Part shown: piece by piece, positions 1 through 64,000 of the stretch
How positions within the stretch are numbered: position 1 is the first letter of the stretch
Layout of the letters: each line of letters opens with the position of its first letter
Source of the DNA: Ignavibacterium sp.
GTDB lineage: Bacteria > Bacteroidota > Ignavibacteria > Ignavibacteriales > Ignavibacteriaceae
Direction of reading: 5' to 3'
Assembly: GCA_032027145.1 (NCBI GenBank)
Contig: JAVSMP010000001.1
Location: 896,903-960,902, forward strand
Length of the DNA stretch: 64,000 nucleotides
Notes under the pieces: model-generated
Databases searched by the model: none
Told to the model about the DNA's origin: nothing
The model's input: only the letters and a program-made list of their open reading frames with translations
Translations under genes and position numbers: made by a program

Positions 1-42
1 CGTGTAATCCTTAACAAATAAAATTTGATAACGGAGATAAAA

Positions 43-1299
43 ATGAAAATTATAATTAAAATGATATTATTAATAACATTGATCTCAACAATTTCCTATG
101 GACAAAATATGTGGTTGAGAGGCAAAATAGATCTTGGAAGTTTACATATGATGAGTAATCTTTCTGTTGATAGCATAAAACAGATTATCGTTACTGTTGA
201 CCTTGAATCTCAAAATCTTCTTTATCCTGCTTCCGTTAAGTATTTATATTATATTCAATCAGATGCAGAATTTCTATTAGATAATTTAAACTCTGAGATC
301 GATACATCCTTATCGGTAAGTGAAAATTCTGCATACTGGTATAAAGTATATACAAATATTTTCTTTAGAGGGTTACTTGGGGATAATATGGCAGTTGAAA
401 AAATGAAAATCATAGCAAATCATGCAACTTATTTAACGCGCTTACTTGCAATACGAACACTTGCAGAAATTGGAATTTACGATAACTATAGTTTTGTTAT
501 TGCTGGATATAATGATTCCCCTGAGTTATTCATTAACTTGCTTGCTTGGTATGGGAATGATAGCAGATATAAAGAAGAGGTTAAATCAATAATAATGAAC
601 AAAATTGTTTCATCAAGTACAACCTCACAGGTAATTATGCTTGCATATGATCTAAATATTTTTTCTAATGAGGGAACGATTTTATTAGATACTTACTTTG
701 AAAACAATTTAGGTGAACAAAGATATGACTACTTTTTTGAATTGGGTATAATAGATAAAGATGGTCAACCAGAAAGAAGTATCTTCGCATTACAGAATGA
801 AAACAATGACACGCTGAGAGCGAAATATTTGCCTAATCCATTCGAAGTATTGAATTATGGTTTTGAATCTAAAAGGTATATTGAACCAAGTTTTATTAAT
901 TTATTAAAACAATTGAGTATATCTGATACAAACTCACTAACATATCGCTCGAAAAAGCAATTTCTTTTATTGTTCGTACCAGCTCAACCAGATTCGTTGA
1001 AACCGACTATCGATTTATTAGATAACTTAAATAATTATGTTGATAGCGTTTTTAACTACACTTGGCTCGGCGATTTAACTTTCTCCAACGAACTCAAAAA
1101 CATTTTAACCACAGCCAAAACAAACTTACAAAACGGCGACTCACTTGCTTGCAGAGTTCAGGTAAAAGCATTCCAGGATTTAGTGGATAATGTTTATAAG
1201 GACTCACTAAACACAGACCCTCGCTTTGTAACAATAGAAGGCTGGAAATTTCTTTACTGGAATGCACAATACATTTTAGACAGATTGCCAAAGCCTTAA
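43..1299 (+). CDS. secreted alpha-helical protein, FIMAH-like C-terminus
   Basis: An exported protein of unknown function, 418 residues. I start it at the ATG at 43, which has ACGGAGAT just upstream; an in-frame TTG at 25 would only add six residues before a good signal peptide (MKIIIKMILLITLIS..., cleavage near SYGQ-N). Residues about 100-200 look like helical HEAT-type repeats (short helices with regular Leu/Ile/Ala). The last 90 residues (LLDNLNNYVDSVF ... YILDRLP) resemble the small helical FIMAH domain found at the end of secreted enzymes; this is an impression from the pattern, not a search. From about base 1060 the codon use changes (more C in third positions), fitting a separately acquired C-terminal module. 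No T9SS sorting domain is visible. Confidence 0.75.
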   Translation: MKIIIKMILLITLISTISYGQNMWLRGKIDLGSLHMMSNLSVDSIKQIIVTVDLESQNLLYPASVKYLYYIQSDAEFLLDNLNSEIDTSLSVSENSAYWYKVYTNIFFRGLLGDNMAVEKMKIIANHATYLTRLLAIRTLAEIGIYDNYSFVIAGYNDSPELFINLLAWYGNDSRYKEEVKSIIMNKIVSSSTTSQVIMLAYDLNIFSNEGTILLDTYFENNLGEQRYDYFFELGIIDKDGQPERSIFALQNENNDTLRAKYLPNPFEVLNYGFESKRYIEPSFINLLKQLSISDTNSLTYRSKKQFLLLFVPAQPDSLKPTIDLLDNLNNYVDSVFNYTWLGDLTFSNELKNILTTAKTNLQNGDSLACRVQVKAFQDLVDNVYKDSLNTDPRFVTIEGWKFLYWNAQYILDRLPKP

Positions 1300-1344
1300 T
1301 CTTATTTAGTTAAATAGCGACTACTTCTTATCATATTATTGATT

Positions 1345-1384
1345 GATCTGTTTACATCAGTTTAATCTGTTCGATCCGTGTGCC
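1345..1384 (-). repeat. GGATTA-rich intergenic repeat, copy 1
   Basis: Read on the minus strand this 40-base stretch is built of about 10-base units of the type CACGGATcgA, ACAGATTAAA, CTGATGTAAA, CAGATC. Similar units occur at 10201-10240 and 23709-23750 in other intergenic gaps. It lies in the convergent gap between the first gene and the DUF1684 gene. No coding potential seen. Confidence 0.5.
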
Positions 1385-1489
1385 ATTTATTCGGCTTTAT
1401 GAAAAGATATTTTCGTTAGGAAGAATAGAAAACTTTAGCGCCTTTTGTCCAAACAAAATCTCAAATAAATCCTGAGGATATTTGGAGCG

Positions 1490-2386
1490 CTAATGCCCTT
1501 CTCCATAAACCTTTTCACCAGCTTCAATTCTTAGCTTAAGATAATTTTGTAACGGAGGCAAAGGACACGTTGCATATTTTGTGAATACACAGGGGGGATT
1601 ATAAGCTTTATTAAAATCCAGGTTAATTGTACCGGTTGAATCAGGTTTATTAACATACAAAAATCTTCCACCGCCGTAAGTTTCATCGCCGCTTGTCTGG
1701 TCTGCAATTATTAAGAAGAGTTTATCGCCGCCTTCATCCACAGCATCAATTCTGTATGTTTTTCCATCACGGTCAAATACAACTGCGCCGGGGGATTTTT
1801 CCTTATCGATTTGTCCGAGAACATTTGGAACCATAATTTCCCTGGGCGGAATGTATGCCTCAAATTTTGCTTGTATATTCCAGCTCTGATCAATTGGAAA
1901 TCTCTCAACTCCATTAAAGTTTTTTACAAGCTCTGAGTTAAGATCACGTGCTCTGATGCCATACAAAGTATCTCTGATAATCAGATTAAATTTTATAGAT
2001 CCAATTTGTAAAATTGTCATATCCTTTCTTTGGTCATCAATCATAATTACTTCTTTAACAGGATTGTTATTATGCAGCACCTTTATTCCATCGTTTGCTT
2101 TAAATGTTACAACAGTATCATTAAACAAAAAAGACCCTATATGCTCAGGCAGCTTGGAAGATTCAATAACAATGTCATTATCTTTTGAAGTTCCGAAAGT
2201 ATTTTCGCCGGGTTTTAACCAGAATCTTCCTATAAGATTAAGCCAGCCATCATCGGCTTTTAATCTTGAAGTTCTTTTTGCATCCCATTCGTTTATTTCT
2301 TTTACATAATTTGGATCTGCTTCCGGCTTCTGAGTGCAGGAGAAAATGATATTCAGGGTAATTAGTAAAACAAAAATTCTTGACAT
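1490..2386 (-). CDS. DUF1684 family lipoprotein
   Basis: A 298-residue envelope protein of the DUF1684 family. It begins with a lipoprotein signal (MSRIFVLLITLNIIFSC, lipid-attached Cys17), so it is probably anchored in a membrane facing the periplasm. Family features that can be seen are the N-terminal WDAKR..RLKADDGWLNLIG..WL block, the central PF..Y.PP region (EAYIPPREI) and the C-terminal FNKAYNPPCVFTKYATCPLPP..N block. The biochemical role of the family is unknown. It stands alone, converging on the first gene, with its promoter region shared with no neighbour: the kinase gene upstream is on the same strand 57 bases away. Confidence 0.85.
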   Translation of the reverse strand: MSRIFVLLITLNIIFSCTQKPEADPNYVKEINEWDAKRTSRLKADDGWLNLIGRFWLKPGENTFGTSKDNDIVIESSKLPEHIGSFLFNDTVVTFKANDGIKVLHNNNPVKEVIMIDDQRKDMTILQIGSIKFNLIIRDTLYGIRARDLNSELVKNFNGVERFPIDQSWNIQAKFEAYIPPREIMVPNVLGQIDKEKSPGAVVFDRDGKTYRIDAVDEGGDKLFLIIADQTSGDETYGGGRFLYVNKPDSTGTINLDFNKAYNPPCVFTKYATCPLPPLQNYLKLRIEAGEKVYGEGH

Positions 2387-2443
2387 AGATCATCTCAATT
2401 TTATTTAATCAAAAGTAATAACTTAATGTAGAAACATGCAATG

Positions 2444-4990
2444 CTATTCATCAATTGGAAATATAATTGTATAACTAACACCTGTTTCTTTATTCAGCGT
2501 TATTGTTCCATTAAGTTGTTTTGCTAACATAGAGACAAGCTGTGTCCCTAAACCGGCTGAATTTTCAATATCAAAATCTTCAGAAACCCCGATACCATTA
2601 TCTGAAACTGTGATGTTAACTTTTTTATCAATTAGCTCCAGCGATATGGTTATTATTCCGTCTCTTTCATCTGGAAAGGCATATTTTAATGAATTAGTAA
2701 CAAGTTCACTTACAATTAGTCCCACCGAAGTAGCGTTCCGGGTTGTAGTAAATACATTATCGTAGAATTGCTGCACTTTTACTTTTTCATAATTCTTAAT
2801 GTATGTTAGTGAAAGAGTATCAGTTAATTGTCTTAAGTAAGCACCAAGATTAATTTTTTTAGATACTCCGCTGTCATTTAAGATTGAATACATCTGTGCC
2901 AGTGCTGTTATCCTCATTTCAATATTTTCCAGGACTTTGCTTGCCTTAGGATCTTTAATTTTATCCCGCTCAATAAAGATTAAAGATTTTATAAGATTAA
3001 AACTGTTTTTAACCCTATGGAGTAATTCTTTATGGAGCGCTTCTTTTTCAGCCGCCGCATTTCTAAGAGCAATCTCAGCATTCCTTTTTTCGGTAATATC
3101 ATTAACATAACCCCAGAACTCGACGAGAGTATCATTTTTATCAAATATACCGATAATGTTTTCAAGTGTATAAATTTTTTTCCCGTTTTTAGTTATCACT
3201 TCTGCTCTAAAATCATTTAGCTTTCTTTCTTTACGAAGTAGATTTAAGAAATCTATCCTTTTTTGCGGATTGTCGTAATGTTCTACCGGATTGCTGGAAA
3301 GAAGTTCTTCAATACTGTTGTATTCCATCATTTTAACGTATGCCTGATTGCAGGCTTTTATTTTGCCCTCGGGAGTTGAAATAAAAATACCGCTTAAATC
3401 TTCTTCAAAAAACCTGCGATATTTTTCTTCGCTCTGTTTTAATTCTTCTTCGTACTTAATACGCTCTGAAATATCTCCATAGGCAACTGCAACGCCATAA
3501 TCTTTTAGGGGAATTGGAGCAGCAGTAACATTTATCCAGGCTATTTCCTCATCCTTTTTAACTATACCCATTTGAACATTTTCAACAAGGCGATTTTCTT
3601 TAAGTGCGATCACACTAGCATATTCCTCAGGCAGCATAATCGATCCATTGGTTTTGATTATATACCATTCTTTGCTGTCTATCTGTCTTGAGTTCTGCTC
3701 CTGTGTTGTTATTCCAAGGAGTCTTTCAGCTTGTTTATTGCTTTCAAGTATATTGCCCGCCTGATCAGAAACGGTAATTCCAAGTGGAAACGAATCAAAC
3801 AATACCTGATATTTAACAAGGCTTGTTTGCAGTGCTTCTTCAACTCTTTTTCTTTCGGTTATATCAATTGCTGTAAAAGTAACCCCAGCTGTAATATCTT
3901 CAAGATTAAGTGGTATTGAGCTTAACAGAATATTTATAATGCTGCCGTCTTTTCTTTGCCATCGTGTTTCAACAGTTCCAATTCCGTGGTTTGCAATTTG
4001 ATCGTATTTAGCACTGCCAACATATTCAAATTCTTCCTGTGTCGGATAAAGGACCCTTGCGCTTTTACCAACCAACTCATCACAGGAGTAACCAAGCATA
4101 GAGCAAATTCTTTCGTTTACTTCAATAAGAATCCTGTTCGAAGTAAGTCCGAAACCAATTGGTGCGGCTTTAAATATACTTTGTAATTTATTTTTATTTT
4201 TTCTTAAAGATTCCTCAGCCAGTTTTTTTTCGTTAATATCTATATGAACACCCAAAGCTCTCAGGGGCTCCCCTTTTTTATCTCTTTCAAAAATTTTTCC
4301 CCAATTAAGAATCCACTTATAAGAACCATCTTTACATCTTAGTCTGTGTTCAACTTTTAAATACTCTGTTAAACCCTTATGATGTTTTTCTGTTTCCTTG
4401 ATTACATATTCATAATCATCCGGATGAATAATCCCTTTCCAAAAATCAAGTGAACCGGAAGCTTCGTTTAGCTCATATCCAAGCATTGCAAACCAATTAT
4501 CATTCCTGTAAACTTGTTGTGTTCTAAAGTTCATATCCCATAATCCGATGCCTGTACCTTCTAACGACATATTAAGTCTTCTCACATTTTCAAGCATTGT
4601 GGTATGTGCATTAAAAAGTTTAAATGCTGTTTTGATGGTTGCAAGCAGCACTGCTTCTCCGGTGTTTTTAACAAAAAATCCATAAGAAGTGATTTTTTCA
4701 GTTCTTTCTACAATTTCACTTTCGGCATGATTTAAGAAAAACACAACAGGAATTTCGCGGCTTTGAAGAATAATTTGAGCTGCTTCGATTCCATCAATTC
4801 CCTTCCCCAGATCAATGTCCATTAAAATTAAATCTATTTCTTTATTTTCTGATGCAATGACAACTGCTTCTTCTCCTTTGTATGCAATTATCACCTCATA
4901 GCCGTGTTTTTTCAGAGTATTGGCTTCTGTCATTGCAATTGTTGGTTCATCTTCAACAAGTAGAATAGTTTTTGTGGTTTTTATTATCAT
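2444..4990 (-). CDS. receiver-PAS(x4)-histidine kinase, HisKA_2 type
   Basis: An 848-residue signalling protein with an N-terminal receiver domain (residues 1-130, acidic pair E13/D14, phospho-acceptor D58 in LILMDID, K108), four PAS domains (about 139-262, 263-388, 389-515, 516-640) and a C-terminal kinase core. The kinase has His658 in the HisKA_2 motif LHKELLHRVKN and a HATPase domain with N766 (ELVTNSLKYAF) and SDNGIG at 796-801. There is no membrane segment, so it is cytoplasmic, with PAS domains as likely ligand or redox sensors. The receiver lacks the usual Thr/Ser switch residue (Leu86 in VVFFLNHAE) and has Asn instead of Pro after the Lys, so its switching may be altered. HisKA_2 kinases usually signal to separate regulators; no regulator gene is adjacent. 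Confidence 0.9.
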   Translation of the reverse strand: MIIKTTKTILLVEDEPTIAMTEANTLKKHGYEVIIAYKGEEAVVIASENKEIDLILMDIDLGKGIDGIEAAQIILQSREIPVVFFLNHAESEIVERTEKITSYGFFVKNTGEAVLLATIKTAFKLFNAHTTMLENVRRLNMSLEGTGIGLWDMNFRTQQVYRNDNWFAMLGYELNEASGSLDFWKGIIHPDDYEYVIKETEKHHKGLTEYLKVEHRLRCKDGSYKWILNWGKIFERDKKGEPLRALGVHIDINEKKLAEESLRKNKNKLQSIFKAAPIGFGLTSNRILIEVNERICSMLGYSCDELVGKSARVLYPTQEEFEYVGSAKYDQIANHGIGTVETRWQRKDGSIINILLSSIPLNLEDITAGVTFTAIDITERKRVEEALQTSLVKYQVLFDSFPLGITVSDQAGNILESNKQAERLLGITTQEQNSRQIDSKEWYIIKTNGSIMLPEEYASVIALKENRLVENVQMGIVKKDEEIAWINVTAAPIPLKDYGVAVAYGDISERIKYEEELKQSEEKYRRFFEEDLSGIFISTPEGKIKACNQAYVKMMEYNSIEELLSSNPVEHYDNPQKRIDFLNLLRKERKLNDFRAEVITKNGKKIYTLENIIGIFDKNDTLVEFWGYVNDITEKRNAEIALRNAAAEKEALHKELLHRVKNSFNLIKSLIFIERDKIKDPKASKVLENIEMRITALAQMYSILNDSGVSKKINLGAYLRQLTDTLSLTYIKNYEKVKVQQFYDNVFTTTRNATSVGLIVSELVTNSLKYAFPDERDGIITISLELIDKKVNITVSDNGIGVSEDFDIENSAGLGTQLVSMLAKQLNGTITLNKETGVSYTIIFPIDE

Positions 4991-5165
4991 AAAGTTTATT
5001 GCTAAATAACGTAATCTCTTATGCCTGCTTAATTAAACCTTCTATTGAAAAATATTTGAATATCTTTACAACGCAAAAGTAATTTAATTATCGCAAATAA
5101 TGTTTAAATAATTGAGATAAATTAGCATTGTTAAAAATTGATGATTATTAAAACATATCGGTTAT

Positions 5166-6614
5166 ATGGATAAAGCAGAAATAATTCTAAAAAATTATTT
5201 TGGTTTCGAATCTTTTAGAGGTTTACAAGAGACCATAATTAAGCGGATAACTGAAGAAAGAAAACATTCTTTAGTTCTAATGCCAACCGGCAGCGGAAAA
5301 TCTTTATGTTATCAGATACCAGCACTTTATTTTGAAAATAAAACCATTGTAATAAGTCCGCTGATTGCTTTAATGCAGGATCAGGTTGATGCTTTAAGAA
5401 AGAAAAATGTACCGGCAGCTTTTATAAATTCTACTCTTTCAAAGCAAGAACGGGAAAAAGGGTTGGAAGATTTTTTAAATGGGAGTATCAAAATACTTTA
5501 TGTAACGCCGGAAAGATTCCGTAAAAAAGATTTTGTTGAAAAACTAAAAACCGTTAAAATTGATTTGCTTGCTGTTGATGAGGCGCATTGTATTTCGGAA
5601 TGGGGACATGATTTTCGCCCTGATTATTCGCGTATAGGAGAGTTCAGAAAAATACTTGGTAATCCGCTTACCATTGCACTAACAGCTACTGCCACTAAAG
5701 ATGTTCAGGCAGATATTATATTAAAACTCAATCTCAAAACTGATGAAGTAAAAATATTTCATCAGGGAATTGAGCGCCCAAATCTCAGATTAGAAGCAGC
5801 AGATGTTTTTGATGATAAAGAAAAGTTAAAAGAAATTTGTTCAACATTAGAAAAATATGACGGAAGTGGAATTATATATTTTTCACTTATTAAAACTCTT
5901 GAAAGATTTTCTGAGATTATTGGTGATAAAGGATTTGAGCATGGAGTTTACCATGGTAAGCTGGAAGATAGGCAGAGAAAACAAATGCAAAGAGACTTTC
6001 TAAATGGTAAACAAAAACTCATTCTTGCAACAAATGCATTTGGAATGGGAATAGATAAAGCAGATATAAGATTTGTCATTCATGCTGAAGTTCCTTCGTC
6101 AATTGAATCATATTATCAGGAAATTGGCAGAGCAGGCAGAGACGGAAAAGATTCATTGTGTTTACTGCTTTACAATCAGGAAGACCTATACACACAAATG
6201 GAGTTTATTAAATGGTCAAATCCGGATGCGGATTTTTATTTTGCCCTTTACAATTTGTTACAGCGGGATATTGGATTGATAAACTCAAGCGGGATTGATT
6301 ATTTACGTGAACAAATGAGCTTTAAAAACAGGAATGATTTTAGAATTGAAACTGCAATTGCAATGTTAGATCGTTATGGGGTAACTGAAGGAGAAATTGA
6401 ACAGAAAAATCTTAAAGTTATTGAGTCTCTTCCAGCAATTTTGCTGGATGAAGATTACCTTAAAGAAAAATTATTAAACGACAATAAAAAACTTCTTTCG
6501 ATGGTAAACTACTTTAGAAACGAAAAATGCAGGCGTATTTTTATTTCGGATTATTTTGGTTTTCCTGGAGAAAAACCTTGTGGCAATTGCGATAATTGTA
6601 GCTTAAATCCATAG
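5166..6614 (+). CDS. recQ: ATP-dependent DNA helicase RecQ, short form
   Basis: A 3'-5' DNA helicase of the RecQ family used in recombination and repair, 482 residues. Visible motifs are motif 0 (FGFESFRGLQ), Walker A MPTGSGKS (Lys45), DEAH at 138-141 followed by the RecQ aromatic loop HCISEWGHDFRPDY, SAT-like ALTATAT, and motif VI QEIGRAGRDG. The zinc-binding cysteines of the RQC region are C455, C472, C475 and C478. The protein ends right after the last Cys, so the winged-helix and HRDC domains of longer RecQ proteins (about 600 residues) are missing; this short form is common in Bacteroidota. Transcribed divergently from the histidine kinase gene. Confidence 0.95.
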   Translation: MDKAEIILKNYFGFESFRGLQETIIKRITEERKHSLVLMPTGSGKSLCYQIPALYFENKTIVISPLIALMQDQVDALRKKNVPAAFINSTLSKQEREKGLEDFLNGSIKILYVTPERFRKKDFVEKLKTVKIDLLAVDEAHCISEWGHDFRPDYSRIGEFRKILGNPLTIALTATATKDVQADIILKLNLKTDEVKIFHQGIERPNLRLEAADVFDDKEKLKEICSTLEKYDGSGIIYFSLIKTLERFSEIIGDKGFEHGVYHGKLEDRQRKQMQRDFLNGKQKLILATNAFGMGIDKADIRFVIHAEVPSSIESYYQEIGRAGRDGKDSLCLLLYNQEDLYTQMEFIKWSNPDADFYFALYNLLQRDIGLINSSGIDYLREQMSFKNRNDFRIETAIAMLDRYGVTEGEIEQKNLKVIESLPAILLDEDYLKEKLLNDNKKLLSMVNYFRNEKCRRIFISDYFGFPGEKPCGNCDNCSLNP

Positions 6615-6681
6615 ACAAACACAAACTTTTTTGATTATAATCACAAAAAACAGTTTTTAATGTATTATTAATATCTCTGGC

Positions 6682-6713
6682 TTGACAAATGCGTGTCATA
6701 ACACATATCTTTG
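6682..6713 (+). promoter_or_regulatory. promoter of the YceI-like gene with internal palindrome
   Basis: TTGACA (6682-6687), an 18-base spacer and TATCTTTG (6706-6713) fit the Bacteroidota promoter pattern (-33 TTG, -7 TAnnTTTG). The spacer holds the inverted repeat GTGT-CATA-ACAC (6693-6704), placed where a repressor could block polymerase. The start codon is 40 bases downstream, after AAAGGAG. The pattern is read by eye only. Confidence 0.5.
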
Positions 6714-6752
6714 ACTAAAATTTAAAACAATTAATTAAAGGAGAATATTTTT

Positions 6753-7277
6753 ATGACAATATGGAAAGTTGATCCGGCACATAGCGAAATTAAATTCAAA
6801 GTAAAACACCTTGTGGTTTCTACTGTTACAGGTCAGTTCAATTCCTTTTCCGGCACAGTTGAGTCAGAAAAAGCAGATTTTTCTGATGCTAAAATTTCTT
6901 TCGAAGCTGATGTAAACAGCATAAATACAAAGAATGAACAAAGAGACGGACACTTAAAATCAGCAGACTTTTTCGATGCTGCTAACCACCCCAAGCTTAC
7001 ATTCGTTTCAAAATCAATATCAAAAAAATCAGATCAGGATTATGTTGTTATTGGAGACATAACTATTCGTGGAACAAAGAAAGAGATTTCTTTGAACGTT
7101 ACTTATAATGGGTCAACAAAGGGGTTTGGCGGTGTTGATGTTGCAGGATTTGAAATATCTGGAAAACTAAATCGTTTTGATTTTGGTTTACAATGGAATG
7201 CCTTAACTGAAGCTGGCGGTATTGTGGTCAGTGACGAAGTTAAGATTGAAATTTCAGCCGAGTTAAATAAGGCCTAA
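6753..7277 (+). CDS. YceI-like family protein (cytoplasmic form)
   Basis: A 174-residue protein of the YceI lipocalin-like family. These small beta-barrels bind isoprenoid-type lipids; the function varies between members. The family start W.VDPAHSEIKFKVKHL and the later blocks EADVNSINTKNEQRDGHLKSADFFD and GDITIRG are all present. There is no signal peptide, unlike the periplasmic E. coli protein, so this one should stay in the cytoplasm. It is a single gene with a clear ribosome site (AAAGGAG) and its own promoter, followed by a strong inverted repeat. Confidence 0.92.
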   Translation: MTIWKVDPAHSEIKFKVKHLVVSTVTGQFNSFSGTVESEKADFSDAKISFEADVNSINTKNEQRDGHLKSADFFDAANHPKLTFVSKSISKKSDQDYVVIGDITIRGTKKEISLNVTYNGSTKGFGGVDVAGFEISGKLNRFDFGLQWNALTEAGGIVVSDEVKIEISAELNKA

Positions 7278-7290
7278 AAACTGCTATGTT

Positions 7291-7318
7291 TTCCATCAGA
7301 GCACTTGCTCTGATGGAA
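7291..7318. terminator. perfect inverted repeat after the YceI-like gene
   Basis: TTCCATCAGAGCA at 7291-7303 and its exact complement at 7306-7318 form a long hairpin 14 bases after the stop codon. There is no long T-run after it, so it may stabilise the 3' end or act as a weak terminator. Confidence 0.55.
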
Positions 7319-7428
7319 TTAAATATCTGCCCTTAATTCTTTTTACTTACCGCTCATAAAAGTTATTCTTAAATAACACTTCACAATTTGTATTTTTAAA
7401 TCAATCGTTTAATTATTTAAGGAAAATT

Positions 7429-8736
7429 ATGAAGTACATTTTTGTTTTTCTGTTTTCTGCTGTTTCACTTTTTGCACAAGTTAAAGCAGATGATGTAAAA
7501 TCGTTTACACTCAAAAACGGGATGAAAATTTTTGTTCTTGAGGATCATTCAATTCCAAATGCAAATATGTATCTGTTTTTTAAAGTCGGTTCTAGGAACG
7601 AATATACAGGTATTACCGGCATTTCACATTTCTTTGAGCACATGATGTTTAATGGTGCAAAAAAATACGGACCTAAAGAATTTGATCGTGTTATGGAAGC
7701 AAATGGAGGGTCTAATAATGCATATACTTCCGAGAACATCACTGCTTATACTGATTGGTTTCCTTCAAGCTCATTAGAAGTGATATTTGATCTTGAAGCA
7801 GACAGAATTGCCAATCTGAATTTTGATCCTAAAATGATAGAAAGCGAACGCGGTGTAATTCTTTCTGAAAGGAGCACTGGCTTAGAAAATAATCCGCTTG
7901 AACAATTGTGGCAGGAGGTGCAAGCCGCAGCGTTTATTGCACATCCTTATCAGTGGCCAGTTATTGGTTGGGAATCTGATATTAAAAACTGGACCAAGGA
8001 AGATCTGGAAAATTATTTTCATACTTATTATGCACCCAATAATTGTGTTGCAGTTATCAGCGGTGATGTAAAATTAAATGAAGTAAAGAAACTTGCAGAA
8101 AAATATTTTCAACCGATCCCTTCCGGACCAAAACCAAGAAGTCTGCACACAGTAGAACCCGAGCAAACAGGGGAAAGAAGAGTCTTCGTTAAGCGGGAAG
8201 TTCCTAATGCTTATTTAATGATTACTTATCACGTTCCACAATCAGGTACAGAAGATTATTACGCCCTTGATTTACTTAGCTCAATTTTGTCGGAAGGAGA
8301 ATCTTCCAGACTCTACAGTTCGCTTGTTGATGATAAACAGCTCGCATTAGAAGTTGGAGCATTTTATTCCGAAGCATTTGATCCAACTTTGTTTTATTTA
8401 TATGGTATATGCAGCGATGGTGTTAAAGCCAGTGAATTGGAAAATGCTATCCAGTCTGAGATTGATAAAATTATAAATGATGGAATTAGTGAAGATGAGC
8501 TGCAGAAAGTAAAAAACCAGAAGCTAATGTCTTTTTACAGAACTACTGAAACAATAAATGGAATGTCCAATACCATTGGAACTTATGAACTGTTTTTTGG
8601 CGATTACAAAAAAATGTTTACAGCTCCGGATGATTACAAAAAAGTTACAGCCGGTGATATTAAAAATATTGCAGTAAAATATTTTTCAAGACAAAACAGA
8701 ACAGTTGGGGTGTTAAACACGGAGGAAGACAAATGA
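7429..8736 (+). CDS. M16 family zinc metallopeptidase (catalytic partner)
   Basis: A secreted peptidase of the pitrilysin/M16B family, 435 residues. The signal peptide is MKYIFVFLFSAVSLFA. The inverted zinc motif HxxEH is present as HFFEH (His67, Glu70, His71), and the third ligand probably lies in the EADRIANL segment. The second half holds the Y..SR.......G family region as ESSRLYSSLVDD. M16B proteins work as pairs of half-clams; the next gene overlaps this one by four bases (ATGA) and supplies the half that lacks the zinc motif. The pair probably degrades peptides in the periplasm. Confidence 0.93.
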   Translation: MKYIFVFLFSAVSLFAQVKADDVKSFTLKNGMKIFVLEDHSIPNANMYLFFKVGSRNEYTGITGISHFFEHMMFNGAKKYGPKEFDRVMEANGGSNNAYTSENITAYTDWFPSSSLEVIFDLEADRIANLNFDPKMIESERGVILSERSTGLENNPLEQLWQEVQAAAFIAHPYQWPVIGWESDIKNWTKEDLENYFHTYYAPNNCVAVISGDVKLNEVKKLAEKYFQPIPSGPKPRSLHTVEPEQTGERRVFVKREVPNAYLMITYHVPQSGTEDYYALDLLSSILSEGESSRLYSSLVDDKQLALEVGAFYSEAFDPTLFYLYGICSDGVKASELENAIQSEIDKIINDGISEDELQKVKNQKLMSFYRTTETINGMSNTIGTYELFFGDYKKMFTAPDDYKKVTAGDIKNIAVKYFSRQNRTVGVLNTEEDK

Positions 8737-10178
8737 AATCCATAAACAATTATTTACTAAGTAATATTAAAAAAGATAAGAACAGAAGGATACCATCTAT
8801 TATGCAGCCATTAAAACAAACTTTGTTATTCTTGCTGCTTAGTGTCAGTAGTTATTCACAGTTTAAACTTCCAGATTATAATCTCGTCCAGTTGGATAAT
8901 GGTTTAACTATTTATTTAATGGAGAAGAAAGATGTTCCGATAATTTCTATTTCTGTGGTCATGGATGCCGGTGCAGTAAGAGATGGTGATTTAAGCGGGC
9001 TTTCTTCATTTACTGCGGAAGCGCTGAAATTTGGAACAAGGAAATTTCTAAAAAATCAGATTGATTCAATTTTCAATTTTTATGGTAGCAGCCTTAATAC
9101 ATATTCCAGATCAGATTACTCAGGTATTTCTACGCAGTTTATGAAAGAACATTTATCGACTCTTTTACCGGTACTTGCAGAAATAATTAAAGCACCTGTT
9201 TTTCCTGATGAAGAAATAGTTAAAAGAAAACAAAGATGGATTTCAGAACTTGATCAGGCAAAAGAAAGTCCAAGACAGGTTATCGGTTCATACTATAATA
9301 AACTTTTATTTGATGACTCACCTTATGGGAATCCGGTTGACGGCACTAAGAAATCAATTGAACAAATAGACAGAGCCAGAGTTTTAGATTTTTATCAGAA
9401 GAATTTTAGACCCGAAAACTGTGCAATTGCGATTGTTGGTGATTTTAATTCTAATGAAATGGAAGCTCAGCTTGTTAATGTCTTTGCTGATTGGTTTACA
9501 ACTGCGCCTAAAATAATTTATGATACAAGACCTGATCAAAAAGAGCTGAAAGAACCTGTAGTTTATTTGATCAACAAAGAAAATGCAAGAGAAACCACAT
9601 TTATGATTGGCGGTTTTGGAGTACCTGTGAGTAATCCTGACAAAAGTCAGATTGACGTAATAAATACAATCCTTGGAGGCAGATTTACAAGCTGGTTAAA
9701 CGATGAGCTTCGTGTAAATGCCGGATATACTTATGGTGCAAGAAGCAGATTTACATCGTACAAAACAACCGGGACTTTTTATATCAGCACTTTTACGGCA
9801 AATCAATTTACTGAACCAGCAATTGATCTAGCATTAAAAACATATAACAGGCTTTTTGATAATGGAATTGATGAAAAAACTTTAGCTTCGGCGAAAAGTT
9901 ATATCAAAGGACAGTTTCCTCCTAATTACGAAACTTCTGGTTCGTTGGCTGGATTTTTAACACAAAAATATATTTATGGAATAGAAGATTCTTACATCAA
10001 TAATTTTGAAAAAGCTGTTGATGAAATGACAGTTACAAAAGCAAGTCAGATTATAAAAAAATATTTTCCAAAAGATAATCTGCAGTTTGTACTCATCGGT
10101 AAAGCAGATGAGATTAGAAACATTGCTAAAAAGTATGGAAGAGTGATTGAGAAAAATATCAGTGAAGACGGGTTCTAA
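8733..10178 (+). CDS. M16 family peptidase-like protein (non-catalytic partner)
   Basis: The second half of an M16B pair, 481 residues. It aligns by pattern with the M16 fold (LVQLDNGLTIYLMEKKDVPIISI, later GGRFTSWLNDELR.NAGYTYGARS) but has no HxxEH: the segment where it should be reads LSSFTAEALKFG. It therefore probably provides substrate-binding residues to its neighbour. The start is uncertain. ATG 8733 has GGAGG upstream and overlaps the previous stop, but puts 23 polar residues before the signal peptide. The internal ATG at 8802 (MQPLKQTLLFLLLSVSSYSQ) gives a normal signal peptide and has AGAAGGA 11 bases upstream. Confidence 0.9.
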   Translation: MKSINNYLLSNIKKDKNRRIPSIMQPLKQTLLFLLLSVSSYSQFKLPDYNLVQLDNGLTIYLMEKKDVPIISISVVMDAGAVRDGDLSGLSSFTAEALKFGTRKFLKNQIDSIFNFYGSSLNTYSRSDYSGISTQFMKEHLSTLLPVLAEIIKAPVFPDEEIVKRKQRWISELDQAKESPRQVIGSYYNKLLFDDSPYGNPVDGTKKSIEQIDRARVLDFYQKNFRPENCAIAIVGDFNSNEMEAQLVNVFADWFTTAPKIIYDTRPDQKELKEPVVYLINKENARETTFMIGGFGVPVSNPDKSQIDVINTILGGRFTSWLNDELRVNAGYTYGARSRFTSYKTTGTFYISTFTANQFTEPAIDLALKTYNRLFDNGIDEKTLASAKSYIKGQFPPNYETSGSLAGFLTQKYIYGIEDSYINNFEKAVDEMTVTKASQIIKKYFPKDNLQFVLIGKADEIRNIAKKYGRVIEKNISEDGF

Positions 10179-10196
10179 AGTTTAAGTAAATCGAAT

Positions 10197-10240
10197 TGGA
10201 ACACGGATTAAACTAATCAAACGGATTAACCCGTGTTCCA
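10197..10240. terminator. bidirectional terminator hairpin containing repeat copy 2
   Basis: TGGAACACGG (10197-10206) pairs with CCGTGTTCCA (10231-10240), a 10-bp stem between two convergent genes. The loop is a copy of the GGATTA-rich repeat (CGGATTAAACTAATC, ACGGATTAAC) also seen at 1345 and 23709. Confidence 0.65.
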
Positions 10241-10251
10241 GTTTTATAAAC

Positions 10252-10896
10252 CTACTTGAAATAAAAAGTAATTACATCAACAAATATTTTTATTTTATTT
10301 AAAACAGGATTTTTTGTAGAAACAATTTTGTCTCCTACAATTTGATTCCATTCATTTTCAAATAAATTTTCATAATCGTAATAAAGCTGCACAGAATAGC
10401 AGTCAGATTCCAGATTTCCTTTTTCAAAAATTGCATAACCGCCATAATCCCAGTCAAAGCCCGAAAACTTAAAATGTTTTCCATTTAATTTAATCAGTTC
10501 TTTTAATTCCGTGCCAATCCTAATTCCATTATCAATTTCCCAAAGAGACTTATCACCATGAATTTCAATCCACTCAGGATATTTGAAGTTAACAGTATCG
10601 CGCCACTTAACAAAAAAGGATTGTGGAGTATCTTTAAAGAAAACGGTGCCGATAATTTTTTCAGTACCTTCACTATACCACCTTTCAACTCGTTCCGAAT
10701 TATTTTTACCGGTCATTTTTATCAGCTCAGTTTCAGTTGTTTTGGAATTAAGCACCTGATTGCCGATACAAGGAGTTAGAACGAAATCACTTTTAACCTG
10801 AGCAAAAGCCGCATCAGATAAAAGGAAAACAATTAAAGCACCTAATGTTTTGAGTGAAAATGCATTGTTATATATTCTAAATCTAAAATTATACAT
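10252..10896 (-). CDS. secreted protein of unknown function
   Basis: A 214-residue protein I do not recognise. After a positively charged start there is one hydrophobic segment (LKTLGALIVFLLSDAAFAQ), so it is probably exported. The mature part is rich in Trp, Tyr and Lys, with IGTVFFKDTPQSFFVKW and GFDWDYGGYAIF segments that suggest a beta-rich fold. The ATG at 10896 shares its A with the TGA stop of the upstream gene (TGATG), which points to translational coupling; a TTG one codon earlier is also possible. It is the last gene of a four-gene leftward run. Confidence 0.75.
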   Translation of the reverse strand: MYNFRFRIYNNAFSLKTLGALIVFLLSDAAFAQVKSDFVLTPCIGNQVLNSKTTETELIKMTGKNNSERVERWYSEGTEKIIGTVFFKDTPQSFFVKWRDTVNFKYPEWIEIHGDKSLWEIDNGIRIGTELKELIKLNGKHFKFSGFDWDYGGYAIFEKGNLESDCYSVQLYYDYENLFENEWNQIVGDKIVSTKNPVLNKIKIFVDVITFYFK

Positions 10897-11273
10897 CAAG
10901 AAATTTCTGCCTCCTTATTCCACCAACTGTTAAAGGAATTACAAAGATTATTTTTATCAAAACGACAAAAAAAGATACCGTCTAACTTAATTAGATTTTC
11001 TTTATGAATGCTAAAGTATCTGCACCAACATCTGCAAATGCCGGCATTGTTTTCAAAGGATAAAATCTCATAATTAAATTTAAGATTAGATTGATCTTTA
11101 AATAACTTTTCTGCTGATGATTTGATTTCTTCTCTTCCACTTGCAGGTGGATTAAAAGGTGAAGTGTAGTAAACTGAATCAATTGAAAATAAATTAGAAA
11201 AAACAGCAGAATTTTTATCCACCCAGGACTGGCTGAACACTTTCATCCAGGTTTTAAAATCCACCCCATTCAT
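10896..11273 (-). CDS. NTF2-like / SnoaL-like protein
   Basis: A 125-residue protein with the cone-shaped NTF2/SnoaL fold pattern: an N-terminal helix (FKTWMKVFSQSWVDKN), then D.....Y.SPF....GREEI block, an NLKFNYEILSF strand and a final FDKNNLCNSFNSWW strand. Such proteins are binding proteins or small enzymes; the ligand here is unknown. No signal peptide is present. I start it at the ATG at 11273, just past the upstream stop, with AGAAG upstream; an upstream in-frame ATG at 11297 would overlap the thioredoxin gene. It is coupled at its end to the secreted unknown gene. Confidence 0.75.
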   Translation of the reverse strand: MNGVDFKTWMKVFSQSWVDKNSAVFSNLFSIDSVYYTSPFNPPASGREEIKSSAEKLFKDQSNLKFNYEILSFENNAGICRCWCRYFSIHKENLIKLDGIFFCRFDKNNLCNSFNSWWNKEAEIS

Positions 11274-11275
11274 AA

Positions 11276-11743
11276 TTACTTCTTTTTTGGTTTCCACTTA
11301 TTTAAAAATTCAACAAACTTTTCTTTACTATAATCTTTGTCCTTTTCCAGTTCGCCGGTATTTTGTGAGTGTAATAAAGCACCGTCTTTTTCTAGCATAA
11401 AGAAATGCGGATAACCATCTATCGGCGGATATTGAGATAAAAACTTTTCATTCTTATTTTCTTTGCTGTAATTCACTTTAAGAATTATAAAGTTTTCTTC
11501 CAGCAATGATTTTACTTCTTCTGTGTTCTGCATAAAAGCATCAATTCTATGGCACCAGATACACCATTCGCCGCCGACATCGAGTATAATTCTTTTATCG
11601 GATTGCTCTGCTGCCTTAATAGTTATCTTTAGATCTTCAAAAGGATCTCTGTCCGGATCAAACTTTAAATGTGATTTATTATCCTGAGCAAATGAGTTGA
11701 GGAAGAATAACAGAAAGAAAACAAATAAAGGTTTTGAAAACAT
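11276..11743 (-). CDS. secreted thioredoxin-like protein (WCIWC)
   Basis: A 155-residue thioredoxin-fold protein. The signal peptide MFSKPLFVFFLLFFLNSFAQ sends it to the periplasm. The active site is GGEWCIWCHRID with Cys61 and Cys64, and the cis-Pro loop is visible as DGYPHFFML. Tryptophan before and inside the CxxC (WCIWC) is the pattern of the thioredoxin-7/YyaL-like branch and recurs in the lipoprotein at 18911. Its role is probably thiol-disulfide exchange on envelope proteins. It is the second gene of a run that begins with the YqaA-like gene, 19 bases upstream. Confidence 0.85.
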   Translation of the reverse strand: MFSKPLFVFFLLFFLNSFAQDNKSHLKFDPDRDPFEDLKITIKAAEQSDKRIILDVGGEWCIWCHRIDAFMQNTEEVKSLLEENFIILKVNYSKENKNEKFLSQYPPIDGYPHFFMLEKDGALLHSQNTGELEKDKDYSKEKFVEFLNKWKPKKK

Positions 11744-11762
11744 GTTGAATCCTGTTTTTATA

Positions 11763-12377
11763 TCAAATAAAATATTTAATAACTAAAAATCCGCCTATAA
11801 GCAAAACTGTAAAAACCAGGGCAAGCCAGTTAAAATATTTATCAATAAATGACTTTATATGCGGACCGAATTTCCAGATTAAAAACGCAACGAGAAAAAA
11901 TCTTGCGCCGCGGCTGATAACAGAAGCGACTATGAACATAACTAAATTAATGTTAAAAGCACCTGCTGTGATCGTGATAAGTTTGTAGGGAATTGGTGTA
12001 AATCCGGCAGTAAATATTATCCAGAAATCATATTCCTTATACATATCCTGAATTTTGTAAAATCCCTCAGGAGTAAATGATGGAATATTATTAAAGAAAA
12101 ATTGTGCTATACCTGAAAATTCATTTGAAGGTGTCCACCACAAAAAATGTCCGATCACATAACCTAATAATGCACCAAGGACAGATCCAATAGTACAGTT
12201 TGCTGCAAACTTAAACGCTTTGGATTGAGAGCCTAATACTAATGCAATCAAAAGTGCATCTGGTGGAATTGGAAAAAAGGATGATTCAGCGAAAGCCAAT
12301 ATAAACAGGGCAATTGCCCCGTATTTAGTATCAGCCCAGTGAAGAACCCAATCGTAAAGTTTTCTAACAATTTTCAT
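11763..12377 (-). CDS. YqaA/DedA-type (VTT domain) membrane protein
   Basis: A 204-residue inner membrane protein of the VTT/DedA superfamily, YqaA branch. These proteins are linked to lipid scrambling and membrane homeostasis. The hallmark FAESSFFPIPPDALLIAL is at residues about 30-47, followed by the GSVLGALLGYVIGHFLW segment, the re-entrant region FTPIPYKLITITAGAF and a last hydrophobic helix. Start chosen at ATG 12377 (MKIVRKLYDW); a TTG four codons upstream is the alternative. It is the first gene of the leftward four-gene run. Confidence 0.88.
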   Translation of the reverse strand: MKIVRKLYDWVLHWADTKYGAIALFILAFAESSFFPIPPDALLIALVLGSQSKAFKFAANCTIGSVLGALLGYVIGHFLWWTPSNEFSGIAQFFFNNIPSFTPEGFYKIQDMYKEYDFWIIFTAGFTPIPYKLITITAGAFNINLVMFIVASVISRGARFFLVAFLIWKFGPHIKSFIDKYFNWLALVFTVLLIGGFLVIKYFI

Positions 12378-12970
12378 AATTGAGATCAAACTTAAATGAT
12401 TTTAACCGAATTAAAAAACTGCAGATATTCTAATGGCATAATTTCTGAACATATATAATCAACTTTTGGCAAATATTGATGAAGATTTTGCAATTTTTCA
12501 CGTAGCTATCTTACTGAGTTCTGATAATATTACTTCAAATGCAACATTATCAGAGGAAACAGGGGATTTTATGAATTGATTGATTGAATTTAGAAACTGT
12601 TTGACTTTGATTAAAATGTATTAAGATAAGAATTAAACTCTCTAAATGTTATATAATATACTTTTAGCTAATACCAATAGAAGTTTTATCTAAACTGTTT
12701 CTCAGCTAATTGTCAGATTTAATTTTAAATTTTTAATACATATAGCGTATTTTGTCTGAAAATTATTTTTTATATATTGTTTTCAGCTAAATTTAGTAAG
12801 CTTTGAGCATATATTTATAATCATATATATTTGATTAGGCATATTTGACAATTAATAATTTAAACTACAGACTTATGTAGTGTCGGTATTGAGCTAAACA
12901 AGTATCTTATAATTAAAAGAATCAGGGATATTTAACTAACTATATTTGATCACATAAGGAGAGAGATAAA
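12378..12970. other. 593-bp AT-rich intergenic region with repeated AGCTAA
   Basis: No convincing gene. A short open stretch ending at about 12579 encodes fewer than 50 residues and lacks a good start. Four AGCTAA motifs occur at 12666-12671, 12704-12709, 12785-12790 and 12892-12897, on the side of the rightward lipoprotein gene; the first lies inside the palindrome TTAGCTAA. They could be regulator sites. A strong ribosome site (AAGGAGAGAGATAAA) precedes the ATG at 12971. Confidence 0.4.
12429..12470 (+). repeat. intergenic element, copy A
   Basis: This 42-base stretch shares TCTAATGGCA, then AAT, CTG and ATCAACTT at the same positions with 14206-14247. The middle is variable. The shared blocks at equal spacing suggest a common origin; the function is unknown. 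Confidence 0.4.
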
Positions 12971-13396
12971 ATGAAGAGGACCTTTACATTTTTGTTGGCG
13001 GCACTAACTGTGTTTGCATTTATTAGTTGTAAGGACAATTCGACCTCACCAAACAATACTGGCGGATTTGGCGGTGGCGGAAACGGCGGCGGTGGTGGCA
13101 GTGTAACCTTTACTGTTAACCTTGCACAGGATCAGCAGCAGCAATATTTTTTTGAATTCAAACCAAGTACACCTGTGGTAATTAACACCATCACAGCAAA
13201 TTGCCCAGCCGCTGGTGTTAATAATGAACAGGTAACAGATAATGGCACAACTGTTTACGATGCCAACAATCCGGCTTATGTTGGGCCAATTACTGTTCTT
13301 GCCCAAGGACAGAAATGGGATTTTTCAATTGTTGGAAAAGTGGGAAGCAGTACTGGAGCTTCATACACTTCGACAACAAGCATTACAATTCAATAA
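12971..13396 (+). CDS. glycine-rich lipoprotein of unknown function
   Basis: A 141-residue lipoprotein. The signal MKRTFTFLLAALTVFAFISC gives lipidated Cys20. It is followed by a flexible linker KDNSTSPNNT and a Gly-rich tract (about residues 31-45) that would hold the C-terminal domain away from the membrane. The rest is Thr/Ser/Val-rich and probably a small beta-sandwich (PVVINTITANCPAAGVNNEQ, WDFSIVGKVGSS). I do not recognise a family. It is followed after 28 bases by an outer membrane barrel gene on the same strand and before a terminator, so the two form an operon. Confidence 0.8.
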   Translation: MKRTFTFLLAALTVFAFISCKDNSTSPNNTGGFGGGGNGGGGGSVTFTVNLAQDQQQQYFFEFKPSTPVVINTITANCPAAGVNNEQVTDNGTTVYDANNPAYVGPITVLAQGQKWDFSIVGKVGSSTGASYTSTTSITIQ

Positions 13397-13424
13397 TTAT
13401 TAATAATCATATACGGAGAAAACA

Positions 13425-14054
13425 ATGAAATCACTTAAGCAACTGATTATTTTGTCAGTTTTTCTTTTTCTATCCACAAATATTCTTGCTCAAACTACAG
13501 TAATGATTGGTCCAAGAATATCGGGTAATTTTAATATTTATAATGCAAAAGGACTAACCGGAAGCTGGAACGGAATCGGTGCTGGATTTGGGGCAACAGT
13601 TGATGTTACTTTTGGGAGAATGCTTGGATTGATGGTTAATCTGACCGCATTTGATATGAGAAATTTTTCTAACTCACAAACTCAAAACAATGTTACTCAA
13701 GAAACTTCTCTTAGTCTTTCTTATCTTGCAATTGATCCAATGTTTAAGATGGAGTTTAGCGGATTTTACATGACTGCTGGACCATCATTAGGTATTAAAC
13801 TAAATTCAAGTGGTGAGTCAACACAATCGGCAACAGGTCAGCAGCCAGTTGTTCAACCGATGAACCCTGAAACGAAATCTATTCGTTTTGACATTGCTAC
13901 AGGTATCGGATATACATTTAAACTTGCTCCTGATATGGGGCTGGGTACAGATTTTCTGGTTTATATCCCAATAACTGATACTTATAACTTCCCTGGACAA
14001 AGCAACAGCGTTCTTTCATTAAAGTTTGGCGCATCACTTAAATTTAAACTTTGA
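13425..14054 (+). CDS. outer membrane beta-barrel protein
   Basis: A 209-residue barrel protein of the small porin-like/PorT-like class. The signal peptide is MKSLKQLIILSVFLFLSTNILAQ. Alternating hydrophobic residues and Gly/Asn turns follow (VMIGPRISGNFNIYN, GAGFGATVDVTFGRMLGLMVNL, FYMTAGPSLGIKLN), and the last strand is VLSLKFGASLKFKL, typical of an outer membrane C-terminus. Probably 8 strands. The substrate or role cannot be told. It is the second gene of the lipoprotein-barrel operon, ended by the terminator at 14083. Confidence 0.82.
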   Translation: MKSLKQLIILSVFLFLSTNILAQTTVMIGPRISGNFNIYNAKGLTGSWNGIGAGFGATVDVTFGRMLGLMVNLTAFDMRNFSNSQTQNNVTQETSLSLSYLAIDPMFKMEFSGFYMTAGPSLGIKLNSSGESTQSATGQQPVVQPMNPETKSIRFDIATGIGYTFKLAPDMGLGTDFLVYIPITDTYNFPGQSNSVLSLKFGASLKFKL

Positions 14055-14082
14055 TTTCCTATTTAAGACTGTTTATTTACAC

Positions 14083-14116
14083 AAAACCCCCAAAGAAATT
14101 TCGGGGGTTTTTTTAT
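14083..14116 (+). terminator. Rho-independent terminator
   Basis: AAAACCCCC (14083-14091) pairs with GGGGGTTTT (14103-14111) and runs into a T-tract. It closes the lipoprotein-barrel operon. Confidence 0.9.
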
Positions 14117-14394
14117 GTAAAAAATAATCCAACTTTGTAAAAAAGACTGAATTTTTAGCTTAAATGTCTTTTTAAGCTATTTATTGTGCAAAAATTCTAA
14201 TAAAATCTAATGGCACAATAACTGTCATTAAACGATCAACTTGCGGACTTACAATTAAACCTAAAGTGTTTTGTGCAACTAATTAAAAGCAATAGGATTT
14301 GTACCCGCATACCCATTGTTTTGTTACTTTTTTAATAGATTTGGGTGCCCCCAAAAACGGTTTTTTTTACTAATCACAAATAATAGGAGAATGT
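14117..14394 (+). promoter_or_regulatory. structured leader with attenuator-like hairpin
   Basis: This 278-base region before the barrel gene at 14395 contains three inverted repeats in order. AGCTTAAA/TTTAAGCT spans 14157-14178, and TATTGTGC/GCACAATA spans 14182-14220. TTTGGG-TGCC-CCCAAA spans 14340-14355 and is followed by AACGG and eight T. The last looks like a short terminator placed 40 bases before the ATG, so the leader may control read-through. It matches no riboswitch class I can name. The ribosome site is AATAGGAGAATGT. Confidence 0.4.
14206..14247 (+). repeat. intergenic element, copy B
   Basis: Counterpart of 12429-12470: it shares TCTAATGGCA, AAT, CTG and ATCAACTT at matching spacing. 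It overlaps the second hairpin of the leader of the barrel gene at 14395. Confidence 0.4.
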
Positions 14395-15657
14395 ATGAAA
14401 GAAATTATTTCTTTCTTTTCAAATAACCTTTTAAGAAAAGGGTTATTATTTACTCTGGTTTTCACTTTTGCTGCAACAATGTTTGCACAAGAAGGTGAAA
14501 AAAAAGATATGCGTTACGGTGGATTTGCAAGATTATACAGTATGGGCGATAATCCTTACATTATTGATCCTGATAATATAAAATATAATACTGCATATTC
14601 TTCTGTTTACTCTAACTTCTTATGGGGAGATATAGGCTCATCTGCTTTTTCATCAACAGATGGTGTCGGGCAATTTGCAGCATTTAACTATAGAATAGGC
14701 AAAGAATTTACTATTGGTGCAATGCTAAGCAGAAATGATTTTTCTGCAGCAAGCATTGCTTCATTATTTGCAAATGATCTGGTTAACCAAATTAACAGCA
14801 ATGTATCTGGTGCAGCCATAATTCCTCTAGACAATAATTTTGAACTTCTTGCATCATATTCGTTTGGAACTTTTGTTGTTGGACTTGGTGCCTCTTATTC
14901 TTCCACAACAAACGATTTTACTCCTGCCACAGGTACTGGTGATAAAAATGGTGCATCTCAGTTTGGAGTTAATCTTGGTATTATGGGTAAATTATCACCA
15001 CAGTTTAATTTAGATGCTTCTTTCTCATTAGCTCTTCCATCAGCAAAATATACACCCGGTACTGGTAACGTAGTTGAAGCAAGCAGTACTTATATGATGG
15101 CTAATGCAAGAGGTTTTCTAAAAATTTCCAAAGTATTTACCTTGGTGCCGACTATTACCTTTGCCAATCAAAGCGGTTCATATAGTGTCGGCTCTCAATC
15201 AACAGATTTTCCATCTATGATGAGTTTCGGAGCTGGCGTTGGGTTAACATATCAGGTTGAAAATGTAATTATTTCTGGCGGACCAGCATTTATGTTTGAA
15301 AGTACTACTACACCTGCTGATTCAGGTACTCAACCAGAATTAAAAGACAGCCGGTTTGTATTTCCTGCATGGAATTTTGGTGTTGAATGGTTTTTAACTG
15401 ATTGGTTAATCGGCAGAGCAGGATATGTTGCATCAACTTCTTCAGTTACAACTCAGACACCAGCATCGTCAACTACAGTCAACGAGCGTACAAGAACTAA
15501 TTTTGGACGTGGTGATGTTAGACTTGGTATAGGATTCAGATTCGGAAGCTTCTCTTTAGATGCAACGGTTAATGATGAAATTTTAAGAGAAGGATTTAGA
15601 ATTGTTGGCGGACCGAATAATACATTCGCTTACTTGTCGGCAAGTTTCGGCTTTTAA
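14395..15657 (+). CDS. large outer membrane beta-barrel protein
   Basis: A 420-residue outer membrane protein. The signal peptide is longer than usual, with a charged part (KEIISFFSNNLLRKG) before the hydrophobic core and a cleavage site near MFAQ-EG. The mature part is made of alternating strands with Gly and Asn turns (LFANDLVNQINSN, FELLASYSFGTFVVGLGASYSS, FNLDASFSLALPSAKY) and ends FAYLSASFGF with the terminal Phe expected for barrel insertion. The pattern would allow 12-14 strands, comparable to FadL/porin-sized barrels, but no family motif is seen. It is a single gene between a structured leader and the terminator at 15668, so it is probably regulated on its own. Confidence 0.8.
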   Translation: MKEIISFFSNNLLRKGLLFTLVFTFAATMFAQEGEKKDMRYGGFARLYSMGDNPYIIDPDNIKYNTAYSSVYSNFLWGDIGSSAFSSTDGVGQFAAFNYRIGKEFTIGAMLSRNDFSAASIASLFANDLVNQINSNVSGAAIIPLDNNFELLASYSFGTFVVGLGASYSSTTNDFTPATGTGDKNGASQFGVNLGIMGKLSPQFNLDASFSLALPSAKYTPGTGNVVEASSTYMMANARGFLKISKVFTLVPTITFANQSGSYSVGSQSTDFPSMMSFGAGVGLTYQVENVIISGGPAFMFESTTTPADSGTQPELKDSRFVFPAWNFGVEWFLTDWLIGRAGYVASTSSVTTQTPASSTTVNERTRTNFGRGDVRLGIGFRFGSFSLDATVNDEILREGFRIVGGPNNTFAYLSASFGF

Positions 15658-15667
15658 TTATTAACAA

Positions 15668-15697
15668 TAGGCTGTCTGTAAATGACAGCCTACTTTT
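15668..15697 (+). terminator. terminator hairpin
   Basis: TAGGCTGTC (15668-15676) and GACAGCCTA (15684-15692) form a 9-bp stem followed by CTTTT, ten bases past the stop codon of the barrel gene. Confidence 0.8.
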
Positions 15698-15776
15698 AAA
15701 TTTGCCAATAGTGTTTTTTTTATTAATTTTAATAAGCAAATAATTAACTAATCTAAAATAAACGTAAGGAAAAACT

Positions 15777-16304
15777 ATGAAAAGGTTACTTTTTGTTTTC
15801 TTGATTTCAGCTCTCTGTACAAGTTTTACCAATGCTCAATTTTCCCCCAATAAACATCATTTAGGACCAAGTGTTGGATTTTCTTTTCTCGGTTCAACTC
15901 CACAGTTTGGTTTAAATTATGAGTATGGTATGGATGTAAAAGATTTTGGGTTAATTGGTATTGGCGGTGTTGTCCGTTATTGGAGTTATAGTGAAGATTA
16001 TTTTTCAGGTAAATGGAAGTACACTGATATTTTGGTTGGTGCACAGGCAAATTATCATTTCAAAGTTGGAGATGGTAAATTTGATCCATGGCTTGGTGTT
16101 ACATTAGCTTATGATGCCGGTTCAGTTTCCTGGGATGGTCCAGGTGGAAATAACTATTCCTCCCCGACTTATGGTGGAATGTTCTTCGGCGGTAATGCAG
16201 GTGCAAGATATTGGTTCTCACCAGCAATTGCAGTTTCTGCCAGACTTGGATTTGGTTCACTTGGTTACGGCGGATTGGACCTTGGCGTAGATTTCAAATT
16301 CTAA
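15777..16304 (+). CDS. small outer membrane beta-barrel protein
   Basis: A 175-residue barrel protein with signal peptide MKRLLFVFLISALCTSFTNAQ. Strands with aromatic residues at their ends are clear (HHLGPSVGFSFLGS, FGLNYEYGMDV, KYTDILVGAQANYHF, FDPWLGVTLAYDAG, FFGGNAGARYWFSPAIAVSARLGFG), and it ends LDLGVDFKF with a terminal Phe. Eight strands are likely, as in OmpW/OmpX-sized proteins. The SD is AAGGAAAAACT. Single gene, flanked by terminators on both sides. Confidence 0.82.
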   Translation: MKRLLFVFLISALCTSFTNAQFSPNKHHLGPSVGFSFLGSTPQFGLNYEYGMDVKDFGLIGIGGVVRYWSYSEDYFSGKWKYTDILVGAQANYHFKVGDGKFDPWLGVTLAYDAGSVSWDGPGGNNYSSPTYGGMFFGGNAGARYWFSPAIAVSARLGFGSLGYGGLDLGVDFKF

Positions 16305-16344
16305 TTTACTGAGGTATTAAAATAAAAATTATTTAGAATCTTTT

Positions 16345-16425
16345 AAGAGGTTGTCTCAAAAGGTATAATTGTAAGGCTTCCTAAAGTCTGACAAAAAATG
16401 ATCCTATGCGACAGCCTCTTTTTTT
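16345..16425 (+). terminator. long-looped terminator or element end pair
   Basis: AAGAGGTTGTC (16345-16355) pairs with GACAGCCTCTT (16410-16420) with one G-U pair, followed by a run of T to 16425. The 54-base loop is unusually long; the two ends look like the termini of a very small mobile element, but no target duplication is evident. Confidence 0.55.
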
Positions 16426-16485
16426 AAATTATAATAAGAGGCATCCTCTTTTTTAATTAATTATCTTAAATACAGTGGAGAAATA

Positions 16486-17067
16486 ATGAAAGCGTTTTCT
16501 TTTCTTTTTACAGCACTCTTTGTTTTCACAACACTTTCTTTTGCACAAAATTTTCCGAACAGAGGAACACTTGAAGTTGGAGGCAGTTTAGGTTTTTCCA
16601 GCAGTACAAGTGTTATCAATGGTCAAAGTGCAAGTAATTCTACATCAACTTTTAGAATTGAACCGTATATCGGTTACTTTTTTATAAACAGCTTTGAACT
16701 TGGAATAGAGCCTTCTTTCACAAGATCAGGGATTGGGGATTACTCTTCAACAACATTCGGAATTTATTTTGCACCATCCTGGGTGTTTAATCTGCGCAGC
16801 AATTTGTATCCTTTTATCGAAGGCAGAATTGGTTATAATTCATCTTCGACTGATGATGGTATTCCTTTAACACCGGATATTAGTTCCGGAGGTTTTGCCT
16901 GGGGATTTAAAGGCGGAATGAAATTTCAGGTTGGTAAGAGTTCTCTGATTAATTTTGCGATATCTTACGATCAGATAACAATGAATCCTAAAAGTTGGAC
17001 TGGAAATAGAAACGGACAAAATATTTTTGGCGTAAATGCCGGATTTACTGTTTTCTTTACCCGGTAG
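16486..17067 (+). CDS. small outer membrane beta-barrel protein
   Basis: A 193-residue barrel protein with signal peptide MKAFSFLFTALFVFTTLSFAQ. The N-terminus of the mature protein (NRGTLEVGGSLGFSSSTS) and later strands (FRIEPYIGYFFINSFELGIEPSF, TFGIYFAPSWVFNL, YPFIEGRIGYNS, GGFAWGFKGGMKFQVG, IFGVNAGFTVFF) fit the outer membrane beta-barrel class common in this phylum. Eight strands are likely. It ends FFTR, so the usual terminal Phe is two residues from the end. It is the last of four barrel genes in a row; they differ in sequence and each has its own signal peptide and spacing. Confidence 0.82.
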   Translation: MKAFSFLFTALFVFTTLSFAQNFPNRGTLEVGGSLGFSSSTSVINGQSASNSTSTFRIEPYIGYFFINSFELGIEPSFTRSGIGDYSSTTFGIYFAPSWVFNLRSNLYPFIEGRIGYNSSSTDDGIPLTPDISSGGFAWGFKGGMKFQVGKSSLINFAISYDQITMNPKSWTGNRNGQNIFGVNAGFTVFFTR

Positions 17068-17128
17068 ATTAATTTAAAGATTTAATCCTGTTCTATAAAA
17101 AGATTGTTTGAAAATTAAAAATAATGTG

Positions 17129-17189
17129 GTAGCCGCAGGCTTCAGCCTGCGATATTAAGATGTAAACGCAACCTGAAGGTTGCGGCTAC
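17129..17189. repeat. REP-like double palindrome
   Basis: The outer arms GTAGCCGCA (17129-17137) and TGCGGCTAC (17181-17189) are exact complements. Inside are two more palindromes: CGCAGGCT-TC-AGCCTGCG (17134-17151) and CGCAACCT-GA-AGGTTGCG (17167-17184). It is much richer in G+C than its surroundings. This is the design of a REP/BIME-type dispersed repeat. It lies after the last barrel gene and before malQ. Confidence 0.7.
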
Positions 17190-17288
17190 TTTAACAAATG
17201 TATTTTCACACAGTCCCTAAAAAGAGCAGGATTTTTTTTCGTCTATGCTCTGCCTATTTTTCCCCAGCAATTTTTTAAAGGTTTTAAA

Positions 17289-18830
17289 ATGAAATTTGAG
17301 CGCAATGCCGGAATATTATTACATCCAACTTCTCTTCCTTCTAAATATGGTATCGGAGATCTTGGTGATGATGCATTTAAGTTTATTGACTTTTTAGAAA
17401 AAGCCGGACAAAAGCTCTGGCAGGTCTTTCCATTAGGACCAACGGGATATGGTGATTCGCCTTATCAGTGTTTTTCTGCTTTTGCAGGAAATCCAAATCT
17501 TATTAGTCCCGATAAACTAAAAGATGATAATTTGTTAAGCGAGAATGATTTGTTACATATTCCCCCGCACAATCCAAAATCAATTGATTACGGCGAGGTA
17601 ATTGAGTATAAAAAATCTCTTTTAAAAAAAGCATTTAACAATTTTAAACATCATCAGGATAAATTTGATAATGAGTTTAATAAGTTTTGTAAAGACAACA
17701 AAAAATGGCTTGATGACTTTGCGTTTTTTATGTCAGCTAAAGAAGCTCATGGCGGAATAGTCTGGAAAGACTGGGATGAAGGACTTGTCTTAAGAAAGAA
17801 AAAGTCTTTGGATGAATGGAAGCAGAGATTAACTGAAGAAATTCATTATCAGAAATTTGTTCAATTTATTTTCTTCAGACAATGGCATAGTGTAAAAGAG
17901 TATGCAAATAATAAAGAGATTAAAATTATTGGGGATATGCCGATATTTATTGCATACGACAGCGCAGATCTTTGGGCAAATAAACATCTTTTTACAGTAG
18001 ATGAATCAGGTAAATTAGAAACGGTTGCCGGCGTTCCGCCAGATTATTTTTCTCCAACAGGACAGCTTTGGGGGAATCCGCTTTACAGATGGAAAGAAAT
18101 GGAAAAGGATGACTTTCAATGGATGCGTAATCGCTTCGAGCAGCTTTTTACAATGGTTGACATTGTTCGTATTGATCACTTCAGAGGATTCGAAGCATTT
18201 TGGGAAATTCCTGGCGATGCACTGACAGCCGAAAAAGGAAGATGGGTAAAAGCTCCGGGTAATAAATTATTTAAATCAATAAAAAAATATCTTGGAGATG
18301 TTCCCATTCTGGCAGAAGACCTTGGTGTTATAACTCCGCCTGTAGAAAAACTGCGCGATGATTTTGAATTTCCGGGAATGAAAATTCTGCAGTTTGCATT
18401 TGGAACAGGCATGGAAACTAAATTCCTGCCTCATAACTATATTCCGAATTGTGTTGTGTTAACAGGAGCACATGACAATGATACTACCCGTGCTTATTTT
18501 GAAAAAGCTAAAGTGGATAAAGATTCAGATATCTTTGATCATGTCCAAAAGTATTTGAATTATTTTGGAGATAATATTGTTTATGAATTAATCAGAGCTG
18601 CCTACGCATCGGTGGCTAGTATTGTTATTGTTCCGATGCAGGATATTTTAAATCTTGGCGGCGAATCAAGAATGAATTTCCCCGGTAAGCTTGGTGGAAA
18701 CTGGATGTGGCGTTTTACGTGGGATCAGATTACAAATGATCTTCATCTGAAATATTTAGGCTTGACGAAGCTTTATGAAAGACCCCCGGCACCAAAAAAA
18801 GTTGAAGAAGTAAAAAGTGAAGCAGAATAG
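17289..18830 (+). CDS. malQ: 4-alpha-glucanotransferase (GH77)
   Basis: Amylomaltase, which transfers maltodextrin segments between glucans; it works in glycogen and maltodextrin metabolism in the cytoplasm. At 513 residues it has the normal bacterial length. The family start ERNAGILLHPTSLPSKYGIGDLG and the GPTGYGDSPYQ block are intact. Catalytic residues are D296 (nucleophile, VRIDHFRG), E343 (acid/base, LAEDLG) and D396 (GAHDNDT). The C-terminus ends in a short charged tail (APKKVEEVKSEAE). No other glycogen gene is in the window. The SD is AAAGG, 10 bases upstream. Confidence 0.96.
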   Translation: MKFERNAGILLHPTSLPSKYGIGDLGDDAFKFIDFLEKAGQKLWQVFPLGPTGYGDSPYQCFSAFAGNPNLISPDKLKDDNLLSENDLLHIPPHNPKSIDYGEVIEYKKSLLKKAFNNFKHHQDKFDNEFNKFCKDNKKWLDDFAFFMSAKEAHGGIVWKDWDEGLVLRKKKSLDEWKQRLTEEIHYQKFVQFIFFRQWHSVKEYANNKEIKIIGDMPIFIAYDSADLWANKHLFTVDESGKLETVAGVPPDYFSPTGQLWGNPLYRWKEMEKDDFQWMRNRFEQLFTMVDIVRIDHFRGFEAFWEIPGDALTAEKGRWVKAPGNKLFKSIKKYLGDVPILAEDLGVITPPVEKLRDDFEFPGMKILQFAFGTGMETKFLPHNYIPNCVVLTGAHDNDTTRAYFEKAKVDKDSDIFDHVQKYLNYFGDNIVYELIRAAYASVASIVIVPMQDILNLGGESRMNFPGKLGGNWMWRFTWDQITNDLHLKYLGLTKLYERPPAPKKVEEVKSEAE

Positions 18831-18910
18831 TTTTTTATAAGTTGATTAATTAAATGAAACTATAATTACAATATTGAATCTAAATATCAGAAAAATTAAA
18901 GGAGTATGAT

Positions 18911-19357
18911 TTGAAAAAAGTAACATTATCGATGATTTTACTTTCAGTGCTTTTAATCGGATGCGGTAAAAGCGGTGCAAAGGATAATTTAAATTGGGAA
19001 ACTAATCTTGAGACAGCATTACAAAAAGCAAAACAAGAAAATAAGGCAGTGCTTGTTAATTTTACAGGATCTGACTGGTGTATATGGTGTCAGCGTTTAA
19101 GTGATGAAGTGTTCTCTAAAGATGATTTTGAAAATTTTGCAAACGAGAAACTAATTCTGGTAAAGCTTGATTTTCCAAAAAACATTGAGCAAACTGTTGA
19201 AACGAAAATGTATAACAATAAACTTGCACAAAAGTATAACATACAGGGATTCCCGACAATTCTTTTGTTTAATTCAAAAGGAGATATGGTTCTACAAACA
19301 GGCTATCAACCTGGCGGGGCTGCTGAGTATGTTAATCATTTAAAAGGTTACTTATAA
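18911..19357 (+). CDS. thioredoxin-like lipoprotein (WCIWC)
   Basis: A 148-residue lipoprotein with a thioredoxin fold. It starts at TTG 18911 (SD AAAGGAG, good spacing). The lipobox is LIGC with Cys18. The active site GSDWCIWCQRLSDEVF has Cys57 and Cys60; the cis-Pro region is GFPTILLF. It is close in pattern to the secreted protein at 11276, so two envelope thioredoxins of the WCIWC kind are in this window. Function is probably reduction or repair of exported thiol proteins. Single gene followed by a terminator. Confidence 0.88.
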   Translation: MKKVTLSMILLSVLLIGCGKSGAKDNLNWETNLETALQKAKQENKAVLVNFTGSDWCIWCQRLSDEVFSKDDFENFANEKLILVKLDFPKNIEQTVETKMYNNKLAQKYNIQGFPTILLFNSKGDMVLQTGYQPGGAAEYVNHLKGYL

Positions 19358-19371
19358 AAATGCACTTATCT

Positions 19372-19397
19372 TCGGGATTGTTTGGCAACAGTCCCGA
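19372..19397 (+). terminator. hairpin after the thioredoxin lipoprotein
   Basis: TCGGGATTGTT (19372-19382) pairs with AACAGTCCCGA (19387-19397) through an 11-bp stem with one G-U pair and a TGGC loop. A T-rich stretch follows only loosely. The remaining bases up to the glycosyltransferase gene show nothing else. Confidence 0.65.
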
Positions 19398-19606
19398 GGT
19401 TCTGATTATATCTTCTCTAAAAATTTTCTGCATTAAAATATTTTCAATCTTTTACTAAATTTGTTCAACTTGAGTTTTCGTTTTAGTCAGATAAAAATTT
19501 CAAGTGTAATTATTGTTAAAATTCCTGATATCAAGTTTAGCAACTGCACATCAGTTTGCTAAAAGAGATATTACTATACAAATAAATAGAATAGAAGAAA
19601 GCAGTC

Positions 19607-20650
19607 ATCAAAACAAAAAACAGGGAGACAGTTAAAGAGATTCTTGTAATAAGGCAGCACAATCAAATTGGCGATATGCTGTGCTCTCTTACGCTTTATA
19701 AAGGATTGAAGAAAAAATTTCCGGATGCCAGAATTACTCTTGTTGCTGCTAAAACCAATTATGAAATTCCTTTCTTTGATATAAATCCTTTTATTGACAG
19801 GGTTATTGTTTTTGATAAATCTTCATTATCGTCAATTATCCATTTTATCAAATTGCTAAGAAGCCGCAAGTATGAGATTGGCATAGTTCCTTCAACTATT
19901 GTGTTATCGAGAACATCTCATATTTTAAATTTCATATCCGGAGCTAAATTAAAAGTCGGCGTTAATTCTATTGATAAACTCCAAAATCCACTTTCAAAAC
20001 TCCTTAATATTAAAACTGATTTTTTATGGAGCGGAGTTCATCAATCAATACGCAATCTTCAGATAATAAATCAAATTGGATGTGATTTATCCGAAGAGGA
20101 AATAAAAAGCATTAAAATTAATTTATCAGAATATGATTACTCTTTTGCTGATAAATTTATTAAAAAAAATTTTACGGACTGCAGTAAAATGATAATCGCA
20201 TTTCATCCGGGTGCAGGAAAATCCGATAACCGATGGGATAAAGAAAATTTTGTTAGTTTGATAAAAAAAATATATGATTCTTTTCAAAGCAATATTTTAA
20301 TAACGTCGGGCTGGACTGACGGCGAAATAATAAGTTCAATTTCGTCTTCTTTAAGAGAATCGGATATTAAGTTTGCAATATTGCACAATGCTTCTATAAA
20401 AAAACTTGCTGCAGTTTTATCAATTATAGACCTCTATATTACAAACGATACCGGCACAATGCATATTGCAGGATATGTTAATACTAAAATGATTTCTTTG
20501 TTTGGTCCGACTAACCCTAATGAATGGGCACCAACGGGAATAAATCATAATTTTATTAAATCGCCGACAGATAAAATTAATGATATTTCTATACAACAAG
20601 TTTTCTCATTGGTTTGTCAAATACTGACTCAAAAGAAAGATCAGGTATAA
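19607..20650 (+). CDS. glycosyltransferase family 9 (heptosyltransferase-like)
   Basis: A cytoplasmic GT9 enzyme that adds sugars from activated donors to lipopolysaccharide core or a similar glycan. The family N-terminus is encoded in frame before the first ATG: KEILVIRQHNQIGD lies at 19634-19675, and the ATG at 19676 is the Met right after it. No ATG, GTG or TTG exists between the in-frame stop at 19592 and 19676. I therefore place the start provisionally at ATC 19607; ATT 19640 is another option, and a frameshift or sequence error cannot be excluded. The donor-binding C-terminal half is intact: FHPGAGKSDNRW, LYITNDTGTMHIA and SLFGPTNPNEWAP. The metallophosphoesterase gene follows after four bases. 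Confidence 0.85.
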   Translation: MKTKNRETVKEILVIRQHNQIGDMLCSLTLYKGLKKKFPDARITLVAAKTNYEIPFFDINPFIDRVIVFDKSSLSSIIHFIKLLRSRKYEIGIVPSTIVLSRTSHILNFISGAKLKVGVNSIDKLQNPLSKLLNIKTDFLWSGVHQSIRNLQIINQIGCDLSEEEIKSIKINLSEYDYSFADKFIKKNFTDCSKMIIAFHPGAGKSDNRWDKENFVSLIKKIYDSFQSNILITSGWTDGEIISSISSSLRESDIKFAILHNASIKKLAAVLSIIDLYITNDTGTMHIAGYVNTKMISLFGPTNPNEWAPTGINHNFIKSPTDKINDISIQQVFSLVCQILTQKKDQV

Positions 20651-20654
20651 TATT

Positions 20655-21878
20655 ATGTGGATAATAATCAGAGTTATAATTGCAATTGTATTGATCACTA
20701 TTTTAGAATACTATTTTGTTAGTAAGCTCAAGATTGCATTTAAAGTTCTACTATCAAGGTTCCCGATAAAAAAGCAGAAGATTTTCATCAACACTTTTTT
20801 ACTTTTGCTAAATTTATATCCAGCTCTGTTGATTATTAATTCAATTTATGCCGCGATTACAAAACAGTCGCCCTGGTTTCCTGATAACTCCTTGCTGGAT
20901 TATTTTTTAATTTATCCTTTCTGGTTCTTATTCATTTTAGTAATACAGCTTGTGATTTACTATTTGGTCTTTGATTTACTAAAGCTCGTTATTTTTCCGA
21001 TTTACAAAAAAAATAAAGATAAATTTGTTAAATACGAATCAATAATAATTTTCATTCTTCTGCTCTTCTTTGTTGTTTATATACCGGCAAGAATTATTTA
21101 CGATTACAATTCAGTAGATGTTAATCGGATTATATATAAAAAGAAAAATCTGTCAGATGGACTTAATGGTTTTAAGATAGCTTTCATTTCAGATGTTCAG
21201 GCTGATAGATATACAGATGATAAAAGGCTAAAAAACTTTATTGATGCAGTTAACAATGAAAATCCTGATCTGATACTGATTGCAGGAGATATAATTACTT
21301 CAACGCCAAATTATATTAATAAAGCTGCAGAATATATCGGAATGTTAAAAGCCGATTATGGAGTGTATTCCTGTGTGGGAGATCATGACAATTGGGCATA
21401 CCGTCAGGATACAAAGAGAAGTATTAGCGAAATTACTGACGCACTTGAAAAACACAATGTTAGTATGATAAGTGATAGCTCGATTATTATTCCCGTTAAT
21501 AATTCTGACATTGGAATAACCTTTATTACTAATACTTATGTTGAATCTGTTCCAAAAGATATTTTGGAGAAGCTTTCCAAATCAAATCACTCTGACTTGA
21601 AGATAATGTTGACCCATCAGCCTAAAAACGAGGTTATTAAAAGTGCCAAAGAGAACAATTTTGATTTATTTCTTGCTGGTCATACACATGGTGGGCAAAT
21701 TACTTTATTGTTTCCATTTATACAGTTAACTCCAACATTGGTTGAAACAACTTTTATTAAAGGAGTTCGTTATTATGGTAATATGATGGCAATCGTTACT
21801 CGTGGATTAGGAATGTCTCTTGCGCCAATCCGATATAACTCAACTCCTGAGATTGTAATTATTACTCTTGCGAAATAA
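20655..21878 (+). CDS. membrane-anchored metallophosphoesterase
   Basis: A 407-residue protein with an N-terminal membrane part (four hydrophobic segments, up to about residue 150) and a calcineurin-like phosphoesterase domain on the periplasmic or cytoplasmic face. Close relatives by pattern are YkuE/YaeI-type enzymes, some of which cleave lipid-linked sugar nucleotides such as UDP-diacylglucosamine. Motifs: FISDVQAD (D180, with Gln182 where His is usual), LIAGDIIT, GDHD at 242-245 (normally GNHD), LTHQP and AGHTHGGQ. The changes at Gln182 and Asp243 may alter the metal site. It directly follows the GT9 gene, which hints at a joint role in envelope glycan or lipid A synthesis. Confidence 0.87.
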   Translation: MWIIIRVIIAIVLITILEYYFVSKLKIAFKVLLSRFPIKKQKIFINTFLLLLNLYPALLIINSIYAAITKQSPWFPDNSLLDYFLIYPFWFLFILVIQLVIYYLVFDLLKLVIFPIYKKNKDKFVKYESIIIFILLLFFVVYIPARIIYDYNSVDVNRIIYKKKNLSDGLNGFKIAFISDVQADRYTDDKRLKNFIDAVNNENPDLILIAGDIITSTPNYINKAAEYIGMLKADYGVYSCVGDHDNWAYRQDTKRSISEITDALEKHNVSMISDSSIIIPVNNSDIGITFITNTYVESVPKDILEKLSKSNHSDLKIMLTHQPKNEVIKSAKENNFDLFLAGHTHGGQITLLFPFIQLTPTLVETTFIKGVRYYGNMMAIVTRGLGMSLAPIRYNSTPEIVIITLAK

Positions 21879-21896
21879 TTCTCTTAAACTGTACAG

Positions 21897-21923
21897 AAAG
21901 TTTTTTTACTAAGAAAACTTTTT
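21897..21923 (+). terminator. terminator hairpin
   Basis: AAAGTTTT (21897-21904) pairs with AAAACTTT (21914-21921) and continues into T. It closes the GT9-phosphoesterase operon. Confidence 0.6.
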
Positions 21924-22152
21924 GTATCCGCTCTTCTTGTTGAAAAACAAAATCTTCTGAAAAAGGTTTTGATATAATTATCAGATTAACAAAAGCAAAA
22001 ACACATTAAATAAACAAAGATTTTCACCTCTCTTGTAGTCGGGCAGCTTTGCTCAGTAATGACATATTTGATTTTTCAGAAGTAAAAAAAATACCATTTG
22101 ACTTTGATTTCTTAATGAAAAATTTTATTTTAAAAATAAATTGCGTGTTAAC

Positions 22153-22170
22153 GAGTCCATAAATGGACTC
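22153..22170 (+). promoter_or_regulatory. hairpin in the leader of the KamA-family gene
   Basis: GAGTCCAT-AA-ATGGACTC forms a perfect 8-bp inverted repeat ending 10 bases before the SD (AAGGAG) of the gene at 22194. It could control ribosome access or be an operator. The rest of the 315-bp gap from 21879 shows no known riboswitch that I can recognise. Confidence 0.45.
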
Positions 22171-22193
22171 ACAAATCAGAAAGGAGATGATAT

Positions 22194-23522
22194 ATGAAGT
22201 ATTCATCTTATATGCTTCACAACTTCAGAAACATCCCTCAATTAAAGCATGTTTCCCCTGGAATTATCAATGCGATTGAAATTGTTGGCTCTGTTCTACC
22301 TTTTAAAACAAATAATTATGTGATTGAAAATCTTATTGATTGGTCAAATATCCCTGATGACCCGATGTTTATACTAACATTTCCCCAGTACGATATGTTA
22401 ATTCCTGAGCACTTTGAAAAAATGAAATCGGTAATTAATAATGGTGCTGATAAACCAAGAATTAAAGAGGCTGCAAATGAAATCAGACGGCAGCTTAATC
22501 CACAGCCCGCCGGTCAGCTGGAATACAATGTTCCGATGATTGAGGGAGAAAAATTATACGGGATGCAGCATAAATACCGCGAGACTGTTTTGTTTTTCCC
22601 AAGTCAGGGACAAACCTGTCATGCATACTGTACATTTTGTTTTCGCTGGCCTCAGTTTGTCGGAATGGAAGATCTTAAGTTTGCATCAAAAGAAGCAGAA
22701 TTACTGGTAAAATATGTAAAGAAACATAAAGAAGTTACTGATGTATTATTTACTGGTGGTGATCCAATGATAATGAGAACCAAACATCTTGAAACATATA
22801 TTAGACCATTACTTGAAGCAAACATCGCACATCTTAGAAATATCCGTATTGGATCAAAAGCACTTGCTTATTGGCCGTATCGCTTTTTAACCGATGATGA
22901 TGCTGATGATTTATTAAGATTGTTTGAAGATGTTAATAAAGCTGGAAAACATCTTGCATATATGGCGCACTTCAATCATCCTGCTGAACTTGAAGGAAAA
23001 GCTGTTGAAAATGCAATTAGTAAAATACTAACTACCGGTGCTGTTATAAGAACTCAATCTCCTGTTTTAAAAAACATAAATGATAATCCGAAGCTCTGGG
23101 CAGAGATGTGGAAGAAACAAGTTAAACTTGGATGCATTCCATATTATATGTTTGTTGCACGCAATACAGGTGCGCAGCATTATTTTTCAATTCCGCTTGT
23201 AGATGCCTGGAATATTTTTAGAAAAGCGTATCAATCAGTAAGCGGAATTTGCAGAAATGTGAGAGGACCGAGTATGTCCTGCCTGCCTGGTAAAGTTCAG
23301 TTACTTGGAGTTACTGATGTAAAAGGTGAAAATGTTATGGTTTTCAGAATGATTCAGGGAAGAAATCCAGATTGGGCAGCCCGTCCTTTTCTTGCAAAAT
23401 ATGATGAAGATGCAATTTGGTACACAGATCTGCAGCCGGCGTTCGGTGAAGAAAAATTTTACTTTACTGATGAGCTTAATCAAATACTTAAACCAGAAGA
23501 AATTGAATTTGAGCTTGAATGA
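22194..23522 (+). CDS. KamA-family radical SAM protein
   Basis: A 442-residue radical SAM enzyme of the lysine 2,3-aminomutase family. The 4Fe-4S ligands are C142, C146 and C149 in the motif CHAYCTFC, and the following GGDPMIMR block is the SAM-binding GGE-like motif. A conserved Lys in SCLPGKVQ (near residue 370) is the candidate PLP lysine. The family moves an amino group between carbon 2 and 3 of lysine, glutamate or another amino acid; the substrate here cannot be read from the sequence. It lacks the short form typical of the EF-P modifying EpmB (about 340 residues). Single gene with a strong SD and a hairpin in its leader. Confidence 0.9.
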   Translation: MKYSSYMLHNFRNIPQLKHVSPGIINAIEIVGSVLPFKTNNYVIENLIDWSNIPDDPMFILTFPQYDMLIPEHFEKMKSVINNGADKPRIKEAANEIRRQLNPQPAGQLEYNVPMIEGEKLYGMQHKYRETVLFFPSQGQTCHAYCTFCFRWPQFVGMEDLKFASKEAELLVKYVKKHKEVTDVLFTGGDPMIMRTKHLETYIRPLLEANIAHLRNIRIGSKALAYWPYRFLTDDDADDLLRLFEDVNKAGKHLAYMAHFNHPAELEGKAVENAISKILTTGAVIRTQSPVLKNINDNPKLWAEMWKKQVKLGCIPYYMFVARNTGAQHYFSIPLVDAWNIFRKAYQSVSGICRNVRGPSMSCLPGKVQLLGVTDVKGENVMVFRMIQGRNPDWAARPFLAKYDEDAIWYTDLQPAFGEEKFYFTDELNQILKPEEIEFELE

Positions 23523-23910
23523 AGACATATGGCATACCGTCTTTCCGATTCCTGATAGCTTAATACGGTTGACGAATTGTTCCGATAAGAAATTGAATGA
23601 GAAGGCTTTCGCTGGTAATAAGAGCATATTATTATAAGTTTCGTAGAGATGAGCAAATCTTAGTTTAATTTTCTCTGCTTGTGCCCTTCATATCGTTAAA
23701 TCCAATAGAACGCGGATGACACGGATTATGCGGATTAACACAGATTAAGAATCATATTGATCATTTCTCTCTCTTAATTTGTATTTAATAAATATGCCTT
23801 CGGTAAGATTATTTTACCATTGATAAAGGAAATTCATTACAGAAAATAATTTATACTTAAATTCCCGTTTGAATTCACAAAATCATTACAAATAACTCTA
23901 CAGGTTTAAT
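23523..23910. other. 388-bp intergenic region
   Basis: No gene is supported, although an alternative frame of the KamA gene stays open to 23637. The region holds the GGATTA-rich repeat (23709-23750) and an imperfect palindrome GGTAA...TTACC at 23802-23818, a possible operator about 90 bases before the tricorn gene. Confidence 0.4.
23709..23750 (+). repeat. GGATTA-rich intergenic repeat, copy 3
   Basis: Four successive units of about 10 bases: AACGCGGATG, ACACGGATTATG, CGGATTAACA, CAGATTAAGA. The same design is seen at 1345-1384 (minus strand) and 10201-10240. Confidence 0.55.
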
Positions 23911-26900
23911 ATGAAGAACTTTTTCATTTCCTGCTTTGTTGTTTCGATCCTTTTGATAACACAAATCAATGCACAAGTCAGTGCAAAAATGTTTCAGTAT
24001 CCGGATGTTTCAAAATCACAAATTGTTTTTACATATAGTGATGATATTTGGATCGTATCAAAAGCTGGCGGAACAGCACACAAACTTACATCTGCAAAAG
24101 GTATAGAAGCTTTTGCAAGATTTTCTCCAGATGGTTCGCAAATTGCTTTTACCGGAAACTACGACGGAAATCCGGATGTTTATGTAATGCCCTCAATGGG
24201 CGGCTTGCCAAAAAGAATTACTTATCACGGAATGACTGATCGAATTGTTGATTGGTATCCGGATGGAAAATCTTTATTATTTGCTTCAACAAGGGAGAGC
24301 GGTAAACAAAGATTCAGTCAATTCTTTAAAATTTCTAAAGATGGCGGTGCAGCAGAAAAACTTCCTTTGCCTTATGCTGAATTTGGGTCTGTTTCTCCAG
24401 ATGGAAAAAAAATTGCGTTTACTACTTTATCCAGAATGTTCAGAACCTGGAAAAGATACCGCGGCGGAATGGCTGCCGATATTTATATTTTTGATCTTCA
24501 AAACAACACTTCAGAGAATATCACAAACAATATTGCTAATGATGAAATTCCAATGTGGCATGAAGATAAAATTTATTTCCTTTCGGATAGAGGTGCAAAC
24601 CAAAGATATAATATCTGGGTGTATGATCTTTCAACAAAACAAAATAAACAAATAACCGATTTTGATAAGTTTGATGTTGAGTTCCCATCAATTGGCGATA
24701 ATGAAATTGTTTTTCAAGCGGGCGGATTATTATATCTTCTGGATCTTACATCCGGTAAATATTCTGAATTAAAAATTAATGTTGTAACCGATGAATCAAC
24801 CCTAATGTCAAGAAATGAAAATGTTGAAAAACTTATTCAGAATTTTTACGTTTCGTACAATGGCAGCCGAACTTTATTTGAAGCAAGAGGAGAAATCTTT
24901 TCTGTTCCTGCAGAAAACGGGACAGTAATTAATCTAACTCAATCGCCCGGAGTTGCAGAAAGATTTCCTTCGTGGTCGCCAAATGGAAAATATATTGCTT
25001 ATTTCAGCGATCGGTCAGGAGAATATCAGCTTACCGTTCGCGATATGGAAAATCCAACCGCGGAAAAGAAATTAACTAATTTTGAATCGGGTTATCGTTA
25101 TAATACTTATTGGTCACCAGATAGCAAACAGCTTGTGTTTATAGATCAAACGATGACTATAAATTTATATGATATGGATAAAGATCAGCTTAAAAAAGTT
25201 GACAAACAAAAATGGTTGTATGAAGGCGCATTAAAACAATTTTCAATCAGCTGGTCACCCGACAGCAGATATGTTTGTTATGCAAAAGATCTTGATAACA
25301 GATCCTCGGCTATTGCAATTTATGATACGAAAGAAGGGAAGATTCATCAGGTTACTTCAGGCTATTATAACGATATGTCGCCAACTTTTGATCCCGATGG
25401 AAAATATTTGTTCTTTTTAACCAACAGAAGTTTTAAACCGATTTACAGTGACTTTGACGGAACCTGGATTTATTCTAATGCAACCCAAATTGCTTCGGTA
25501 TCACTAAGTTCTGATACTCCGTCTCTTCTATTTGCAAAAAATGATTCAACTGTTGTTAAGAAGGAAGAAGAAAAGAAATCCGATGATAAAAAGGGTGAGA
25601 CAAAGAAAGATGAGAAAAAAGATGAATCAAAAGTAAAAGAAACAAAAATCAATTTTGATGGCTTTGAAGACCGGGTTGTTATTCTTTCACCTGAGGCAGG
25701 TAATTATAATAATTTAACCGCTGTTTCAGGCAAGGTAATTTATCATCATTTCCCGAACACAGGTTCTGCAGAAAAGAAAAAATCAATTGTTTATTACGAT
25801 CTTGATAAACGGGAAGAGAAAACAATTGTTGATGATGCCGATAATTTTCAGGTTTCTGCTGATGGGAAAAAGATATTGGTATTAAAACAAAAATCATTCT
25901 CGGTTGTAGATATTGCACCTGATCAGAAGCTTGATAAAAAACTTCCGACATCACAGTTGGAAATGACAGTTGTTCCGCGTGAAGAATGGAAACAGATTTT
26001 TACCGACGCATGGCGCCTGGAAAGAGACTTCTTTTATGATAAAAATATGCATGGGGTTGACTGGAATGCTATGCGCAAGCAATATGGAGCTTTGATTGAT
26101 AATGCAGTAACCCGAAGTGATGTGAATTTTATAATTGGTGAATTGATCGCTGAGCTTAATGCTTCGCATACTTATCGCGGCGGAGGGGATGAAGAACAAG
26201 CTCCGCGTAGAGCAGTTGGCTATCTTGGTATTGACTGGGAATTGAACAACGGTGCTTTTAGAATCAAGAGAATTGTAAACGGAGCCGACTGGGATACAGA
26301 AGTTCGTTCCCCTCTTTCAGCTTCAGGATTAAAAATTAAAGAAGGTGATTACATTCTTGCTGTTAACGGAGTTCCAATTGACATTACAAAAGAGCCATTT
26401 GCAGCTTTCGAGGGACTTGCAGATAAAACTGTTGATCTTTCTATAAACAACAAACCAACTTTTGATGGAGCGTGGAGTGTGGTGGTGAAGACGCTTTCAG
26501 ATGAAACAAGATTAAGAAATCTTGAATGGATTGAATCAAATAGAAAAAGGGTTGATGAAGCAACAAACGGCAAAATTGGTTATATCTATGTACCTAGCAC
26601 CGGACTTGATGGACAAACAGAACTAGTAAGACAGTTTTATGCTCAATTCAATAAAGAAGGATTAATTATTGATGAAAGATTTAATAATGGCGGACAAATT
26701 CCAGACCGCTTTATAGAACTGTTAAACAGAAAGCCGCTTGCATTTTGGGCTGTTCGGGATGGTGATAACTGGAAACATCCGGCTATTGCGAACTTTGGTC
26801 CTAAAGTAATGTTAATAAACGGCTGGAGCGGTTCCGGTGGTGATGCTTTTCCAGATTATTTCAGAAAAGCAAAACTTGGTCCATTGGTTGGATCAAGAAC

Positions 26901-27168
26901 CTGGGGTGGATTAATAGGTATTACCGGTGCACCTCAATTGATTGATGGTGGAATGATTACTGTCCCGACTTTCAGAATGTACGATCCTGATGGCGAATGG
27001 TTTAAAGAAGGGCACGGTGTTGATCCTGATATCAATGTTCCTGAAGATCCGGGAAAACTTTCAAAAGGAGTTGATGTTCAGTTAGAAAAAGGTATCGAAA
27101 CAGTATTGCAACTGCTGAAAGAAAATCCACCGGTTAATCCAAAACAACCGCCTTACGAGAAGAGATAG
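23911..27168 (+). CDS. tricorn-type protease (S41 family)
   Basis: A 1085-residue secreted peptidase of the tricorn family, which degrades peptides further after a first protease. Order of parts: signal peptide to about residue 22 (INAQ), a six- and seven-bladed beta-propeller region with repeated FSPDG/WSPDS/FDPDG motifs (to about 680), a PDZ domain (about 765-850) and the S41 serine protease core. The catalytic Ser is S975 (NGWSGSGGDAF) and His753 (NASHTY) matches the family's His. A very charged Lys/Glu/Asp stretch at about 550-580 separates the two propeller parts. Unlike archaeal tricorn it carries a signal peptide. Single gene ended by the hairpin at 27182. Confidence 0.93.
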   Translation: MKNFFISCFVVSILLITQINAQVSAKMFQYPDVSKSQIVFTYSDDIWIVSKAGGTAHKLTSAKGIEAFARFSPDGSQIAFTGNYDGNPDVYVMPSMGGLPKRITYHGMTDRIVDWYPDGKSLLFASTRESGKQRFSQFFKISKDGGAAEKLPLPYAEFGSVSPDGKKIAFTTLSRMFRTWKRYRGGMAADIYIFDLQNNTSENITNNIANDEIPMWHEDKIYFLSDRGANQRYNIWVYDLSTKQNKQITDFDKFDVEFPSIGDNEIVFQAGGLLYLLDLTSGKYSELKINVVTDESTLMSRNENVEKLIQNFYVSYNGSRTLFEARGEIFSVPAENGTVINLTQSPGVAERFPSWSPNGKYIAYFSDRSGEYQLTVRDMENPTAEKKLTNFESGYRYNTYWSPDSKQLVFIDQTMTINLYDMDKDQLKKVDKQKWLYEGALKQFSISWSPDSRYVCYAKDLDNRSSAIAIYDTKEGKIHQVTSGYYNDMSPTFDPDGKYLFFLTNRSFKPIYSDFDGTWIYSNATQIASVSLSSDTPSLLFAKNDSTVVKKEEEKKSDDKKGETKKDEKKDESKVKETKINFDGFEDRVVILSPEAGNYNNLTAVSGKVIYHHFPNTGSAEKKKSIVYYDLDKREEKTIVDDADNFQVSADGKKILVLKQKSFSVVDIAPDQKLDKKLPTSQLEMTVVPREEWKQIFTDAWRLERDFFYDKNMHGVDWNAMRKQYGALIDNAVTRSDVNFIIGELIAELNASHTYRGGGDEEQAPRRAVGYLGIDWELNNGAFRIKRIVNGADWDTEVRSPLSASGLKIKEGDYILAVNGVPIDITKEPFAAFEGLADKTVDLSINNKPTFDGAWSVVVKTLSDETRLRNLEWIESNRKRVDEATNGKIGYIYVPSTGLDGQTELVRQFYAQFNKEGLIIDERFNNGGQIPDRFIELLNRKPLAFWAVRDGDNWKHPAIANFGPKVMLINGWSGSGGDAFPDYFRKAKLGPLVGSRTWGGLIGITGAPQLIDGGMITVPTFRMYDPDGEWFKEGHGVDPDINVPEDPGKLSKGVDVQLEKGIETVLQLLKENPPVNPKQPPYEKR

Positions 27169-27181
27169 GTTTAAGTAATTT

Positions 27182-27210
27182 GTCAATCCGTCTGTAAAGG
27201 GCGGATTGAC
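27182..27210 (+). terminator. terminator hairpin
   Basis: GTCAATCCGTC (27182-27192) pairs with GGCGGATTGAC (27200-27210), one G-U pair, 14 bases after the tricorn stop. It lies between convergent genes and may work in both directions. Confidence 0.7.
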
Positions 27211-27420
27211 TTAAAATCTTATTATAAAAATATTCTGAAAAAATTATTTATCATTCAGACGCAGTAAAACTCAGTTATAAATCACATCTAATCTTCTGCT
27301 AATCAGTGTGGAAATTCTGATATAGTTAGTACAATTGATAAAGTTTTGTTTTTATAATTTACTACAGTTTTGGCCCTATAGTAACTTATCTTCTTATAAG
27401 TTTCTTACTTAGTTGACAAA

Positions 27421-29142
27421 TCAAAAAGAGTTTTGCTTAACATCTTTCACAAGATATCTCTTAATTTTTTGAGTTGTGGTCTTTTCGAATTCAGTATCTC
27501 TTATATAAAACTTTCTGACCTGTTTATAAGTTGGCAGCTCTTTGTTAGCTTCTTTAATCGCATCTGAAATTATTGTGTTAACAAGTTCCGGCGTGATTTG
27601 TACTTTGTTTCTGCCGGAGTATTCTATAAAAGATTCTGCATCAGTTACAATTTGCACAGAAATAATTTCTGTATGTTTTTCGTCTTTTTCACCATATACA
27701 AGACACTCCTGAATAAATGGGCTGCGAATAAGGATATCTTCAATTTCTTCAGGATAAACATTTTCTCCGCTTTTAGAAATAATTACATTTTTCTGTCTGC
27801 CGTTAATATGTAGAAATCCATCCTTATCAAAAAACCCGATATCACCAGTTTTAAACCAGCCGTTTTCAAAAGCATCATCACTTAATTTTTGATTTTTATA
27901 ATAACCAAGCATTACACTTGCACCCTTTACAAAAATTTCACCTGAACCATGCTCGTTTGGATTATTAATCTTTACCTCCAGTCCCGGAAGCGGTAATCCT
28001 GCAGCATTATCTTTAAAACTATATAATCTGTTTAGTGCAACGATGGGTGCTGTTTCTGTTAAGCCATAACCCTGTACAAAGTTAAAGCCGAGTTCGCGCA
28101 GTCCTTTTGCAACCTTGGGATCTGGTGCAGCACCGCCTGCAATAAATAATCTGATTGAACCTCCAAATTTTTCATGCAGTTCTTTGAACACTAATTTTTT
28201 AGATCCTTTCCAGCCGATTGATTGTAAAAAATTAGTTACAGAAACAAGCGGGGGAACAATTTTGGATTTTAATTTGTCTTCCTGAATTCCCTTATATATT
28301 TTCTTAAACATTTTATCATATAACAAAGGCACACCAAGCAGGATGGTAGCTTTAACTTTTTGCAGATCATCTACAACTGTTTTTAAAGATTGAGCATAGT
28401 GAGCAGAGCTTCCGGTATAAAGCGGGCAAAGCAGTCCGCAGGTGCATTCATATTTATGATGTATCGGAAGAACAGAAAGAAATTTATCTTCGGGAGTAAT
28501 TTCTATCATACTTGTCATAGCCATAAGATTTGCAGCAAGATTTTTTTGAGTAAGCATTACTCCTTTTGCCCTGCCTAAAGAACCCGAAGTAAATATTATT
28601 TCGCAGATTGCATTTGGATCAATATAAGGCAGACGGTCAATTATCGGGTTTTGTTTTTCAATCATTCTGCTCATTGAAAATATATCATCACGGTCTTCAT
28701 TAGAATCCATATTGATATAATATTTAAGATTTATAAGTGAATCTCTTTTATCCTTCATTAAAGGTTCAAAAGAATCAGAAAAAATAATCGCCTTTGCATC
28801 AGACTCGTGTATAATATTCAGCATTTCATTTTGATTGAGATTTTTATCCAGCGGCACAGCCACCATATTAAAGCACATAGTAGTAAGATATGATAATGAC
28901 CATTGAACTCTGTTTTCGCTTATAATTGCGATATGGTCTCTTTCTTTAATCCCAATTTCAAAAAGTGACTTTCCAAATCTTACAACATAATTGTAAAGCT
29001 GTTTATATGTTACGCTTGTAATCGGTGTTAAATTCAAATCTTCTAATGCAAGTTTATCTGAGTATTCTTTTACAGACCTGAGAAGCATTTCCTGAATTGA
29101 ATTGATATTTGGAACCTGATAAGTTGGATAATTTTTAATCAT
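27421..29142 (-). CDS. AMP-dependent acyl-CoA synthetase
   Basis: A 573-residue adenylate-forming enzyme of the long-chain fatty acid-CoA ligase type, which activates a carboxylic acid with ATP and CoA. I start it at ATG 29142, with AAAGGGAATTAAA upstream; longer in-frame starts run into the DUF3365 gene. Motifs: the P-loop reads TSGSLGRAKGVML, where most relatives have a Pro before Lys; QGYGLTETAP and GWFKTGDIGFFDKDGFLHINGR are typical; the C-terminal lysine region is KIKRYLVKD. The changed P-loop may lower or alter adenylation. It follows the haem lipoprotein gene by 13 bases and both are probably co-transcribed. Confidence 0.92.
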   Translation of the reverse strand: MIKNYPTYQVPNINSIQEMLLRSVKEYSDKLALEDLNLTPITSVTYKQLYNYVVRFGKSLFEIGIKERDHIAIISENRVQWSLSYLTTMCFNMVAVPLDKNLNQNEMLNIIHESDAKAIIFSDSFEPLMKDKRDSLINLKYYINMDSNEDRDDIFSMSRMIEKQNPIIDRLPYIDPNAICEIIFTSGSLGRAKGVMLTQKNLAANLMAMTSMIEITPEDKFLSVLPIHHKYECTCGLLCPLYTGSSAHYAQSLKTVVDDLQKVKATILLGVPLLYDKMFKKIYKGIQEDKLKSKIVPPLVSVTNFLQSIGWKGSKKLVFKELHEKFGGSIRLFIAGGAAPDPKVAKGLRELGFNFVQGYGLTETAPIVALNRLYSFKDNAAGLPLPGLEVKINNPNEHGSGEIFVKGASVMLGYYKNQKLSDDAFENGWFKTGDIGFFDKDGFLHINGRQKNVIISKSGENVYPEEIEDILIRSPFIQECLVYGEKDEKHTEIISVQIVTDAESFIEYSGRNKVQITPELVNTIISDAIKEANKELPTYKQVRKFYIRDTEFEKTTTQKIKRYLVKDVKQNSF

Positions 29143-29155
29143 TTTAATTCCCTTT

Positions 29156-29740
29156 TTATAAAGTTTTAATAATAGAAACTGCGCCGCGAAGTTCATCTTT
29201 TTGATATCCGGTAGCTTTATCATCAGGATATCTTGAACTAATGATGCTTTTAACATCCGGGCTGATATTTTCATTACTGCCATGACAATTAAGACAAAGT
29301 GGCTGAACGGTAATTGGTTTTAAGTATCTTACTTTTTTAACTCCGCCTATTTCTTCAATCTCAATGAACTCTGAGAATTCAGTTAGTTTGCCGCTTGATT
29401 TTAACTCTTCAAAATAATGCAAAGCTTTACTTTCATACTTATCCGGAACACTATTTTGATTTCTGTTTTTAAATGTAACTCTTTTTATAAAAATTCCTTT
29501 CTTTACACCATAATCGTTAGTAAGAACCAGAGCAGTATCAGAACAAACATTAACGGCAGCAGCGATTCCGTGTGTTTGAATTTCTTTCACAAGAACATCT
29601 TTGAGAGATTCTAAAAATTCCTTAGCATCTTTTCTGAGTCCGTCTTTTATTTTGTCGGTTAATGCAGGCTGGGATTTATCACTACAGGCTGTAGAAATCA
29701 AAAGGAAAACAAGTAAAGCAAGCAAAAGGATTTCTTTCAT
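29156..29740 (-). CDS. DUF3365 c-type haem lipoprotein
   Basis: A 194-residue envelope protein of the DUF3365 (Tll0287-like) family. The signal MKEILLLALLVFLLISTAC leaves Cys19 for lipid attachment, though the residue three before it is Ser. One haem-binding CxxCH is present as CLNCHGS in the C-terminal half. The central part (VNVCSDTALVLTNDYG, IFIKRVTFKNRNQNSVPDKYE) is the family's PAS-like sensing fold. Members are thought to sense or carry electrons. It is the first gene of a two-gene unit with the acyl-CoA synthetase; the functional link is unknown. Confidence 0.85.
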   Translation of the reverse strand: MKEILLLALLVFLLISTACSDKSQPALTDKIKDGLRKDAKEFLESLKDVLVKEIQTHGIAAAVNVCSDTALVLTNDYGVKKGIFIKRVTFKNRNQNSVPDKYESKALHYFEELKSSGKLTEFSEFIEIEEIGGVKKVRYLKPITVQPLCLNCHGSNENISPDVKSIISSRYPDDKATGYQKDELRGAVSIIKTL

Positions 29741-29851
29741 AGCACTCTCTCCTGATTGTAAAAAAATATCAAATCCTCACTGTAATTTAATAATAATATA
29801 ATACGATTAAGAAATATTTTTTAAGTTTGGATTTAAAATCGCTTTAATATT

Positions 29852-31180
29852 TTGAAAACTGGAAAACTTCTGACCCAAAAAGCAATATTCAGATTCTGGC
29901 TGCCACTGGCTATAACCTGGCTTATGATGTCCGTTGAAGGACCATATCTTTCAGCTCTTATTGCGAGACTGCCAGAGCCTGAGTTTAATCTTGCTGCTTA
30001 TGGAATCGCTTTTTCTTTGGCTATGATTTTTGAAGCCCCTGTAATAATGATGATGAGCGCTTCGACTGCATTAGTTACAAATTATAAATCGTTTAAACAA
30101 TTACGCCGATTTAATTACTTGCTGATTTTTCTGCTAACCGCTTTATTAAGTCTCTTTTGTGTACCTGGAATTTTTTATTTAATTACAGAAAAACTAATCG
30201 GTTTACCTGCTGAAGTTTCTCATCTTACTTACATTGCTGTTATAATTTTAATTCCCTGGCCCGGAGCAATTGGCTTCAGAAGATTTTATCAAGGGATATT
30301 AATAACACATGGATTAACAAAATTAGTGGCATACGGAACGGTAATCCGACTTACATCAATGTCGTTAACTGCTTTTTTATTTTTCATTTTTACAAATGTG
30401 CCGGGAGTAGTTGTAGGCGCAGCAGCATTATCAACAGCAGTATTATGTGAGGCGGTTGCCAGTAAAATGATGGCTTCCAAAATTGTTTCCAAAATAAAAT
30501 CTGAAACTGAAGCTGTTGATTCAACACTGACACAAAAGAGTATTTTGAGATTTTATTATCCGCTTGCTCTAACTTCTTTACTTACATTAGGTATTCAGCC
30601 ATTTGTTACTTTTTTTATCGGGCAGAGCAGAATGGCAATTGAATCGTTTGCAGTAATGCCGGTGGTAACATCACTTGTATTCATTTTTCGTGCTTTCGGA
30701 TTATCTTACCAGGAAGTGGTAATAGCATTATCAGGTGATAATTTTATTAATCATAAAAGATTAAGAAACTTTGCAGCCAAGCTTGCAGTATTTTCTGCCG
30801 GCAGTTTAATGTTAGTTGCCTTTTCACCGTTATCAGAAATTTGGTTTAATAATATTTCCGGTCTCTCAGATTCACTTACAGTGTTTGCCAGAACTCCACT
30901 GAAAATAATGTCCTTTTTCCCCGTGCTTACGGTTTTAGTCAGTTTTCAAAGAGCTATCCTGGTTAAGGCAAAACAGACTAAACAAATTACTTATGGTACC
31001 GCTATAGAGTTTTTGGGAATAATGATAGTTGTTGCCATCAGCATAAAATATTTCTGGCTAGTAGGAGCAGTTGCAGCTACTATTGCTTTTGCAGCCGGAA
31101 GAATTGCTGCCTGCGCTTATTTGCTGATACCATCAAAAAAGGCACTGAAGCTTAATACAGGTCTTATTCAACGAGCTTAA
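29852..31180 (+). CDS. MATE/MOP superfamily transporter
   Basis: A 442-residue inner membrane protein with about 12 hydrophobic segments arranged as two similar halves (each starts with an F.FWLPLA or LRFYYPLALTSL element), the design of the MOP flippase/MATE exporter superfamily. It resembles the ANKH-like group more than classical drug exporters, judged from the N-terminal WLMMSVEGPYLSALIARLPE stretch. The substrate is unknown. The start is TTG 29852 without a clear SD. Its 3' end overlaps the convergent nitroreductase gene by 17 bases. Confidence 0.8.
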   Translation: MKTGKLLTQKAIFRFWLPLAITWLMMSVEGPYLSALIARLPEPEFNLAAYGIAFSLAMIFEAPVIMMMSASTALVTNYKSFKQLRRFNYLLIFLLTALLSLFCVPGIFYLITEKLIGLPAEVSHLTYIAVIILIPWPGAIGFRRFYQGILITHGLTKLVAYGTVIRLTSMSLTAFLFFIFTNVPGVVVGAAALSTAVLCEAVASKMMASKIVSKIKSETEAVDSTLTQKSILRFYYPLALTSLLTLGIQPFVTFFIGQSRMAIESFAVMPVVTSLVFIFRAFGLSYQEVVIALSGDNFINHKRLRNFAAKLAVFSAGSLMLVAFSPLSEIWFNNISGLSDSLTVFARTPLKIMSFFPVLTVLVSFQRAILVKAKQTKQITYGTAIEFLGIMIVVAISIKYFWLVGAVAATIAFAAGRIAACAYLLIPSKKALKLNTGLIQRA

Positions 31181-31793
31181 AAATTTCGTTAAAGTCTTTC
31201 TTTTCCCTTTGTTTGTTAATTTCTCTTGGCTTTCCAATAGCTACACAAGCAGCTAAAGTATTAGGAGTTTTAACGCCAAGTATTTGCTCTAATTCATCTC
31301 TTGCAATAAGTAATCCTGATAACCAGCAAGCTCCATAACCCAAATCAAATGCTGATAGAATTAAATTTTCTACTGCAGCACCTATTGATTGAATATTCGG
31401 ATAGTTTCTTAATTTGTCAACATCTTCCAGACTCAGTTCACGCCCTTTTAACAGCTCTTCAACAACGGTTTTGTATTGGCTCATCTCAACAGCAATTAAT
31501 ACAGGTGCATCCATAAAGAAGGTAGAAAATCTAAGTACTTTTGCCTGAGCAAACATTTTTTCTTCATTGTTCTCATGTGGAAAATAATCAAGCACTTTCT
31601 CCTGAACTATTTTTCCCATTTGGTCAATTACGTCTCTATTAGTAATTGCTATAAACTTCCAGGGCTGTGAATTATTTATGCTTGGTGCAAGTCCGGCTCT
31701 TCTTATTATTTCTTTTATATCTTCAACTGGAATTTTTTCATCAGTAAACATTCTGATACTTGCACGTTTTTCAATTACTTCTTTTAATTCCAT
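31164..31793 (-). CDS. nitroreductase family protein
   Basis: A 209-residue flavin-dependent reductase. I start it at ATG 31793 (MELKEVIEKRASIRMF), which has AGGAGAG at good distance; the frame is open upstream but that part is not protein-like. Family marks are RASIRMF at the N-terminus (FMN phosphate binding), AGLAPSINNSQPWKFIAI (flavin contact), LGYGACWLSG and the final AIGKPRE. Such enzymes reduce nitro compounds or quinones with NAD(P)H. Transcribed divergently from msrB with a 112-base gap that must hold both promoters. Confidence 0.92.
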   Translation of the reverse strand: MELKEVIEKRASIRMFTDEKIPVEDIKEIIRRAGLAPSINNSQPWKFIAITNRDVIDQMGKIVQEKVLDYFPHENNEEKMFAQAKVLRFSTFFMDAPVLIAVEMSQYKTVVEELLKGRELSLEDVDKLRNYPNIQSIGAAVENLILSAFDLGYGACWLSGLLIARDELEQILGVKTPNTLAACVAIGKPREINKQREKKDFNEIFKLVE

Positions 31794-31905
31794 ATTAACT
31801 CTCCTGTTGATAAAATTATTGAGTTGATAATTATCATTTATATGAAAATATTCTAAATAAAACTTTGTATTTTGTTTACAAATATAACCAAGATATACAT
31901 CTAAT

Positions 31906-32448
31906 ATGAACAAGATTATTTATGTATTCATTGTTATTGTTGCAGGCGTAATCTTATGGTTGTTATTAGAACCAACGTATCCCGAACATAAAAGAATATT
32001 TAACAACCATAGTGAAAGTGATACCTTAAATCCGAAAGAAAAAAATATGGAACAAAAAATCATAAAGACTGAAGAAGAATGGAAAAAAGAATTAACCCCC
32101 GAAGAATATAATATCTTAAGAGAAAAGGGAACTGAGCGTCCTTTTACTGGAAAGTATTGGGATCATTTTGAAATTGGTATTTATATTTGTGCTGCCTGCG
32201 GAGCTGAACTGTTTGCATCAGATACAAAGTTTGAATCCAGCTGTGGTTGGCCAAGTTATTTTCAGCCAATTGACAGCAGCCGGATAATCTACAAAGAAGA
32301 TAGAAGCTTCGGAATGATAAGAACAGAAGTAATGTGTGCCAGATGTGGTGGACACTTGGGGCATGTTTTTGATGACGGACCACCGCCAACAGGACTAAGG
32401 TATTGTATTAACTCTGGTTCAATGAAATTCATTTCAAAGAAAAAATAA
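31906..32448 (+). CDS. msrB: peptide-methionine (R)-S-oxide reductase, membrane-anchored
   Basis: MsrB repairs oxidised methionine (R form) in proteins. This 180-residue version has an N-terminal hydrophobic anchor ([18 protein letters not shown]) and a linker before the catalytic domain (from about residue 52), so it acts outside the cytoplasm. The structural zinc ligands are in CAAC and CARC, the substrate region is [12 protein letters not shown], and the catalytic Cys is C167 in RYCINSGS. The resolving step would need thioredoxin-type reductants in the envelope, of which several are encoded in this window. No MsrA domain is fused. Confidence 0.95.
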
Positions 32449-32505
32449 TTTAAATAAAAATCATATCTTGCATCTTTTAATTTCTCAAAATATCAGAGGT
32501 TAATA

Positions 32506-33861
32506 TTGTCTGCTACAAATAATCCGACTGTTGACCAATCAACAGCAAAACTGGGATGGAAATTTCCTAAAGATTTTTGGCTAGCTAATTTAATGGAGCT
32601 ATGTGAAAGAGCTGCTTATTATGGCTTTTTCATTTTGCTTACTGTTTATCTGACTGATTTGGTTGGATTTGATGATTTATGGGGCAATACAATAGCAGGA
32701 CTTTTTGCGGGATTTTTATATCTGCTTCCACCATTTTCAGGTGCAATAAGCGACAGGATTGGTTTTAAAAATGGACTAATACTTGCTTTTGGTTTACTTA
32801 CTATCGGATATTTTTTCCTTGGAATAACTTACTCAAAAGTATCAGTTATTTTCTTTTTAATTGTATTGATGGTTGGTGCGTCCTTTATTAAACCATTAAT
32901 AACCGGTACGGTTGCAAAAACATCTGACGAAGTAAACAGAGCAAGAGCTTTTTCAATTTTTTACTGGATTGTAAACATTGGTGCATTCAGTGGTAAAACT
33001 GTTGTCCCCTGGATCAGAAAAGGGCTTGGTCTTGAATATATTAATTTCTTTTCAGCAGGGATGTCTTTTATCGCTTTATTACTTGCTATCTTTTTATTCA
33101 GGAATCTTGAATTAAAAACCGAAAGAAAATCATTTAAAGAAATTTTAAACGCACTCATAAAAATTTTAACTAACGCAAGGCTGATTTTACTTACATTAAT
33201 TGTTTCAGGTTTCTGGCTTATTCAGGGGCAGCTTTATCAAAGCATGCCAAAATTTGTTTTAAGAATGGTGGGGAATGATGCAAACCCTGAGTGGCTTGCA
33301 AATGTTAATCCGTTTATTGTAATGGTATTTGTATTGATTGTTACACAAGCAATGAGAAAAAAATCGGCAGTAAATTCAATGCTGGTAGGAATGTTTATTA
33401 TGCCGTTATCTGCCTTCTCAATGTCACTGGGTCCCTGGCTGCAGGGAATGTTTGGTACCGAAATTCCGCTGCTCGGTATACTTTTTCATCCATACACAAT
33501 AATGATGATAGTAGGTATTGGTCTGCAAGGTTTAGCCGAATGTTTTATCTCACCAAGATTTTTAGAATTCTTCTCATTGCAGGCTCCAAAAGGTGAAGAG
33601 GGTGTGTATCTTGGCTTCAGTCATCTGCACTCTTTCATATCTTATATTGCCGGTGGAATAATTTCCGGATTCTTATTGGAAAAATACTGTCCGGATCCTA
33701 AAACATTACCTTCGGGTTTAACCGAAATTCAGAAGGCTGCATATTATACAGATGCGCATTTAATCTGGTATTACTTTGCTGCAATTGGATTAACATCTGC
33801 AATTGCATTAATTATTTACAAGTGGTATTATGATAAAAAGGATAAACAGTTAACAGTTTAG
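32506..33861 (+). CDS. POT/PTR2-family peptide transporter
   Basis: A proton-coupled oligopeptide transporter of the major facilitator superfamily, 451 residues and about 12 membrane segments. The first helix holds the POT signature ExxERxxYY as ELCERAAYY, which couples protons and binds peptide. The start is TTG 32506 with AGAGG upstream; no ATG is near. It imports di- and tripeptides, which fits the many peptidases in this window. It follows msrB by 57 bases but probably has its own start signal. The gene ends before a long bidirectional hairpin. Confidence 0.9.
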   Translation: MSATNNPTVDQSTAKLGWKFPKDFWLANLMELCERAAYYGFFILLTVYLTDLVGFDDLWGNTIAGLFAGFLYLLPPFSGAISDRIGFKNGLILAFGLLTIGYFFLGITYSKVSVIFFLIVLMVGASFIKPLITGTVAKTSDEVNRARAFSIFYWIVNIGAFSGKTVVPWIRKGLGLEYINFFSAGMSFIALLLAIFLFRNLELKTERKSFKEILNALIKILTNARLILLTLIVSGFWLIQGQLYQSMPKFVLRMVGNDANPEWLANVNPFIVMVFVLIVTQAMRKKSAVNSMLVGMFIMPLSAFSMSLGPWLQGMFGTEIPLLGILFHPYTIMMIVGIGLQGLAECFISPRFLEFFSLQAPKGEEGVYLGFSHLHSFISYIAGGIISGFLLEKYCPDPKTLPSGLTEIQKAAYYTDAHLIWYYFAAIGLTSAIALIIYKWYYDKKDKQLTV

Positions 33862-33870
33862 AATCATCAC

Positions 33871-33911
33871 GAGTGAAGCGAAGCGATCAATCAGATTGCT
33901 TCACTTCATTC
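33871..33911. terminator. 18-bp hairpin between convergent genes
   Basis: 33871-33888 and 33894-33911 pair over 18 bases with three G-U pairs and a five-base loop. The arms contain GTGAAGCGAAGCGATC-type sequence, the kind of GAAGC-rich hairpin that is scattered through genomes of this and other phyla. It separates the POT transporter gene from the convergent S9 peptidase gene. Confidence 0.7.
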
Positions 33912-33927
33912 GCAATGATAAAAGAAA

Positions 33928-35838
33928 TTAATTTTTTCTCTCTTTCAATTCGGCTGCTCTGCCGCCGAGATACTTAAAGAAAAATTGTTCCATTGCACCA
34001 TAAAAATCAAACCGATTTTCTTCATTTCTAAAACCATGCCCCTCATTATCCTTTACCATATACGGGACATCAATTCCTCTCTTCTTTAATGCCTCAACCA
34101 TTTGGTCAGATTCATTCTTATTTACTCGTGGGTCGTGAGCACCTTGTGCAATTAACAAGGGAGCAACAATTTTATCAACATGAAAAACAGGAGAAGCATC
34201 ATAAAGCAGCAAAGAATCTTTTTCAGGATTTCCTACCATTTCATAAAGCATTTCCTTCATAGGTGCCCAGTAAGGAGGGATAGAATTTTGAAATGTAAAT
34301 AAGTTTGAAACACCGACATAATCAACTCCGCATGCATAAAGTTCTGGCGAAAAAGTTAAACCGGCAAGGGTTGCATAACCGCCGTAAGATCCGCCATAAA
34401 TACCAATTCTTTTTGGATCAGCGATACCTTGGTTTATCAACCATTTAACACCGTCTGAAATATCATCTTGCATGGTTTTGCCCCACTGTTTAAATGATAT
34501 TTCCCAGAATTCTTTTCCATAACCAGTTGATCCTCTGAAGTTCATTTGCAGTACTGCATAACCTCTGTTTGCAAGAAACTGGATTTCAGGATTAAAACCC
34601 CAGGCATCGCGCGCCCATGGTCCGCCATGTGGATTAACAACAACAGGCAGGTTTTTTGGCTCAACACCCTTTGGAAGTGTTAAGTAACCATGGATAGTAA
34701 GACCATCACGAGACTTATATGTTATCGGTTTTTGATCTGCAAGATAATCTTCGTTCAACCATGGACTTACTTCCGACAACTTTTTCAGATCTTTCTTGTT
34801 AACATCAAAGAAATAATACGCACCAAGTGATTTATCACTATAAGTTCTTACTAATAATTTATCTTCATTCTTATTAGCTCCGACAACAGCAATTTGCTTA
34901 CCTGGTAATTTAGATGCTAAAAAACCATATTCATCTTCTGTTGTTTTATCAAAGAAATGATATTCCTGTTTCCATCCGAGATAAGAAGCAAATGTTATTA
35001 CTTTTCGCTTCTTTGAATAACTAAGATTTTCAACATCATAATCTGGATTTTCGTACAAAACCCGGATCTCTTTATTATTTGCAATATCATACTCTACGAT
35101 TGCAGCTTTATCTCTGCCAATATTTGAAGCCACGTAAAGATTTTTATTATCGAAGGTAAAAAAAATCGGGGCAAGAGTTTCTTTGAAAGTTGTTGTAATC
35201 AGAGTTTTAAATTCCTGGTCTTCATTATCACGGTAAAGAATGCTTGTGTTAACTCCATCTGTTGTGGTTGCAATTCTTAACTTACCATCGTGGTCGGTTT
35301 GCCAGCCTGTAATGTTGCCCGGATTTTGTCCGACCACTTTCATTTCTCCTGTATTGACATTAATTCGGTAAACATCAAATACCTGCGGATTGTTTTTATT
35401 TAACTGTATCAGCATTTCTGTGGGATTGTCTTCAAGATCGTCAACAATACCAGCCCGAACTTTTTCAAATGGAGTAAGATCTTTTTGATTTTTTCCATCA
35501 CGATCAACCGCATATAATCTAAAATTCTCATCGCCTTTGGAATCCTGTATATAAATTATTCTGTTATTACCTTTCCAAAAATATCCTGCTACATCTCTTT
35601 CAGTTGCAAATGTTATCTGTGTTGTTTGCTCGTCTCCGATTTTCTGGATAAACACATTCATTCTGGAATTAACAGGCTGCATAAAGGATAAGTAATTTCC
35701 ATCGGGTGAAATTTGAAAGCTTCTTTTTTCAGGATTTCTGAAAAAATCTTTCATTGGAATCAACGGCACTTCAGTTTGCTGTGAAAAAAGCGATAGGGTA
35801 AAAATCATGATCAGTCCTAAAATAGTTAATTGTTTCAT
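33928..35838 (-). CDS. S9 family prolyl oligopeptidase-like peptidase
   Basis: A 636-residue secreted serine peptidase of the S9 family (acylaminoacyl-peptidase/DPP-like group). After the signal peptide (MKQLTILGLIMIFTLSLFSQ) comes a seven-bladed propeller of about 350 residues starting RSFQISPDGNYLSFMQPV, then the alpha/beta-hydrolase domain. The catalytic triad can be read as S484 (GIYGGSYGGYA), D569 (AQGAHDPRVN) and H601 (NEGHGFRNEEN). It probably removes short peptides or acylated residues in the periplasm, together with tricorn and the M16 pair. The SD is AAGGAG. Confidence 0.94.
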   Translation of the reverse strand: MKQLTILGLIMIFTLSLFSQQTEVPLIPMKDFFRNPEKRSFQISPDGNYLSFMQPVNSRMNVFIQKIGDEQTTQITFATERDVAGYFWKGNNRIIYIQDSKGDENFRLYAVDRDGKNQKDLTPFEKVRAGIVDDLEDNPTEMLIQLNKNNPQVFDVYRINVNTGEMKVVGQNPGNITGWQTDHDGKLRIATTTDGVNTSILYRDNEDQEFKTLITTTFKETLAPIFFTFDNKNLYVASNIGRDKAAIVEYDIANNKEIRVLYENPDYDVENLSYSKKRKVITFASYLGWKQEYHFFDKTTEDEYGFLASKLPGKQIAVVGANKNEDKLLVRTYSDKSLGAYYFFDVNKKDLKKLSEVSPWLNEDYLADQKPITYKSRDGLTIHGYLTLPKGVEPKNLPVVVNPHGGPWARDAWGFNPEIQFLANRGYAVLQMNFRGSTGYGKEFWEISFKQWGKTMQDDISDGVKWLINQGIADPKRIGIYGGSYGGYATLAGLTFSPELYACGVDYVGVSNLFTFQNSIPPYWAPMKEMLYEMVGNPEKDSLLLYDASPVFHVDKIVAPLLIAQGAHDPRVNKNESDQMVEALKKRGIDVPYMVKDNEGHGFRNEENRFDFYGAMEQFFFKYLGGRAAELKERKN

Positions 35839-35970
35839 GCTAATCTCCTTGTAGTTTTATTAAATGAATAATGAATGTTCACAAAACTCTGATTAGTAAA
35901 ATATCTTTGCATATTAAAATACACAAACGGCAAATAGGATTGAACAATGATGTTAATAGAGTATGCGGGC

Positions 35971-36004
35971 AAAAAAAATCCGTGCAGTTTTTGCTGCACG
36001 GATT
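35971..36004 (-). terminator. Rho-independent terminator (leftward)
   Basis: AATCCGTGCAG (35977-35987) and CTGCACGGATT (35994-36004) form an 11-bp stem; on the minus strand the hairpin is followed by eight T (35971-35978). It closes the PorV-like gene and the surface operon. Confidence 0.92.
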
Positions 36005-36026
36005 ATAAAAGAATGATAACTATAGT

Positions 36027-37067
36027 TTAGAAGCCGAACGATAGTGCAAATATATGGTTTGAATCAAAATACTTAACAGGTACAAACGCATAATCCAATG
36101 TAAGATCAATACCGCTAAACTCTTTGAAGTTTAATCCCAAACCGAGTGTATAATTCTGAAAAATGTTTGGTGTATCATCTGTTGATTGCGGTGAAAAAAG
36201 ATAACCACCTCTTACGAAGAGAATATCTTTATATGAGTATTCTGCACCAAATTTATAATCGTCATAAGTATAGTTATTGTTTTGAAAAGCTCCTGCTATC
36301 GTTACAGAATTTTCTTCGTCAAATTTGTTTTGATAAGAAACGCCAATCGAAATATCTGACGGTAATTCAGCAGTTGCTGCTTCAACTAAAAGATACGTTG
36401 GTCCTCTGTTTGAGTTGGGATCAATCGCATTAACATAAAGTGCGTTACCATCAAACTTCATTGGTGAGCCAAGATTTCTTACAACCACACCAAGGTCTAA
36501 TCCTGGAACTTCCAGCATATCTCTATACTGAACACCGAAATCAAAACTGAATCCTGAAGCAGAAACTCTGTCAATAGATTCATTAATCAAATTAAAATTA
36601 GCTCCAACAGAAATTCTATCAGTTAACTGTTTTGAATAAGTTAAACCTAACACAAAGAACGTTGGGCTAATTACTCCGCCGGTTCCATCAGGCTGATCCA
36701 TAGTTGTTTCTTGAATATCTCCAATACTAAAAGTTCTTATGGATAATCCAAGTGAACCAAAGTCGCCTAATCTTCCGCTTGCAGCCATATAGTTAACACT
36801 CATATCTGCCATATATGAACGATATGAAAATATAGCATTGGCAGAGTTGAGACTAAAATCAACTCCTGCCGGATTCCAATAGATACTTTCCAGACCTGTA
36901 ACATTGGCAATTGTAGCACCTGACATTGCGAGGTATCTTGCACCAACCGGAATTCTTAATTCTGGTGAAGCTGAGGTACCTGCACGATTGTGACCACCAC
37001 CGAATGTTTCAAAGACTGAAAAACACAGTATCAAGAGTATGAACATTATTCTTTTCATTTGAAACAT
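36027..37067 (-). CDS. PorV/PorQ-family outer membrane protein
   Basis: A 346-residue outer membrane barrel of the PorV/PorQ family (related to the FadL/UPF0164 type). In T9SS bacteria PorV shuttles secreted proteins from the translocon to the attachment complex. The hallmark is the N-terminal region RIPVGARYLAMSGATIANVTGLESIYWNPAGV, with the WNPAG motif, followed by repeated strands and a final HIFALSFGF. The SD GGAGG is six bases before ATG 37067. It follows the 1058-residue secreted protein, which suggests it serves or partners this cargo. Whether it is the general PorV or a dedicated paralogue cannot be decided here. Confidence 0.87.
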   Translation of the reverse strand: MFQMKRIMFILLILCFSVFETFGGGHNRAGTSASPELRIPVGARYLAMSGATIANVTGLESIYWNPAGVDFSLNSANAIFSYRSYMADMSVNYMAASGRLGDFGSLGLSIRTFSIGDIQETTMDQPDGTGGVISPTFFVLGLTYSKQLTDRISVGANFNLINESIDRVSASGFSFDFGVQYRDMLEVPGLDLGVVVRNLGSPMKFDGNALYVNAIDPNSNRGPTYLLVEAATAELPSDISIGVSYQNKFDEENSVTIAGAFQNNNYTYDDYKFGAEYSYKDILFVRGGYLFSPQSTDDTPNIFQNYTLGLGLNFKEFSGIDLTLDYAFVPVKYFDSNHIFALSFGF

Positions 37068-37098
37068 AATTTCCTCCGAAATAATTAAAATTTTGTTT

Positions 37099-37128
37099 AA
37101 GAATGCAAGTAATTAAACTTGCATTCTT
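37099..37128 (-). terminator. hairpin between cargo and PorV-like genes
   Basis: AAGAATGCAAGT (37099-37110) and ACTTGCATTCTT (37117-37128) form a perfect 12-bp stem with a six-base loop, T-rich on both sides. Lying inside an operon it may set the lower or separate expression of the PorV-like gene. Confidence 0.75.
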
Positions 37129-37136
37129 TTTTAATA

Positions 37137-40100
37137 TCAATATGTTTTTAACATTTGCTGTTCTTGAATAATAGCCAGCTTTAAGACTTTTGTTGTTCCT
37201 AAATTCGGCATATCAATATAAACGATATAGATTCCACTGGCTACCGGATAGTTACTATCGTTTGCCAGATTCCAAGTTTCAAATTGTCCTTGTGCTGGAA
37301 CATGATTAATTGTTTTTACAAGTACACCGCTTAAATCAAATATTCTGATAACAGCATCGTCTGGCAAATGACTAAAAGTTACATATTTGTTATTTGGTGC
37401 AAGCTCTCTGTATTGATATCCATAATATGGATTTGGAAACACATTGATCTTTTCAACATCCTTCTTAGCCAAATCTGTATTGCTGGTTTTTGGATCCGGA
37501 GCAGTAAATGTAAACTGGTCAGCAGCAGTATTGGCATAATTAGGTATTATAGTAAACACCTGACCATCCTGTGGGTTAAACGGCATAGATCCGCGCTGTA
37601 ATGGCCACAATCCATATAGAGTTGCGAACTGATCTGCATCACCTAATAAATTTAATGATGTCAGGGTTGGGTCTGGAGTATCACTATAAGGTGTCTTCAA
37701 GAAAAACAAGTATTCTCTGTCAGCCGAGTTAGCAGTTGGCATCCAGGTAGCATCTGCTGATGGACCGCCAGCTTGCTCAACATAAGCAACAGATAATTGC
37801 TGTGGTGGATTTGCGTCAACATCCCATAAGGTGAAATATTGTTTTTCATAATCAACATAACCGTAATTTGGAGTACCACCTCTTAAATATCTATACGCTC
37901 TTTGTCCGTTATTTCGATCTGTAACGAATCTTAATTCTACAGTAACATATTGGTCGGGAGTAATGTTACTGCCGAAGAAGTCCGAACCAAGCACCAATCC
38001 TCCAAAGAATTGATCTCCACCTAATCCAGTGTAACCGGTAAACCATCTTGCTGCAGAAGGTGCAAATGACCATGTATTAATGGCAACAGGTGGACCAATA
38101 ACCTTTATTATAAGTCCATCAACTATAGCATAATCATTATCACCCGCCTGATTTGTTTGACCGCTTAACTTCACTGTTCCGGTAGTAACATCTGTTACTG
38201 ACCAGGTTCCATCAGTTGCAAAATCAACCCGGTATTGATGACCAGTTGTTACAGTTGGATCAACAACTAACGCAACCACGCTGCCGTCGCTATGTCCCTG
38301 GCTATGACTTACCTGAACGCTGTCTCCGACATTAGCATATAATCTATCTCCTGGTTTTGTAGTTTGCGGAGTTACTCTTTGAATCACAAATGGTGATCTT
38401 ATAACGTGGAAAGGTAACAATGGTGATGGATTATAAGCATAAGCTACAACAGCAAAATAATACTCTTGTCCGTTTTTTAATTCTGCTTTTCTAATCTGAT
38501 CCTGCTGAATCGCTAAATATTTAGTAAGTCCTTTATCTGTTCCACTTGCAACCAATGTTGGTATAAGTGTGCCATTGGCATCCGGAACATCATCATATAT
38601 AGCAGTAACGCCGTCCACTATATCCCAGGTGCCGAGTAAAATTCCATCGGCAAGACTTGAAGAGGAAGAGGGGACTTGATAAACTTCGTATCCCTGAAAA
38701 GTATAGTTTTGACTATTGAAATTTTCAATTTCATTTATGCTGGCTTCATCAGAACCCCAGTTAAGTACAACTTCGTTAGATAAAGCGGCAACTTTAACTT
38801 TCGGTGGTTTTAATGAAGGCAATTGAAATAATTGATCAAAAACTATTTGAGCAGTGTTATCGTTTTGTTTTAAAGCTGACACACTGCCTAAATTATCCTG
38901 GCCTAATCCATAAACAATACCTAAAACTATTTGGGCTGTATCACCCAAACTCATTGTGATTGGTCCGTTTACGCACATAGTTCTTCTGTCGCCAGGACCT
39001 TCAGAAACGCCATCAATTTTGTTTGTAGAGCTTGCTGGTAGTGATGGATCACCTGCCAATAAATATGTACCATAAGGAGTAACATCAGCAACTTCAACAG
39101 GGAAAGGACTGCCGCTTGGATACCTTGGAATTGGTAATTTACCTCTCATCAAGTTGTAGAATTCGAGGGTACCATTGTAATTAAATCCAGGGTCGCTCCA
39201 GTTACCTCCGGCAGCAAAGTAGATAAAGCTACTCATTGGTTTTTGATTAATATACTTATATCCTTTTTTCCATTTGAGGTCAACAACTGCACTGTCATTT
39301 AGATTTCCTGTGAAACTTGAAGCTCCTGAAAAGAAATCATATCCAACAGCCGGAGAAGCTAATCCAAGACCTGCATAAGTAGCATCACCTGTACCTGATG
39401 TGTATGCATAACCTAAATTAAGGGTTGTATCACAACCGGCAAAGTCGTCTGATGATGTACCTACGTCCGGATCTGCCCATTGAACAATAAACATACTATC
39501 AATTGTTGCAGTAGAGGAAGATTGAGGAGTACCGGTGTAAACCATTGTCATCTGTTTATAAATTACATTACCAAGGGCACCAGAATATGCATAAGCCCAA
39601 TAAACCTCTGAGATTTCAAGACCAATAGGCGGGGATCCATAGTTCGATTCAGACAGGTCATCATTATATTTAATAAATATACACTGAGATGCACCTGGAA
39701 TACCGGGGATATCAACAAGGGGGTCATATAATCCATCACCATTTAAATCTTCAAATGGTGCACCTTGATCGCCATATTGTGAATTAGGGTTTCCTTTTGC
39801 AGGCCATTCCAACCAGTCTTTAGCATATTGATCTCTTATTGCTTGTATGTCTGCATCAGTTACCTGCCCAACCGGAATGCCGTTAAAAGTAGCAGCATCA
39901 GAAGATAAATCTCCGGTTAAGTAATCAGGTCTCACTCTAAATAATCTGGTTAAAGCGGCACAGCCAGTTCCATAAGTATTTCCATTAACTCTGACAACCG
40001 GGCTGCTTCCGTCATTTACCTGTCCGCCCCAGACAACTCCTTCAGCAAATATTGCTCCTATACTACTTCCATTAGGAAAGGCTCCGTTCCAGCTAGAGGC

Positions 40101-40313
40101 AACTACCCAATCATGGAAACCTTCTTCGGTTACCCACATTGTAACATTGTTGATGTTCATCAGACTTTGTCGAGGGTCTACCGTTGTCTTTTGAAGCGCT
40201 GGTTTTTTCCCTTTATCCTTTTCATCTCCTTTATAGTTTGCCAGCAAAGTATTTGAAGCAGTAAAAAAGGCAAAGAGAATTATTATTAAACTTAATAAAT
40301 TGAGTTTTTTCAT
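37137..40313 (-). CDS. large T9SS-type surface protein
   Basis: A 1058-residue exported protein with no enzyme motif I can identify. The signal peptide lies in the first 27 residues. The N-terminal two thirds (WVTEEGFHDWVVASSW..., DLNGDGLYDPLVDIPGIPGA...) resemble a family seen beside TonB receptors in Ignavibacteria. A fibronectin-like stretch follows (VKVAALSNEVVLNWGSDE). The C-terminal 90 residues form a sorting-type domain: VFPNPYYGYQYRE then RIFDLSGVLVKTI and VASGIYIVYIDMP..G....KLAII. The PNPYY opening differs from the PNPFNPST form of other genes here. It is the third gene of the DUF4397-receptor-cargo-PorV operon; the SD is GGAGG. Confidence 0.83.
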   Translation of the reverse strand: MKKLNLLSLIIILFAFFTASNTLLANYKGDEKDKGKKPALQKTTVDPRQSLMNINNVTMWVTEEGFHDWVVASSWNGAFPNGSSIGAIFAEGVVWGGQVNDGSSPVVRVNGNTYGTGCAALTRLFRVRPDYLTGDLSSDAATFNGIPVGQVTDADIQAIRDQYAKDWLEWPAKGNPNSQYGDQGAPFEDLNGDGLYDPLVDIPGIPGASQCIFIKYNDDLSESNYGSPPIGLEISEVYWAYAYSGALGNVIYKQMTMVYTGTPQSSSTATIDSMFIVQWADPDVGTSSDDFAGCDTTLNLGYAYTSGTGDATYAGLGLASPAVGYDFFSGASSFTGNLNDSAVVDLKWKKGYKYINQKPMSSFIYFAAGGNWSDPGFNYNGTLEFYNLMRGKLPIPRYPSGSPFPVEVADVTPYGTYLLAGDPSLPASSTNKIDGVSEGPGDRRTMCVNGPITMSLGDTAQIVLGIVYGLGQDNLGSVSALKQNDNTAQIVFDQLFQLPSLKPPKVKVAALSNEVVLNWGSDEASINEIENFNSQNYTFQGYEVYQVPSSSSSLADGILLGTWDIVDGVTAIYDDVPDANGTLIPTLVASGTDKGLTKYLAIQQDQIRKAELKNGQEYYFAVVAYAYNPSPLLPFHVIRSPFVIQRVTPQTTKPGDRLYANVGDSVQVSHSQGHSDGSVVALVVDPTVTTGHQYRVDFATDGTWSVTDVTTGTVKLSGQTNQAGDNDYAIVDGLIIKVIGPPVAINTWSFAPSAARWFTGYTGLGGDQFFGGLVLGSDFFGSNITPDQYVTVELRFVTDRNNGQRAYRYLRGGTPNYGYVDYEKQYFTLWDVDANPPQQLSVAYVEQAGGPSADATWMPTANSADREYLFFLKTPYSDTPDPTLTSLNLLGDADQFATLYGLWPLQRGSMPFNPQDGQVFTIIPNYANTAADQFTFTAPDPKTSNTDLAKKDVEKINVFPNPYYGYQYRELAPNNKYVTFSHLPDDAVIRIFDLSGVLVKTINHVPAQGQFETWNLANDSNYPVASGIYIVYIDMPNLGTTKVLKLAIIQEQQMLKTY

Positions 40314-40373
40314 ATTAAATAACCTCCGCGTAAATTATGTTTTTTACAGGATAACATTGCAATCTCCTATAAA

Positions 40374-43358
40374 TTAAAAGTTAACCAAAATGCCAGCAAC
40401 CAACTGTCTTGGAGGACCAAAGACATCAAAACCGTAAACATTAAATGCGGCTGCTCTGTTATTTAAACTTATTGCTCTGTAAAGGTCAGCAAATCTTTCA
40501 GTATACCTTGGATTAGCAATAAGAGTTTGTGCATCTGGCGTACTTAAGAATCCATCATCGTATGCGTTACCTGTTTTATCGTAAACATTTATCGCATTCT
40601 TTGTATTTAACAAATTAAAGACCTGAACATAGAGATTAAAATCAAAGTTCTCAATGTTAATGGTCTTGTCAATCCTGAGATCAAAATTATAAACCCATGG
40701 TGTTTCTGATGAGTTTATAGGTCCGTAAGGTCTTCTGCCTCTTGTATCACCAGTTCCGATTGGGGTAAGACCGCCAGTCCAGGCTGATGATTGACCCAAA
40801 CCCTGCCAGGTTGAATAGGTGAAGGGATGTCCGCTATTAAATGTAAATAATAAGTTTACACCAAGTTGTTCTAATATAGGACCGCCGTCTCCTTTATCAA
40901 ATCTGAAGTCAACAAAGAAAGAGCCTCTGTGAGTTTGATTGTAATCCAATGGAATTAATACAGTCGGTACGTTGCCGTTAACCTCTACTGAACCAACGCC
41001 ACTGTTTGACAATGAGTTTGTGCCTTGTGCGGATGAGTAGGTATAATTTATTCCTGCACTAAATCTTTCAATTCTTCTCATCTTAAAGCCAAGCTCCAAA
41101 CCTTTGGTTGTTGCAAAGTCCTGATTTGAGAAGACATTATATTTACTTCTTATAGCACCGGGTTCGGTAACCACAACTGTATATTGCAGCTGTCCTTTTA
41201 TGTCCTTATAAAATAAAGTAACATCAAGAGCTGCAAAGTCTGTAAATTGATGTGATAATCCGATTTCATATTGAGTTGTTCTAATCGGGCTAGGATTATA
41301 TGCAATCGGATTTGTAAATAAGTTAGCACCTTGAATCTGTTGAGCTGAGATGTAAACACCTCTGTAAGCAACATCCAAACTTGGTGACTGAACAAATTTT
41401 CCAAATTGCAAATGGAATACTGTTTTATCTGTAACCGGGAATGCAAATCCTAATCTTGGTGAGATATAACTAAATACATCACCTTTTCTGTAAGATGAAT
41501 CAGGTATAGTATGATTTATCCTGTCGATATCCGGGTTTAATGGATTTTCCCATGCCCAGCTATCCATGTCAATATAATCGTATCTTAAACCGGCATTAAT
41601 AATAAGATCACTAATTTCAAATCTGTCGGTTACATATCCTGAAATAAACAGTGGATGTTTGGGTGCAAATACACCATCAGCATCTGAGGTTTCATTACCG
41701 AACACGTCGAAACCATAATTATTGAAATTAGCGAACAATGTTGTTCCGATAAGAGTTGATAATGAATCTCTTGCCAAATCAGGATTATTTCTGATAGTTG
41801 ACAAGAAGTTACTTGGTGATCCGTTATCCCAGCGTCTTACAGTCCAGTATTGAAAACTACCGCCAATTTTCAGGGCGTGTTTTTCTAACTGTCCTGTATA
41901 TGAAGCAGTTGCGTTTATATAATTATTTTGATCTTTACGAAATCTGCTCAGGTTGGTTCCTGGTCTGTTAAACGGAAATCCATAAAAATCATATTGTGGT
42001 GGTGCTGAATAATAGTTTGCATATGTCCAGCCATGTTCTGCAGCAGCTAAGCTATCGCTGTATAGAAGAAAATTATCTTTGAAAATAGGATCATATATTT
42101 TTTCTCTGTAGTCAAAATAGCCGAGACTTGCTTCAATAAATGAATTTGATTCCAGCAGATATGTGCCCTTTAAATTTAATAAAAGACTTGATGCTTCAGT
42201 AACTTGCAATCTGTCGGAATTAAATATATTAAATATTCCATCTGTACCTTTTCCTGTTCTCCAAGTAAAAGCACCTGCCAGTCTTAATATCAATGGATTA
42301 TTATCAAATAGCAGAGTTCCGTTAGTTGTATATCTGTTATTTGAATTACCAAGAATATTTGCCGCATCCCATTTCAGATACTGGTAGTCAGTCTTGGATC
42401 CTCCAAAGGTACCATAATCATAAATCTTTGTTGTATCAAGAAGAGCTCCATCCGAAAATGCTGTGGGGTTGGCATCAAAAAATTTTCTGCTGTCCCTATC
42501 AAATGTGTTTTCTGCAGACAAGAAAATTTTAAGTTTATCGGAAACAATCGGTCCGCCGGCAGTTAATACATAATTTGAATAACCATAAGAATAAGTTCCT
42601 AAAAACTTTTCGCCGGGGTATTTGCCAAAATTATCTGTTTCAGCTCTAAAAGAGAATTTATATTGATTTGTTCCTGTCTTGAACTCTGATGAAACAATAC
42701 CTGCATTTGCGTTGCCAAACTCAGCAGTATAACCGCCAGCTTGAACAAGAACTTCTTGTAAAGCATCTGCAGTAACTGTTACAAGACTTCCGCCATTACG
42801 ATTCAATATATTTTTTGTATCAGTTCCTTCAACAGTGTAACCAGTTTCATCTGGTCTGCTGCCACGGATAAATGTTAATCCGTTTTGAGTAACAACACCG
42901 GGTTGAATCTGTACAATAGCATTTAAAGTTCTAAGACCAAGATTTTCTACATCCTCTGGTCCAATTCTTCTTAAAGCGTTGGTTGATGTTTTATCTATCA
43001 ATGGTCTTTCAGAAACAATTACAACTTCTCCGGTTGTAAGACCTGTTGGTTGCAACGTAAAATTTAGTCTGGTTGTTAAACCGGAAGTAACCAGTACATT
43101 ATTAACCGTTACATCAGTATAACCGATGTACGAAGCTTTAACACTATACTGTCCGGCAACTAGGTTAGTAATTAAGTACTCACCATTAACATCAGACGCT
43201 GCGCCCAAACTAGTACCTACAACAATTAAATTTGCCCCTATCAAGGGCTCTCCCGTTTGCTGATCAGTTACCAGACCAGAAATTCTACCGGTCTGTGCAA
43301 AGGTAATGAAGCAGGCAAACAGTATTAAAAGTAAAACCTTGTAAAATCTGGGAAACAT
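40374..43358 (-). CDS. TonB-dependent receptor with carboxypeptidase-like domain
   Basis: A 994-residue outer membrane receptor. Signal peptide to about residue 21 (ITFAQ); a CarboxypepD_reg-like beta-sandwich at about 24-105 (GRISGLVTDQQTGEPLIGANLIV, VKASYIGYTDVTVNNVLV); then a plug domain (VSERPLIDKTSTNALRRI, PDETGYTVEGTD) and a 22-strand type barrel ending QLVAGILVNF. No SusD partner is nearby; instead the partners are a DUF4397 lipoprotein and a T9SS cargo. Energy would come from TonB. The ligand is unknown. The ribosome site GGAGG is ideal, and the gap to the next gene is 60 bases. Confidence 0.93.
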   Translation of the reverse strand: MFPRFYKVLLLILFACFITFAQTGRISGLVTDQQTGEPLIGANLIVVGTSLGAASDVNGEYLITNLVAGQYSVKASYIGYTDVTVNNVLVTSGLTTRLNFTLQPTGLTTGEVVIVSERPLIDKTSTNALRRIGPEDVENLGLRTLNAIVQIQPGVVTQNGLTFIRGSRPDETGYTVEGTDTKNILNRNGGSLVTVTADALQEVLVQAGGYTAEFGNANAGIVSSEFKTGTNQYKFSFRAETDNFGKYPGEKFLGTYSYGYSNYVLTAGGPIVSDKLKIFLSAENTFDRDSRKFFDANPTAFSDGALLDTTKIYDYGTFGGSKTDYQYLKWDAANILGNSNNRYTTNGTLLFDNNPLILRLAGAFTWRTGKGTDGIFNIFNSDRLQVTEASSLLLNLKGTYLLESNSFIEASLGYFDYREKIYDPIFKDNFLLYSDSLAAAEHGWTYANYYSAPPQYDFYGFPFNRPGTNLSRFRKDQNNYINATASYTGQLEKHALKIGGSFQYWTVRRWDNGSPSNFLSTIRNNPDLARDSLSTLIGTTLFANFNNYGFDVFGNETSDADGVFAPKHPLFISGYVTDRFEISDLIINAGLRYDYIDMDSWAWENPLNPDIDRINHTIPDSSYRKGDVFSYISPRLGFAFPVTDKTVFHLQFGKFVQSPSLDVAYRGVYISAQQIQGANLFTNPIAYNPSPIRTTQYEIGLSHQFTDFAALDVTLFYKDIKGQLQYTVVVTEPGAIRSKYNVFSNQDFATTKGLELGFKMRRIERFSAGINYTYSSAQGTNSLSNSGVGSVEVNGNVPTVLIPLDYNQTHRGSFFVDFRFDKGDGGPILEQLGVNLLFTFNSGHPFTYSTWQGLGQSSAWTGGLTPIGTGDTRGRRPYGPINSSETPWVYNFDLRIDKTINIENFDFNLYVQVFNLLNTKNAINVYDKTGNAYDDGFLSTPDAQTLIANPRYTERFADLYRAISLNNRAAAFNVYGFDVFGPPRQLVAGILVNF

Positions 43359-43388
43359 TTTTTCCTCCGTTAATTATTAACTAGTTTA

Positions 43389-44105
43389 TTAATCATCTAC
43401 TAAAACCGCATTTTTAATGCTGGCGGCAACATCATATACAACTGCTGTATATCTGCTTTTTGATGCTACATTAAGATCGAATGTAGTATTTAAAGTGTCG
43501 TTATATGATATATTAAAACTATGTGAACCAGCAGTAAGTTTTATGTACCCCTTTGCTTTACCCGTAGCAAGCCCACCGGTAAAAGTGGTTTCCGTACCGT
43601 CTATGCTAACGCTGTTAAGTACTGCATCGGGTGATCCGTTAAAAAATGCGACCCATCCGAACCCATCAGGGAACAATGCTTCCCCTTCTTTGGAATCTTT
43701 TGTTTGCCAAACGTATCTTTGATTCATGACAACAGCAGAATTTGAACTATCATTGCCGACAAGAAAAACTCTGAATTTTCTTTCTGTCGTAGCTGCAAAT
43801 TTGTATGAGTTACTATTTGCACTAGCAAAATTAGCAGTAAGAGTTTTGTTTCCGGAAGTGATAGTTAGAAAACCATTCCCAGAGCCAGGAACTTCACCTC
43901 CTAAATCCGCTGAACCGAGGGACTGACCATTTAATATAAGAGACGCCAATCCAGCGCCGCTAACTAAATTGACAACCTTTATTTGACTGGAGTATTCAAT
44001 ACTGTCAGGAATAGGGTTGACACTAGTATCTACACATCCAGCAATAAGTAAAGCAGAAACAAAACTTATTGTAAATAGTAGTCTAGTTATGTAAGATGTT
44101 CTCAT
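43389..44105 (-). CDS. DUF4397 domain lipoprotein
   Basis: A 238-residue lipoprotein with lipidated Cys24 (SALLIAGC). The rest is a DUF4397 beta-sandwich: IKVVNLVSGAGLASLILNG, then FNGSPDAVLNSVSIDG and a last strand region SRYTAVVYDV. DUF4397 proteins are surface or periplasmic binding modules of unknown ligand. It is the first gene of the leftward operon with the TonB receptor, 30 bases ahead of it, so it may be a receptor lipoprotein playing a SusD-like part; this is inference. Very strong SD, AGGAGGT. Confidence 0.87.
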   Translation of the reverse strand: MRTSYITRLLFTISFVSALLIAGCVDTSVNPIPDSIEYSSQIKVVNLVSGAGLASLILNGQSLGSADLGGEVPGSGNGFLTITSGNKTLTANFASANSNSYKFAATTERKFRVFLVGNDSSNSAVVMNQRYVWQTKDSKEGEALFPDGFGWVAFFNGSPDAVLNSVSIDGTETTFTGGLATGKAKGYIKLTAGSHSFNISYNDTLNTTFDLNVASKSRYTAVVYDVAASIKNAVLVDD

Positions 44106-44674
44106 TTTACCTCCTAGTAAAATAATTTAATTTATTTGATTGGGTTGAGAAGCCTCTATTTATGATTGTGATTAATTTGATTATCATCCGACATTAAAAA
44201 TTGTCACTAATGAACAACGAAGTATAATTAGGTTGATTTTATCCACCAGTGTTTTTTATTAAATAATCTTTGAGCCAAATATCAGCTCGCGATCCAAAAT
44301 TTGTTATGAATAAAATCATCTTTTAAGATATTTAGCCCTCTTCTAATTGATTAAGATCAGAATAAATGCTGCAAGTTTAAGATGTGATATTTATCTAAAG
44401 TGTTTTGGCTTTGGATATTAGAAATATAATTCTGTATCAATTTAATCAAATAGAAAATCCTTTTTATAAATGAAATTAAAATTATCACTATGAAAGTCAT
44501 AAAATTTATTCTTAAAGTCAATAAAAATTTCAAAAAAAATATGAATTATTTATAACTAACAAATTTATTTAAACGGGTAAGAGTTTGTAATCCATAGGAC
44601 TAATGTGAGTAAAAAAAATTTAATGTATTAAACACTTTTATAAATCACAATTAGTTATTTTAAAAATATTGTAA
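44106..44674. other. 569-bp AT-rich intergenic region
   Basis: It lies between two leftward transcription units and must contain the promoter for the DUF4397-receptor operon. I see no gene, no strong hairpin and no known regulatory RNA. Only the AGGAGGT ribosome site near 44110 is clear. Confidence 0.4.
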
Positions 44675-46216
44675 TCATAATCTTGTTAATAGTTTTAGTT
44701 CTATCCCCTGGAATGCAGGCTCAAACCGGCAAATACCGCCTATGCAGATATTACCTGCCTGCCTTGAACCAATAAGCAAACTTAAGTCTGAATGATTACT
44801 AAGTTTATATCCAAACTGTATAAAGCTCCAAAGTTTCCTGACAATTTTTCCTTCCTCGGGTTCTTTGGTCTGAATTTCGGTTACTAGTGACACGTTAAAA
44901 ACTGGTGAACGTAAATATTCAATGGCTATAACATCATCATAATATTTTTCGCTGGTAGTAAGGTTTTCGGTTTGCTGATGTTCAATTACAATTTTGATTG
45001 TATTGATATCATCAAAATAAAATTTGTTTTCAATAATTGGAGTAATGTTTTTTGTATTTGTTGAAAGCTCTTCATTATATCCCAATGCTGCTATTGTAGT
45101 AAAGGATTCATTCCAATTATGAGCAGCCTGAAAGTAAAATTCCTTTAGCTGTGTTGAAATTGGATTTGAAATATTGTTTACTCTCTGAAAATAAGAGCTT
45201 GTTGGAAGCGTTTTAGTAACGCCGTAATTTGCAGTTAAAGATGTTTCATCCGAAGGATTGAAATTCACTTCTAAAGCAAAACCATCTTCATTAGATTGAT
45301 CAAGCGGAGAAGGATGACGATTTAGTAATTGATAAGTATATTCTTTTCTTAATGAGGGCGATGTGTTGTAGAAAATTGTACCATCATAAGATGTAAATGC
45401 AAAATTGTCATAATGTTTGTACTCGCCAACAATTGAAAATGCATCGTAGTAAAAGTTTAAACTTCCATAAAACGCTTCTCCGATTTTCCACTCATTGTCA
45501 TTAAAAATCTGTGACTGAATATCTTTATTACTCTTAAATCCATATTCAGCGTAACCGTCAAAATTCCAGTAGGATGGCTGTATTCTGAATGAGCTGAGAG
45601 TAGTTCTGGCAATGGTTTCAATCTCTGGCTTGTTTGATGCGAATGTTGTACCAAGCTTTATAAAATCAAATCCATTGTAACTTAAATCTGCTGCATGCAA
45701 AATATCTTTTCTTTCGTTAACAGAGTTTGCTGCAGAACCTGTTAATGCAGAAAGCGAGAACCCCAGATAATTTGCTTTTACTTTTACACCAAGCAGATTA
45801 TTATCAATTCTGATATTTCTATCTTCATAGCTTTTTAAGATCATTCCTCTGCCGAATAATTCATAAAAGTTTCCCGCAGTTATGCTTATGCCTTTTTCAA
45901 TATCACCTATATCAACAGCAAAATATTTATAAGCAATATCCGCGTAATGTACTTTCCCTCGGCTGATGGAAGGATCGGGGTCATTTGGCTGAAAGGCTTC
46001 AAATCTAAATCCCGCACTGAAAATATTTTTATTATAATCAAGTGTAAGCCAGTTCTCAAATATTTCAATTTTATTATCAATGTTATAAGAGTATTCAAGT
46101 TGATTTGAAATTCCTAATCCATCAGGCAGCAAAAACCAGCTATCCGATTGGCTATAAAGTGTTGAAGAAAAAAATATCAATAAAATAATAATTTGATAAT
46201 AAGCAGAAGTTTTCAT
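44675..46216 (-). CDS. DUF6029-like outer membrane protein
   Basis: A 513-residue exported protein that resembles the DUF6029 family of predicted outer membrane barrels. Signal peptide MKTSAYYQIIILLIFFSSTLYSQ; then a long succession of amphipathic strands with acidic and Asn turns (ISNQLEYSYNIDNKIEIFENWLT, VDIGDIEKGISITAGNFYELFGRGM), ending FQGIELKLLTRL. No SD is seen, as often in this phylum. It is the last gene of the cluster with Omp28 and TlpA proteins but is set off by the terminator at 46251. In other Bacteroidota DUF6029 genes also sit beside Omp28 genes, as far as I recall. Confidence 0.72.
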   Translation of the reverse strand: MKTSAYYQIIILLIFFSSTLYSQSDSWFLLPDGLGISNQLEYSYNIDNKIEIFENWLTLDYNKNIFSAGFRFEAFQPNDPDPSISRGKVHYADIAYKYFAVDIGDIEKGISITAGNFYELFGRGMILKSYEDRNIRIDNNLLGVKVKANYLGFSLSALTGSAANSVNERKDILHAADLSYNGFDFIKLGTTFASNKPEIETIARTTLSSFRIQPSYWNFDGYAEYGFKSNKDIQSQIFNDNEWKIGEAFYGSLNFYYDAFSIVGEYKHYDNFAFTSYDGTIFYNTSPSLRKEYTYQLLNRHPSPLDQSNEDGFALEVNFNPSDETSLTANYGVTKTLPTSSYFQRVNNISNPISTQLKEFYFQAAHNWNESFTTIAALGYNEELSTNTKNITPIIENKFYFDDINTIKIVIEHQQTENLTTSEKYYDDVIAIEYLRSPVFNVSLVTEIQTKEPEEGKIVRKLWSFIQFGYKLSNHSDLSLLIGSRQAGNICIGGICRFEPAFQGIELKLLTRL

Positions 46217-46250
46217 TTTAATTTTGAATTAAGTTGTATGATAGGAAAAA

Positions 46251-46273
46251 TCCCTTGTATGATTTACAAGGGA
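46251..46273 (-). terminator. terminator after tlpA-like gene (leftward)
   Basis: TCCCTTGTA (46251-46259) and TACAAGGGA (46265-46273) form a 9-bp stem; on the minus strand a run of five T follows. Confidence 0.85.
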
Positions 46274-46287
46274 CTTTATTATTAAAA

Positions 46288-46794
46288 TTATTTTTCAAGT
46301 AATTCCAGCAGTAATTTTTCAACCTTTATCTCATCGCCTCTCATATAACCTAAATGCGAATATACAATATTACCATTTTTATCCAGCATAACTGTATATG
46401 GCATCTGTTGGGCATAATACTTTCTGGCTACATCACTATTTGTATCAAACAAAACTGTAAAATCATAGCCCTTTGATTTGATATAGGGTTTAACTTTTGC
46501 TACTGTCTTTTCAGTATCAGTAGAAATTGCTAATAGCTTGAATCCTTTATCCTTGTATTGAGAGTAAATTTTGTTGAACTCCGCCATTTCTTCAAGACAA
46601 GGCTTACACCACGTTGCCCAAAAACTAATAAGAATCGGACCGCTTCCGGTTTCTTTATTCAGTTCAACATACTTTCCATTCAAATCAGTAAGTTTAAAGT
46701 TAGGTGCTTTTCTACCTTTAAGATCTTCTTCGCTTTGTGCAAAAATTAAAGTTGAAACGAGAGTAATGATTAGTAATACCAATAATGATCTCAT
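46288..46794 (-). CDS. TlpA-like thiol-disulfide oxidoreductase
   Basis: A 168-residue periplasmic thioredoxin of the TlpA/ResA type. Signal peptide MRSLLVLLIITLVSTLIFAQ; AlkA-like start GRKAPNFKLTDLNGKYVEL; active site FWATWCKPCLEEM with Cys63 and Cys66; central insert LLAISTDTEKTVAKVK; cis-Pro YAQQMPYTVMLDKNG. It would keep exported Cys pairs reduced, for example in the Omp28-type proteins made upstream in the same cluster. Its ATG directly follows the TAG stop of the previous gene, so the two are translated together. Confidence 0.93.
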   Translation of the reverse strand: MRSLLVLLIITLVSTLIFAQSEEDLKGRKAPNFKLTDLNGKYVELNKETGSGPILISFWATWCKPCLEEMAEFNKIYSQYKDKGFKLLAISTDTEKTVAKVKPYIKSKGYDFTVLFDTNSDVARKYYAQQMPYTVMLDKNGNIVYSHLGYMRGDEIKVEKLLLELLEK

Positions 46795-47529
46795 CTATTT
46801 CTCCAGTATCATTTTTTTTGTTTGAACAAAACCATTTGCATTGATTTTATAGAAATAAATTCCGCTGCTTAATTTTGATGCATTGAAATCTACGCTATAA
46901 GTACCAACCGGTTTAAATTCGTTAACAAGCGCTGCAACTTTACTGCCAAGAATATTGTAAACAGATATTTCAACATTTCCGGCTTTAGCAATTCCATAGT
47001 TTATTTTTGTTGATGGATTAAAAGGGTTGGGATAATTTTGCTCAATAAAAAACTTTTTTACAGTAACAATTTCATCTTCAACAGATACAGGCATTGTTGT
47101 AGCTGTAAAATCAAGTGTTATTCTGTCGCTCGGATTCCTGAAAGTACCAACCTGAACCTGAACATTAGCCGTTCCGTTGTTATTGAGTGCCCAAACGTGG
47201 AGTGAGGTAATTAAAGTATCTCCGGGTCCTAAAGGATCAACAAAAAAATCCGGAGTAGTTGCAACGCTGTCGGTAAAAGGAGAAAAACAATTTATTCCAA
47301 AACATAAAGATGATTGCCAATCAGCCGGTAAGTTGTTGATTGTTCTTACTTCAAAAACAGTCTGCTGAAATGATGAAACATTTATTACTTCAAAATCAAA
47401 AACCATTTCTGAGCCAAGTGTGCTGTCAATAAATGTTCTGTGAACCACTACCTGAATATCCTGCGGGCTTGCTGTTTGTATTATCAAAACAGATAAGAAA
47501 AAAATCAAACTAAAAAATTTCTTCATCAT
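46795..47529 (-). CDS. small T9SS-sorted secreted protein
   Basis: A 244-residue protein with signal peptide (to about residue 22) and a single beta-sandwich domain (IQVVVHRTFIDSTLGSEMVFDFEVINVSS) before a complete T9SS type A sorting domain: QNYPNPFNPSTKINYGI, VEISVYNILGSKVAALVNE and FDASK-like LSSGIYFYKI ending KKMILEK. It contains two Cys in the motif SLCFGINCF (C..x4..C) which could be a TlpA substrate. Directly coupled to the TlpA gene. The surface role is unknown. Confidence 0.82.
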   Translation of the reverse strand: MMKKFFSLIFFLSVLIIQTASPQDIQVVVHRTFIDSTLGSEMVFDFEVINVSSFQQTVFEVRTINNLPADWQSSLCFGINCFSPFTDSVATTPDFFVDPLGPGDTLITSLHVWALNNNGTANVQVQVGTFRNPSDRITLDFTATTMPVSVEDEIVTVKKFFIEQNYPNPFNPSTKINYGIAKAGNVEISVYNILGSKVAALVNEFKPVGTYSVDFNASKLSSGIYFYKINANGFVQTKKMILEK

Positions 47530-47575
47530 ATATCCTGCATTTATTAAATATTAAATCCTTGTAAAATTTATTAAG

Positions 47576-47602
47576 TGGAAGGAATCAGAAAGATTCCTTC
47601 CA
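47576..47602 (-). terminator. hairpin after the large Omp28-type gene (leftward)
   Basis: TGGAAGGAATC (47576-47586) and GATTCCTTCCA (47592-47602) form an 11-bp stem with a five-base loop. No clean T-run follows on the minus strand, so it may only partly stop transcription inside the cluster. Confidence 0.65.
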
Positions 47603-47615
47603 AATTAATTTAGTC

Positions 47616-49691
47616 CTACTTTAAAATACTCATCTTTTTAATCTGAGAAAAACTATTTGTCGTCATTTTATAGAAGTAAACTCCGGAGGTTAAACCTGCG
47701 GCGTTAAATTCTACTTCATAATTTCCGGGCTGCTTAACTTCGTTAACAATAGTTGCAACTTTTTGACCTGTTAAATCATAAATCACAATTGAAACCAATC
47801 CGCTTTGCGGGACAGAATAATTTATTTTTGTCGAAGGGTTAAACGGATTTGGATAATTCTGACCAAGTGCAAAATCTACTGGAGTTTCCAAAACAACAGA
47901 AACAACATCACTATACTCTATACTGCCATTGTAATCAACTTGTTTTAATCTGTAATAAATTTTCTCTGTTCCTTTCAAGTCAATATTATCAGTAAAAGAA
48001 TATGATTTAGATTCAGTTGTTGTACCGTTTCCTTTTACAAATCCTATAGAAATAAAGTTTTCTCCATTATAAGATCTTTCAACCTCAAATCCGAGATTGT
48101 TAATTTCTGTTGCTGTTGTCCAGTTAAGTGTTACCTTTCCAACAGAAGCTGCTGCAGTAAATGAAGTCAATTCCACCGGTAATGGAGCTAATTCATTCAA
48201 GGCGATTTTTGTCCCTTGCAGAATTTCTTTGTCATTTAGATTTTGAATAAAAGAAACCAGCTCGCAATTTTCTGCAACCCAGCTTGCATTGCGGGTAAAG
48301 TTCAAATTAATATCAACAACATTGCCAGATGAAAAGTCCAAAGCTGTTCCAAGTTGATCTGGTACCATAAGACGCTCAGCATTGTTTATCTTTGTCTGAT
48401 TAAACCAGTTAAACGAAATATCTGATTCAGTTAAAGCAAGATGCAAAACCAGATTATTGTAAGAAGAAGGAATGGATGCAGTTTTAGTAACTCGTATTGT
48501 TAATGAATAATCAAGTTGATTATTTTGCCCGAAAATTTCAATCTCAAAAGCCGAGTTTTTATTCTTTCTGTTCTCATACATAGGAAGATAAACAGGATAC
48601 AAACTGGTGGTGCCGCTTCCGCCTACATAGTAATTAACACCATCAAACACTGCTGTTGGATAACCGGAAATTCCGTAGTAACTGTTTCTTGCATTAGAAT
48701 AATTGTTAGTAAATGAATCTCCGTTATGATATTTAATTACCCCAACCATTTTTCCATTATCAAGAAGATCGTGTGCGCCCATTGATGCTCCAGGGCAAAA
48801 CTGACACCAGGTACCCGTAGCAATTTCCAGAATTACCATATCTCTGACTGTTGTGTATGTATCAAATGATTCTGTTCTCGAATCATTAGTTGGATCCATA
48901 TCTCCTGAAAGATTTGTTGTAACCGTTATTTCGTATAGTTCATTTGCCAAGGCAGGTGTAAAATCAGCAAATGAAACTGTTTGCTCTTGACCAGCAGTTA
49001 ATGTTACGTTAGAGCAGTCTTGTGTATATATGCTTGTTCCGTTAACTTTGATTACACAAGTTGCATTGAATGTTTCCGAGTTCAATCCAAAATTTTTTAA
49101 GATAGCTTGCGGTGTAAATGGAATTCCTGCGCTGTATTCTGGATCAACAATAATATCTTTAACCATTGCATCATGTGCAAACGGGATAAAGAGTTTGATA
49201 TCATCAATATACCAGTAATTTATGTTATAAGAGTTTCCTGAAAAAAACATACACACCTGAAAGTTTGATGAACCAACATCAGGATTTGTAATAGTTATAA
49301 TTTGCTCTTCCTGCATACTGCCTGTAGGATTAACCTTTGACCATACAACATTCCAGGTTCCATTGTTGGATCTGGTAGCAGCACCAACAGTATAAGAACC
49401 GCCATAATGATCAATTGAATGTTTGAACTGTAAAGTAACAGTTGTTTGTCCGGTAAGATCAACCGAAGGAGAAATAAAACGGCTGATGCCATTAAAGGTT
49501 GGTGAATAATTAAATCTTAATTCAGGAGCTGTTCCCCCTGCATTTGCACTATTAGTAGCTGTCCAATTAGCCGCCTGTGCATCGATTGTCCATCCAGCCG
49601 GCGGAAAAGAGCCAGTAAATGTAACATTTAGTAAAGTCTGAGCACTTACTAAGAAAGAAAGTAAGAACACGAAAGTAAATATTTTTCGCAT
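47616..49691 (-). CDS. Omp28-type protein with T9SS sorting domain
   Basis: A 691-residue secreted protein of several modules. Order: signal peptide (to about 18); a jelly-roll/MAM-like adhesion module (FPPAGWTIDAQAANWTATNSA ... NYWYIDDIKLF, about 20-170); a CARDB-like stretch (about 171-280); an Omp28-like domain with CxxC at C296 and C299 (ATGTWCQFC) and a Pro loop GISGYPTAVFDG; an Fn3-like segment (ELTSFTAAASVGKVTLNW); and a T9SS type A sorting domain (QNYPNPFNPSTKINYSV to the end). The CxxC plus Pro loop indicates a thioredoxin-like fold on the cell surface. Upstream SD AGGGGATAAT. Confidence 0.85.
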   Translation of the reverse strand: MRKIFTFVFLLSFLVSAQTLLNVTFTGSFPPAGWTIDAQAANWTATNSANAGGTAPELRFNYSPTFNGISRFISPSVDLTGQTTVTLQFKHSIDHYGGSYTVGAATRSNNGTWNVVWSKVNPTGSMQEEQIITITNPDVGSSNFQVCMFFSGNSYNINYWYIDDIKLFIPFAHDAMVKDIIVDPEYSAGIPFTPQAILKNFGLNSETFNATCVIKVNGTSIYTQDCSNVTLTAGQEQTVSFADFTPALANELYEITVTTNLSGDMDPTNDSRTESFDTYTTVRDMVILEIATGTWCQFCPGASMGAHDLLDNGKMVGVIKYHNGDSFTNNYSNARNSYYGISGYPTAVFDGVNYYVGGSGTTSLYPVYLPMYENRKNKNSAFEIEIFGQNNQLDYSLTIRVTKTASIPSSYNNLVLHLALTESDISFNWFNQTKINNAERLMVPDQLGTALDFSSGNVVDINLNFTRNASWVAENCELVSFIQNLNDKEILQGTKIALNELAPLPVELTSFTAAASVGKVTLNWTTATEINNLGFEVERSYNGENFISIGFVKGNGTTTESKSYSFTDNIDLKGTEKIYYRLKQVDYNGSIEYSDVVSVVLETPVDFALGQNYPNPFNPSTKINYSVPQSGLVSIVIYDLTGQKVATIVNEVKQPGNYEVEFNAAGLTSGVYFYKMTTNSFSQIKKMSILK

Positions 49692-49819
49692 ATTATCCCC
49701 TGTGGATAAGTAAAAAAATAAAGTTAATTAATTTTAAGAAGCCAAAAAATTTTAATTCAATATATCCAGATAAAAAGTTTATTGTTTTGACCATTAAGAG
49801 TATTATAAAATTGAGTAAA

Positions 49820-49859
49820 GCCCGCTTTCTGTTTAGATAAAAGCTAAGCAAAAGCGGGC
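49820..49859 (-). terminator. terminator after the 680-residue Omp28-type gene (leftward)
   Basis: GCCCGCTTT (49820-49828) and AAAGCGGGC (49851-49859) form the stem; TTTAG/CTAAG pairing extends it inwards. A TTTA stretch follows on the minus strand. It ends 10 bases from the stop codon. Confidence 0.8.
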
Positions 49860-49869
49860 ATAATGATTG

Positions 49870-51912
49870 TTACTTAAGCAGTAGCATTTTTCTTGTTTGT
49901 ACCAGTCCGCTTGACTGAAGTTTATACAAATAAACTCCTGAAGAGAGCTTAGATGCATCAAAACTAACTTCATAAGTGCCGCCAGGTTTCTCTTCATTGA
50001 TCAGTGTAATTATTTCATTTCCAAGAATATCATAAACCTTTAAAGTTGTTAAGGATTTTTCGCTTAAAGTAAAAGCAATTTTCGTTGATGGGTTAAATGG
50101 ATTTGGATAATTCTGTTTCAGATCAAACACTAAAGGCAGGCTGCCTTGGTCTTCAATTCCCACAACATTTTCTGAGAGCCAATTCAAGCATCGTGATGCA
50201 AGAGTATCTTTGATTGCTTGTTCATTTATTTGTTCAAAACCTGCAACCATATAAATTACTCTGTAATTATCTGCGATTGCTCTGATACCGGCAATATCTG
50301 GTCCGTTAAAATATTGTAAGAAAGTTATTGCACTTGAATCTCTTGGACTAATTTTATCCAGCGATCTTGGATAAACAGCGTTGGCAATAATTTGAATTCC
50401 ATTAGAAATAATATCACCCGGTATGCCTTTAATAATAAACAGGTTGGAAACATCAGCTACATAATTAGCATGTAAATAGTTATGATAGAAATCCTGTGCA
50501 AACTGACTGCTGCCGGAAGTTCCAAATATATCAGCGCCAAGATTTTGACCTGTAATTAATAGATTACCGCCGGCATCCAGGTAATCCTCTAATTTTGAAA
50601 CTTCATTTTCAAAGAAAGCACGCTTAGCGTTACTGCTCTGCCAAACCAAAATTCCAAAATTGGATAGATCAACACCTGCTGGTTCCAATGCATTTCTGGA
50701 AACCAATCCGTATGTTCCATCAAAAACATTTTCTATTGAAGTGGTAACATCTGAGCCGAATGCAATATCTCCAGCTCTGATAACAAGAACATCTATTCCG
50801 CTGGTGGTTACAAAATTAAAACCAGTTTCTCTAGACATACCCGGATTATTCTTTGATTCAAACTCAACTGATATTTTACCATAGCCATCAGTACCTTGCG
50901 GGTTAACAACAACCTGTATTACTGCAGAATCACCAGGAATAACCTGAATCGAATCGAGTGTTCCAAAGGGAAAGGTTCCATTTGCGGTTGTAAATTCACC
51001 AGTCCAGTCGCCGGGTGCAGTAAGTGAACAGCTAATGTTATAAACATCCTGCTTCATTCCAACATTTTTAACCACTGAACTAAATGTTACCGGTGTATTA
51101 TTATCAGCAATAATATCTGGGCTTTGCGGATTTATCTGTGCAACATAGTCTGGAGTAAATTCCAGCATTTCAGATTGATAGATATATTTATTGGTTTCAT
51201 TTTGTATAAATGCAACTATCCTTAAACTATCCATATTTACTGCCTGTAGAAAAGCAGTGGTTGGCACATATTGTAGAATATATTCAACAGAATCACCGGG
51301 AGCGGGAATTGTTATTGTTGTTCCGTTTGCATCCGGAAGCATCTTTCTTGTAACACTGGAAAAATGCATTTCACCGTTTGTGCCCGGAGCAGTTTGGAAA
51401 TAAACCATCTTTTCTGTAATGCCGACTTTAAGTTTTGTTGTAGTGAAAGTGGTATGGTCATTTGGGTCACGCAGTATTCTGACTCCAACTTCAATTAAGT
51501 TATCTGATAATGCCCTTTGCATCAAAACTATTTTAAACGGTGAAATTTCTGAGTTTCCGCTATTTACGGCATTCATCGTTGCTGTACTAGTGCTGGTAGA
51601 AACTCTTGTTCCGTTTACTATAATATCCGGAACGCCATTAACACTATAATAATTTGTTCTTATGGTATTGTCAGATTGATTTAATAGATACATAGGGTCA
51701 TTAGGACCGGGCCACCAAACATGATAAATAATGTGTGATATAGTTTGTGACTGAATTAAATTTGCAACAGTGTTATTATACCATGAATTGTTAACAACTG
51801 CACAAGGTCCGCAAGACGCATTAGTAAATCTTTCAACAATTGATTTTCTATCGTAAGAATAACTGCTGAAAGCAAAACCCAATAGCAAAAGTATCAGTAA
51901 TATTCTTTTCAT
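49870..51912 (-). CDS. Omp28-type protein with T9SS sorting domain
   Basis: A 680-residue secreted protein. The signal peptide (SSYSY) is followed at once by an Omp28-like domain: VERFTNASCGPCAVVN (C34, C37) with a Pro loop VNGVPDIIVNG. A CARDB-like region (AQINPQSPDIIADNNTPVTF) and a ThuA-like/PEGA-free glutamine-amidotransferase-like region (LVWQSSNAKRAFFENEVSKLEDYLDAGGNLLITGQNLG, about 400-570) come next, then a T9SS type A sorting domain (QNYPNPFNPSTKIAFTL ... SSGVYLYKLQ). The Gly-rich LLITGQN turn resembles ThuA-like folds but no catalytic Cys is visible. Good SD, AAAGGAG. Confidence 0.83.
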   Translation of the reverse strand: MKRILLILLLLGFAFSSYSYDRKSIVERFTNASCGPCAVVNNSWYNNTVANLIQSQTISHIIYHVWWPGPNDPMYLLNQSDNTIRTNYYSVNGVPDIIVNGTRVSTSTSTATMNAVNSGNSEISPFKIVLMQRALSDNLIEVGVRILRDPNDHTTFTTTKLKVGITEKMVYFQTAPGTNGEMHFSSVTRKMLPDANGTTITIPAPGDSVEYILQYVPTTAFLQAVNMDSLRIVAFIQNETNKYIYQSEMLEFTPDYVAQINPQSPDIIADNNTPVTFSSVVKNVGMKQDVYNISCSLTAPGDWTGEFTTANGTFPFGTLDSIQVIPGDSAVIQVVVNPQGTDGYGKISVEFESKNNPGMSRETGFNFVTTSGIDVLVIRAGDIAFGSDVTTSIENVFDGTYGLVSRNALEPAGVDLSNFGILVWQSSNAKRAFFENEVSKLEDYLDAGGNLLITGQNLGADIFGTSGSSQFAQDFYHNYLHANYVADVSNLFIIKGIPGDIISNGIQIIANAVYPRSLDKISPRDSSAITFLQYFNGPDIAGIRAIADNYRVIYMVAGFEQINEQAIKDTLASRCLNWLSENVVGIEDQGSLPLVFDLKQNYPNPFNPSTKIAFTLSEKSLTTLKVYDILGNEIITLINEEKPGGTYEVSFDASKLSSGVYLYKLQSSGLVQTRKMLLLK

Positions 51913-51947
51913 AATTATCTCCTTTATATTGTTTGTTCATATCTTGA

Positions 51948-52931
51948 TTAAAACGTTGAGCCCGCCTGATAAATTTCTTTGGTTTCTTTATTCTGTATAA
52001 ATACTACTGTGTTAAGATTGCTTTGAATCCAGTTCTGATTAATTGCTATCTGCCTTTGGAAAGTATATGTGCCTGTCTGGTTTATTGATGCAAGAGATTC
52101 GCCTTGATTATCGGGAAGCATTTTTCTCATAACATCATAAAATTTGGTTTCGCCGTTCGATCCGGGCGGAGTTGCAAATTCTATATTTGTCTCTGTTACT
52201 ACAGTGTGTAAAACAAGTTTTGAAAAATCCAGATTTGTTAAATCTTTTACTTCAACAGAAATTTCTATTATAAAATTATTTGCATTAATATTTGATTGAA
52301 CAGTAATCCTGAATTGAGGGATCTTTGCCAACTCGCTTATCACTTTTGCTTTTACATCATTAGAATCAGATGGTATCGGTTTTAGCTTTCCGTTTACAAC
52401 GTTTGTTGGTGCTAAGATAATTGAGTAATAGCCCATTCTTGAATTACAATCCGGACCATTAGCCAGATAAAACGGATCGACAGGCGAAGGGAAGTTTGTT
52501 GGAAATTTTACAGCGACAAGTTTACTTCTTCCGAAAGAATGATTTGTTAACTGCTCAAGTATTTTATTACTCGTTACACAAGGCACACAGCTTACATTTG
52601 CAAAATCTTCAATCAACACTACTTTATCAGCCGCATAAAGATTAAAGTTCATCTCAACAGTGCCGTTCTTAATAACATTCACATTCTGTTTTGTTATATC
52701 ATACGCATCTTTTCTTAATTCTATTGTATGATTTCCAACTGTTGTTTTAATGGTATCCGGAGTTACCTTTCCTGTATTATTACCATCTAGGAATATTTGA
52801 GCATCACCAACATTTGAGAGAATCTTTATTGTCCCATATTCATTTATTACAACAGCGGGGGTTGTTGGGGGATTTGTCTGACAATTAAAAAGCAGTAAAG
52901 AAACAACAATTATTAACAATAAATTTTTCAT
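51948..52931 (-). CDS. PEGA-Omp28 fusion lipoprotein
   Basis: A 327-residue lipoprotein (MKNLLLIIVVSLLLFNC, Cys17). A Pro/Thr linker leads to a PEGA domain (GTIKILSNVGDAQIFLDGNNTGKVTPDTI ... HTIELRKDAYD, about 33-100), a module that binds surface polymers. The rest is an Omp28-like domain with CxxC at C115 and C118 (ANVSCVPCVTSNK) and a Pro loop LAPTNVVNG, ending in the region shared with the next gene (FATPPGSNGETKFYDVMRKMLPD). That block also occurs in the 680-residue protein, FQTAPGTNGEMHFSSVTRKMLPD. So the two proteins are related. It has no sorting domain and is anchored by lipid instead. It is the first gene of the cluster. Confidence 0.86.
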   Translation of the reverse strand: MKNLLLIIVVSLLLFNCQTNPPTTPAVVINEYGTIKILSNVGDAQIFLDGNNTGKVTPDTIKTTVGNHTIELRKDAYDITKQNVNVIKNGTVEMNFNLYAADKVVLIEDFANVSCVPCVTSNKILEQLTNHSFGRSKLVAVKFPTNFPSPVDPFYLANGPDCNSRMGYYSIILAPTNVVNGKLKPIPSDSNDVKAKVISELAKIPQFRITVQSNINANNFIIEISVEVKDLTNLDFSKLVLHTVVTETNIEFATPPGSNGETKFYDVMRKMLPDNQGESLASINQTGTYTFQRQIAINQNWIQSNLNTVVFIQNKETKEIYQAGSTF

Positions 52932-53089
52932 AAATAGTTAAGCTTAGTAAATCTCTGACTGTTTTATATTTAGCAAATATAAAACTTAAGTTTTGTCTTA
53001 AAAATTGGAATTGATACAGTCATTTTCAAGATTTTTTTTACAAATATTTATTTTGAGAATGATAGAAATGACGCATTTTCAAACAATTC

Positions 53090-53452
53090 TTAATCTGCAG
53101 CAGCTAACCAGTAGCCGCTCATCGAAAATATTCGCGAGTCCGCCCAGGTTCTGACCTTGATAGTAAATCCATCTTTTGACACAGATACCGCCTCTGCTTT
53201 ATATCTTAAATTTGAATTTTTATCAGCATCAAGCTGGGATACACTCAGAATAATCTCAGGTGTCTTTTCGAAGGGCGTGTCAAACTTAATTTCGAGAATC
53301 ATGTTTCTATCACCATTATTTTTATCCAGCGAATACTCCGCAAGCGCAGGATTTACAGACCAACTGCCGCGTAGGATTGTGCTTTGGGCAAAGGTAGTAA
53401 ATGAAAAAAGAATTAAAAGAAGAATTAATGAAAAATGTGTGGTCTTTGGCAT
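53090..53452 (-). CDS. small secreted H-type lectin
   Basis: A 120-residue protein with signal peptide MPKTTHFSLILLLILFSFTTFAQ and one H-type lectin domain, recognised from FDTPFEKTPEIILSVSQLDADKNSNLRY and GFTIKVRTWADSRIFSMSGYWLA. This fold binds GalNAc-type sugars in animal and Dictyostelium lectins and forms trimers. In bacteria it is uncommon and its ligand is unknown. It is leftward, 159 bases ahead of the PEGA-Omp28 gene, so it could belong to the same surface cluster. The protein is only the domain plus signal. Confidence 0.83.
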   Translation of the reverse strand: MPKTTHFSLILLLILFSFTTFAQSTILRGSWSVNPALAEYSLDKNNGDRNMILEIKFDTPFEKTPEIILSVSQLDADKNSNLRYKAEAVSVSKDGFTIKVRTWADSRIFSMSGYWLAAAD

Positions 53453-53539
53453 AAACGTAAGTTTATAATTTGCAATAAAAATCTTTATTATGAATATATA
53501 AAATAACTAATGGCTCTGAATAATTTCTAATTAAATTTT

Positions 53540-53893
53540 TTATTCAGATATTTTTTTCTTCTCACTTTTCTTTAACCCTTTTACAACCTCTTCATAAGAA
53601 TGATCAATCCATTCTTTCACATCACTCCAGCGGATATTTCCATCTATTATTACCGTGTTCCAATACTTCTTACTCATATGCCAGCCGGGTTGAATGTTTT
53701 CAAATTCTTCTCTTAGTTCAACAGCTTTTTCAGGATCACATTTTAAATTTATTTGTAAAGGAATTTTTTCAAGCGGAATTAAAGCAAACATTTTACCGCC
53801 GACCTTAAATACAAGTGTTTCCTCATCAAAAGGATAATCTTCTACAGCCCCTTTTTTGCTCAGGCAATATTTATGTATGGTTTCAATGTTCAT
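53540..53893 (-). CDS. MmcQ/YjbR-like protein
   Basis: A 117-residue cytoplasmic protein of the MmcQ/YjbR family: CLSKKGAVEDYPFDEETLVFKVGGKMFALI, the block INLKCDPEKAVELREEF and GWHMSKKYWNTVIIDG. The fold resembles the DNA-binding CyaY-like alpha-beta structure, but the cellular role is not known. Divergent from the aminotransferase gene, 44 bases away, with a weak ribosome site. Confidence 0.9.
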   Translation of the reverse strand: MNIETIHKYCLSKKGAVEDYPFDEETLVFKVGGKMFALIPLEKIPLQINLKCDPEKAVELREEFENIQPGWHMSKKYWNTVIIDGNIRWSDVKEWIDHSYEEVVKGLKKSEKKKISE

Positions 53894-53937
53894 TGTTCAG
53901 CTTTTAATTATTTTTACTTTACAAAAATTAAGTAAAT

Positions 53938-54780
53938 ATGATAGTTTATTTCAATTCAAGATTTCTTCATAAAGACGATGTTAAAATATCGCCTTTCGAC
54001 CGTTCATTTCTTTTTGCTGACGGTGTTTATGAAGCATTAAGATCGTATAATCAAAAACTTTTTAGATTGGAAGATCATCTTAAAAGATTAAAACATAGTT
54101 TAAACGAGCTATCAATTCCTTTTTCTGATTTTAACAGTATTGAAACAATTGCTAAAGAGCTTGCAAAGAAAAACAGTATTAATTCAGAGTATTCTTTTTA
54201 TGTACAGATTAGCAGAGGAATTAGTTTTCCAAGAACTCATCATTTTGCAAATAATATAACTCCAAATGTTTTTGCTTTTGTTAAACCAATTGCTGATAAC
54301 AGGAAACAAATTGAAGAAGGTGTTTCAGTCGTTCTGGAAAAAGATCTTCGCTGGTTAAGATGTGATATTAAATCAACTTCTATATTACCGGCTGTCTTGG
54401 CAAGTCAAAAAGCTTTTTCGTCAGGTGCTTTTGAAGCTGTTTTGCACCGCAATAATTTATTAACAGAAGGTTCACACACAAGTTTTTTTGCTGTCAGGAA
54501 TAATACTATTTACACAGCCCCGCTTTCAAACTATATTTTAGACGGAATAACAAGAAAAGTAGTATTAGAGCTTTGTAAAGATAGTCAAATAGATTTCAGT
54601 GAGATAAATATTAAAGTAGATGAATTAAAATCTTATGATGAGTTTTTTATTACCGGAACAACAACTGAGGTTACTCCAATAATTAAAATAGATGATTGGT
54701 TTGTAAATAATGGCAAACCCGGCAAAGTAACAGAAGACATTCAAAGGCTTTTTAATGTTTATACTAAAAATTTCCGATGA
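53938..54780 (+). CDS. D-amino acid aminotransferase (class IV PLP enzyme)
   Basis: A 280-residue class IV aminotransferase. The block LRCDIKSTSILPAVLASQKA with the PLP lysine K145 fits D-alanine aminotransferase better than branched-chain enzymes, as do SGAFEAVLHRNNLLTEGSHTSFF and ITGTTTEVTPI. It would make D-glutamate from D-alanine for peptidoglycan or degrade D-amino acids; aminodeoxychorismate lyase is a related alternative. It overlaps the next gene by four bases (ATGA). A racemase-like gene in the same rightward run acts on the same kind of substrate. Confidence 0.88.
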   Translation: MIVYFNSRFLHKDDVKISPFDRSFLFADGVYEALRSYNQKLFRLEDHLKRLKHSLNELSIPFSDFNSIETIAKELAKKNSINSEYSFYVQISRGISFPRTHHFANNITPNVFAFVKPIADNRKQIEEGVSVVLEKDLRWLRCDIKSTSILPAVLASQKAFSSGAFEAVLHRNNLLTEGSHTSFFAVRNNTIYTAPLSNYILDGITRKVVLELCKDSQIDFSEINIKVDELKSYDEFFITGTTTEVTPIIKIDDWFVNNGKPGKVTEDIQRLFNVYTKNFR

Positions 54781-57098
54781 ATAAAAAACGGGAAATATCG
54801 GCAGATGTTTTTATCCTCACGGGTGAATGGATTGATTATAATGGTAGAAACATATTAAAGCTTATCGGAACGAGTGATGAAATTGGACCGGTTGAAATTA
54901 TAATCACAAACAATAAACCAGTTTTCTTCGTTGAAAACACAGCGATACTAACTCCGCTGAAAAAAAACTTTTTAAGAAAAGAAACCAGGCTTCAAAACTT
55001 CAATCGTCAGCCGGTTGATGCTATTTATTTTAATACTCAAAAAGAACTTGTCGCACTTGCCGATTCAATTCATGAATCAGAGATTAAAACCTATGAGTCA
55101 GATATAGATCCTTTACGAAGATATCTGATGGAAAAAGGAATAAACTCCCAACTAAAGGTTACCGGTACTATTGAGCAAAGAAGTTTACTGACTAGATTTA
55201 TTAATCCGGTTATCGAGCCATGTACAATTAATCCGAGATTTGTTATCGCTTCATTAGATATTGAAACCGGCACAAAGTCAAATCAGCTTTATTCTATAGC
55301 TGTTCACATAACCGGAAAACAAGCAGAGCAAAAAAAGGTTTTTATGCTGGGCGAAAAACCAAAGAACTCCCCGGATTATATTTCTTTTTATGCCGAAGAA
55401 AAGGATTTGTTAGTAAACTTTTTTAACTGGTTCAAAGAAATTGATCCTGATATTATTATTGGCTGGCATGTTATCGGTTTTGATTTACTTTTTCTTGATA
55501 ACAAGTGCCGCAGACTGGGGATAAGTCTTGATATTGCAAGAGCAAATGGAAGAGTTTCTATAAGACAAAGAAAACCATCAGGATATTTTATTTCTCTTAC
55601 CGGAAGAGTTGTAATTGATGGTCCTGCAATGCTTAGAGCTTCATTTTTTAATTTTGAGGATTTCAAACTCGAAACAGTTGCACAGGAACTTTTAGGAGAA
55701 GGAAAGACAATCTCTCCTGATACGAAAAAAGTTGAAGAAATTGAAAGACAATTTAAAGAAGATAAAATATCTCTGGCTGAATATAATCTGCAGGATGCTG
55801 TTCTCGTCTCCGATATATTTAGTAAAACTGGTTTGATTGAATTATCCGTTCGCCGTGCTCAGATTTCTGGTTTGTTAATGGATCAGCTTGGAATGATGAC
55901 TGCTGCTTTCGATCACTTATATCTTCCTAAACTGCATCAGGCTGGATTTGTAGCACCAAACCTAAAAGATATTTACATAGCCGGACACGCCCCAGGCGGA
56001 TATGTAATTGAGCCGGTTCCGGGAATCTATGAAAATATTGTTGTTCTTGATTTCAAAAGTTTGTATCCATCAATTATGCAGACTTTTAAGATCGATCCTT
56101 ATTCTTTACTGATGAAAGAAACAGATACGATTGAAACGCTTAACGGTTATAGGTTTTCGTCTTCATTGCATATTCTGCCTGGTTTTATAAATGAGCTGAT
56201 GAAACAGCGTGATGAAGCTAAAAAGAAAAAAGATAAACAGCTTTCGCAGGCAATAAAAATTCTGATGAACAGCCTTTATGGTGTAATGGGCTCATACAAC
56301 TGCAGATTTTATCATCCTGATTTGCCAAAGGCAATTACAGGAAGCGGACATAAACTTTTACTCGGAAGTAAAGAATATCTTGAAAAGAGAGAGCTTAAAG
56401 TAATATACGGCGATACTGATTCATTATTTGTTATGTTAAAAGATGTTGCCGATGAAAGTGGTGAAACACAGGGAAAAAAAATTGTTAAAGAGTTAAATCA
56501 ATTCTGGAAAAACAAACTTAAGAAAGAATATAAAGTTGAATCATATCTGGAACTTCAATTTGAAAAATTTTATAAACAGTTTATTATAACTCCTGCTCGC
56601 GGTGCTGATATTGGTGCAAAGAAACGTTATGCCGGATTAGTAATTAAAGAAGACACAGAAAACATAGAGTTTGTTGGAATGGAATCTGTGCGTTCCGATT
56701 GGACTAAGCTTGCAAAGGAGTTTCAAATTGAGTTATATAAAAAAATTTTCCATCACGATGAGGTTGAGGATTGGATAAGAGAAGTTATTAAAGAATTAAA
56801 ATCAGGTAAGTTTGATGATAAGCTGATCTACAAGAAAAGATTACGAAAGGAAATAATAGACTATACCAAAAACATTCCGCCACATGTAAGGGCTGCAAAA
56901 TATTTGAATGAGCCAGGAGATATAATCTATTATGTAATTACTCAGCGCGGTCCGATACCTATCGAGTTAAAACATAATGATTTTGATTATGATCATTATA
57001 TCGAAAAACAATTAAAGCCGATTGCTGATTCTGTTTTATCTTTACTTGGAAAAAACTTTGATGACATTGCAGGAGATGTTCAATTAAGTTTCTTTTAA
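54777..57098 (+). CDS. polB: DNA polymerase II (family B)
   Basis: A 773-residue family B DNA polymerase with proofreading, similar in length to E. coli Pol II (783). The exonuclease site is seen as D161/E163 in SLDIETG and in IIGWHVIGFDLLFLDNKCR. The polymerase motifs are A (D425, DFKSLYPSIM), B (KILMNSLYGVMGS, about residue 494 on) and C (YGDTDSLF, D546/D548). Pol II copies damaged DNA and restarts forks. It lies in an unusual place, overlapping an aminotransferase gene by ATGA, which makes their expression coupled. Confidence 0.95.
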   Translation: MNKKREISADVFILTGEWIDYNGRNILKLIGTSDEIGPVEIIITNNKPVFFVENTAILTPLKKNFLRKETRLQNFNRQPVDAIYFNTQKELVALADSIHESEIKTYESDIDPLRRYLMEKGINSQLKVTGTIEQRSLLTRFINPVIEPCTINPRFVIASLDIETGTKSNQLYSIAVHITGKQAEQKKVFMLGEKPKNSPDYISFYAEEKDLLVNFFNWFKEIDPDIIIGWHVIGFDLLFLDNKCRRLGISLDIARANGRVSIRQRKPSGYFISLTGRVVIDGPAMLRASFFNFEDFKLETVAQELLGEGKTISPDTKKVEEIERQFKEDKISLAEYNLQDAVLVSDIFSKTGLIELSVRRAQISGLLMDQLGMMTAAFDHLYLPKLHQAGFVAPNLKDIYIAGHAPGGYVIEPVPGIYENIVVLDFKSLYPSIMQTFKIDPYSLLMKETDTIETLNGYRFSSSLHILPGFINELMKQRDEAKKKKDKQLSQAIKILMNSLYGVMGSYNCRFYHPDLPKAITGSGHKLLLGSKEYLEKRELKVIYGDTDSLFVMLKDVADESGETQGKKIVKELNQFWKNKLKKEYKVESYLELQFEKFYKQFIITPARGADIGAKKRYAGLVIKEDTENIEFVGMESVRSDWTKLAKEFQIELYKKIFHHDEVEDWIREVIKELKSGKFDDKLIYKKRLRKEIIDYTKNIPPHVRAAKYLNEPGDIIYYVITQRGPIPIELKHNDFDYDHYIEKQLKPIADSVLSLLGKNFDDIAGDVQLSFF

Positions 57099-57115
57099 AA
57101 AAACAATTTTATTTT

Positions 57116-57655
57116 ATGCCCAGATATTTTGCTTTTCTTCGCGCCATAAATGTTGGCGGACATACAGTTAAAATGGATCATCTTAAATCTTTATTTGAAA
57201 AAATGGGATTTGTAAATGTGGAAACTTTTATCGCCAGTGGAAATGTTGTGTTTGAAGCAAAATCAAAAACTATAAATGTTATGAAAAAGAAAATTGAATC
57301 TGATTTGCATAAACAGCTTGGATATGAAGTTGCTACATTTATCAGAACAGCTGCAGAGTTAAAAAATTTAATCGAGTACAAACCTTTTGATGATTCTGAA
57401 CTAAGAAACCCAACCAATACTTTGTACATAGGTTTTTTAGAATCCATTCCTTCTAAAGAAAATCAAAATAAAGTTTTTGCAATGCAGGATTCAGCTAATG
57501 AATTTCACTTCCATAATAATGAGCTTTATTGGCTTTGCAGAAAAAATTTTAGCGATTCTGGAATTACAGGATACAAGCTGGAAAAAGCCCTTGGGATGCA
57601 GACAACTCTTAGAAACTCAACAACCACGATAAAGTTTGCAGTAAAGTTTTCTTAA
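57116..57655 (+). CDS. DUF1697 family protein
   Basis: A 179-residue cytoplasmic protein of the DUF1697 family: FAFLRAINVGGHTVKMDHLKSLFEKMGFVNVETFIASGNVVFE at the N-terminus and the final MQTTLRNSTTTIKF, corresponding to the family's TxRNWxTV motif. The family is predicted to have a ferredoxin-like alpha-beta fold and no known activity. The gene follows polB by 17 bases, so it is likely in the same operon. Confidence 0.92.
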   Translation: MPRYFAFLRAINVGGHTVKMDHLKSLFEKMGFVNVETFIASGNVVFEAKSKTINVMKKKIESDLHKQLGYEVATFIRTAAELKNLIEYKPFDDSELRNPTNTLYIGFLESIPSKENQNKVFAMQDSANEFHFHNNELYWLCRKNFSDSGITGYKLEKALGMQTTLRNSTTTIKFAVKFS

Positions 57656-57704
57656 TGATTCAAATTTTATATTTTACACAAAACAATTGATGAATTAAGC
57701 AAAC

Positions 57705-59234
57705 ATGAAAATTCTTAGCTCTTATTACAGATTGATGTGTCTTCTTTTATTCTCATTTCTCTTATTACAATGTAAAAGTGAAACTTCCATCACAAAACAG
57801 AATCTTGTAGAAATCGCATTGTCAGATACATCTAGTTTCTATTTTGTTGATGTTAAAAACTACCCGGTAAAAAACAAAACACTGCCAATTGGAATTTTTG
57901 ATTCCGGAACAGGCGGTTTAACTGTAATGGATGCAATTGTAAATTACGATGGATTTAATAATCAGACAGGGAGTATTACTCCAGACGGAATTTTAGATTT
58001 CGAAAAAGAGTGTTTTGTATATTTAGCCGATCAGGCAAACATGCCATATGGAAATTATCCTTCGTTAAATAAATCGGATCTTTTATTAGAACACATTCTT
58101 AAGGATGTTCAATTTCTGTTAGGAAATAAGTATTACGAAAAGGCTTCCAATCCAGATTATAATTCGGATAAGCTTCCTGTTAAAGCAATTGTAATAGCAT
58201 GTAACACTGCAACGGCTTACGGTTATGAAAAAATTAATGATTTTCTGAAATCTGCTAATCTTGATTTAAAAGTAATTGGTGTAATAAACGCCGGAGTTAA
58301 AGGTGCTTTTGAATCAATAAGAAAGGATGAAAACTGCAGCATAGCTGTTATGGCTACAGAAGGAACTGTTTTATCAAATGGCTATGTAAACGCAATAAAT
58401 AAATATATAGAAGAAAATGAGTTTGTTGGCAATATACATATTTATCAGCAGCCGGGTGTAGGTTTGGCTGGTGCTGTAGATGGGATAAAAGACTACATTG
58501 ATGTAAAAGCTACAACATTAAGAAGTCAGTACAAAGGACCTTCTTTCAAATTACAAAACGCAAAAATTGATAAGACAATTTTGAATCGTTACAACTTTGA
58601 TTGGGATAGTAATAAAATTTTATTTAGTGGTACAAGAAATAATCCCACCGAAATTCAACTTAACTCAATAGAAAATTATATTACTTATAATGTGGTTTCA
58701 TTACTTGAACAGATTAAAAACTCCAGATCAGCAAACCCGCTTAAAACAATAATTCTCGGATGCACACACTATCCTTTTTACAAAAATATTTTTGCTGATA
58801 AATTAAATGAGCTTTATAATCTAAAAGAAAATGGCAAGTATGTATATAGAGATCTAATGTATCCAACGATTGAATTGGTTGACCCGGCAGTTAACACAGC
58901 AAAAGAATTATATGAATACTTAAACAACAGCAATCTTTTTGGTGATAATAATTTGAGTAAAAGTGAGTTTTATATTTCAGTACCAAATACTTTGAATAAT
59001 GATGTTAAATTAGACTCACTTGGAAATTTTACTTATGATTACAAATATGGGCGCACATTGGGAAATATTCAGGAATATATAAAACCTGTTCCCTTCAACA
59101 GATTAAATTTACACGCTGATGTGATAAAAATGTTGAAGGAAAAAACACCTCTTGTTTATAAACTTATTACTGACTTCAATCAGAAAAACAAGAAAACCGA
59201 ATATTTAAGAAAAGACAATTTATTTTTATTCTAA
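57705..59234 (+). CDS. exported glutamate/aspartate racemase-like lipoprotein
   Basis: A 509-residue relative of glutamate racemase MurI, about twice the normal length of 260-280. It opens with a lipoprotein signal (YYRLMCLLLFSFLLLQC, Cys23). Racemase motifs are intact: GIFDSGTGGLTV (D66, S67), VIACNTAT (C166, first catalytic Cys), GCTHYPF (C353, second Cys). The extra length is an N-terminal mature part, an insert between GLTVMDAI and FVYLADQANMPYGN, a long stretch between the two Cys motifs and a C-terminal tail. Being outside the cytoplasm it cannot supply D-glutamate for precursor synthesis in the usual way. It may act on D- or L-amino acids in the periplasm or have another function. It is in the run with the D-amino acid aminotransferase. 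Confidence 0.87.
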   Translation: MKILSSYYRLMCLLLFSFLLLQCKSETSITKQNLVEIALSDTSSFYFVDVKNYPVKNKTLPIGIFDSGTGGLTVMDAIVNYDGFNNQTGSITPDGILDFEKECFVYLADQANMPYGNYPSLNKSDLLLEHILKDVQFLLGNKYYEKASNPDYNSDKLPVKAIVIACNTATAYGYEKINDFLKSANLDLKVIGVINAGVKGAFESIRKDENCSIAVMATEGTVLSNGYVNAINKYIEENEFVGNIHIYQQPGVGLAGAVDGIKDYIDVKATTLRSQYKGPSFKLQNAKIDKTILNRYNFDWDSNKILFSGTRNNPTEIQLNSIENYITYNVVSLLEQIKNSRSANPLKTIILGCTHYPFYKNIFADKLNELYNLKENGKYVYRDLMYPTIELVDPAVNTAKELYEYLNNSNLFGDNNLSKSEFYISVPNTLNNDVKLDSLGNFTYDYKYGRTLGNIQEYIKPVPFNRLNLHADVIKMLKEKTPLVYKLITDFNQKNKKTEYLRKDNLFLF

Positions 59235-59246
59235 AGGAAAACAATT

Positions 59247-60647
59247 TTGCAAATAGAATTTATTGGCGGTGCAAGAACTGTTACTGGTTCACAGCACTTA
59301 CTTCATATAAATGGAAAAAAGATTTTGCTCGAATGTGGATTATTTCAAGGTAAGCGAAGCGAAACATACGAGAAAAATAAAAACTTTAAATTTAATCCAT
59401 CTGATATTGATGCATTAATATTATCTCACGCTCACATTGATCACAGCGGTAACATACCAAATCTTGTCAGTAAAGGTTTTAATGGATTAATCTATGCAAC
59501 TTCTGCAACGGTCGATCTTTGTCAGATAATGTTAAGAGATTCGGCACAGCTGCAGGAAAAAGATATTGAGTTCGTAAATAAAAAACGAAAAAAGAAAAAT
59601 GAAGAGTCTCTTGATCCGCTTTATACCATTGAAGATGTTGAGCAGGCAATGCAGCAGTTTGTTGGCATTCAATACAATCAAGCGATTGATCTTTTCCCCG
59701 GGGTTAGATTTACATTCAGAGATGCGGGACATATTCTTGGTTCTGCGGGAGTTCAGTTAGAGATAGAAGAATCCGGAAATAAGAAAATTAATTTAGGTTT
59801 TTCCGGTGATATTGGAAGACCCGACTCACCTGTAATAAAATCACCCGATGTTTTACGCGATCTTGATGTTTTAATAATGGAATCAACTTACGGTAACAGG
59901 TTTCATTCTCCTGCAGAAGAAGTTGCAGAAAACCTTGCGTCTATAATCAGAGAAACAGTTGATAAAGGTGGTAAAATAATCATTCCTGCTTTTGCTGTTG
60001 GAAGGACACAAACAATAGTCTATATGCTTCATAAACTATCTGATCAGAATAGAATTCCTGAAATACCAATTTATGTTGATTCTCCGTTGGCTGTTGATGC
60101 AACTGAAGTATTTCGTTCTCATCCGGAATGCTTGGATAGGGAAACTTACAGAATATTTTTACAGGATGGAGATGATCCTTTTGGTTTTGGCAGACTCAAG
60201 TACATTAAAAAAGTTGATGAATCCAAAGAGCTGAACGAAAAAGCCGGCTCAATGATAATTATCTCTGCCTCAGGAATGGCGGAAGGCGGAAGAATTCTGC
60301 ATCATCTTGCGCACAATATTTCAGATTCAAAGAACTTAATTTTATTTGTGGGCTATGCTGCAGGACACACTCTGGCACGTAAGATTATGGACGGAAATCA
60401 ATTTGTGAACATTTTTGGAGAGGAGTACGAAGTTAAAGCTCAGTTTAAAAAACTGGATTACTTTTCAGGACACGCTGATCAACAGGAATTGTTGGATTAT
60501 CTGCGTCTAAACTCAACAGATACATTAGAGAACATATTTTTAGTACACGGTGAAGAAGATATGGCATTACCATTTAGAGAAAAGTTGTTACAAAAGGGAT
60601 ATAAAAACGTGTTTTTTCCAGCTTCTGGTGAAAAATTTAAATTTTAA
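59247..60647 (+). CDS. MBL-fold beta-CASP ribonuclease-like hydrolase
   Basis: A 466-residue metallo-beta-lactamase fold protein of the beta-CASP group (CPSF73/YsxA-like RNA nucleases). The first metal motif is HAHIDH at 61-66 (LSHAHIDHSGNIP), followed by AGHILGSA, the beta-CASP region with ESTYGNRFH and PAFAVGRTQ, and the late motifs SGMAEGGRILHHL, FSGHADQ and HGE. It probably processes or degrades RNA. The start is TTG 59247 (SD AAAGGA). It follows the racemase-like gene by 12 bases. Confidence 0.92.
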   Translation: MQIEFIGGARTVTGSQHLLHINGKKILLECGLFQGKRSETYEKNKNFKFNPSDIDALILSHAHIDHSGNIPNLVSKGFNGLIYATSATVDLCQIMLRDSAQLQEKDIEFVNKKRKKKNEESLDPLYTIEDVEQAMQQFVGIQYNQAIDLFPGVRFTFRDAGHILGSAGVQLEIEESGNKKINLGFSGDIGRPDSPVIKSPDVLRDLDVLIMESTYGNRFHSPAEEVAENLASIIRETVDKGGKIIIPAFAVGRTQTIVYMLHKLSDQNRIPEIPIYVDSPLAVDATEVFRSHPECLDRETYRIFLQDGDDPFGFGRLKYIKKVDESKELNEKAGSMIIISASGMAEGGRILHHLAHNISDSKNLILFVGYAAGHTLARKIMDGNQFVNIFGEEYEVKAQFKKLDYFSGHADQQELLDYLRLNSTDTLENIFLVHGEEDMALPFREKLLQKGYKNVFFPASGEKFKF

Positions 60648-60687
60648 AAAAGAAACTTTTTTCACTTACATTTATCTAATTAAGTGT

Positions 60688-60737
60688 TATATTTGCCTCC
60701 TGCAAATTTGACATTTCGATTCTTCTAATATAGAAGA
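60688..60737 (+). promoter_or_regulatory. candidate promoter and leader hairpin of rpoD
   Basis: TATATTTG (60688-60695) fits the TAnnTTTG element; no clear -33 TTTG stands 18 bases before it. Downstream, TCTTCTA (60721-60727) and TAGAAGA (60731-60737) form a small hairpin in the leader of the sigma gene. Confidence 0.35.
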
Positions 60738-60787
60738 GTCATTTTGAAAACTAAATAATTAAAATCATAATTAAGGAGATGTGAAAC

Positions 60788-61648
60788 TTGAAGATCACAA
60801 AGCAGTTTACCAACCGTGAAAGTAAATCATTAGATCAGTATTTACAGGAAATCGGAAAAGTTGATCTTCTTACATCGGATGATGAGATTGAACTCGCCAT
60901 CAGAATTAAAAAAGGTGATAGATTAGCCCAGGAAAAATTAATAAAGGCAAACCTCCGATTTGTAGTGAGTGTTGCAAAACAATTTCAAAATCAGGGCTTA
61001 TCTTTAGGCGATCTCATCAATGAAGGAAATATCGGATTGATTAAAGCCGCTGAAAGGTTTGATGAAACCCGTGGATTTAAATTCATCTCTTATGCTGTGT
61101 GGTGGGTTAGACAATCTATTATGCAGGCAATTGCAGATCAATCAAGAGTTGTAAGATTACCGCTTAACAGAGTCGGAAATCTTACTAAAATAAGCAAAGC
61201 TTACAGAGATCTTGAACAGGAATATGAGAGAAAGCCAACCACTGAAGAGCTTGCTCAGATTCTTGATATGACTTCTGATGAAGTTGCCTATGCCCTTCAG
61301 ATTGCCGGAAGACAGGTATCTATGGATGCGCCTTTAAAAGAAGGTGATGATGGAAAAAATTCATTGGTAGATATTCTTCCGAATGATGAACAGCCATTGC
61401 CGGATAATAAGTTGATGACCGAGTCTTTGAAAAAAGAAGTTGCAAATGTTCTCTCAACTCTCTCAGAAAGAGAAGCAGAAGTAATAAAATTATACTTCGG
61501 AATTGATGGAGACCATTCAGCTACTTTAGAAGAGATTGGCGAAAGATTTAATCTTACACGCGAACGCGTACGACAGATTAAGGAAAAAGCTTTAAGAAAT
61601 TTAAGGCAGTCAAAAAGAAGCGGCAGACTGAAAGCTTATTTGGGATAA
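60788..61648 (+). CDS. rpoD: primary sigma factor RpoD (Bacteroidota type)
   Basis: The housekeeping sigma-70 factor, 286 residues. It has regions 1.2 ([24 protein letters not shown]), 2 ([38 protein letters not shown], then [20 protein letters not shown]), 3 and 4 ([29 protein letters not shown]). Region 1.1 is absent, which is normal for this phylum. The start is TTG 60788, with AAGGAGA eight bases before it. It recognises the TTTG/TAnnTTTG promoters seen in this window. Single gene, closed by a strong terminator. Confidence 0.95.
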
Positions 61649-61670
61649 AAAGTAATTCGTTTCAGGTTTT

Positions 61671-61700
61671 AAAGCCCCGATTTACCGGGGCTTTTGTTTT
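61671..61700 (+). terminator. Rho-independent terminator of rpoD
   Basis: AAAGCCCCG (61671-61679) pairs with CGGGGCTTT (61686-61694), followed by TGTTTTTT. Confidence 0.93.
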
Positions 61701-61717
61701 TTAAACTCAGAATTTTG

Positions 61718-61749
61718 AGATGACGTTCCTATGAATCGGGATGTCATCT
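61718..61749 (-). terminator. hairpin after the BNR-type T9SS gene (leftward)
   Basis: AGATGACGTTCC (61718-61729) pairs with GGGATGTCATCT (61738-61749) over 12 bases with two G-U pairs. It is 14 bases past the stop of the leftward gene. Similar GATGACATCCC hairpins are probably repeated elsewhere in the genome. Confidence 0.65.
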
Positions 61750-61762
61750 ATTTTAGGTTAAT

Positions 61763-63355
61763 CTACTTTGCTAAAATCATCTTACGTGCTTGAGTAAAAC
61801 CTGGTGTTGTTAATTGATAAATATAAACGTCGCTTGGAAGATTGCTTGCATTAAATTCAACTTCATAATTTCCTGCTGGTTTTATCTCATTTACTAATGT
61901 TCTTACTTCTTCACCAAGAGAATTAAATATTTTCAAAGATACTTTTCCATCATCCTTTAATGAATATTTTATTATTGTACTTGGATTAAATGGATTGGGA
62001 TAATTTTGAGAAAGGAAAAACTCAAAAGGGATTCCAACTTCAACTTCTACTATATTTGAGTATTCGAATGACCCATCAAAATCTATTTGCTTTAATCTGT
62101 ATTGATATTTCCCAGTTTCTAAATTCTTATCAACAAAAGAATATGCTTGGGGTTCTGTTGTTGTAACATTTCCATTTACAAAACCGATATTTATCCATTC
62201 CTCATTTTTCGTCTCTCGTCTTTCGATTTGAAATCCCTGATTATTCATCTCTGTAGCAGTAACCCAAGTAAGTAAAACATTTTCATTGATTACTTCGATA
62301 GAAAATGATGAAAGTTCTACTGGTACAATCCTGGTTGCAGTTCTGTACACCCCATCTAAATGATTCCCTGACCAAATATAGCCACTTAAATCTGTAGCAA
62401 GCCAAAATGCCCCTTGACCAGGTAATCCGTAATTTAACCATGAAATACCATTGTCATTGGTAAGATATACGTACCCCGCACTAGCATAGATATCATCATT
62501 TGAGTATACTACGAAATCAATTGGACAAGATAAGCCTGAAAAGGTATTTGTATTTAACCAATTTAATCCATCATCTGTTGTTTTATAAATCCCGCATGAT
62601 CCTAACCCTGGATCATACGCACTTGCCAGAACAGAACCACCCGCCAGATAGACCAATGTAGTTACTCCAAGAAATGTATGTCTGTCCCAATTCAATCCTA
62701 AATCTGTTGAACGATATAGACCGAACCAGGAAGCAAAGTCATTTCCAAAAAACATATAGCCATTTGTATTTTTTCCAATATTCCTTGCTCCAGGATCAGT
62801 AAAATTTGTACTTTGCCAAGTAATACCATTATCAGTTGATCTATGTATGCCATAATAATTACTTGCATACATAATTCCACCAATTTCATTAGGTATTATC
62901 GTTATATCATAAAATTCATTTACTAATTTGCTGTTTAATGTATCTGCTATCTTTGCCCAATATTCACCCCCATCAGTTGATTTATACAAACCACATCCGG
63001 TATTAGGAAAACTAGTTGCTCCTATAAAAATATTTCCTTCATAATCAATAAAAATTTTGTTTATCAATCCAACTTGTAATCCATTATTTTTAAATATCCA
63101 TGTCCCTCCATTATCTGTAGTTTTAAATACACCACCATTAGAACCAATGTAAATATATCCACTATCATCAGTTGCAATATCAAATACTTCTTCCCCTGCC
63201 AGCCCCATAAATTCCCACTGCGGGGTTTGTGCGAGAGTTTTATAATTTAATAATGTGGTTATCAGTATAATGAGAATCTTAAATCTATAGAGAATTAACT
63301 TATGGGGGTTAAATGATTTGTGTACAGCAAATCTTGTTCTGATTTTAGTTTCCAT
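61763..63355 (-). CDS. BNR-repeat protein with T9SS sorting domain
   Basis: A 530-residue secreted protein. After a signal-anchor-like start (RFKILIILITTLLNYKTLAQ) it forms a beta-propeller of sialidase-type repeats: VFKTTDNGGTWIF, LYKSTDGGEYWAK, IHRSTDNGITW, LYRSTDLGLNWDR, IYKTTDDGLNWLN, VYLTNDNGISWLN. A Fn3-like segment (ELSSFSIEVINENVLLTW ... QIERRETKNEEW) and a T9SS type A domain (QNYPNPFNPSTIIKYSL ... RKMILAK) follow. No catalytic residues of sialidases are evident, so it is more likely a sensor or adhesion propeller. The DNA coding for its sorting domain is nearly identical to that of the next gene. Confidence 0.85.
   Translation of the reverse strand: METKIRTRFAVHKSFNPHKLILYRFKILIILITTLLNYKTLAQTPQWEFMGLAGEEVFDIATDDSGYIYIGSNGGVFKTTDNGGTWIFKNNGLQVGLINKIFIDYEGNIFIGATSFPNTGCGLYKSTDGGEYWAKIADTLNSKLVNEFYDITIIPNEIGGIMYASNYYGIHRSTDNGITWQSTNFTDPGARNIGKNTNGYMFFGNDFASWFGLYRSTDLGLNWDRHTFLGVTTLVYLAGGSVLASAYDPGLGSCGIYKTTDDGLNWLNTNTFSGLSCPIDFVVYSNDDIYASAGYVYLTNDNGISWLNYGLPGQGAFWLATDLSGYIWSGNHLDGVYRTATRIVPVELSSFSIEVINENVLLTWVTATEMNNQGFQIERRETKNEEWINIGFVNGNVTTTEPQAYSFVDKNLETGKYQYRLKQIDFDGSFEYSNIVEVEVGIPFEFFLSQNYPNPFNPSTIIKYSLKDDGKVSLKIFNSLGEEVRTLVNEIKPAGNYEVEFNASNLPSDVYIYQLTTPGFTQARKMILAK
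61833..62058. repeat. 226-bp duplicated block, copy 1 (sorting-domain coding DNA)
   Basis: This block matches 63775-64000 without gaps; by eye I count five mismatches in 226 bases. It codes for most of the T9SS sorting domain of the BNR-repeat protein. The duplication may extend beyond the right window edge. Confidence 0.9.
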
Positions 63356-63704
63356 ACCAATCTTCTCCTATATTTTATTCTAACAAATATTAAGCCTAAA
63401 ACGTATCTTAAAATTATGTTAAAAATAAAGCCGTAACAAATTGTGGCGGGTAAAATGTATTATGCTTAAGAAAGAATTACAAAGAAAAAATATTTTACAA
63501 AGCCTTTTAAGTAATGTAAGCTAAATAATCGTTGGTAAAAATACTTTTAAATCGTTTTATAACAATAGAGTAATTTATTTTCTGTTTTTTGTATTGAAAT
63601 AAATAAGGCGATCCAAAGACCGCCTTATTATTCTTAAATGTTGGATGTTCAGTTTTCTAAAACATTAATGCATTTATTGAACATATATGATTATAGATTG
63701 ATCG
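63356..63704. other. 349-bp intergenic region
   Basis: No gene. It holds the upstream region and SD (AGGAG) of the BNR-repeat gene at its left end and the terminator of the partial gene at 63602-63629. Confidence 0.45.
63602..63629 (-). terminator. terminator of the partial T9SS gene (leftward)
   Basis: AATAAGGCG (63602-63610) and CGCCTTATT (63621-63629) form a 9-bp stem, followed by TATTT on the minus strand. Confidence 0.8.
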
Positions 63705-64000
63705 TTACTTTAACAGTATCATTTTCTTAGATGAAACAAAATCACCACTTTGTATACTATATATATAAACACCACTTGGAAGATTGCTTGCATTGAATTC
63801 AACTTCATAATTTCCTGCTGGTTTTATCTCATTTACTAATGTTCTTACTTCTTCACCAAGAGAATTAAATATTTTCAAAGATACTTTTCCATCATCCTTT
63901 AATGAATATTTTATTATTGTACTTGGATTAAATGGGTTGGGATAATTCTGAGAAAGGAAAAACTCAAAAGGGATTCGAACTTTAACTTCTACTATATTTG
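63705..64000 (-). CDS. C-terminus of a T9SS-sorted protein (cut by window end)
   Basis: The 3' part of a gene that continues past the right edge. The stop TAA is at 63705-63707. The visible 97 residues are a T9SS type A sorting domain beginning RIPFEFFLSQNYPNPFNPST and ending SGDFVSSKKMILLK. The last 20 residues differ from the upstream neighbour, while the part before them is nearly identical at the DNA level. The domain exported with it is not in view. Confidence 0.88.
   Translation of the reverse strand, partial: NIVEVKVRIPFEFFLSQNYPNPFNPSTIIKYSLKDDGKVSLKIFNSLGEEVRTLVNEIKPAGNYEVEFNASNLPSGVYIYSIQSGDFVSSKKMILLK
63775..64000. repeat. 226-bp duplicated block, copy 2
   Basis: Counterpart of 61833-62058 at an offset of 1942 bases in the same orientation. 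Its right end coincides with the window end, so the true limit is unknown; the left limit is sharp near base 63775. Confidence 0.9.

Follow-up and report, generated by a model that had tools for sequence, protein, structure and literature searches.

The window, a 64,000-nucleotide stretch of an Ignavibacterium sp. contig, contains seven leftward open reading frames running from a lectin gene to the DUF6029 gene D (Table 1). The gaps between them are 158, 35, 178, 86, 0 and 71 bp in transcription order, and a DUF4397 gene is next after D, 569 bp away. All seven frames of the original prediction were found, and the CxxC residues of the three Omp28 proteins were exactly those named (C115/C118, C34/C37 and C296/C299). 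At an E value of 0.001, the whole genome holds three Omp28 matches, all within the cluster, a single DUF6029 match, and seven TlpA-like matches, T among them. The Rfam scan of the window gave no match at gathering scores, and the promoter and terminator scan gave no clear excess over shuffles.

Table 1. Features of the cluster, with positions in the window.
Feature	Position	Strand	Basis or remark
H-type lectin gene	53090..53452	-	Pfam H_lectin 1.1e-22; local accessory
O1, Omp28 lipoprotein with PEGA	51948..52931	-	Pfam, AF2
O2, Omp28-type domain, further sequence and T9SS sorting tail	49870..51912	-	Pfam Omp28 below cut-off
O3, N-terminal extra region, Omp28-type domain and T9SS sorting tail	47616..49691	-	Pfam
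X, PorA-N-like domain with Cys pair and T9SS sorting tail	46795..47529	-	Pfam, profile search
T, TlpA/ResA-type thioredoxin	46288..46794	-	Pfam, NCBIfam; signal peptide by eye
D, DUF6029 predicted outer-membrane barrel	44675..46216	-	Pfam, AF2; signal peptide by eye
Codons for D C491-C496 (CIGGIC)	44729..44746	-	Conserved Cys pair of the barrel

Two of the Omp28 proteins scored above the curated PF11551 cut-off of 34.9 bits: O1 (57.1 bits, 2.7e-15), which also matched PEGA (1.9e-09), and O3 (40.7 bits, 2.8e-10), which also matched the T9SS tail (2.7e-10). O2, with a T9SS tail of 9.3e-11, was below the cut-off (24.9 bits, 2.0e-05), although it has both a CxxC (CGPC, residues 34-37) and a Pro loop. 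O1 is without a T9SS tail, and its C17 lies in a lipobox-like LLLFNC identified by eye. The motif is CVPC (115-118) in O1 and CQFC (296-299) in O3. The predicted Pro loop was present after each CxxC, with P175 in O1, GVPDIIVNG from residue 93 in O2 and GYPTAVFDG from residue 343 in O3. O1, the only one of the three to be folded, gave an AF2 model with pLDDT above 90 over about residues 101-327, consisting of a thioredoxin-like domain and a beta-sandwich. The CxxC and the Pro loop take the expected thioredoxin-like arrangement in this model, with CVPC at the start of helix 116-132 and P175 ahead of strand 176-179. The model superposed on HBP35 of P. gingivalis (5Y1A) with a Z score of 24.4 and an rmsd of 2.4 over 217 residues, and on thioredoxins with Z scores of about 7-9 over residues 102-204; as modelled, O1 has a thioredoxin-like fold closest to HBP35. 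The CxxC was found in 69 of 69 O sequences. In an alignment of 73 sequences (72 O stretches taken of 92 available; 19% mean identity), E108, C115 and C118 were the only invariant positions.

T matched Redoxin (2.3e-27) and carries WATWCKPC with C63/C66. By its thioredoxin-family match, the WCxxC and a signal peptide recognized by eye, we assign it to the TlpA/ResA type. Its nearest NCBIfam family was ResA (117.7 bits against a cut-off of 170), and no NCBIfam cut-off was reached. The ResA type has a reductive role. In X, Pfam recognized the T9SS tail alone (2.5e-12); the Cys pair is C76/C81 (CFGINC). The X profile matched PorA-N (6KJK) weakly, at an E value of 5.5e-4 and over part of the domain, with the Cys pair aligned; the X alignment comprised 31 of the 67 domains listed and the window's own X. 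Among D loci that include the best 80 of 514 relatives, a Cx3-4C was present in 67 of 67 full X domains. X is likely a surface PorA-like protein that serves as a client or sensor of the module proposed below. The lectin was rejected as a core part, since 6 of 160 loci (the best 80 of 514 relatives included) had it, namely the own locus and those of five close relatives, and 37 further loci gave no match; among these relatives the distance from the lectin to D, which is downstream of it, is about 5-8 kb, more than loci with short flanks could reveal. The lectin is a local accessory.

D matched DUF6029 (PF19494) at 8.4e-60, with 203.4 bits against a cut-off of 27. Its AF2 model (pLDDT 92.8, pTM 0.87) is a confident even-stranded beta-barrel, with 24 strands counted by hand from the DSSP line. 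That number of strands would allow a wide lumen. The only cysteines of D are C491 and C496 (C-x4-C) at the tip of the last hairpin, presumably on the outer face as judged from strand parity and loop lengths in the model. This pair, absent from the original prediction, is the most telling feature. In the class set, the two cysteines were kept in 77 and 78 of 78 sequences, the single gap at the first being taken as L081, which has a broken C-terminal frame, and 56 of the 78 sequences had no further cysteine after residue 30. The pair was also kept in 66 of 66 sequences of the D alignment, which used 65 of 75 D stretches, but for the named set (best 80 of 514 relatives) this is partly by construction, since one of the two scan patterns for this set includes it. 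The class and phylum sets were drawn by Pfam profile and are free of this bias; in the phylum set 35 of 36 D frames carried the pair, the one frame that did not (L255) was truncated, and L249 yielded no D. The PDB profile search with D gave no sequence match up to an E value of 0.1. By structure, the best barrel was the FimD pore (3OHN), a full-length fit with a Z score of 19.1 and an rmsd of 4.4 over 368 residues. Besides many other barrels, the Foldseek matches included 6R2Q_B, an Mtr-complex chain that we take to be MtrB.

Gene order was analyzed in the class set and in a named set, the latter being the best 80 of 514 relatives; the two share some genomes (e.g., L087 and L158) and are not independent. 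The class set drew on the class genomes with D other than G040, G050, G067, G081, G088, G094, G100, G101, G107 and G137 (10 of 88). D of class loci L110 and L116, missed by the first gene caller, was recovered in six frames. T and O were assigned by separate profiles and a best-score rule; an iterated Omp28 profile for six-frame assignment was discarded for its drift into TlpA proteins. A locus was counted as testable when its flank on the side in question was 900 bp or longer, and those with shorter flanks were excluded from the order counts. Of 148 testable loci, 126 had T just upstream of D, on the same strand and no more than 500 bp away: 64 of 77 in the class set and 62 of 71 in the named set (best 80 of 514 relatives). 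Since T-class matches away from D are rare, at 0.004 per kb in 160 loci (the same best 80 of 514 included), this linkage is well beyond chance. O was directly downstream of D in 52 of 78 class loci and 34 of 71 named loci (best 80 of 514 relatives), 86 of 149 in total. In the 35 Ignavibacteriales-like named loci, again from the best 80 of 514 relatives, O was upstream of D in 16 of the 21 with enough flank. Gene order is conserved well beyond the own genome, in the class, named and phylum sets. Both refuting conditions set by the original prediction, gene order confined to this genome and a CxxC and Pro loop outside a thioredoxin-like arrangement, thus came out in its favor, the second as judged on O1. 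X was present in 60 of 160 D loci of the class and named sets, the latter being the best 80 of 514 relatives. The Cys pair of each part is invariant or nearly so: O and T have CxxC, D has C-x4-C and X has Cx3-4C.

Departures from this order were also observed. Counting the best 80 of 514 relatives, O was missing from the vicinity of D in 22 wide-flank loci, and T was missing in 19 loci whose upstream flank was 900 bp or longer. O was on the opposite strand in 3 of 44 wide-flank named loci (best 80 of 514 relatives), and in L251 and L255 of the phylum set. T was present in 0 of 3 loci of family f20 and in 3 of 7 of family f11. In family f3, all 11 loci had T and none of the 11 had O beside D; the genes after D there (about 520-562 aa, with CxxC) were considered as new Omp28 proteins and rejected, as RNase E/G followed D in both loci scanned. 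In family f36, which has no Omp28 by Pfam, all 16 readable loci kept the Cys pair of D, T upstream and a redoxin-fold protein about 100-140 bp downstream of D. In the four of these loci examined, this redoxin had a lipobox-like Cys in all four, and in three it was followed by another redoxin, which had a T9SS-like tail.

Among 149 class genomes at an E value of 0.001, 88 had D and Omp28, 3 had Omp28 alone, none had D alone and 58 had neither. DsbD is a reductant exporter. A single full-length DsbD was found in the own genome, and searches there for VKOR and DsbB gave no match. Among the matches listed, a DsbD_TM frame of at least 550 aa was found in 83 of 88 class genomes with D and in 28 of 61 without D, whereas VKOR was found in 6 of 88 and 20 of 61, respectively; these raw counts follow lineages and carry no phylogenetic correction.

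Computation shows the parts and the sequence in which they lie, the conservation of their Cys pairs, the thioredoxin-like fold of O1 and the barrel fold of D, and the link of D with O and full-length DsbD. We propose, at about even odds of being right, that T, D and O form a DsbD-fed three-part thiol-disulfide module spanning the outer membrane, and that X is probably its client or sensor. A more specific model, which we hold tentatively and at somewhat less than even, is a cofactor-free thiol electron conduit with a thioredoxin on each side of the 24-strand barrel and its invariant Cys pair, by which DsbD electrons would reach surface disulfides in many Bacteroidota. In the proposed module, inner-membrane DsbD would reduce periplasmic T, and T would in turn reduce, either directly or via the lumen, the conserved cysteines of D, whose last hairpin would face outward. 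D would then hold the surface thioredoxins O, lipid-held or T9SS-delivered, in the reduced state, and O would act on cell-surface disulfides, those of X included. The surface location of O and X is itself inferred. The original prediction suggested that TlpA could supply electrons through the barrel. The invariant Cys pair of D, the swapped-in redoxins and the association with DsbD favor this; the passage of electrons via D, its direction and the role of X as a client are likewise inferred. In the literature searched, no description was found of how surface thioredoxins such as HBP35 are re-reduced outside the cell. If the proposed module does this, thiol pathways extend beyond the periplasm, DUF6029 gains a role, and surface disulfides in members of a large phylum would be under the cell's own redox control.

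The layout resembles that of the porin-cytochrome conduits Pcc and MtrCAB, which consist of a periplasmic carrier, an outer-membrane barrel and a surface redox protein. Pcc and MtrCAB use haems whereas T-D-O would use thiols, and the likeness is one of layout, with no shared sequence family claimed. The DsbD/TlpA/ResA periplasmic thiol pathways are also alike, as T is of that type and the genome has a full-length DsbD. To our knowledge these pathways end in the periplasm, whereas the T-D-O set appears to reach the surface.

What counts against the proposed module is that the single Cys pair of D presumably faces outward, which leaves the access of T unexplained. T and O may instead be a dedicated folding set whose role is to make, proofread or isomerise the disulfides of surface proteins, D and X among them. 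The Cys pair of D would then be a structural or allosteric disulfide, and no electrons would pass via the barrel. A CxxxxC hairpin is plausible as a structural disulfide, and a plain one in D would be equally conserved; D, O and X each have a Cys pair, and the tight T-D linkage suits a dedicated helper. Earlier work cited in the available text of PMC2907840 reported complementation of a dsbA mutant of E. coli by a plasmid with hbp35. However, a second, surface-type thioredoxin, linked to D and swapped for other redoxins in f36, exceeds the need of one barrel disulfide, and neither VKOR nor DsbB was matched in the own genome; we judge a folding set unlikely, but deserving of serious weight. The same missing matches, with the lower VKOR count in genomes with D, would suit a reverse use, in which external oxidants act on periplasmic thiols via O, D and T and replace the missing DsbB/VKOR route for disulfides. 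The tie of D to full-length DsbD and the nearness of T to the reductive ResA type make this very improbable.

D could also be a porin or exporter, of polysaccharide, metal, a small thiol or a PorA-like protein, with the thioredoxins merely gating or protecting it. In the available text of PMC9603273, Wzi-type barrels resemble DUF6029 by HHpred, which was read as a possible polysaccharide role, and this was the only context in which DUF6029 was met in the literature searched. D might likewise be usher-like for X, as the FimD pore is its best PDB barrel and PorA-N is similar to the lectin domain of FimH. According to the available text of PMC7712824, PorA has a FimH-like fold and gets to the surface in T9SS mutants. 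However, Z scores of 15-19 to D are common to many unrelated barrels, X occurs in only the 60 of 160 D loci given above (best 80 of 514 relatives included), and T is beside D in most. The Pfam-scanned neighbours, from few loci and hence weak evidence, held no polysaccharide-export gene. We consider a porin or exporter quite unlikely.

Returning to the proposed module, its closest known counterpart of O is HBP35 (PGN_0659/PG0616), which has a thioredoxin-like domain, a beta-sandwich and a CxxC (profile match 1.4e-09). HBP35 is known as a hemin-binding protein and has a T9SS tail as O2 and O3 do, whereas O1 is a lipoprotein with PEGA. According to the available text of PMC2907840, it is surface-located and has thioredoxin activity in vitro, reducing insulin in a manner that needs C48/C51. 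No published link of HBP35 to a TlpA-barrel pair was found in the literature searched. The 28 kDa outer membrane protein Omp28 of P. gingivalis (2R2C, PF11551) is of the same family as O (profile match 3e-27); its solved chain matches from profile position 57 onward and does not include the CxxC region. This may explain why nothing in the Pfam name points to a thioredoxin domain. PorA (PGN_0123, 6KJK) is laid out like X, with a signal peptide, an N-terminal domain and a T9SS tail. In the available text of PMC7712824, PorA homologues are reported only in Porphyromonas, and disulfide is never mentioned. The original view that no system with this set had been described therefore needs qualification: its Omp28 fold matches a surface thioredoxin of measured activity, X distantly matches PorA, and a related family is already named in NCBIfam.

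That family is labelled 'Omp28-related selenoprotein' (NF045500), and its equivalog cut-off of 200 bits was not reached by O3 (70.5 bits), O1 (35.2) or O2 (29.7); nor was the cut-off of 150 bits for the Omp28 family outer membrane lipoprotein (NF033782) by O1 (58.5) or O3 (22.2). Selenocysteine in the class Omp28 proteins was rejected, as 0 of 149 class genomes exceeded the NF045500 cut-off, and Omp28 and selenoprotein were nowhere named together in the literature searched. An internal stop was listed in some Omp28 matches; our guess is that these are terminal stops or frameshifts.

Proteins of the window were assigned to families with Pfam and NCBIfam. The source genome is 3.67 Mb, and seven co-directional genes run in it from an H-type lectin to a DUF6029 predicted outer-membrane barrel (D), as listed below in transcription order. 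Among the best 80 of 514 relatives of D from a GTDB genome scan, the closest were two MAG proteins labelled 'Bacteroidetes bacterium' (L144, 91% identity) and 'Ignavibacteriota bacterium' (L167, 96%), and the next best matches were from Ignavibacteriales.

The seven co-directional genes, with two neighbouring stretches
Feature	Position	Strand	Gap to next gene (bp)	Description
Lectin		-	158	H-type lectin
O1		-	35	Omp28-type, lipoprotein with PEGA domain
O2		-	178	Omp28-type, T9SS tail
O3		-	86	Omp28-type, T9SS tail
X	46795-47529	-	0	Bacteroidota family with Cys pair, distantly PorA-N-like; T9SS tail
T		-	71	TlpA/ResA-type periplasmic thioredoxin
D		-	569	DUF6029 predicted barrel
Downstream stretch	40374-44105			TonB-receptor-like protein (by eye) and DUF4397 protein
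Other-strand gene	54777-57098	+		773-aa protein, family B DNA polymerase-like by eye; adjoins aminotransferase-like gene

Gene order was compared in a class set (80 DUF6029 neighbourhoods, 78 genomes) and a named set (the best 80 relatives from the scan), which have some genomes in common, by profile searches for T, D and O (Omp28-type proteins) in loci flanked by 900 bp or more. T was found on the same strand within 500 bp upstream of D in 64/77 class loci and 62/71 named loci, O directly downstream of D in 52/78 and 34/71, and the order T-D-O in 43 and 23, respectively. The 35 Ignavibacteriales-like named loci share the window's arrangement: T adjoins D in 29/30, and O lies upstream in 16 of the 21 with enough flank and downstream in 1/32. 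Across the class set, T was within 2 kb upstream of D in 14/16 GTDB families, the exceptions being f20 (0/3 loci) and f21, whose one locus (L138) has no upstream flank. The background rate of T-class matches away from D in the same loci was 0.004 per kb. In both sets together, 22 wide-flank loci had no O near D and 19 loci with at least 900 bp upstream had no T, which counts against the relay reading given below. One locus with D and O (L199) is on a contig titled Desulfobulbaceae, perhaps by misbinning, perhaps by transfer.

At an E value of 0.001, 88 of the 149 genomes of the class had both D and Omp28, 3 had Omp28 only, none had D only and 58 had neither (Fisher value 3e-38, which ignores phylogeny). 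Presence and absence stand side by side in the window's own taxonomic order, with both genes in 2/6 genomes of family f1 and 6/14 of f2. Among 247 genomes of the phylum, D was found in 69, Omp28 in 53 and both in 49.

The cysteine pairs of these proteins are strongly conserved. Among 78 class sequences of D, one of its two cysteines is retained in 77 and the other in all 78; 56 of these sequences contain no further cysteine beyond residue 30. CxxC was found in 69/69 class O proteins; 73 aligned O sequences, averaging 19% identity, have just three invariant residues (E108, C115, C118) and four nearly invariant ones (P175, E247, R269, G277). The motif WATWCKPC was present in 76/141 T-class proteins, and the five without CxxC were, from names judged by eye, peroxiredoxin-like, glutathione-peroxidase-like or a contig-end piece.

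In the predicted structure of O1, residues 101-327 had pLDDT above 90 and formed a thioredoxin-like domain followed by strands fitting a beta-sandwich, with CVPC starting helix 116-132 and P175 preceding strand 176-179. The top PDB match was HBP35 (5Y1A; Z 24.4, rmsd 2.4, 217 residues), followed by 2AXO (Z 19.7) and thioredoxins at Z of about 7-9, with 2R2C at 9.1; a sequence profile search likewise recovered 2R2C, HBP35 and thioredoxins. Recombinant HBP35 has insulin-reducing activity, which the C48S/C51S substitutions abolish (PMC2907840). The model of D (pLDDT 92.8, pTM 0.87) has 24 long strands, counted from the DSSP line, with turns of 2-5 residues after even strands and loops of up to 38 after odd ones. 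By this pattern, the last hairpin, which holds C491/C496, is on the side of the long loops, presumably the outer one. Of the PDB structures, the pore of FimD (3OHN) fitted D best, at Z 19.1 and rmsd 4.4 over 368 residues, but many barrels matched at Z 15-19, so only the barrel class of D is secure.

The source genome had no match to VKOR or DsbB and one to DsbD_TM; the frame with this match is 599 aa long and, by eye, has WCIPC in its C-terminal part. DsbD_TM was matched in 144/149 class genomes. Among the matches listed, and as counts that follow lineages without phylogeny correction, frames of at least 550 aa were present in 83/88 genomes with D and 28/61 without, whereas frames below 350 aa (CcdA size) were present in 0/88 and 23/61. 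The remaining genomes with D were four with frames of 383-486 aa, perhaps cut, and one not listed; the remaining genomes without D were two with in-between lengths and eight not listed or without a match. VKOR, with the same dependence on lineage, was found in 6/88 genomes with D and 20/61 without.

A relay is the simplest reading to give every part a role: DsbD would feed T, T would feed D, D would feed O, and O would act on surface disulfides. In the model, the 24-strand lumen of D may be a possible entry for a periplasmic thioredoxin to the outer-side Cys pair. The chief rival is a folding set, in which T and O would serve a structural disulfide formed by the pair in D. Both the DsbD association and the loci of family f36 favour the relay over a folding set, short of proof.

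Loci were collected from every one of the 20 phylum genomes in which D occurs without a Pfam Omp28 match, those of f36 among them, and these exceptions are the most instructive. In the 16 readable f36 loci (L231-L246), the Cys pair of D was kept, T was upstream, and a redoxin-fold protein lay about 100-140 bp downstream of D in 16/16, with a second redoxin at about 620-660 bp in 12/16. Four loci were read by eye (L231, L233, L238, L240): the first redoxin had a lipobox-like Cys in all four, the second a T9SS-like tail in L231, L238 and L240, and all redoxins read carried CPHC. In f36, the place of the missing Omp28 is thus taken by a different member of the thioredoxin family whose surface addresses are of the same kinds. 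Elsewhere, our own profile recovered O downstream of D in genome G242 after all and did not find D in G323; G315 had a lipoprotein-like redoxin upstream of T, G287 had T and D only, and T was divergent from D in L256-L260.

The X domain was found in 60/160 loci (20/80 class, 25/35 Ignavibacteriales-like and 15/45 other named). Fifty of the 62 X segments were located in the region of T, 0.3-2.6 kb upstream of D; 33 of these share D's strand and 17 are on the opposite one. Cx3-4C was present in 67/67 full domains from these 60 loci, and only N50, C76 and C81 were invariant among 32 aligned sequences (19% identity). The X profile matched PorA-N with the Cys pair aligned (E 5.5e-4), a weak match to part of the domain. 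PorA is located at the cell surface, which it also reaches in T9SS mutants, and has an effect on PorXY-SigP signalling (PMC7712824); its homologues are reported there in Porphyromonas only, although X belongs to a Bacteroidota family. Together with the PorA-N likeness, these features suggest that X may be a client or a sensor of redox state. Surface thioredoxins and PorA are already known, and our literature search, with most results judged at title-listing level, found no paper joining them to DUF6029 and TlpA. The sole paper found on DUF6029 suggests a polysaccharide role (PMC9603273).
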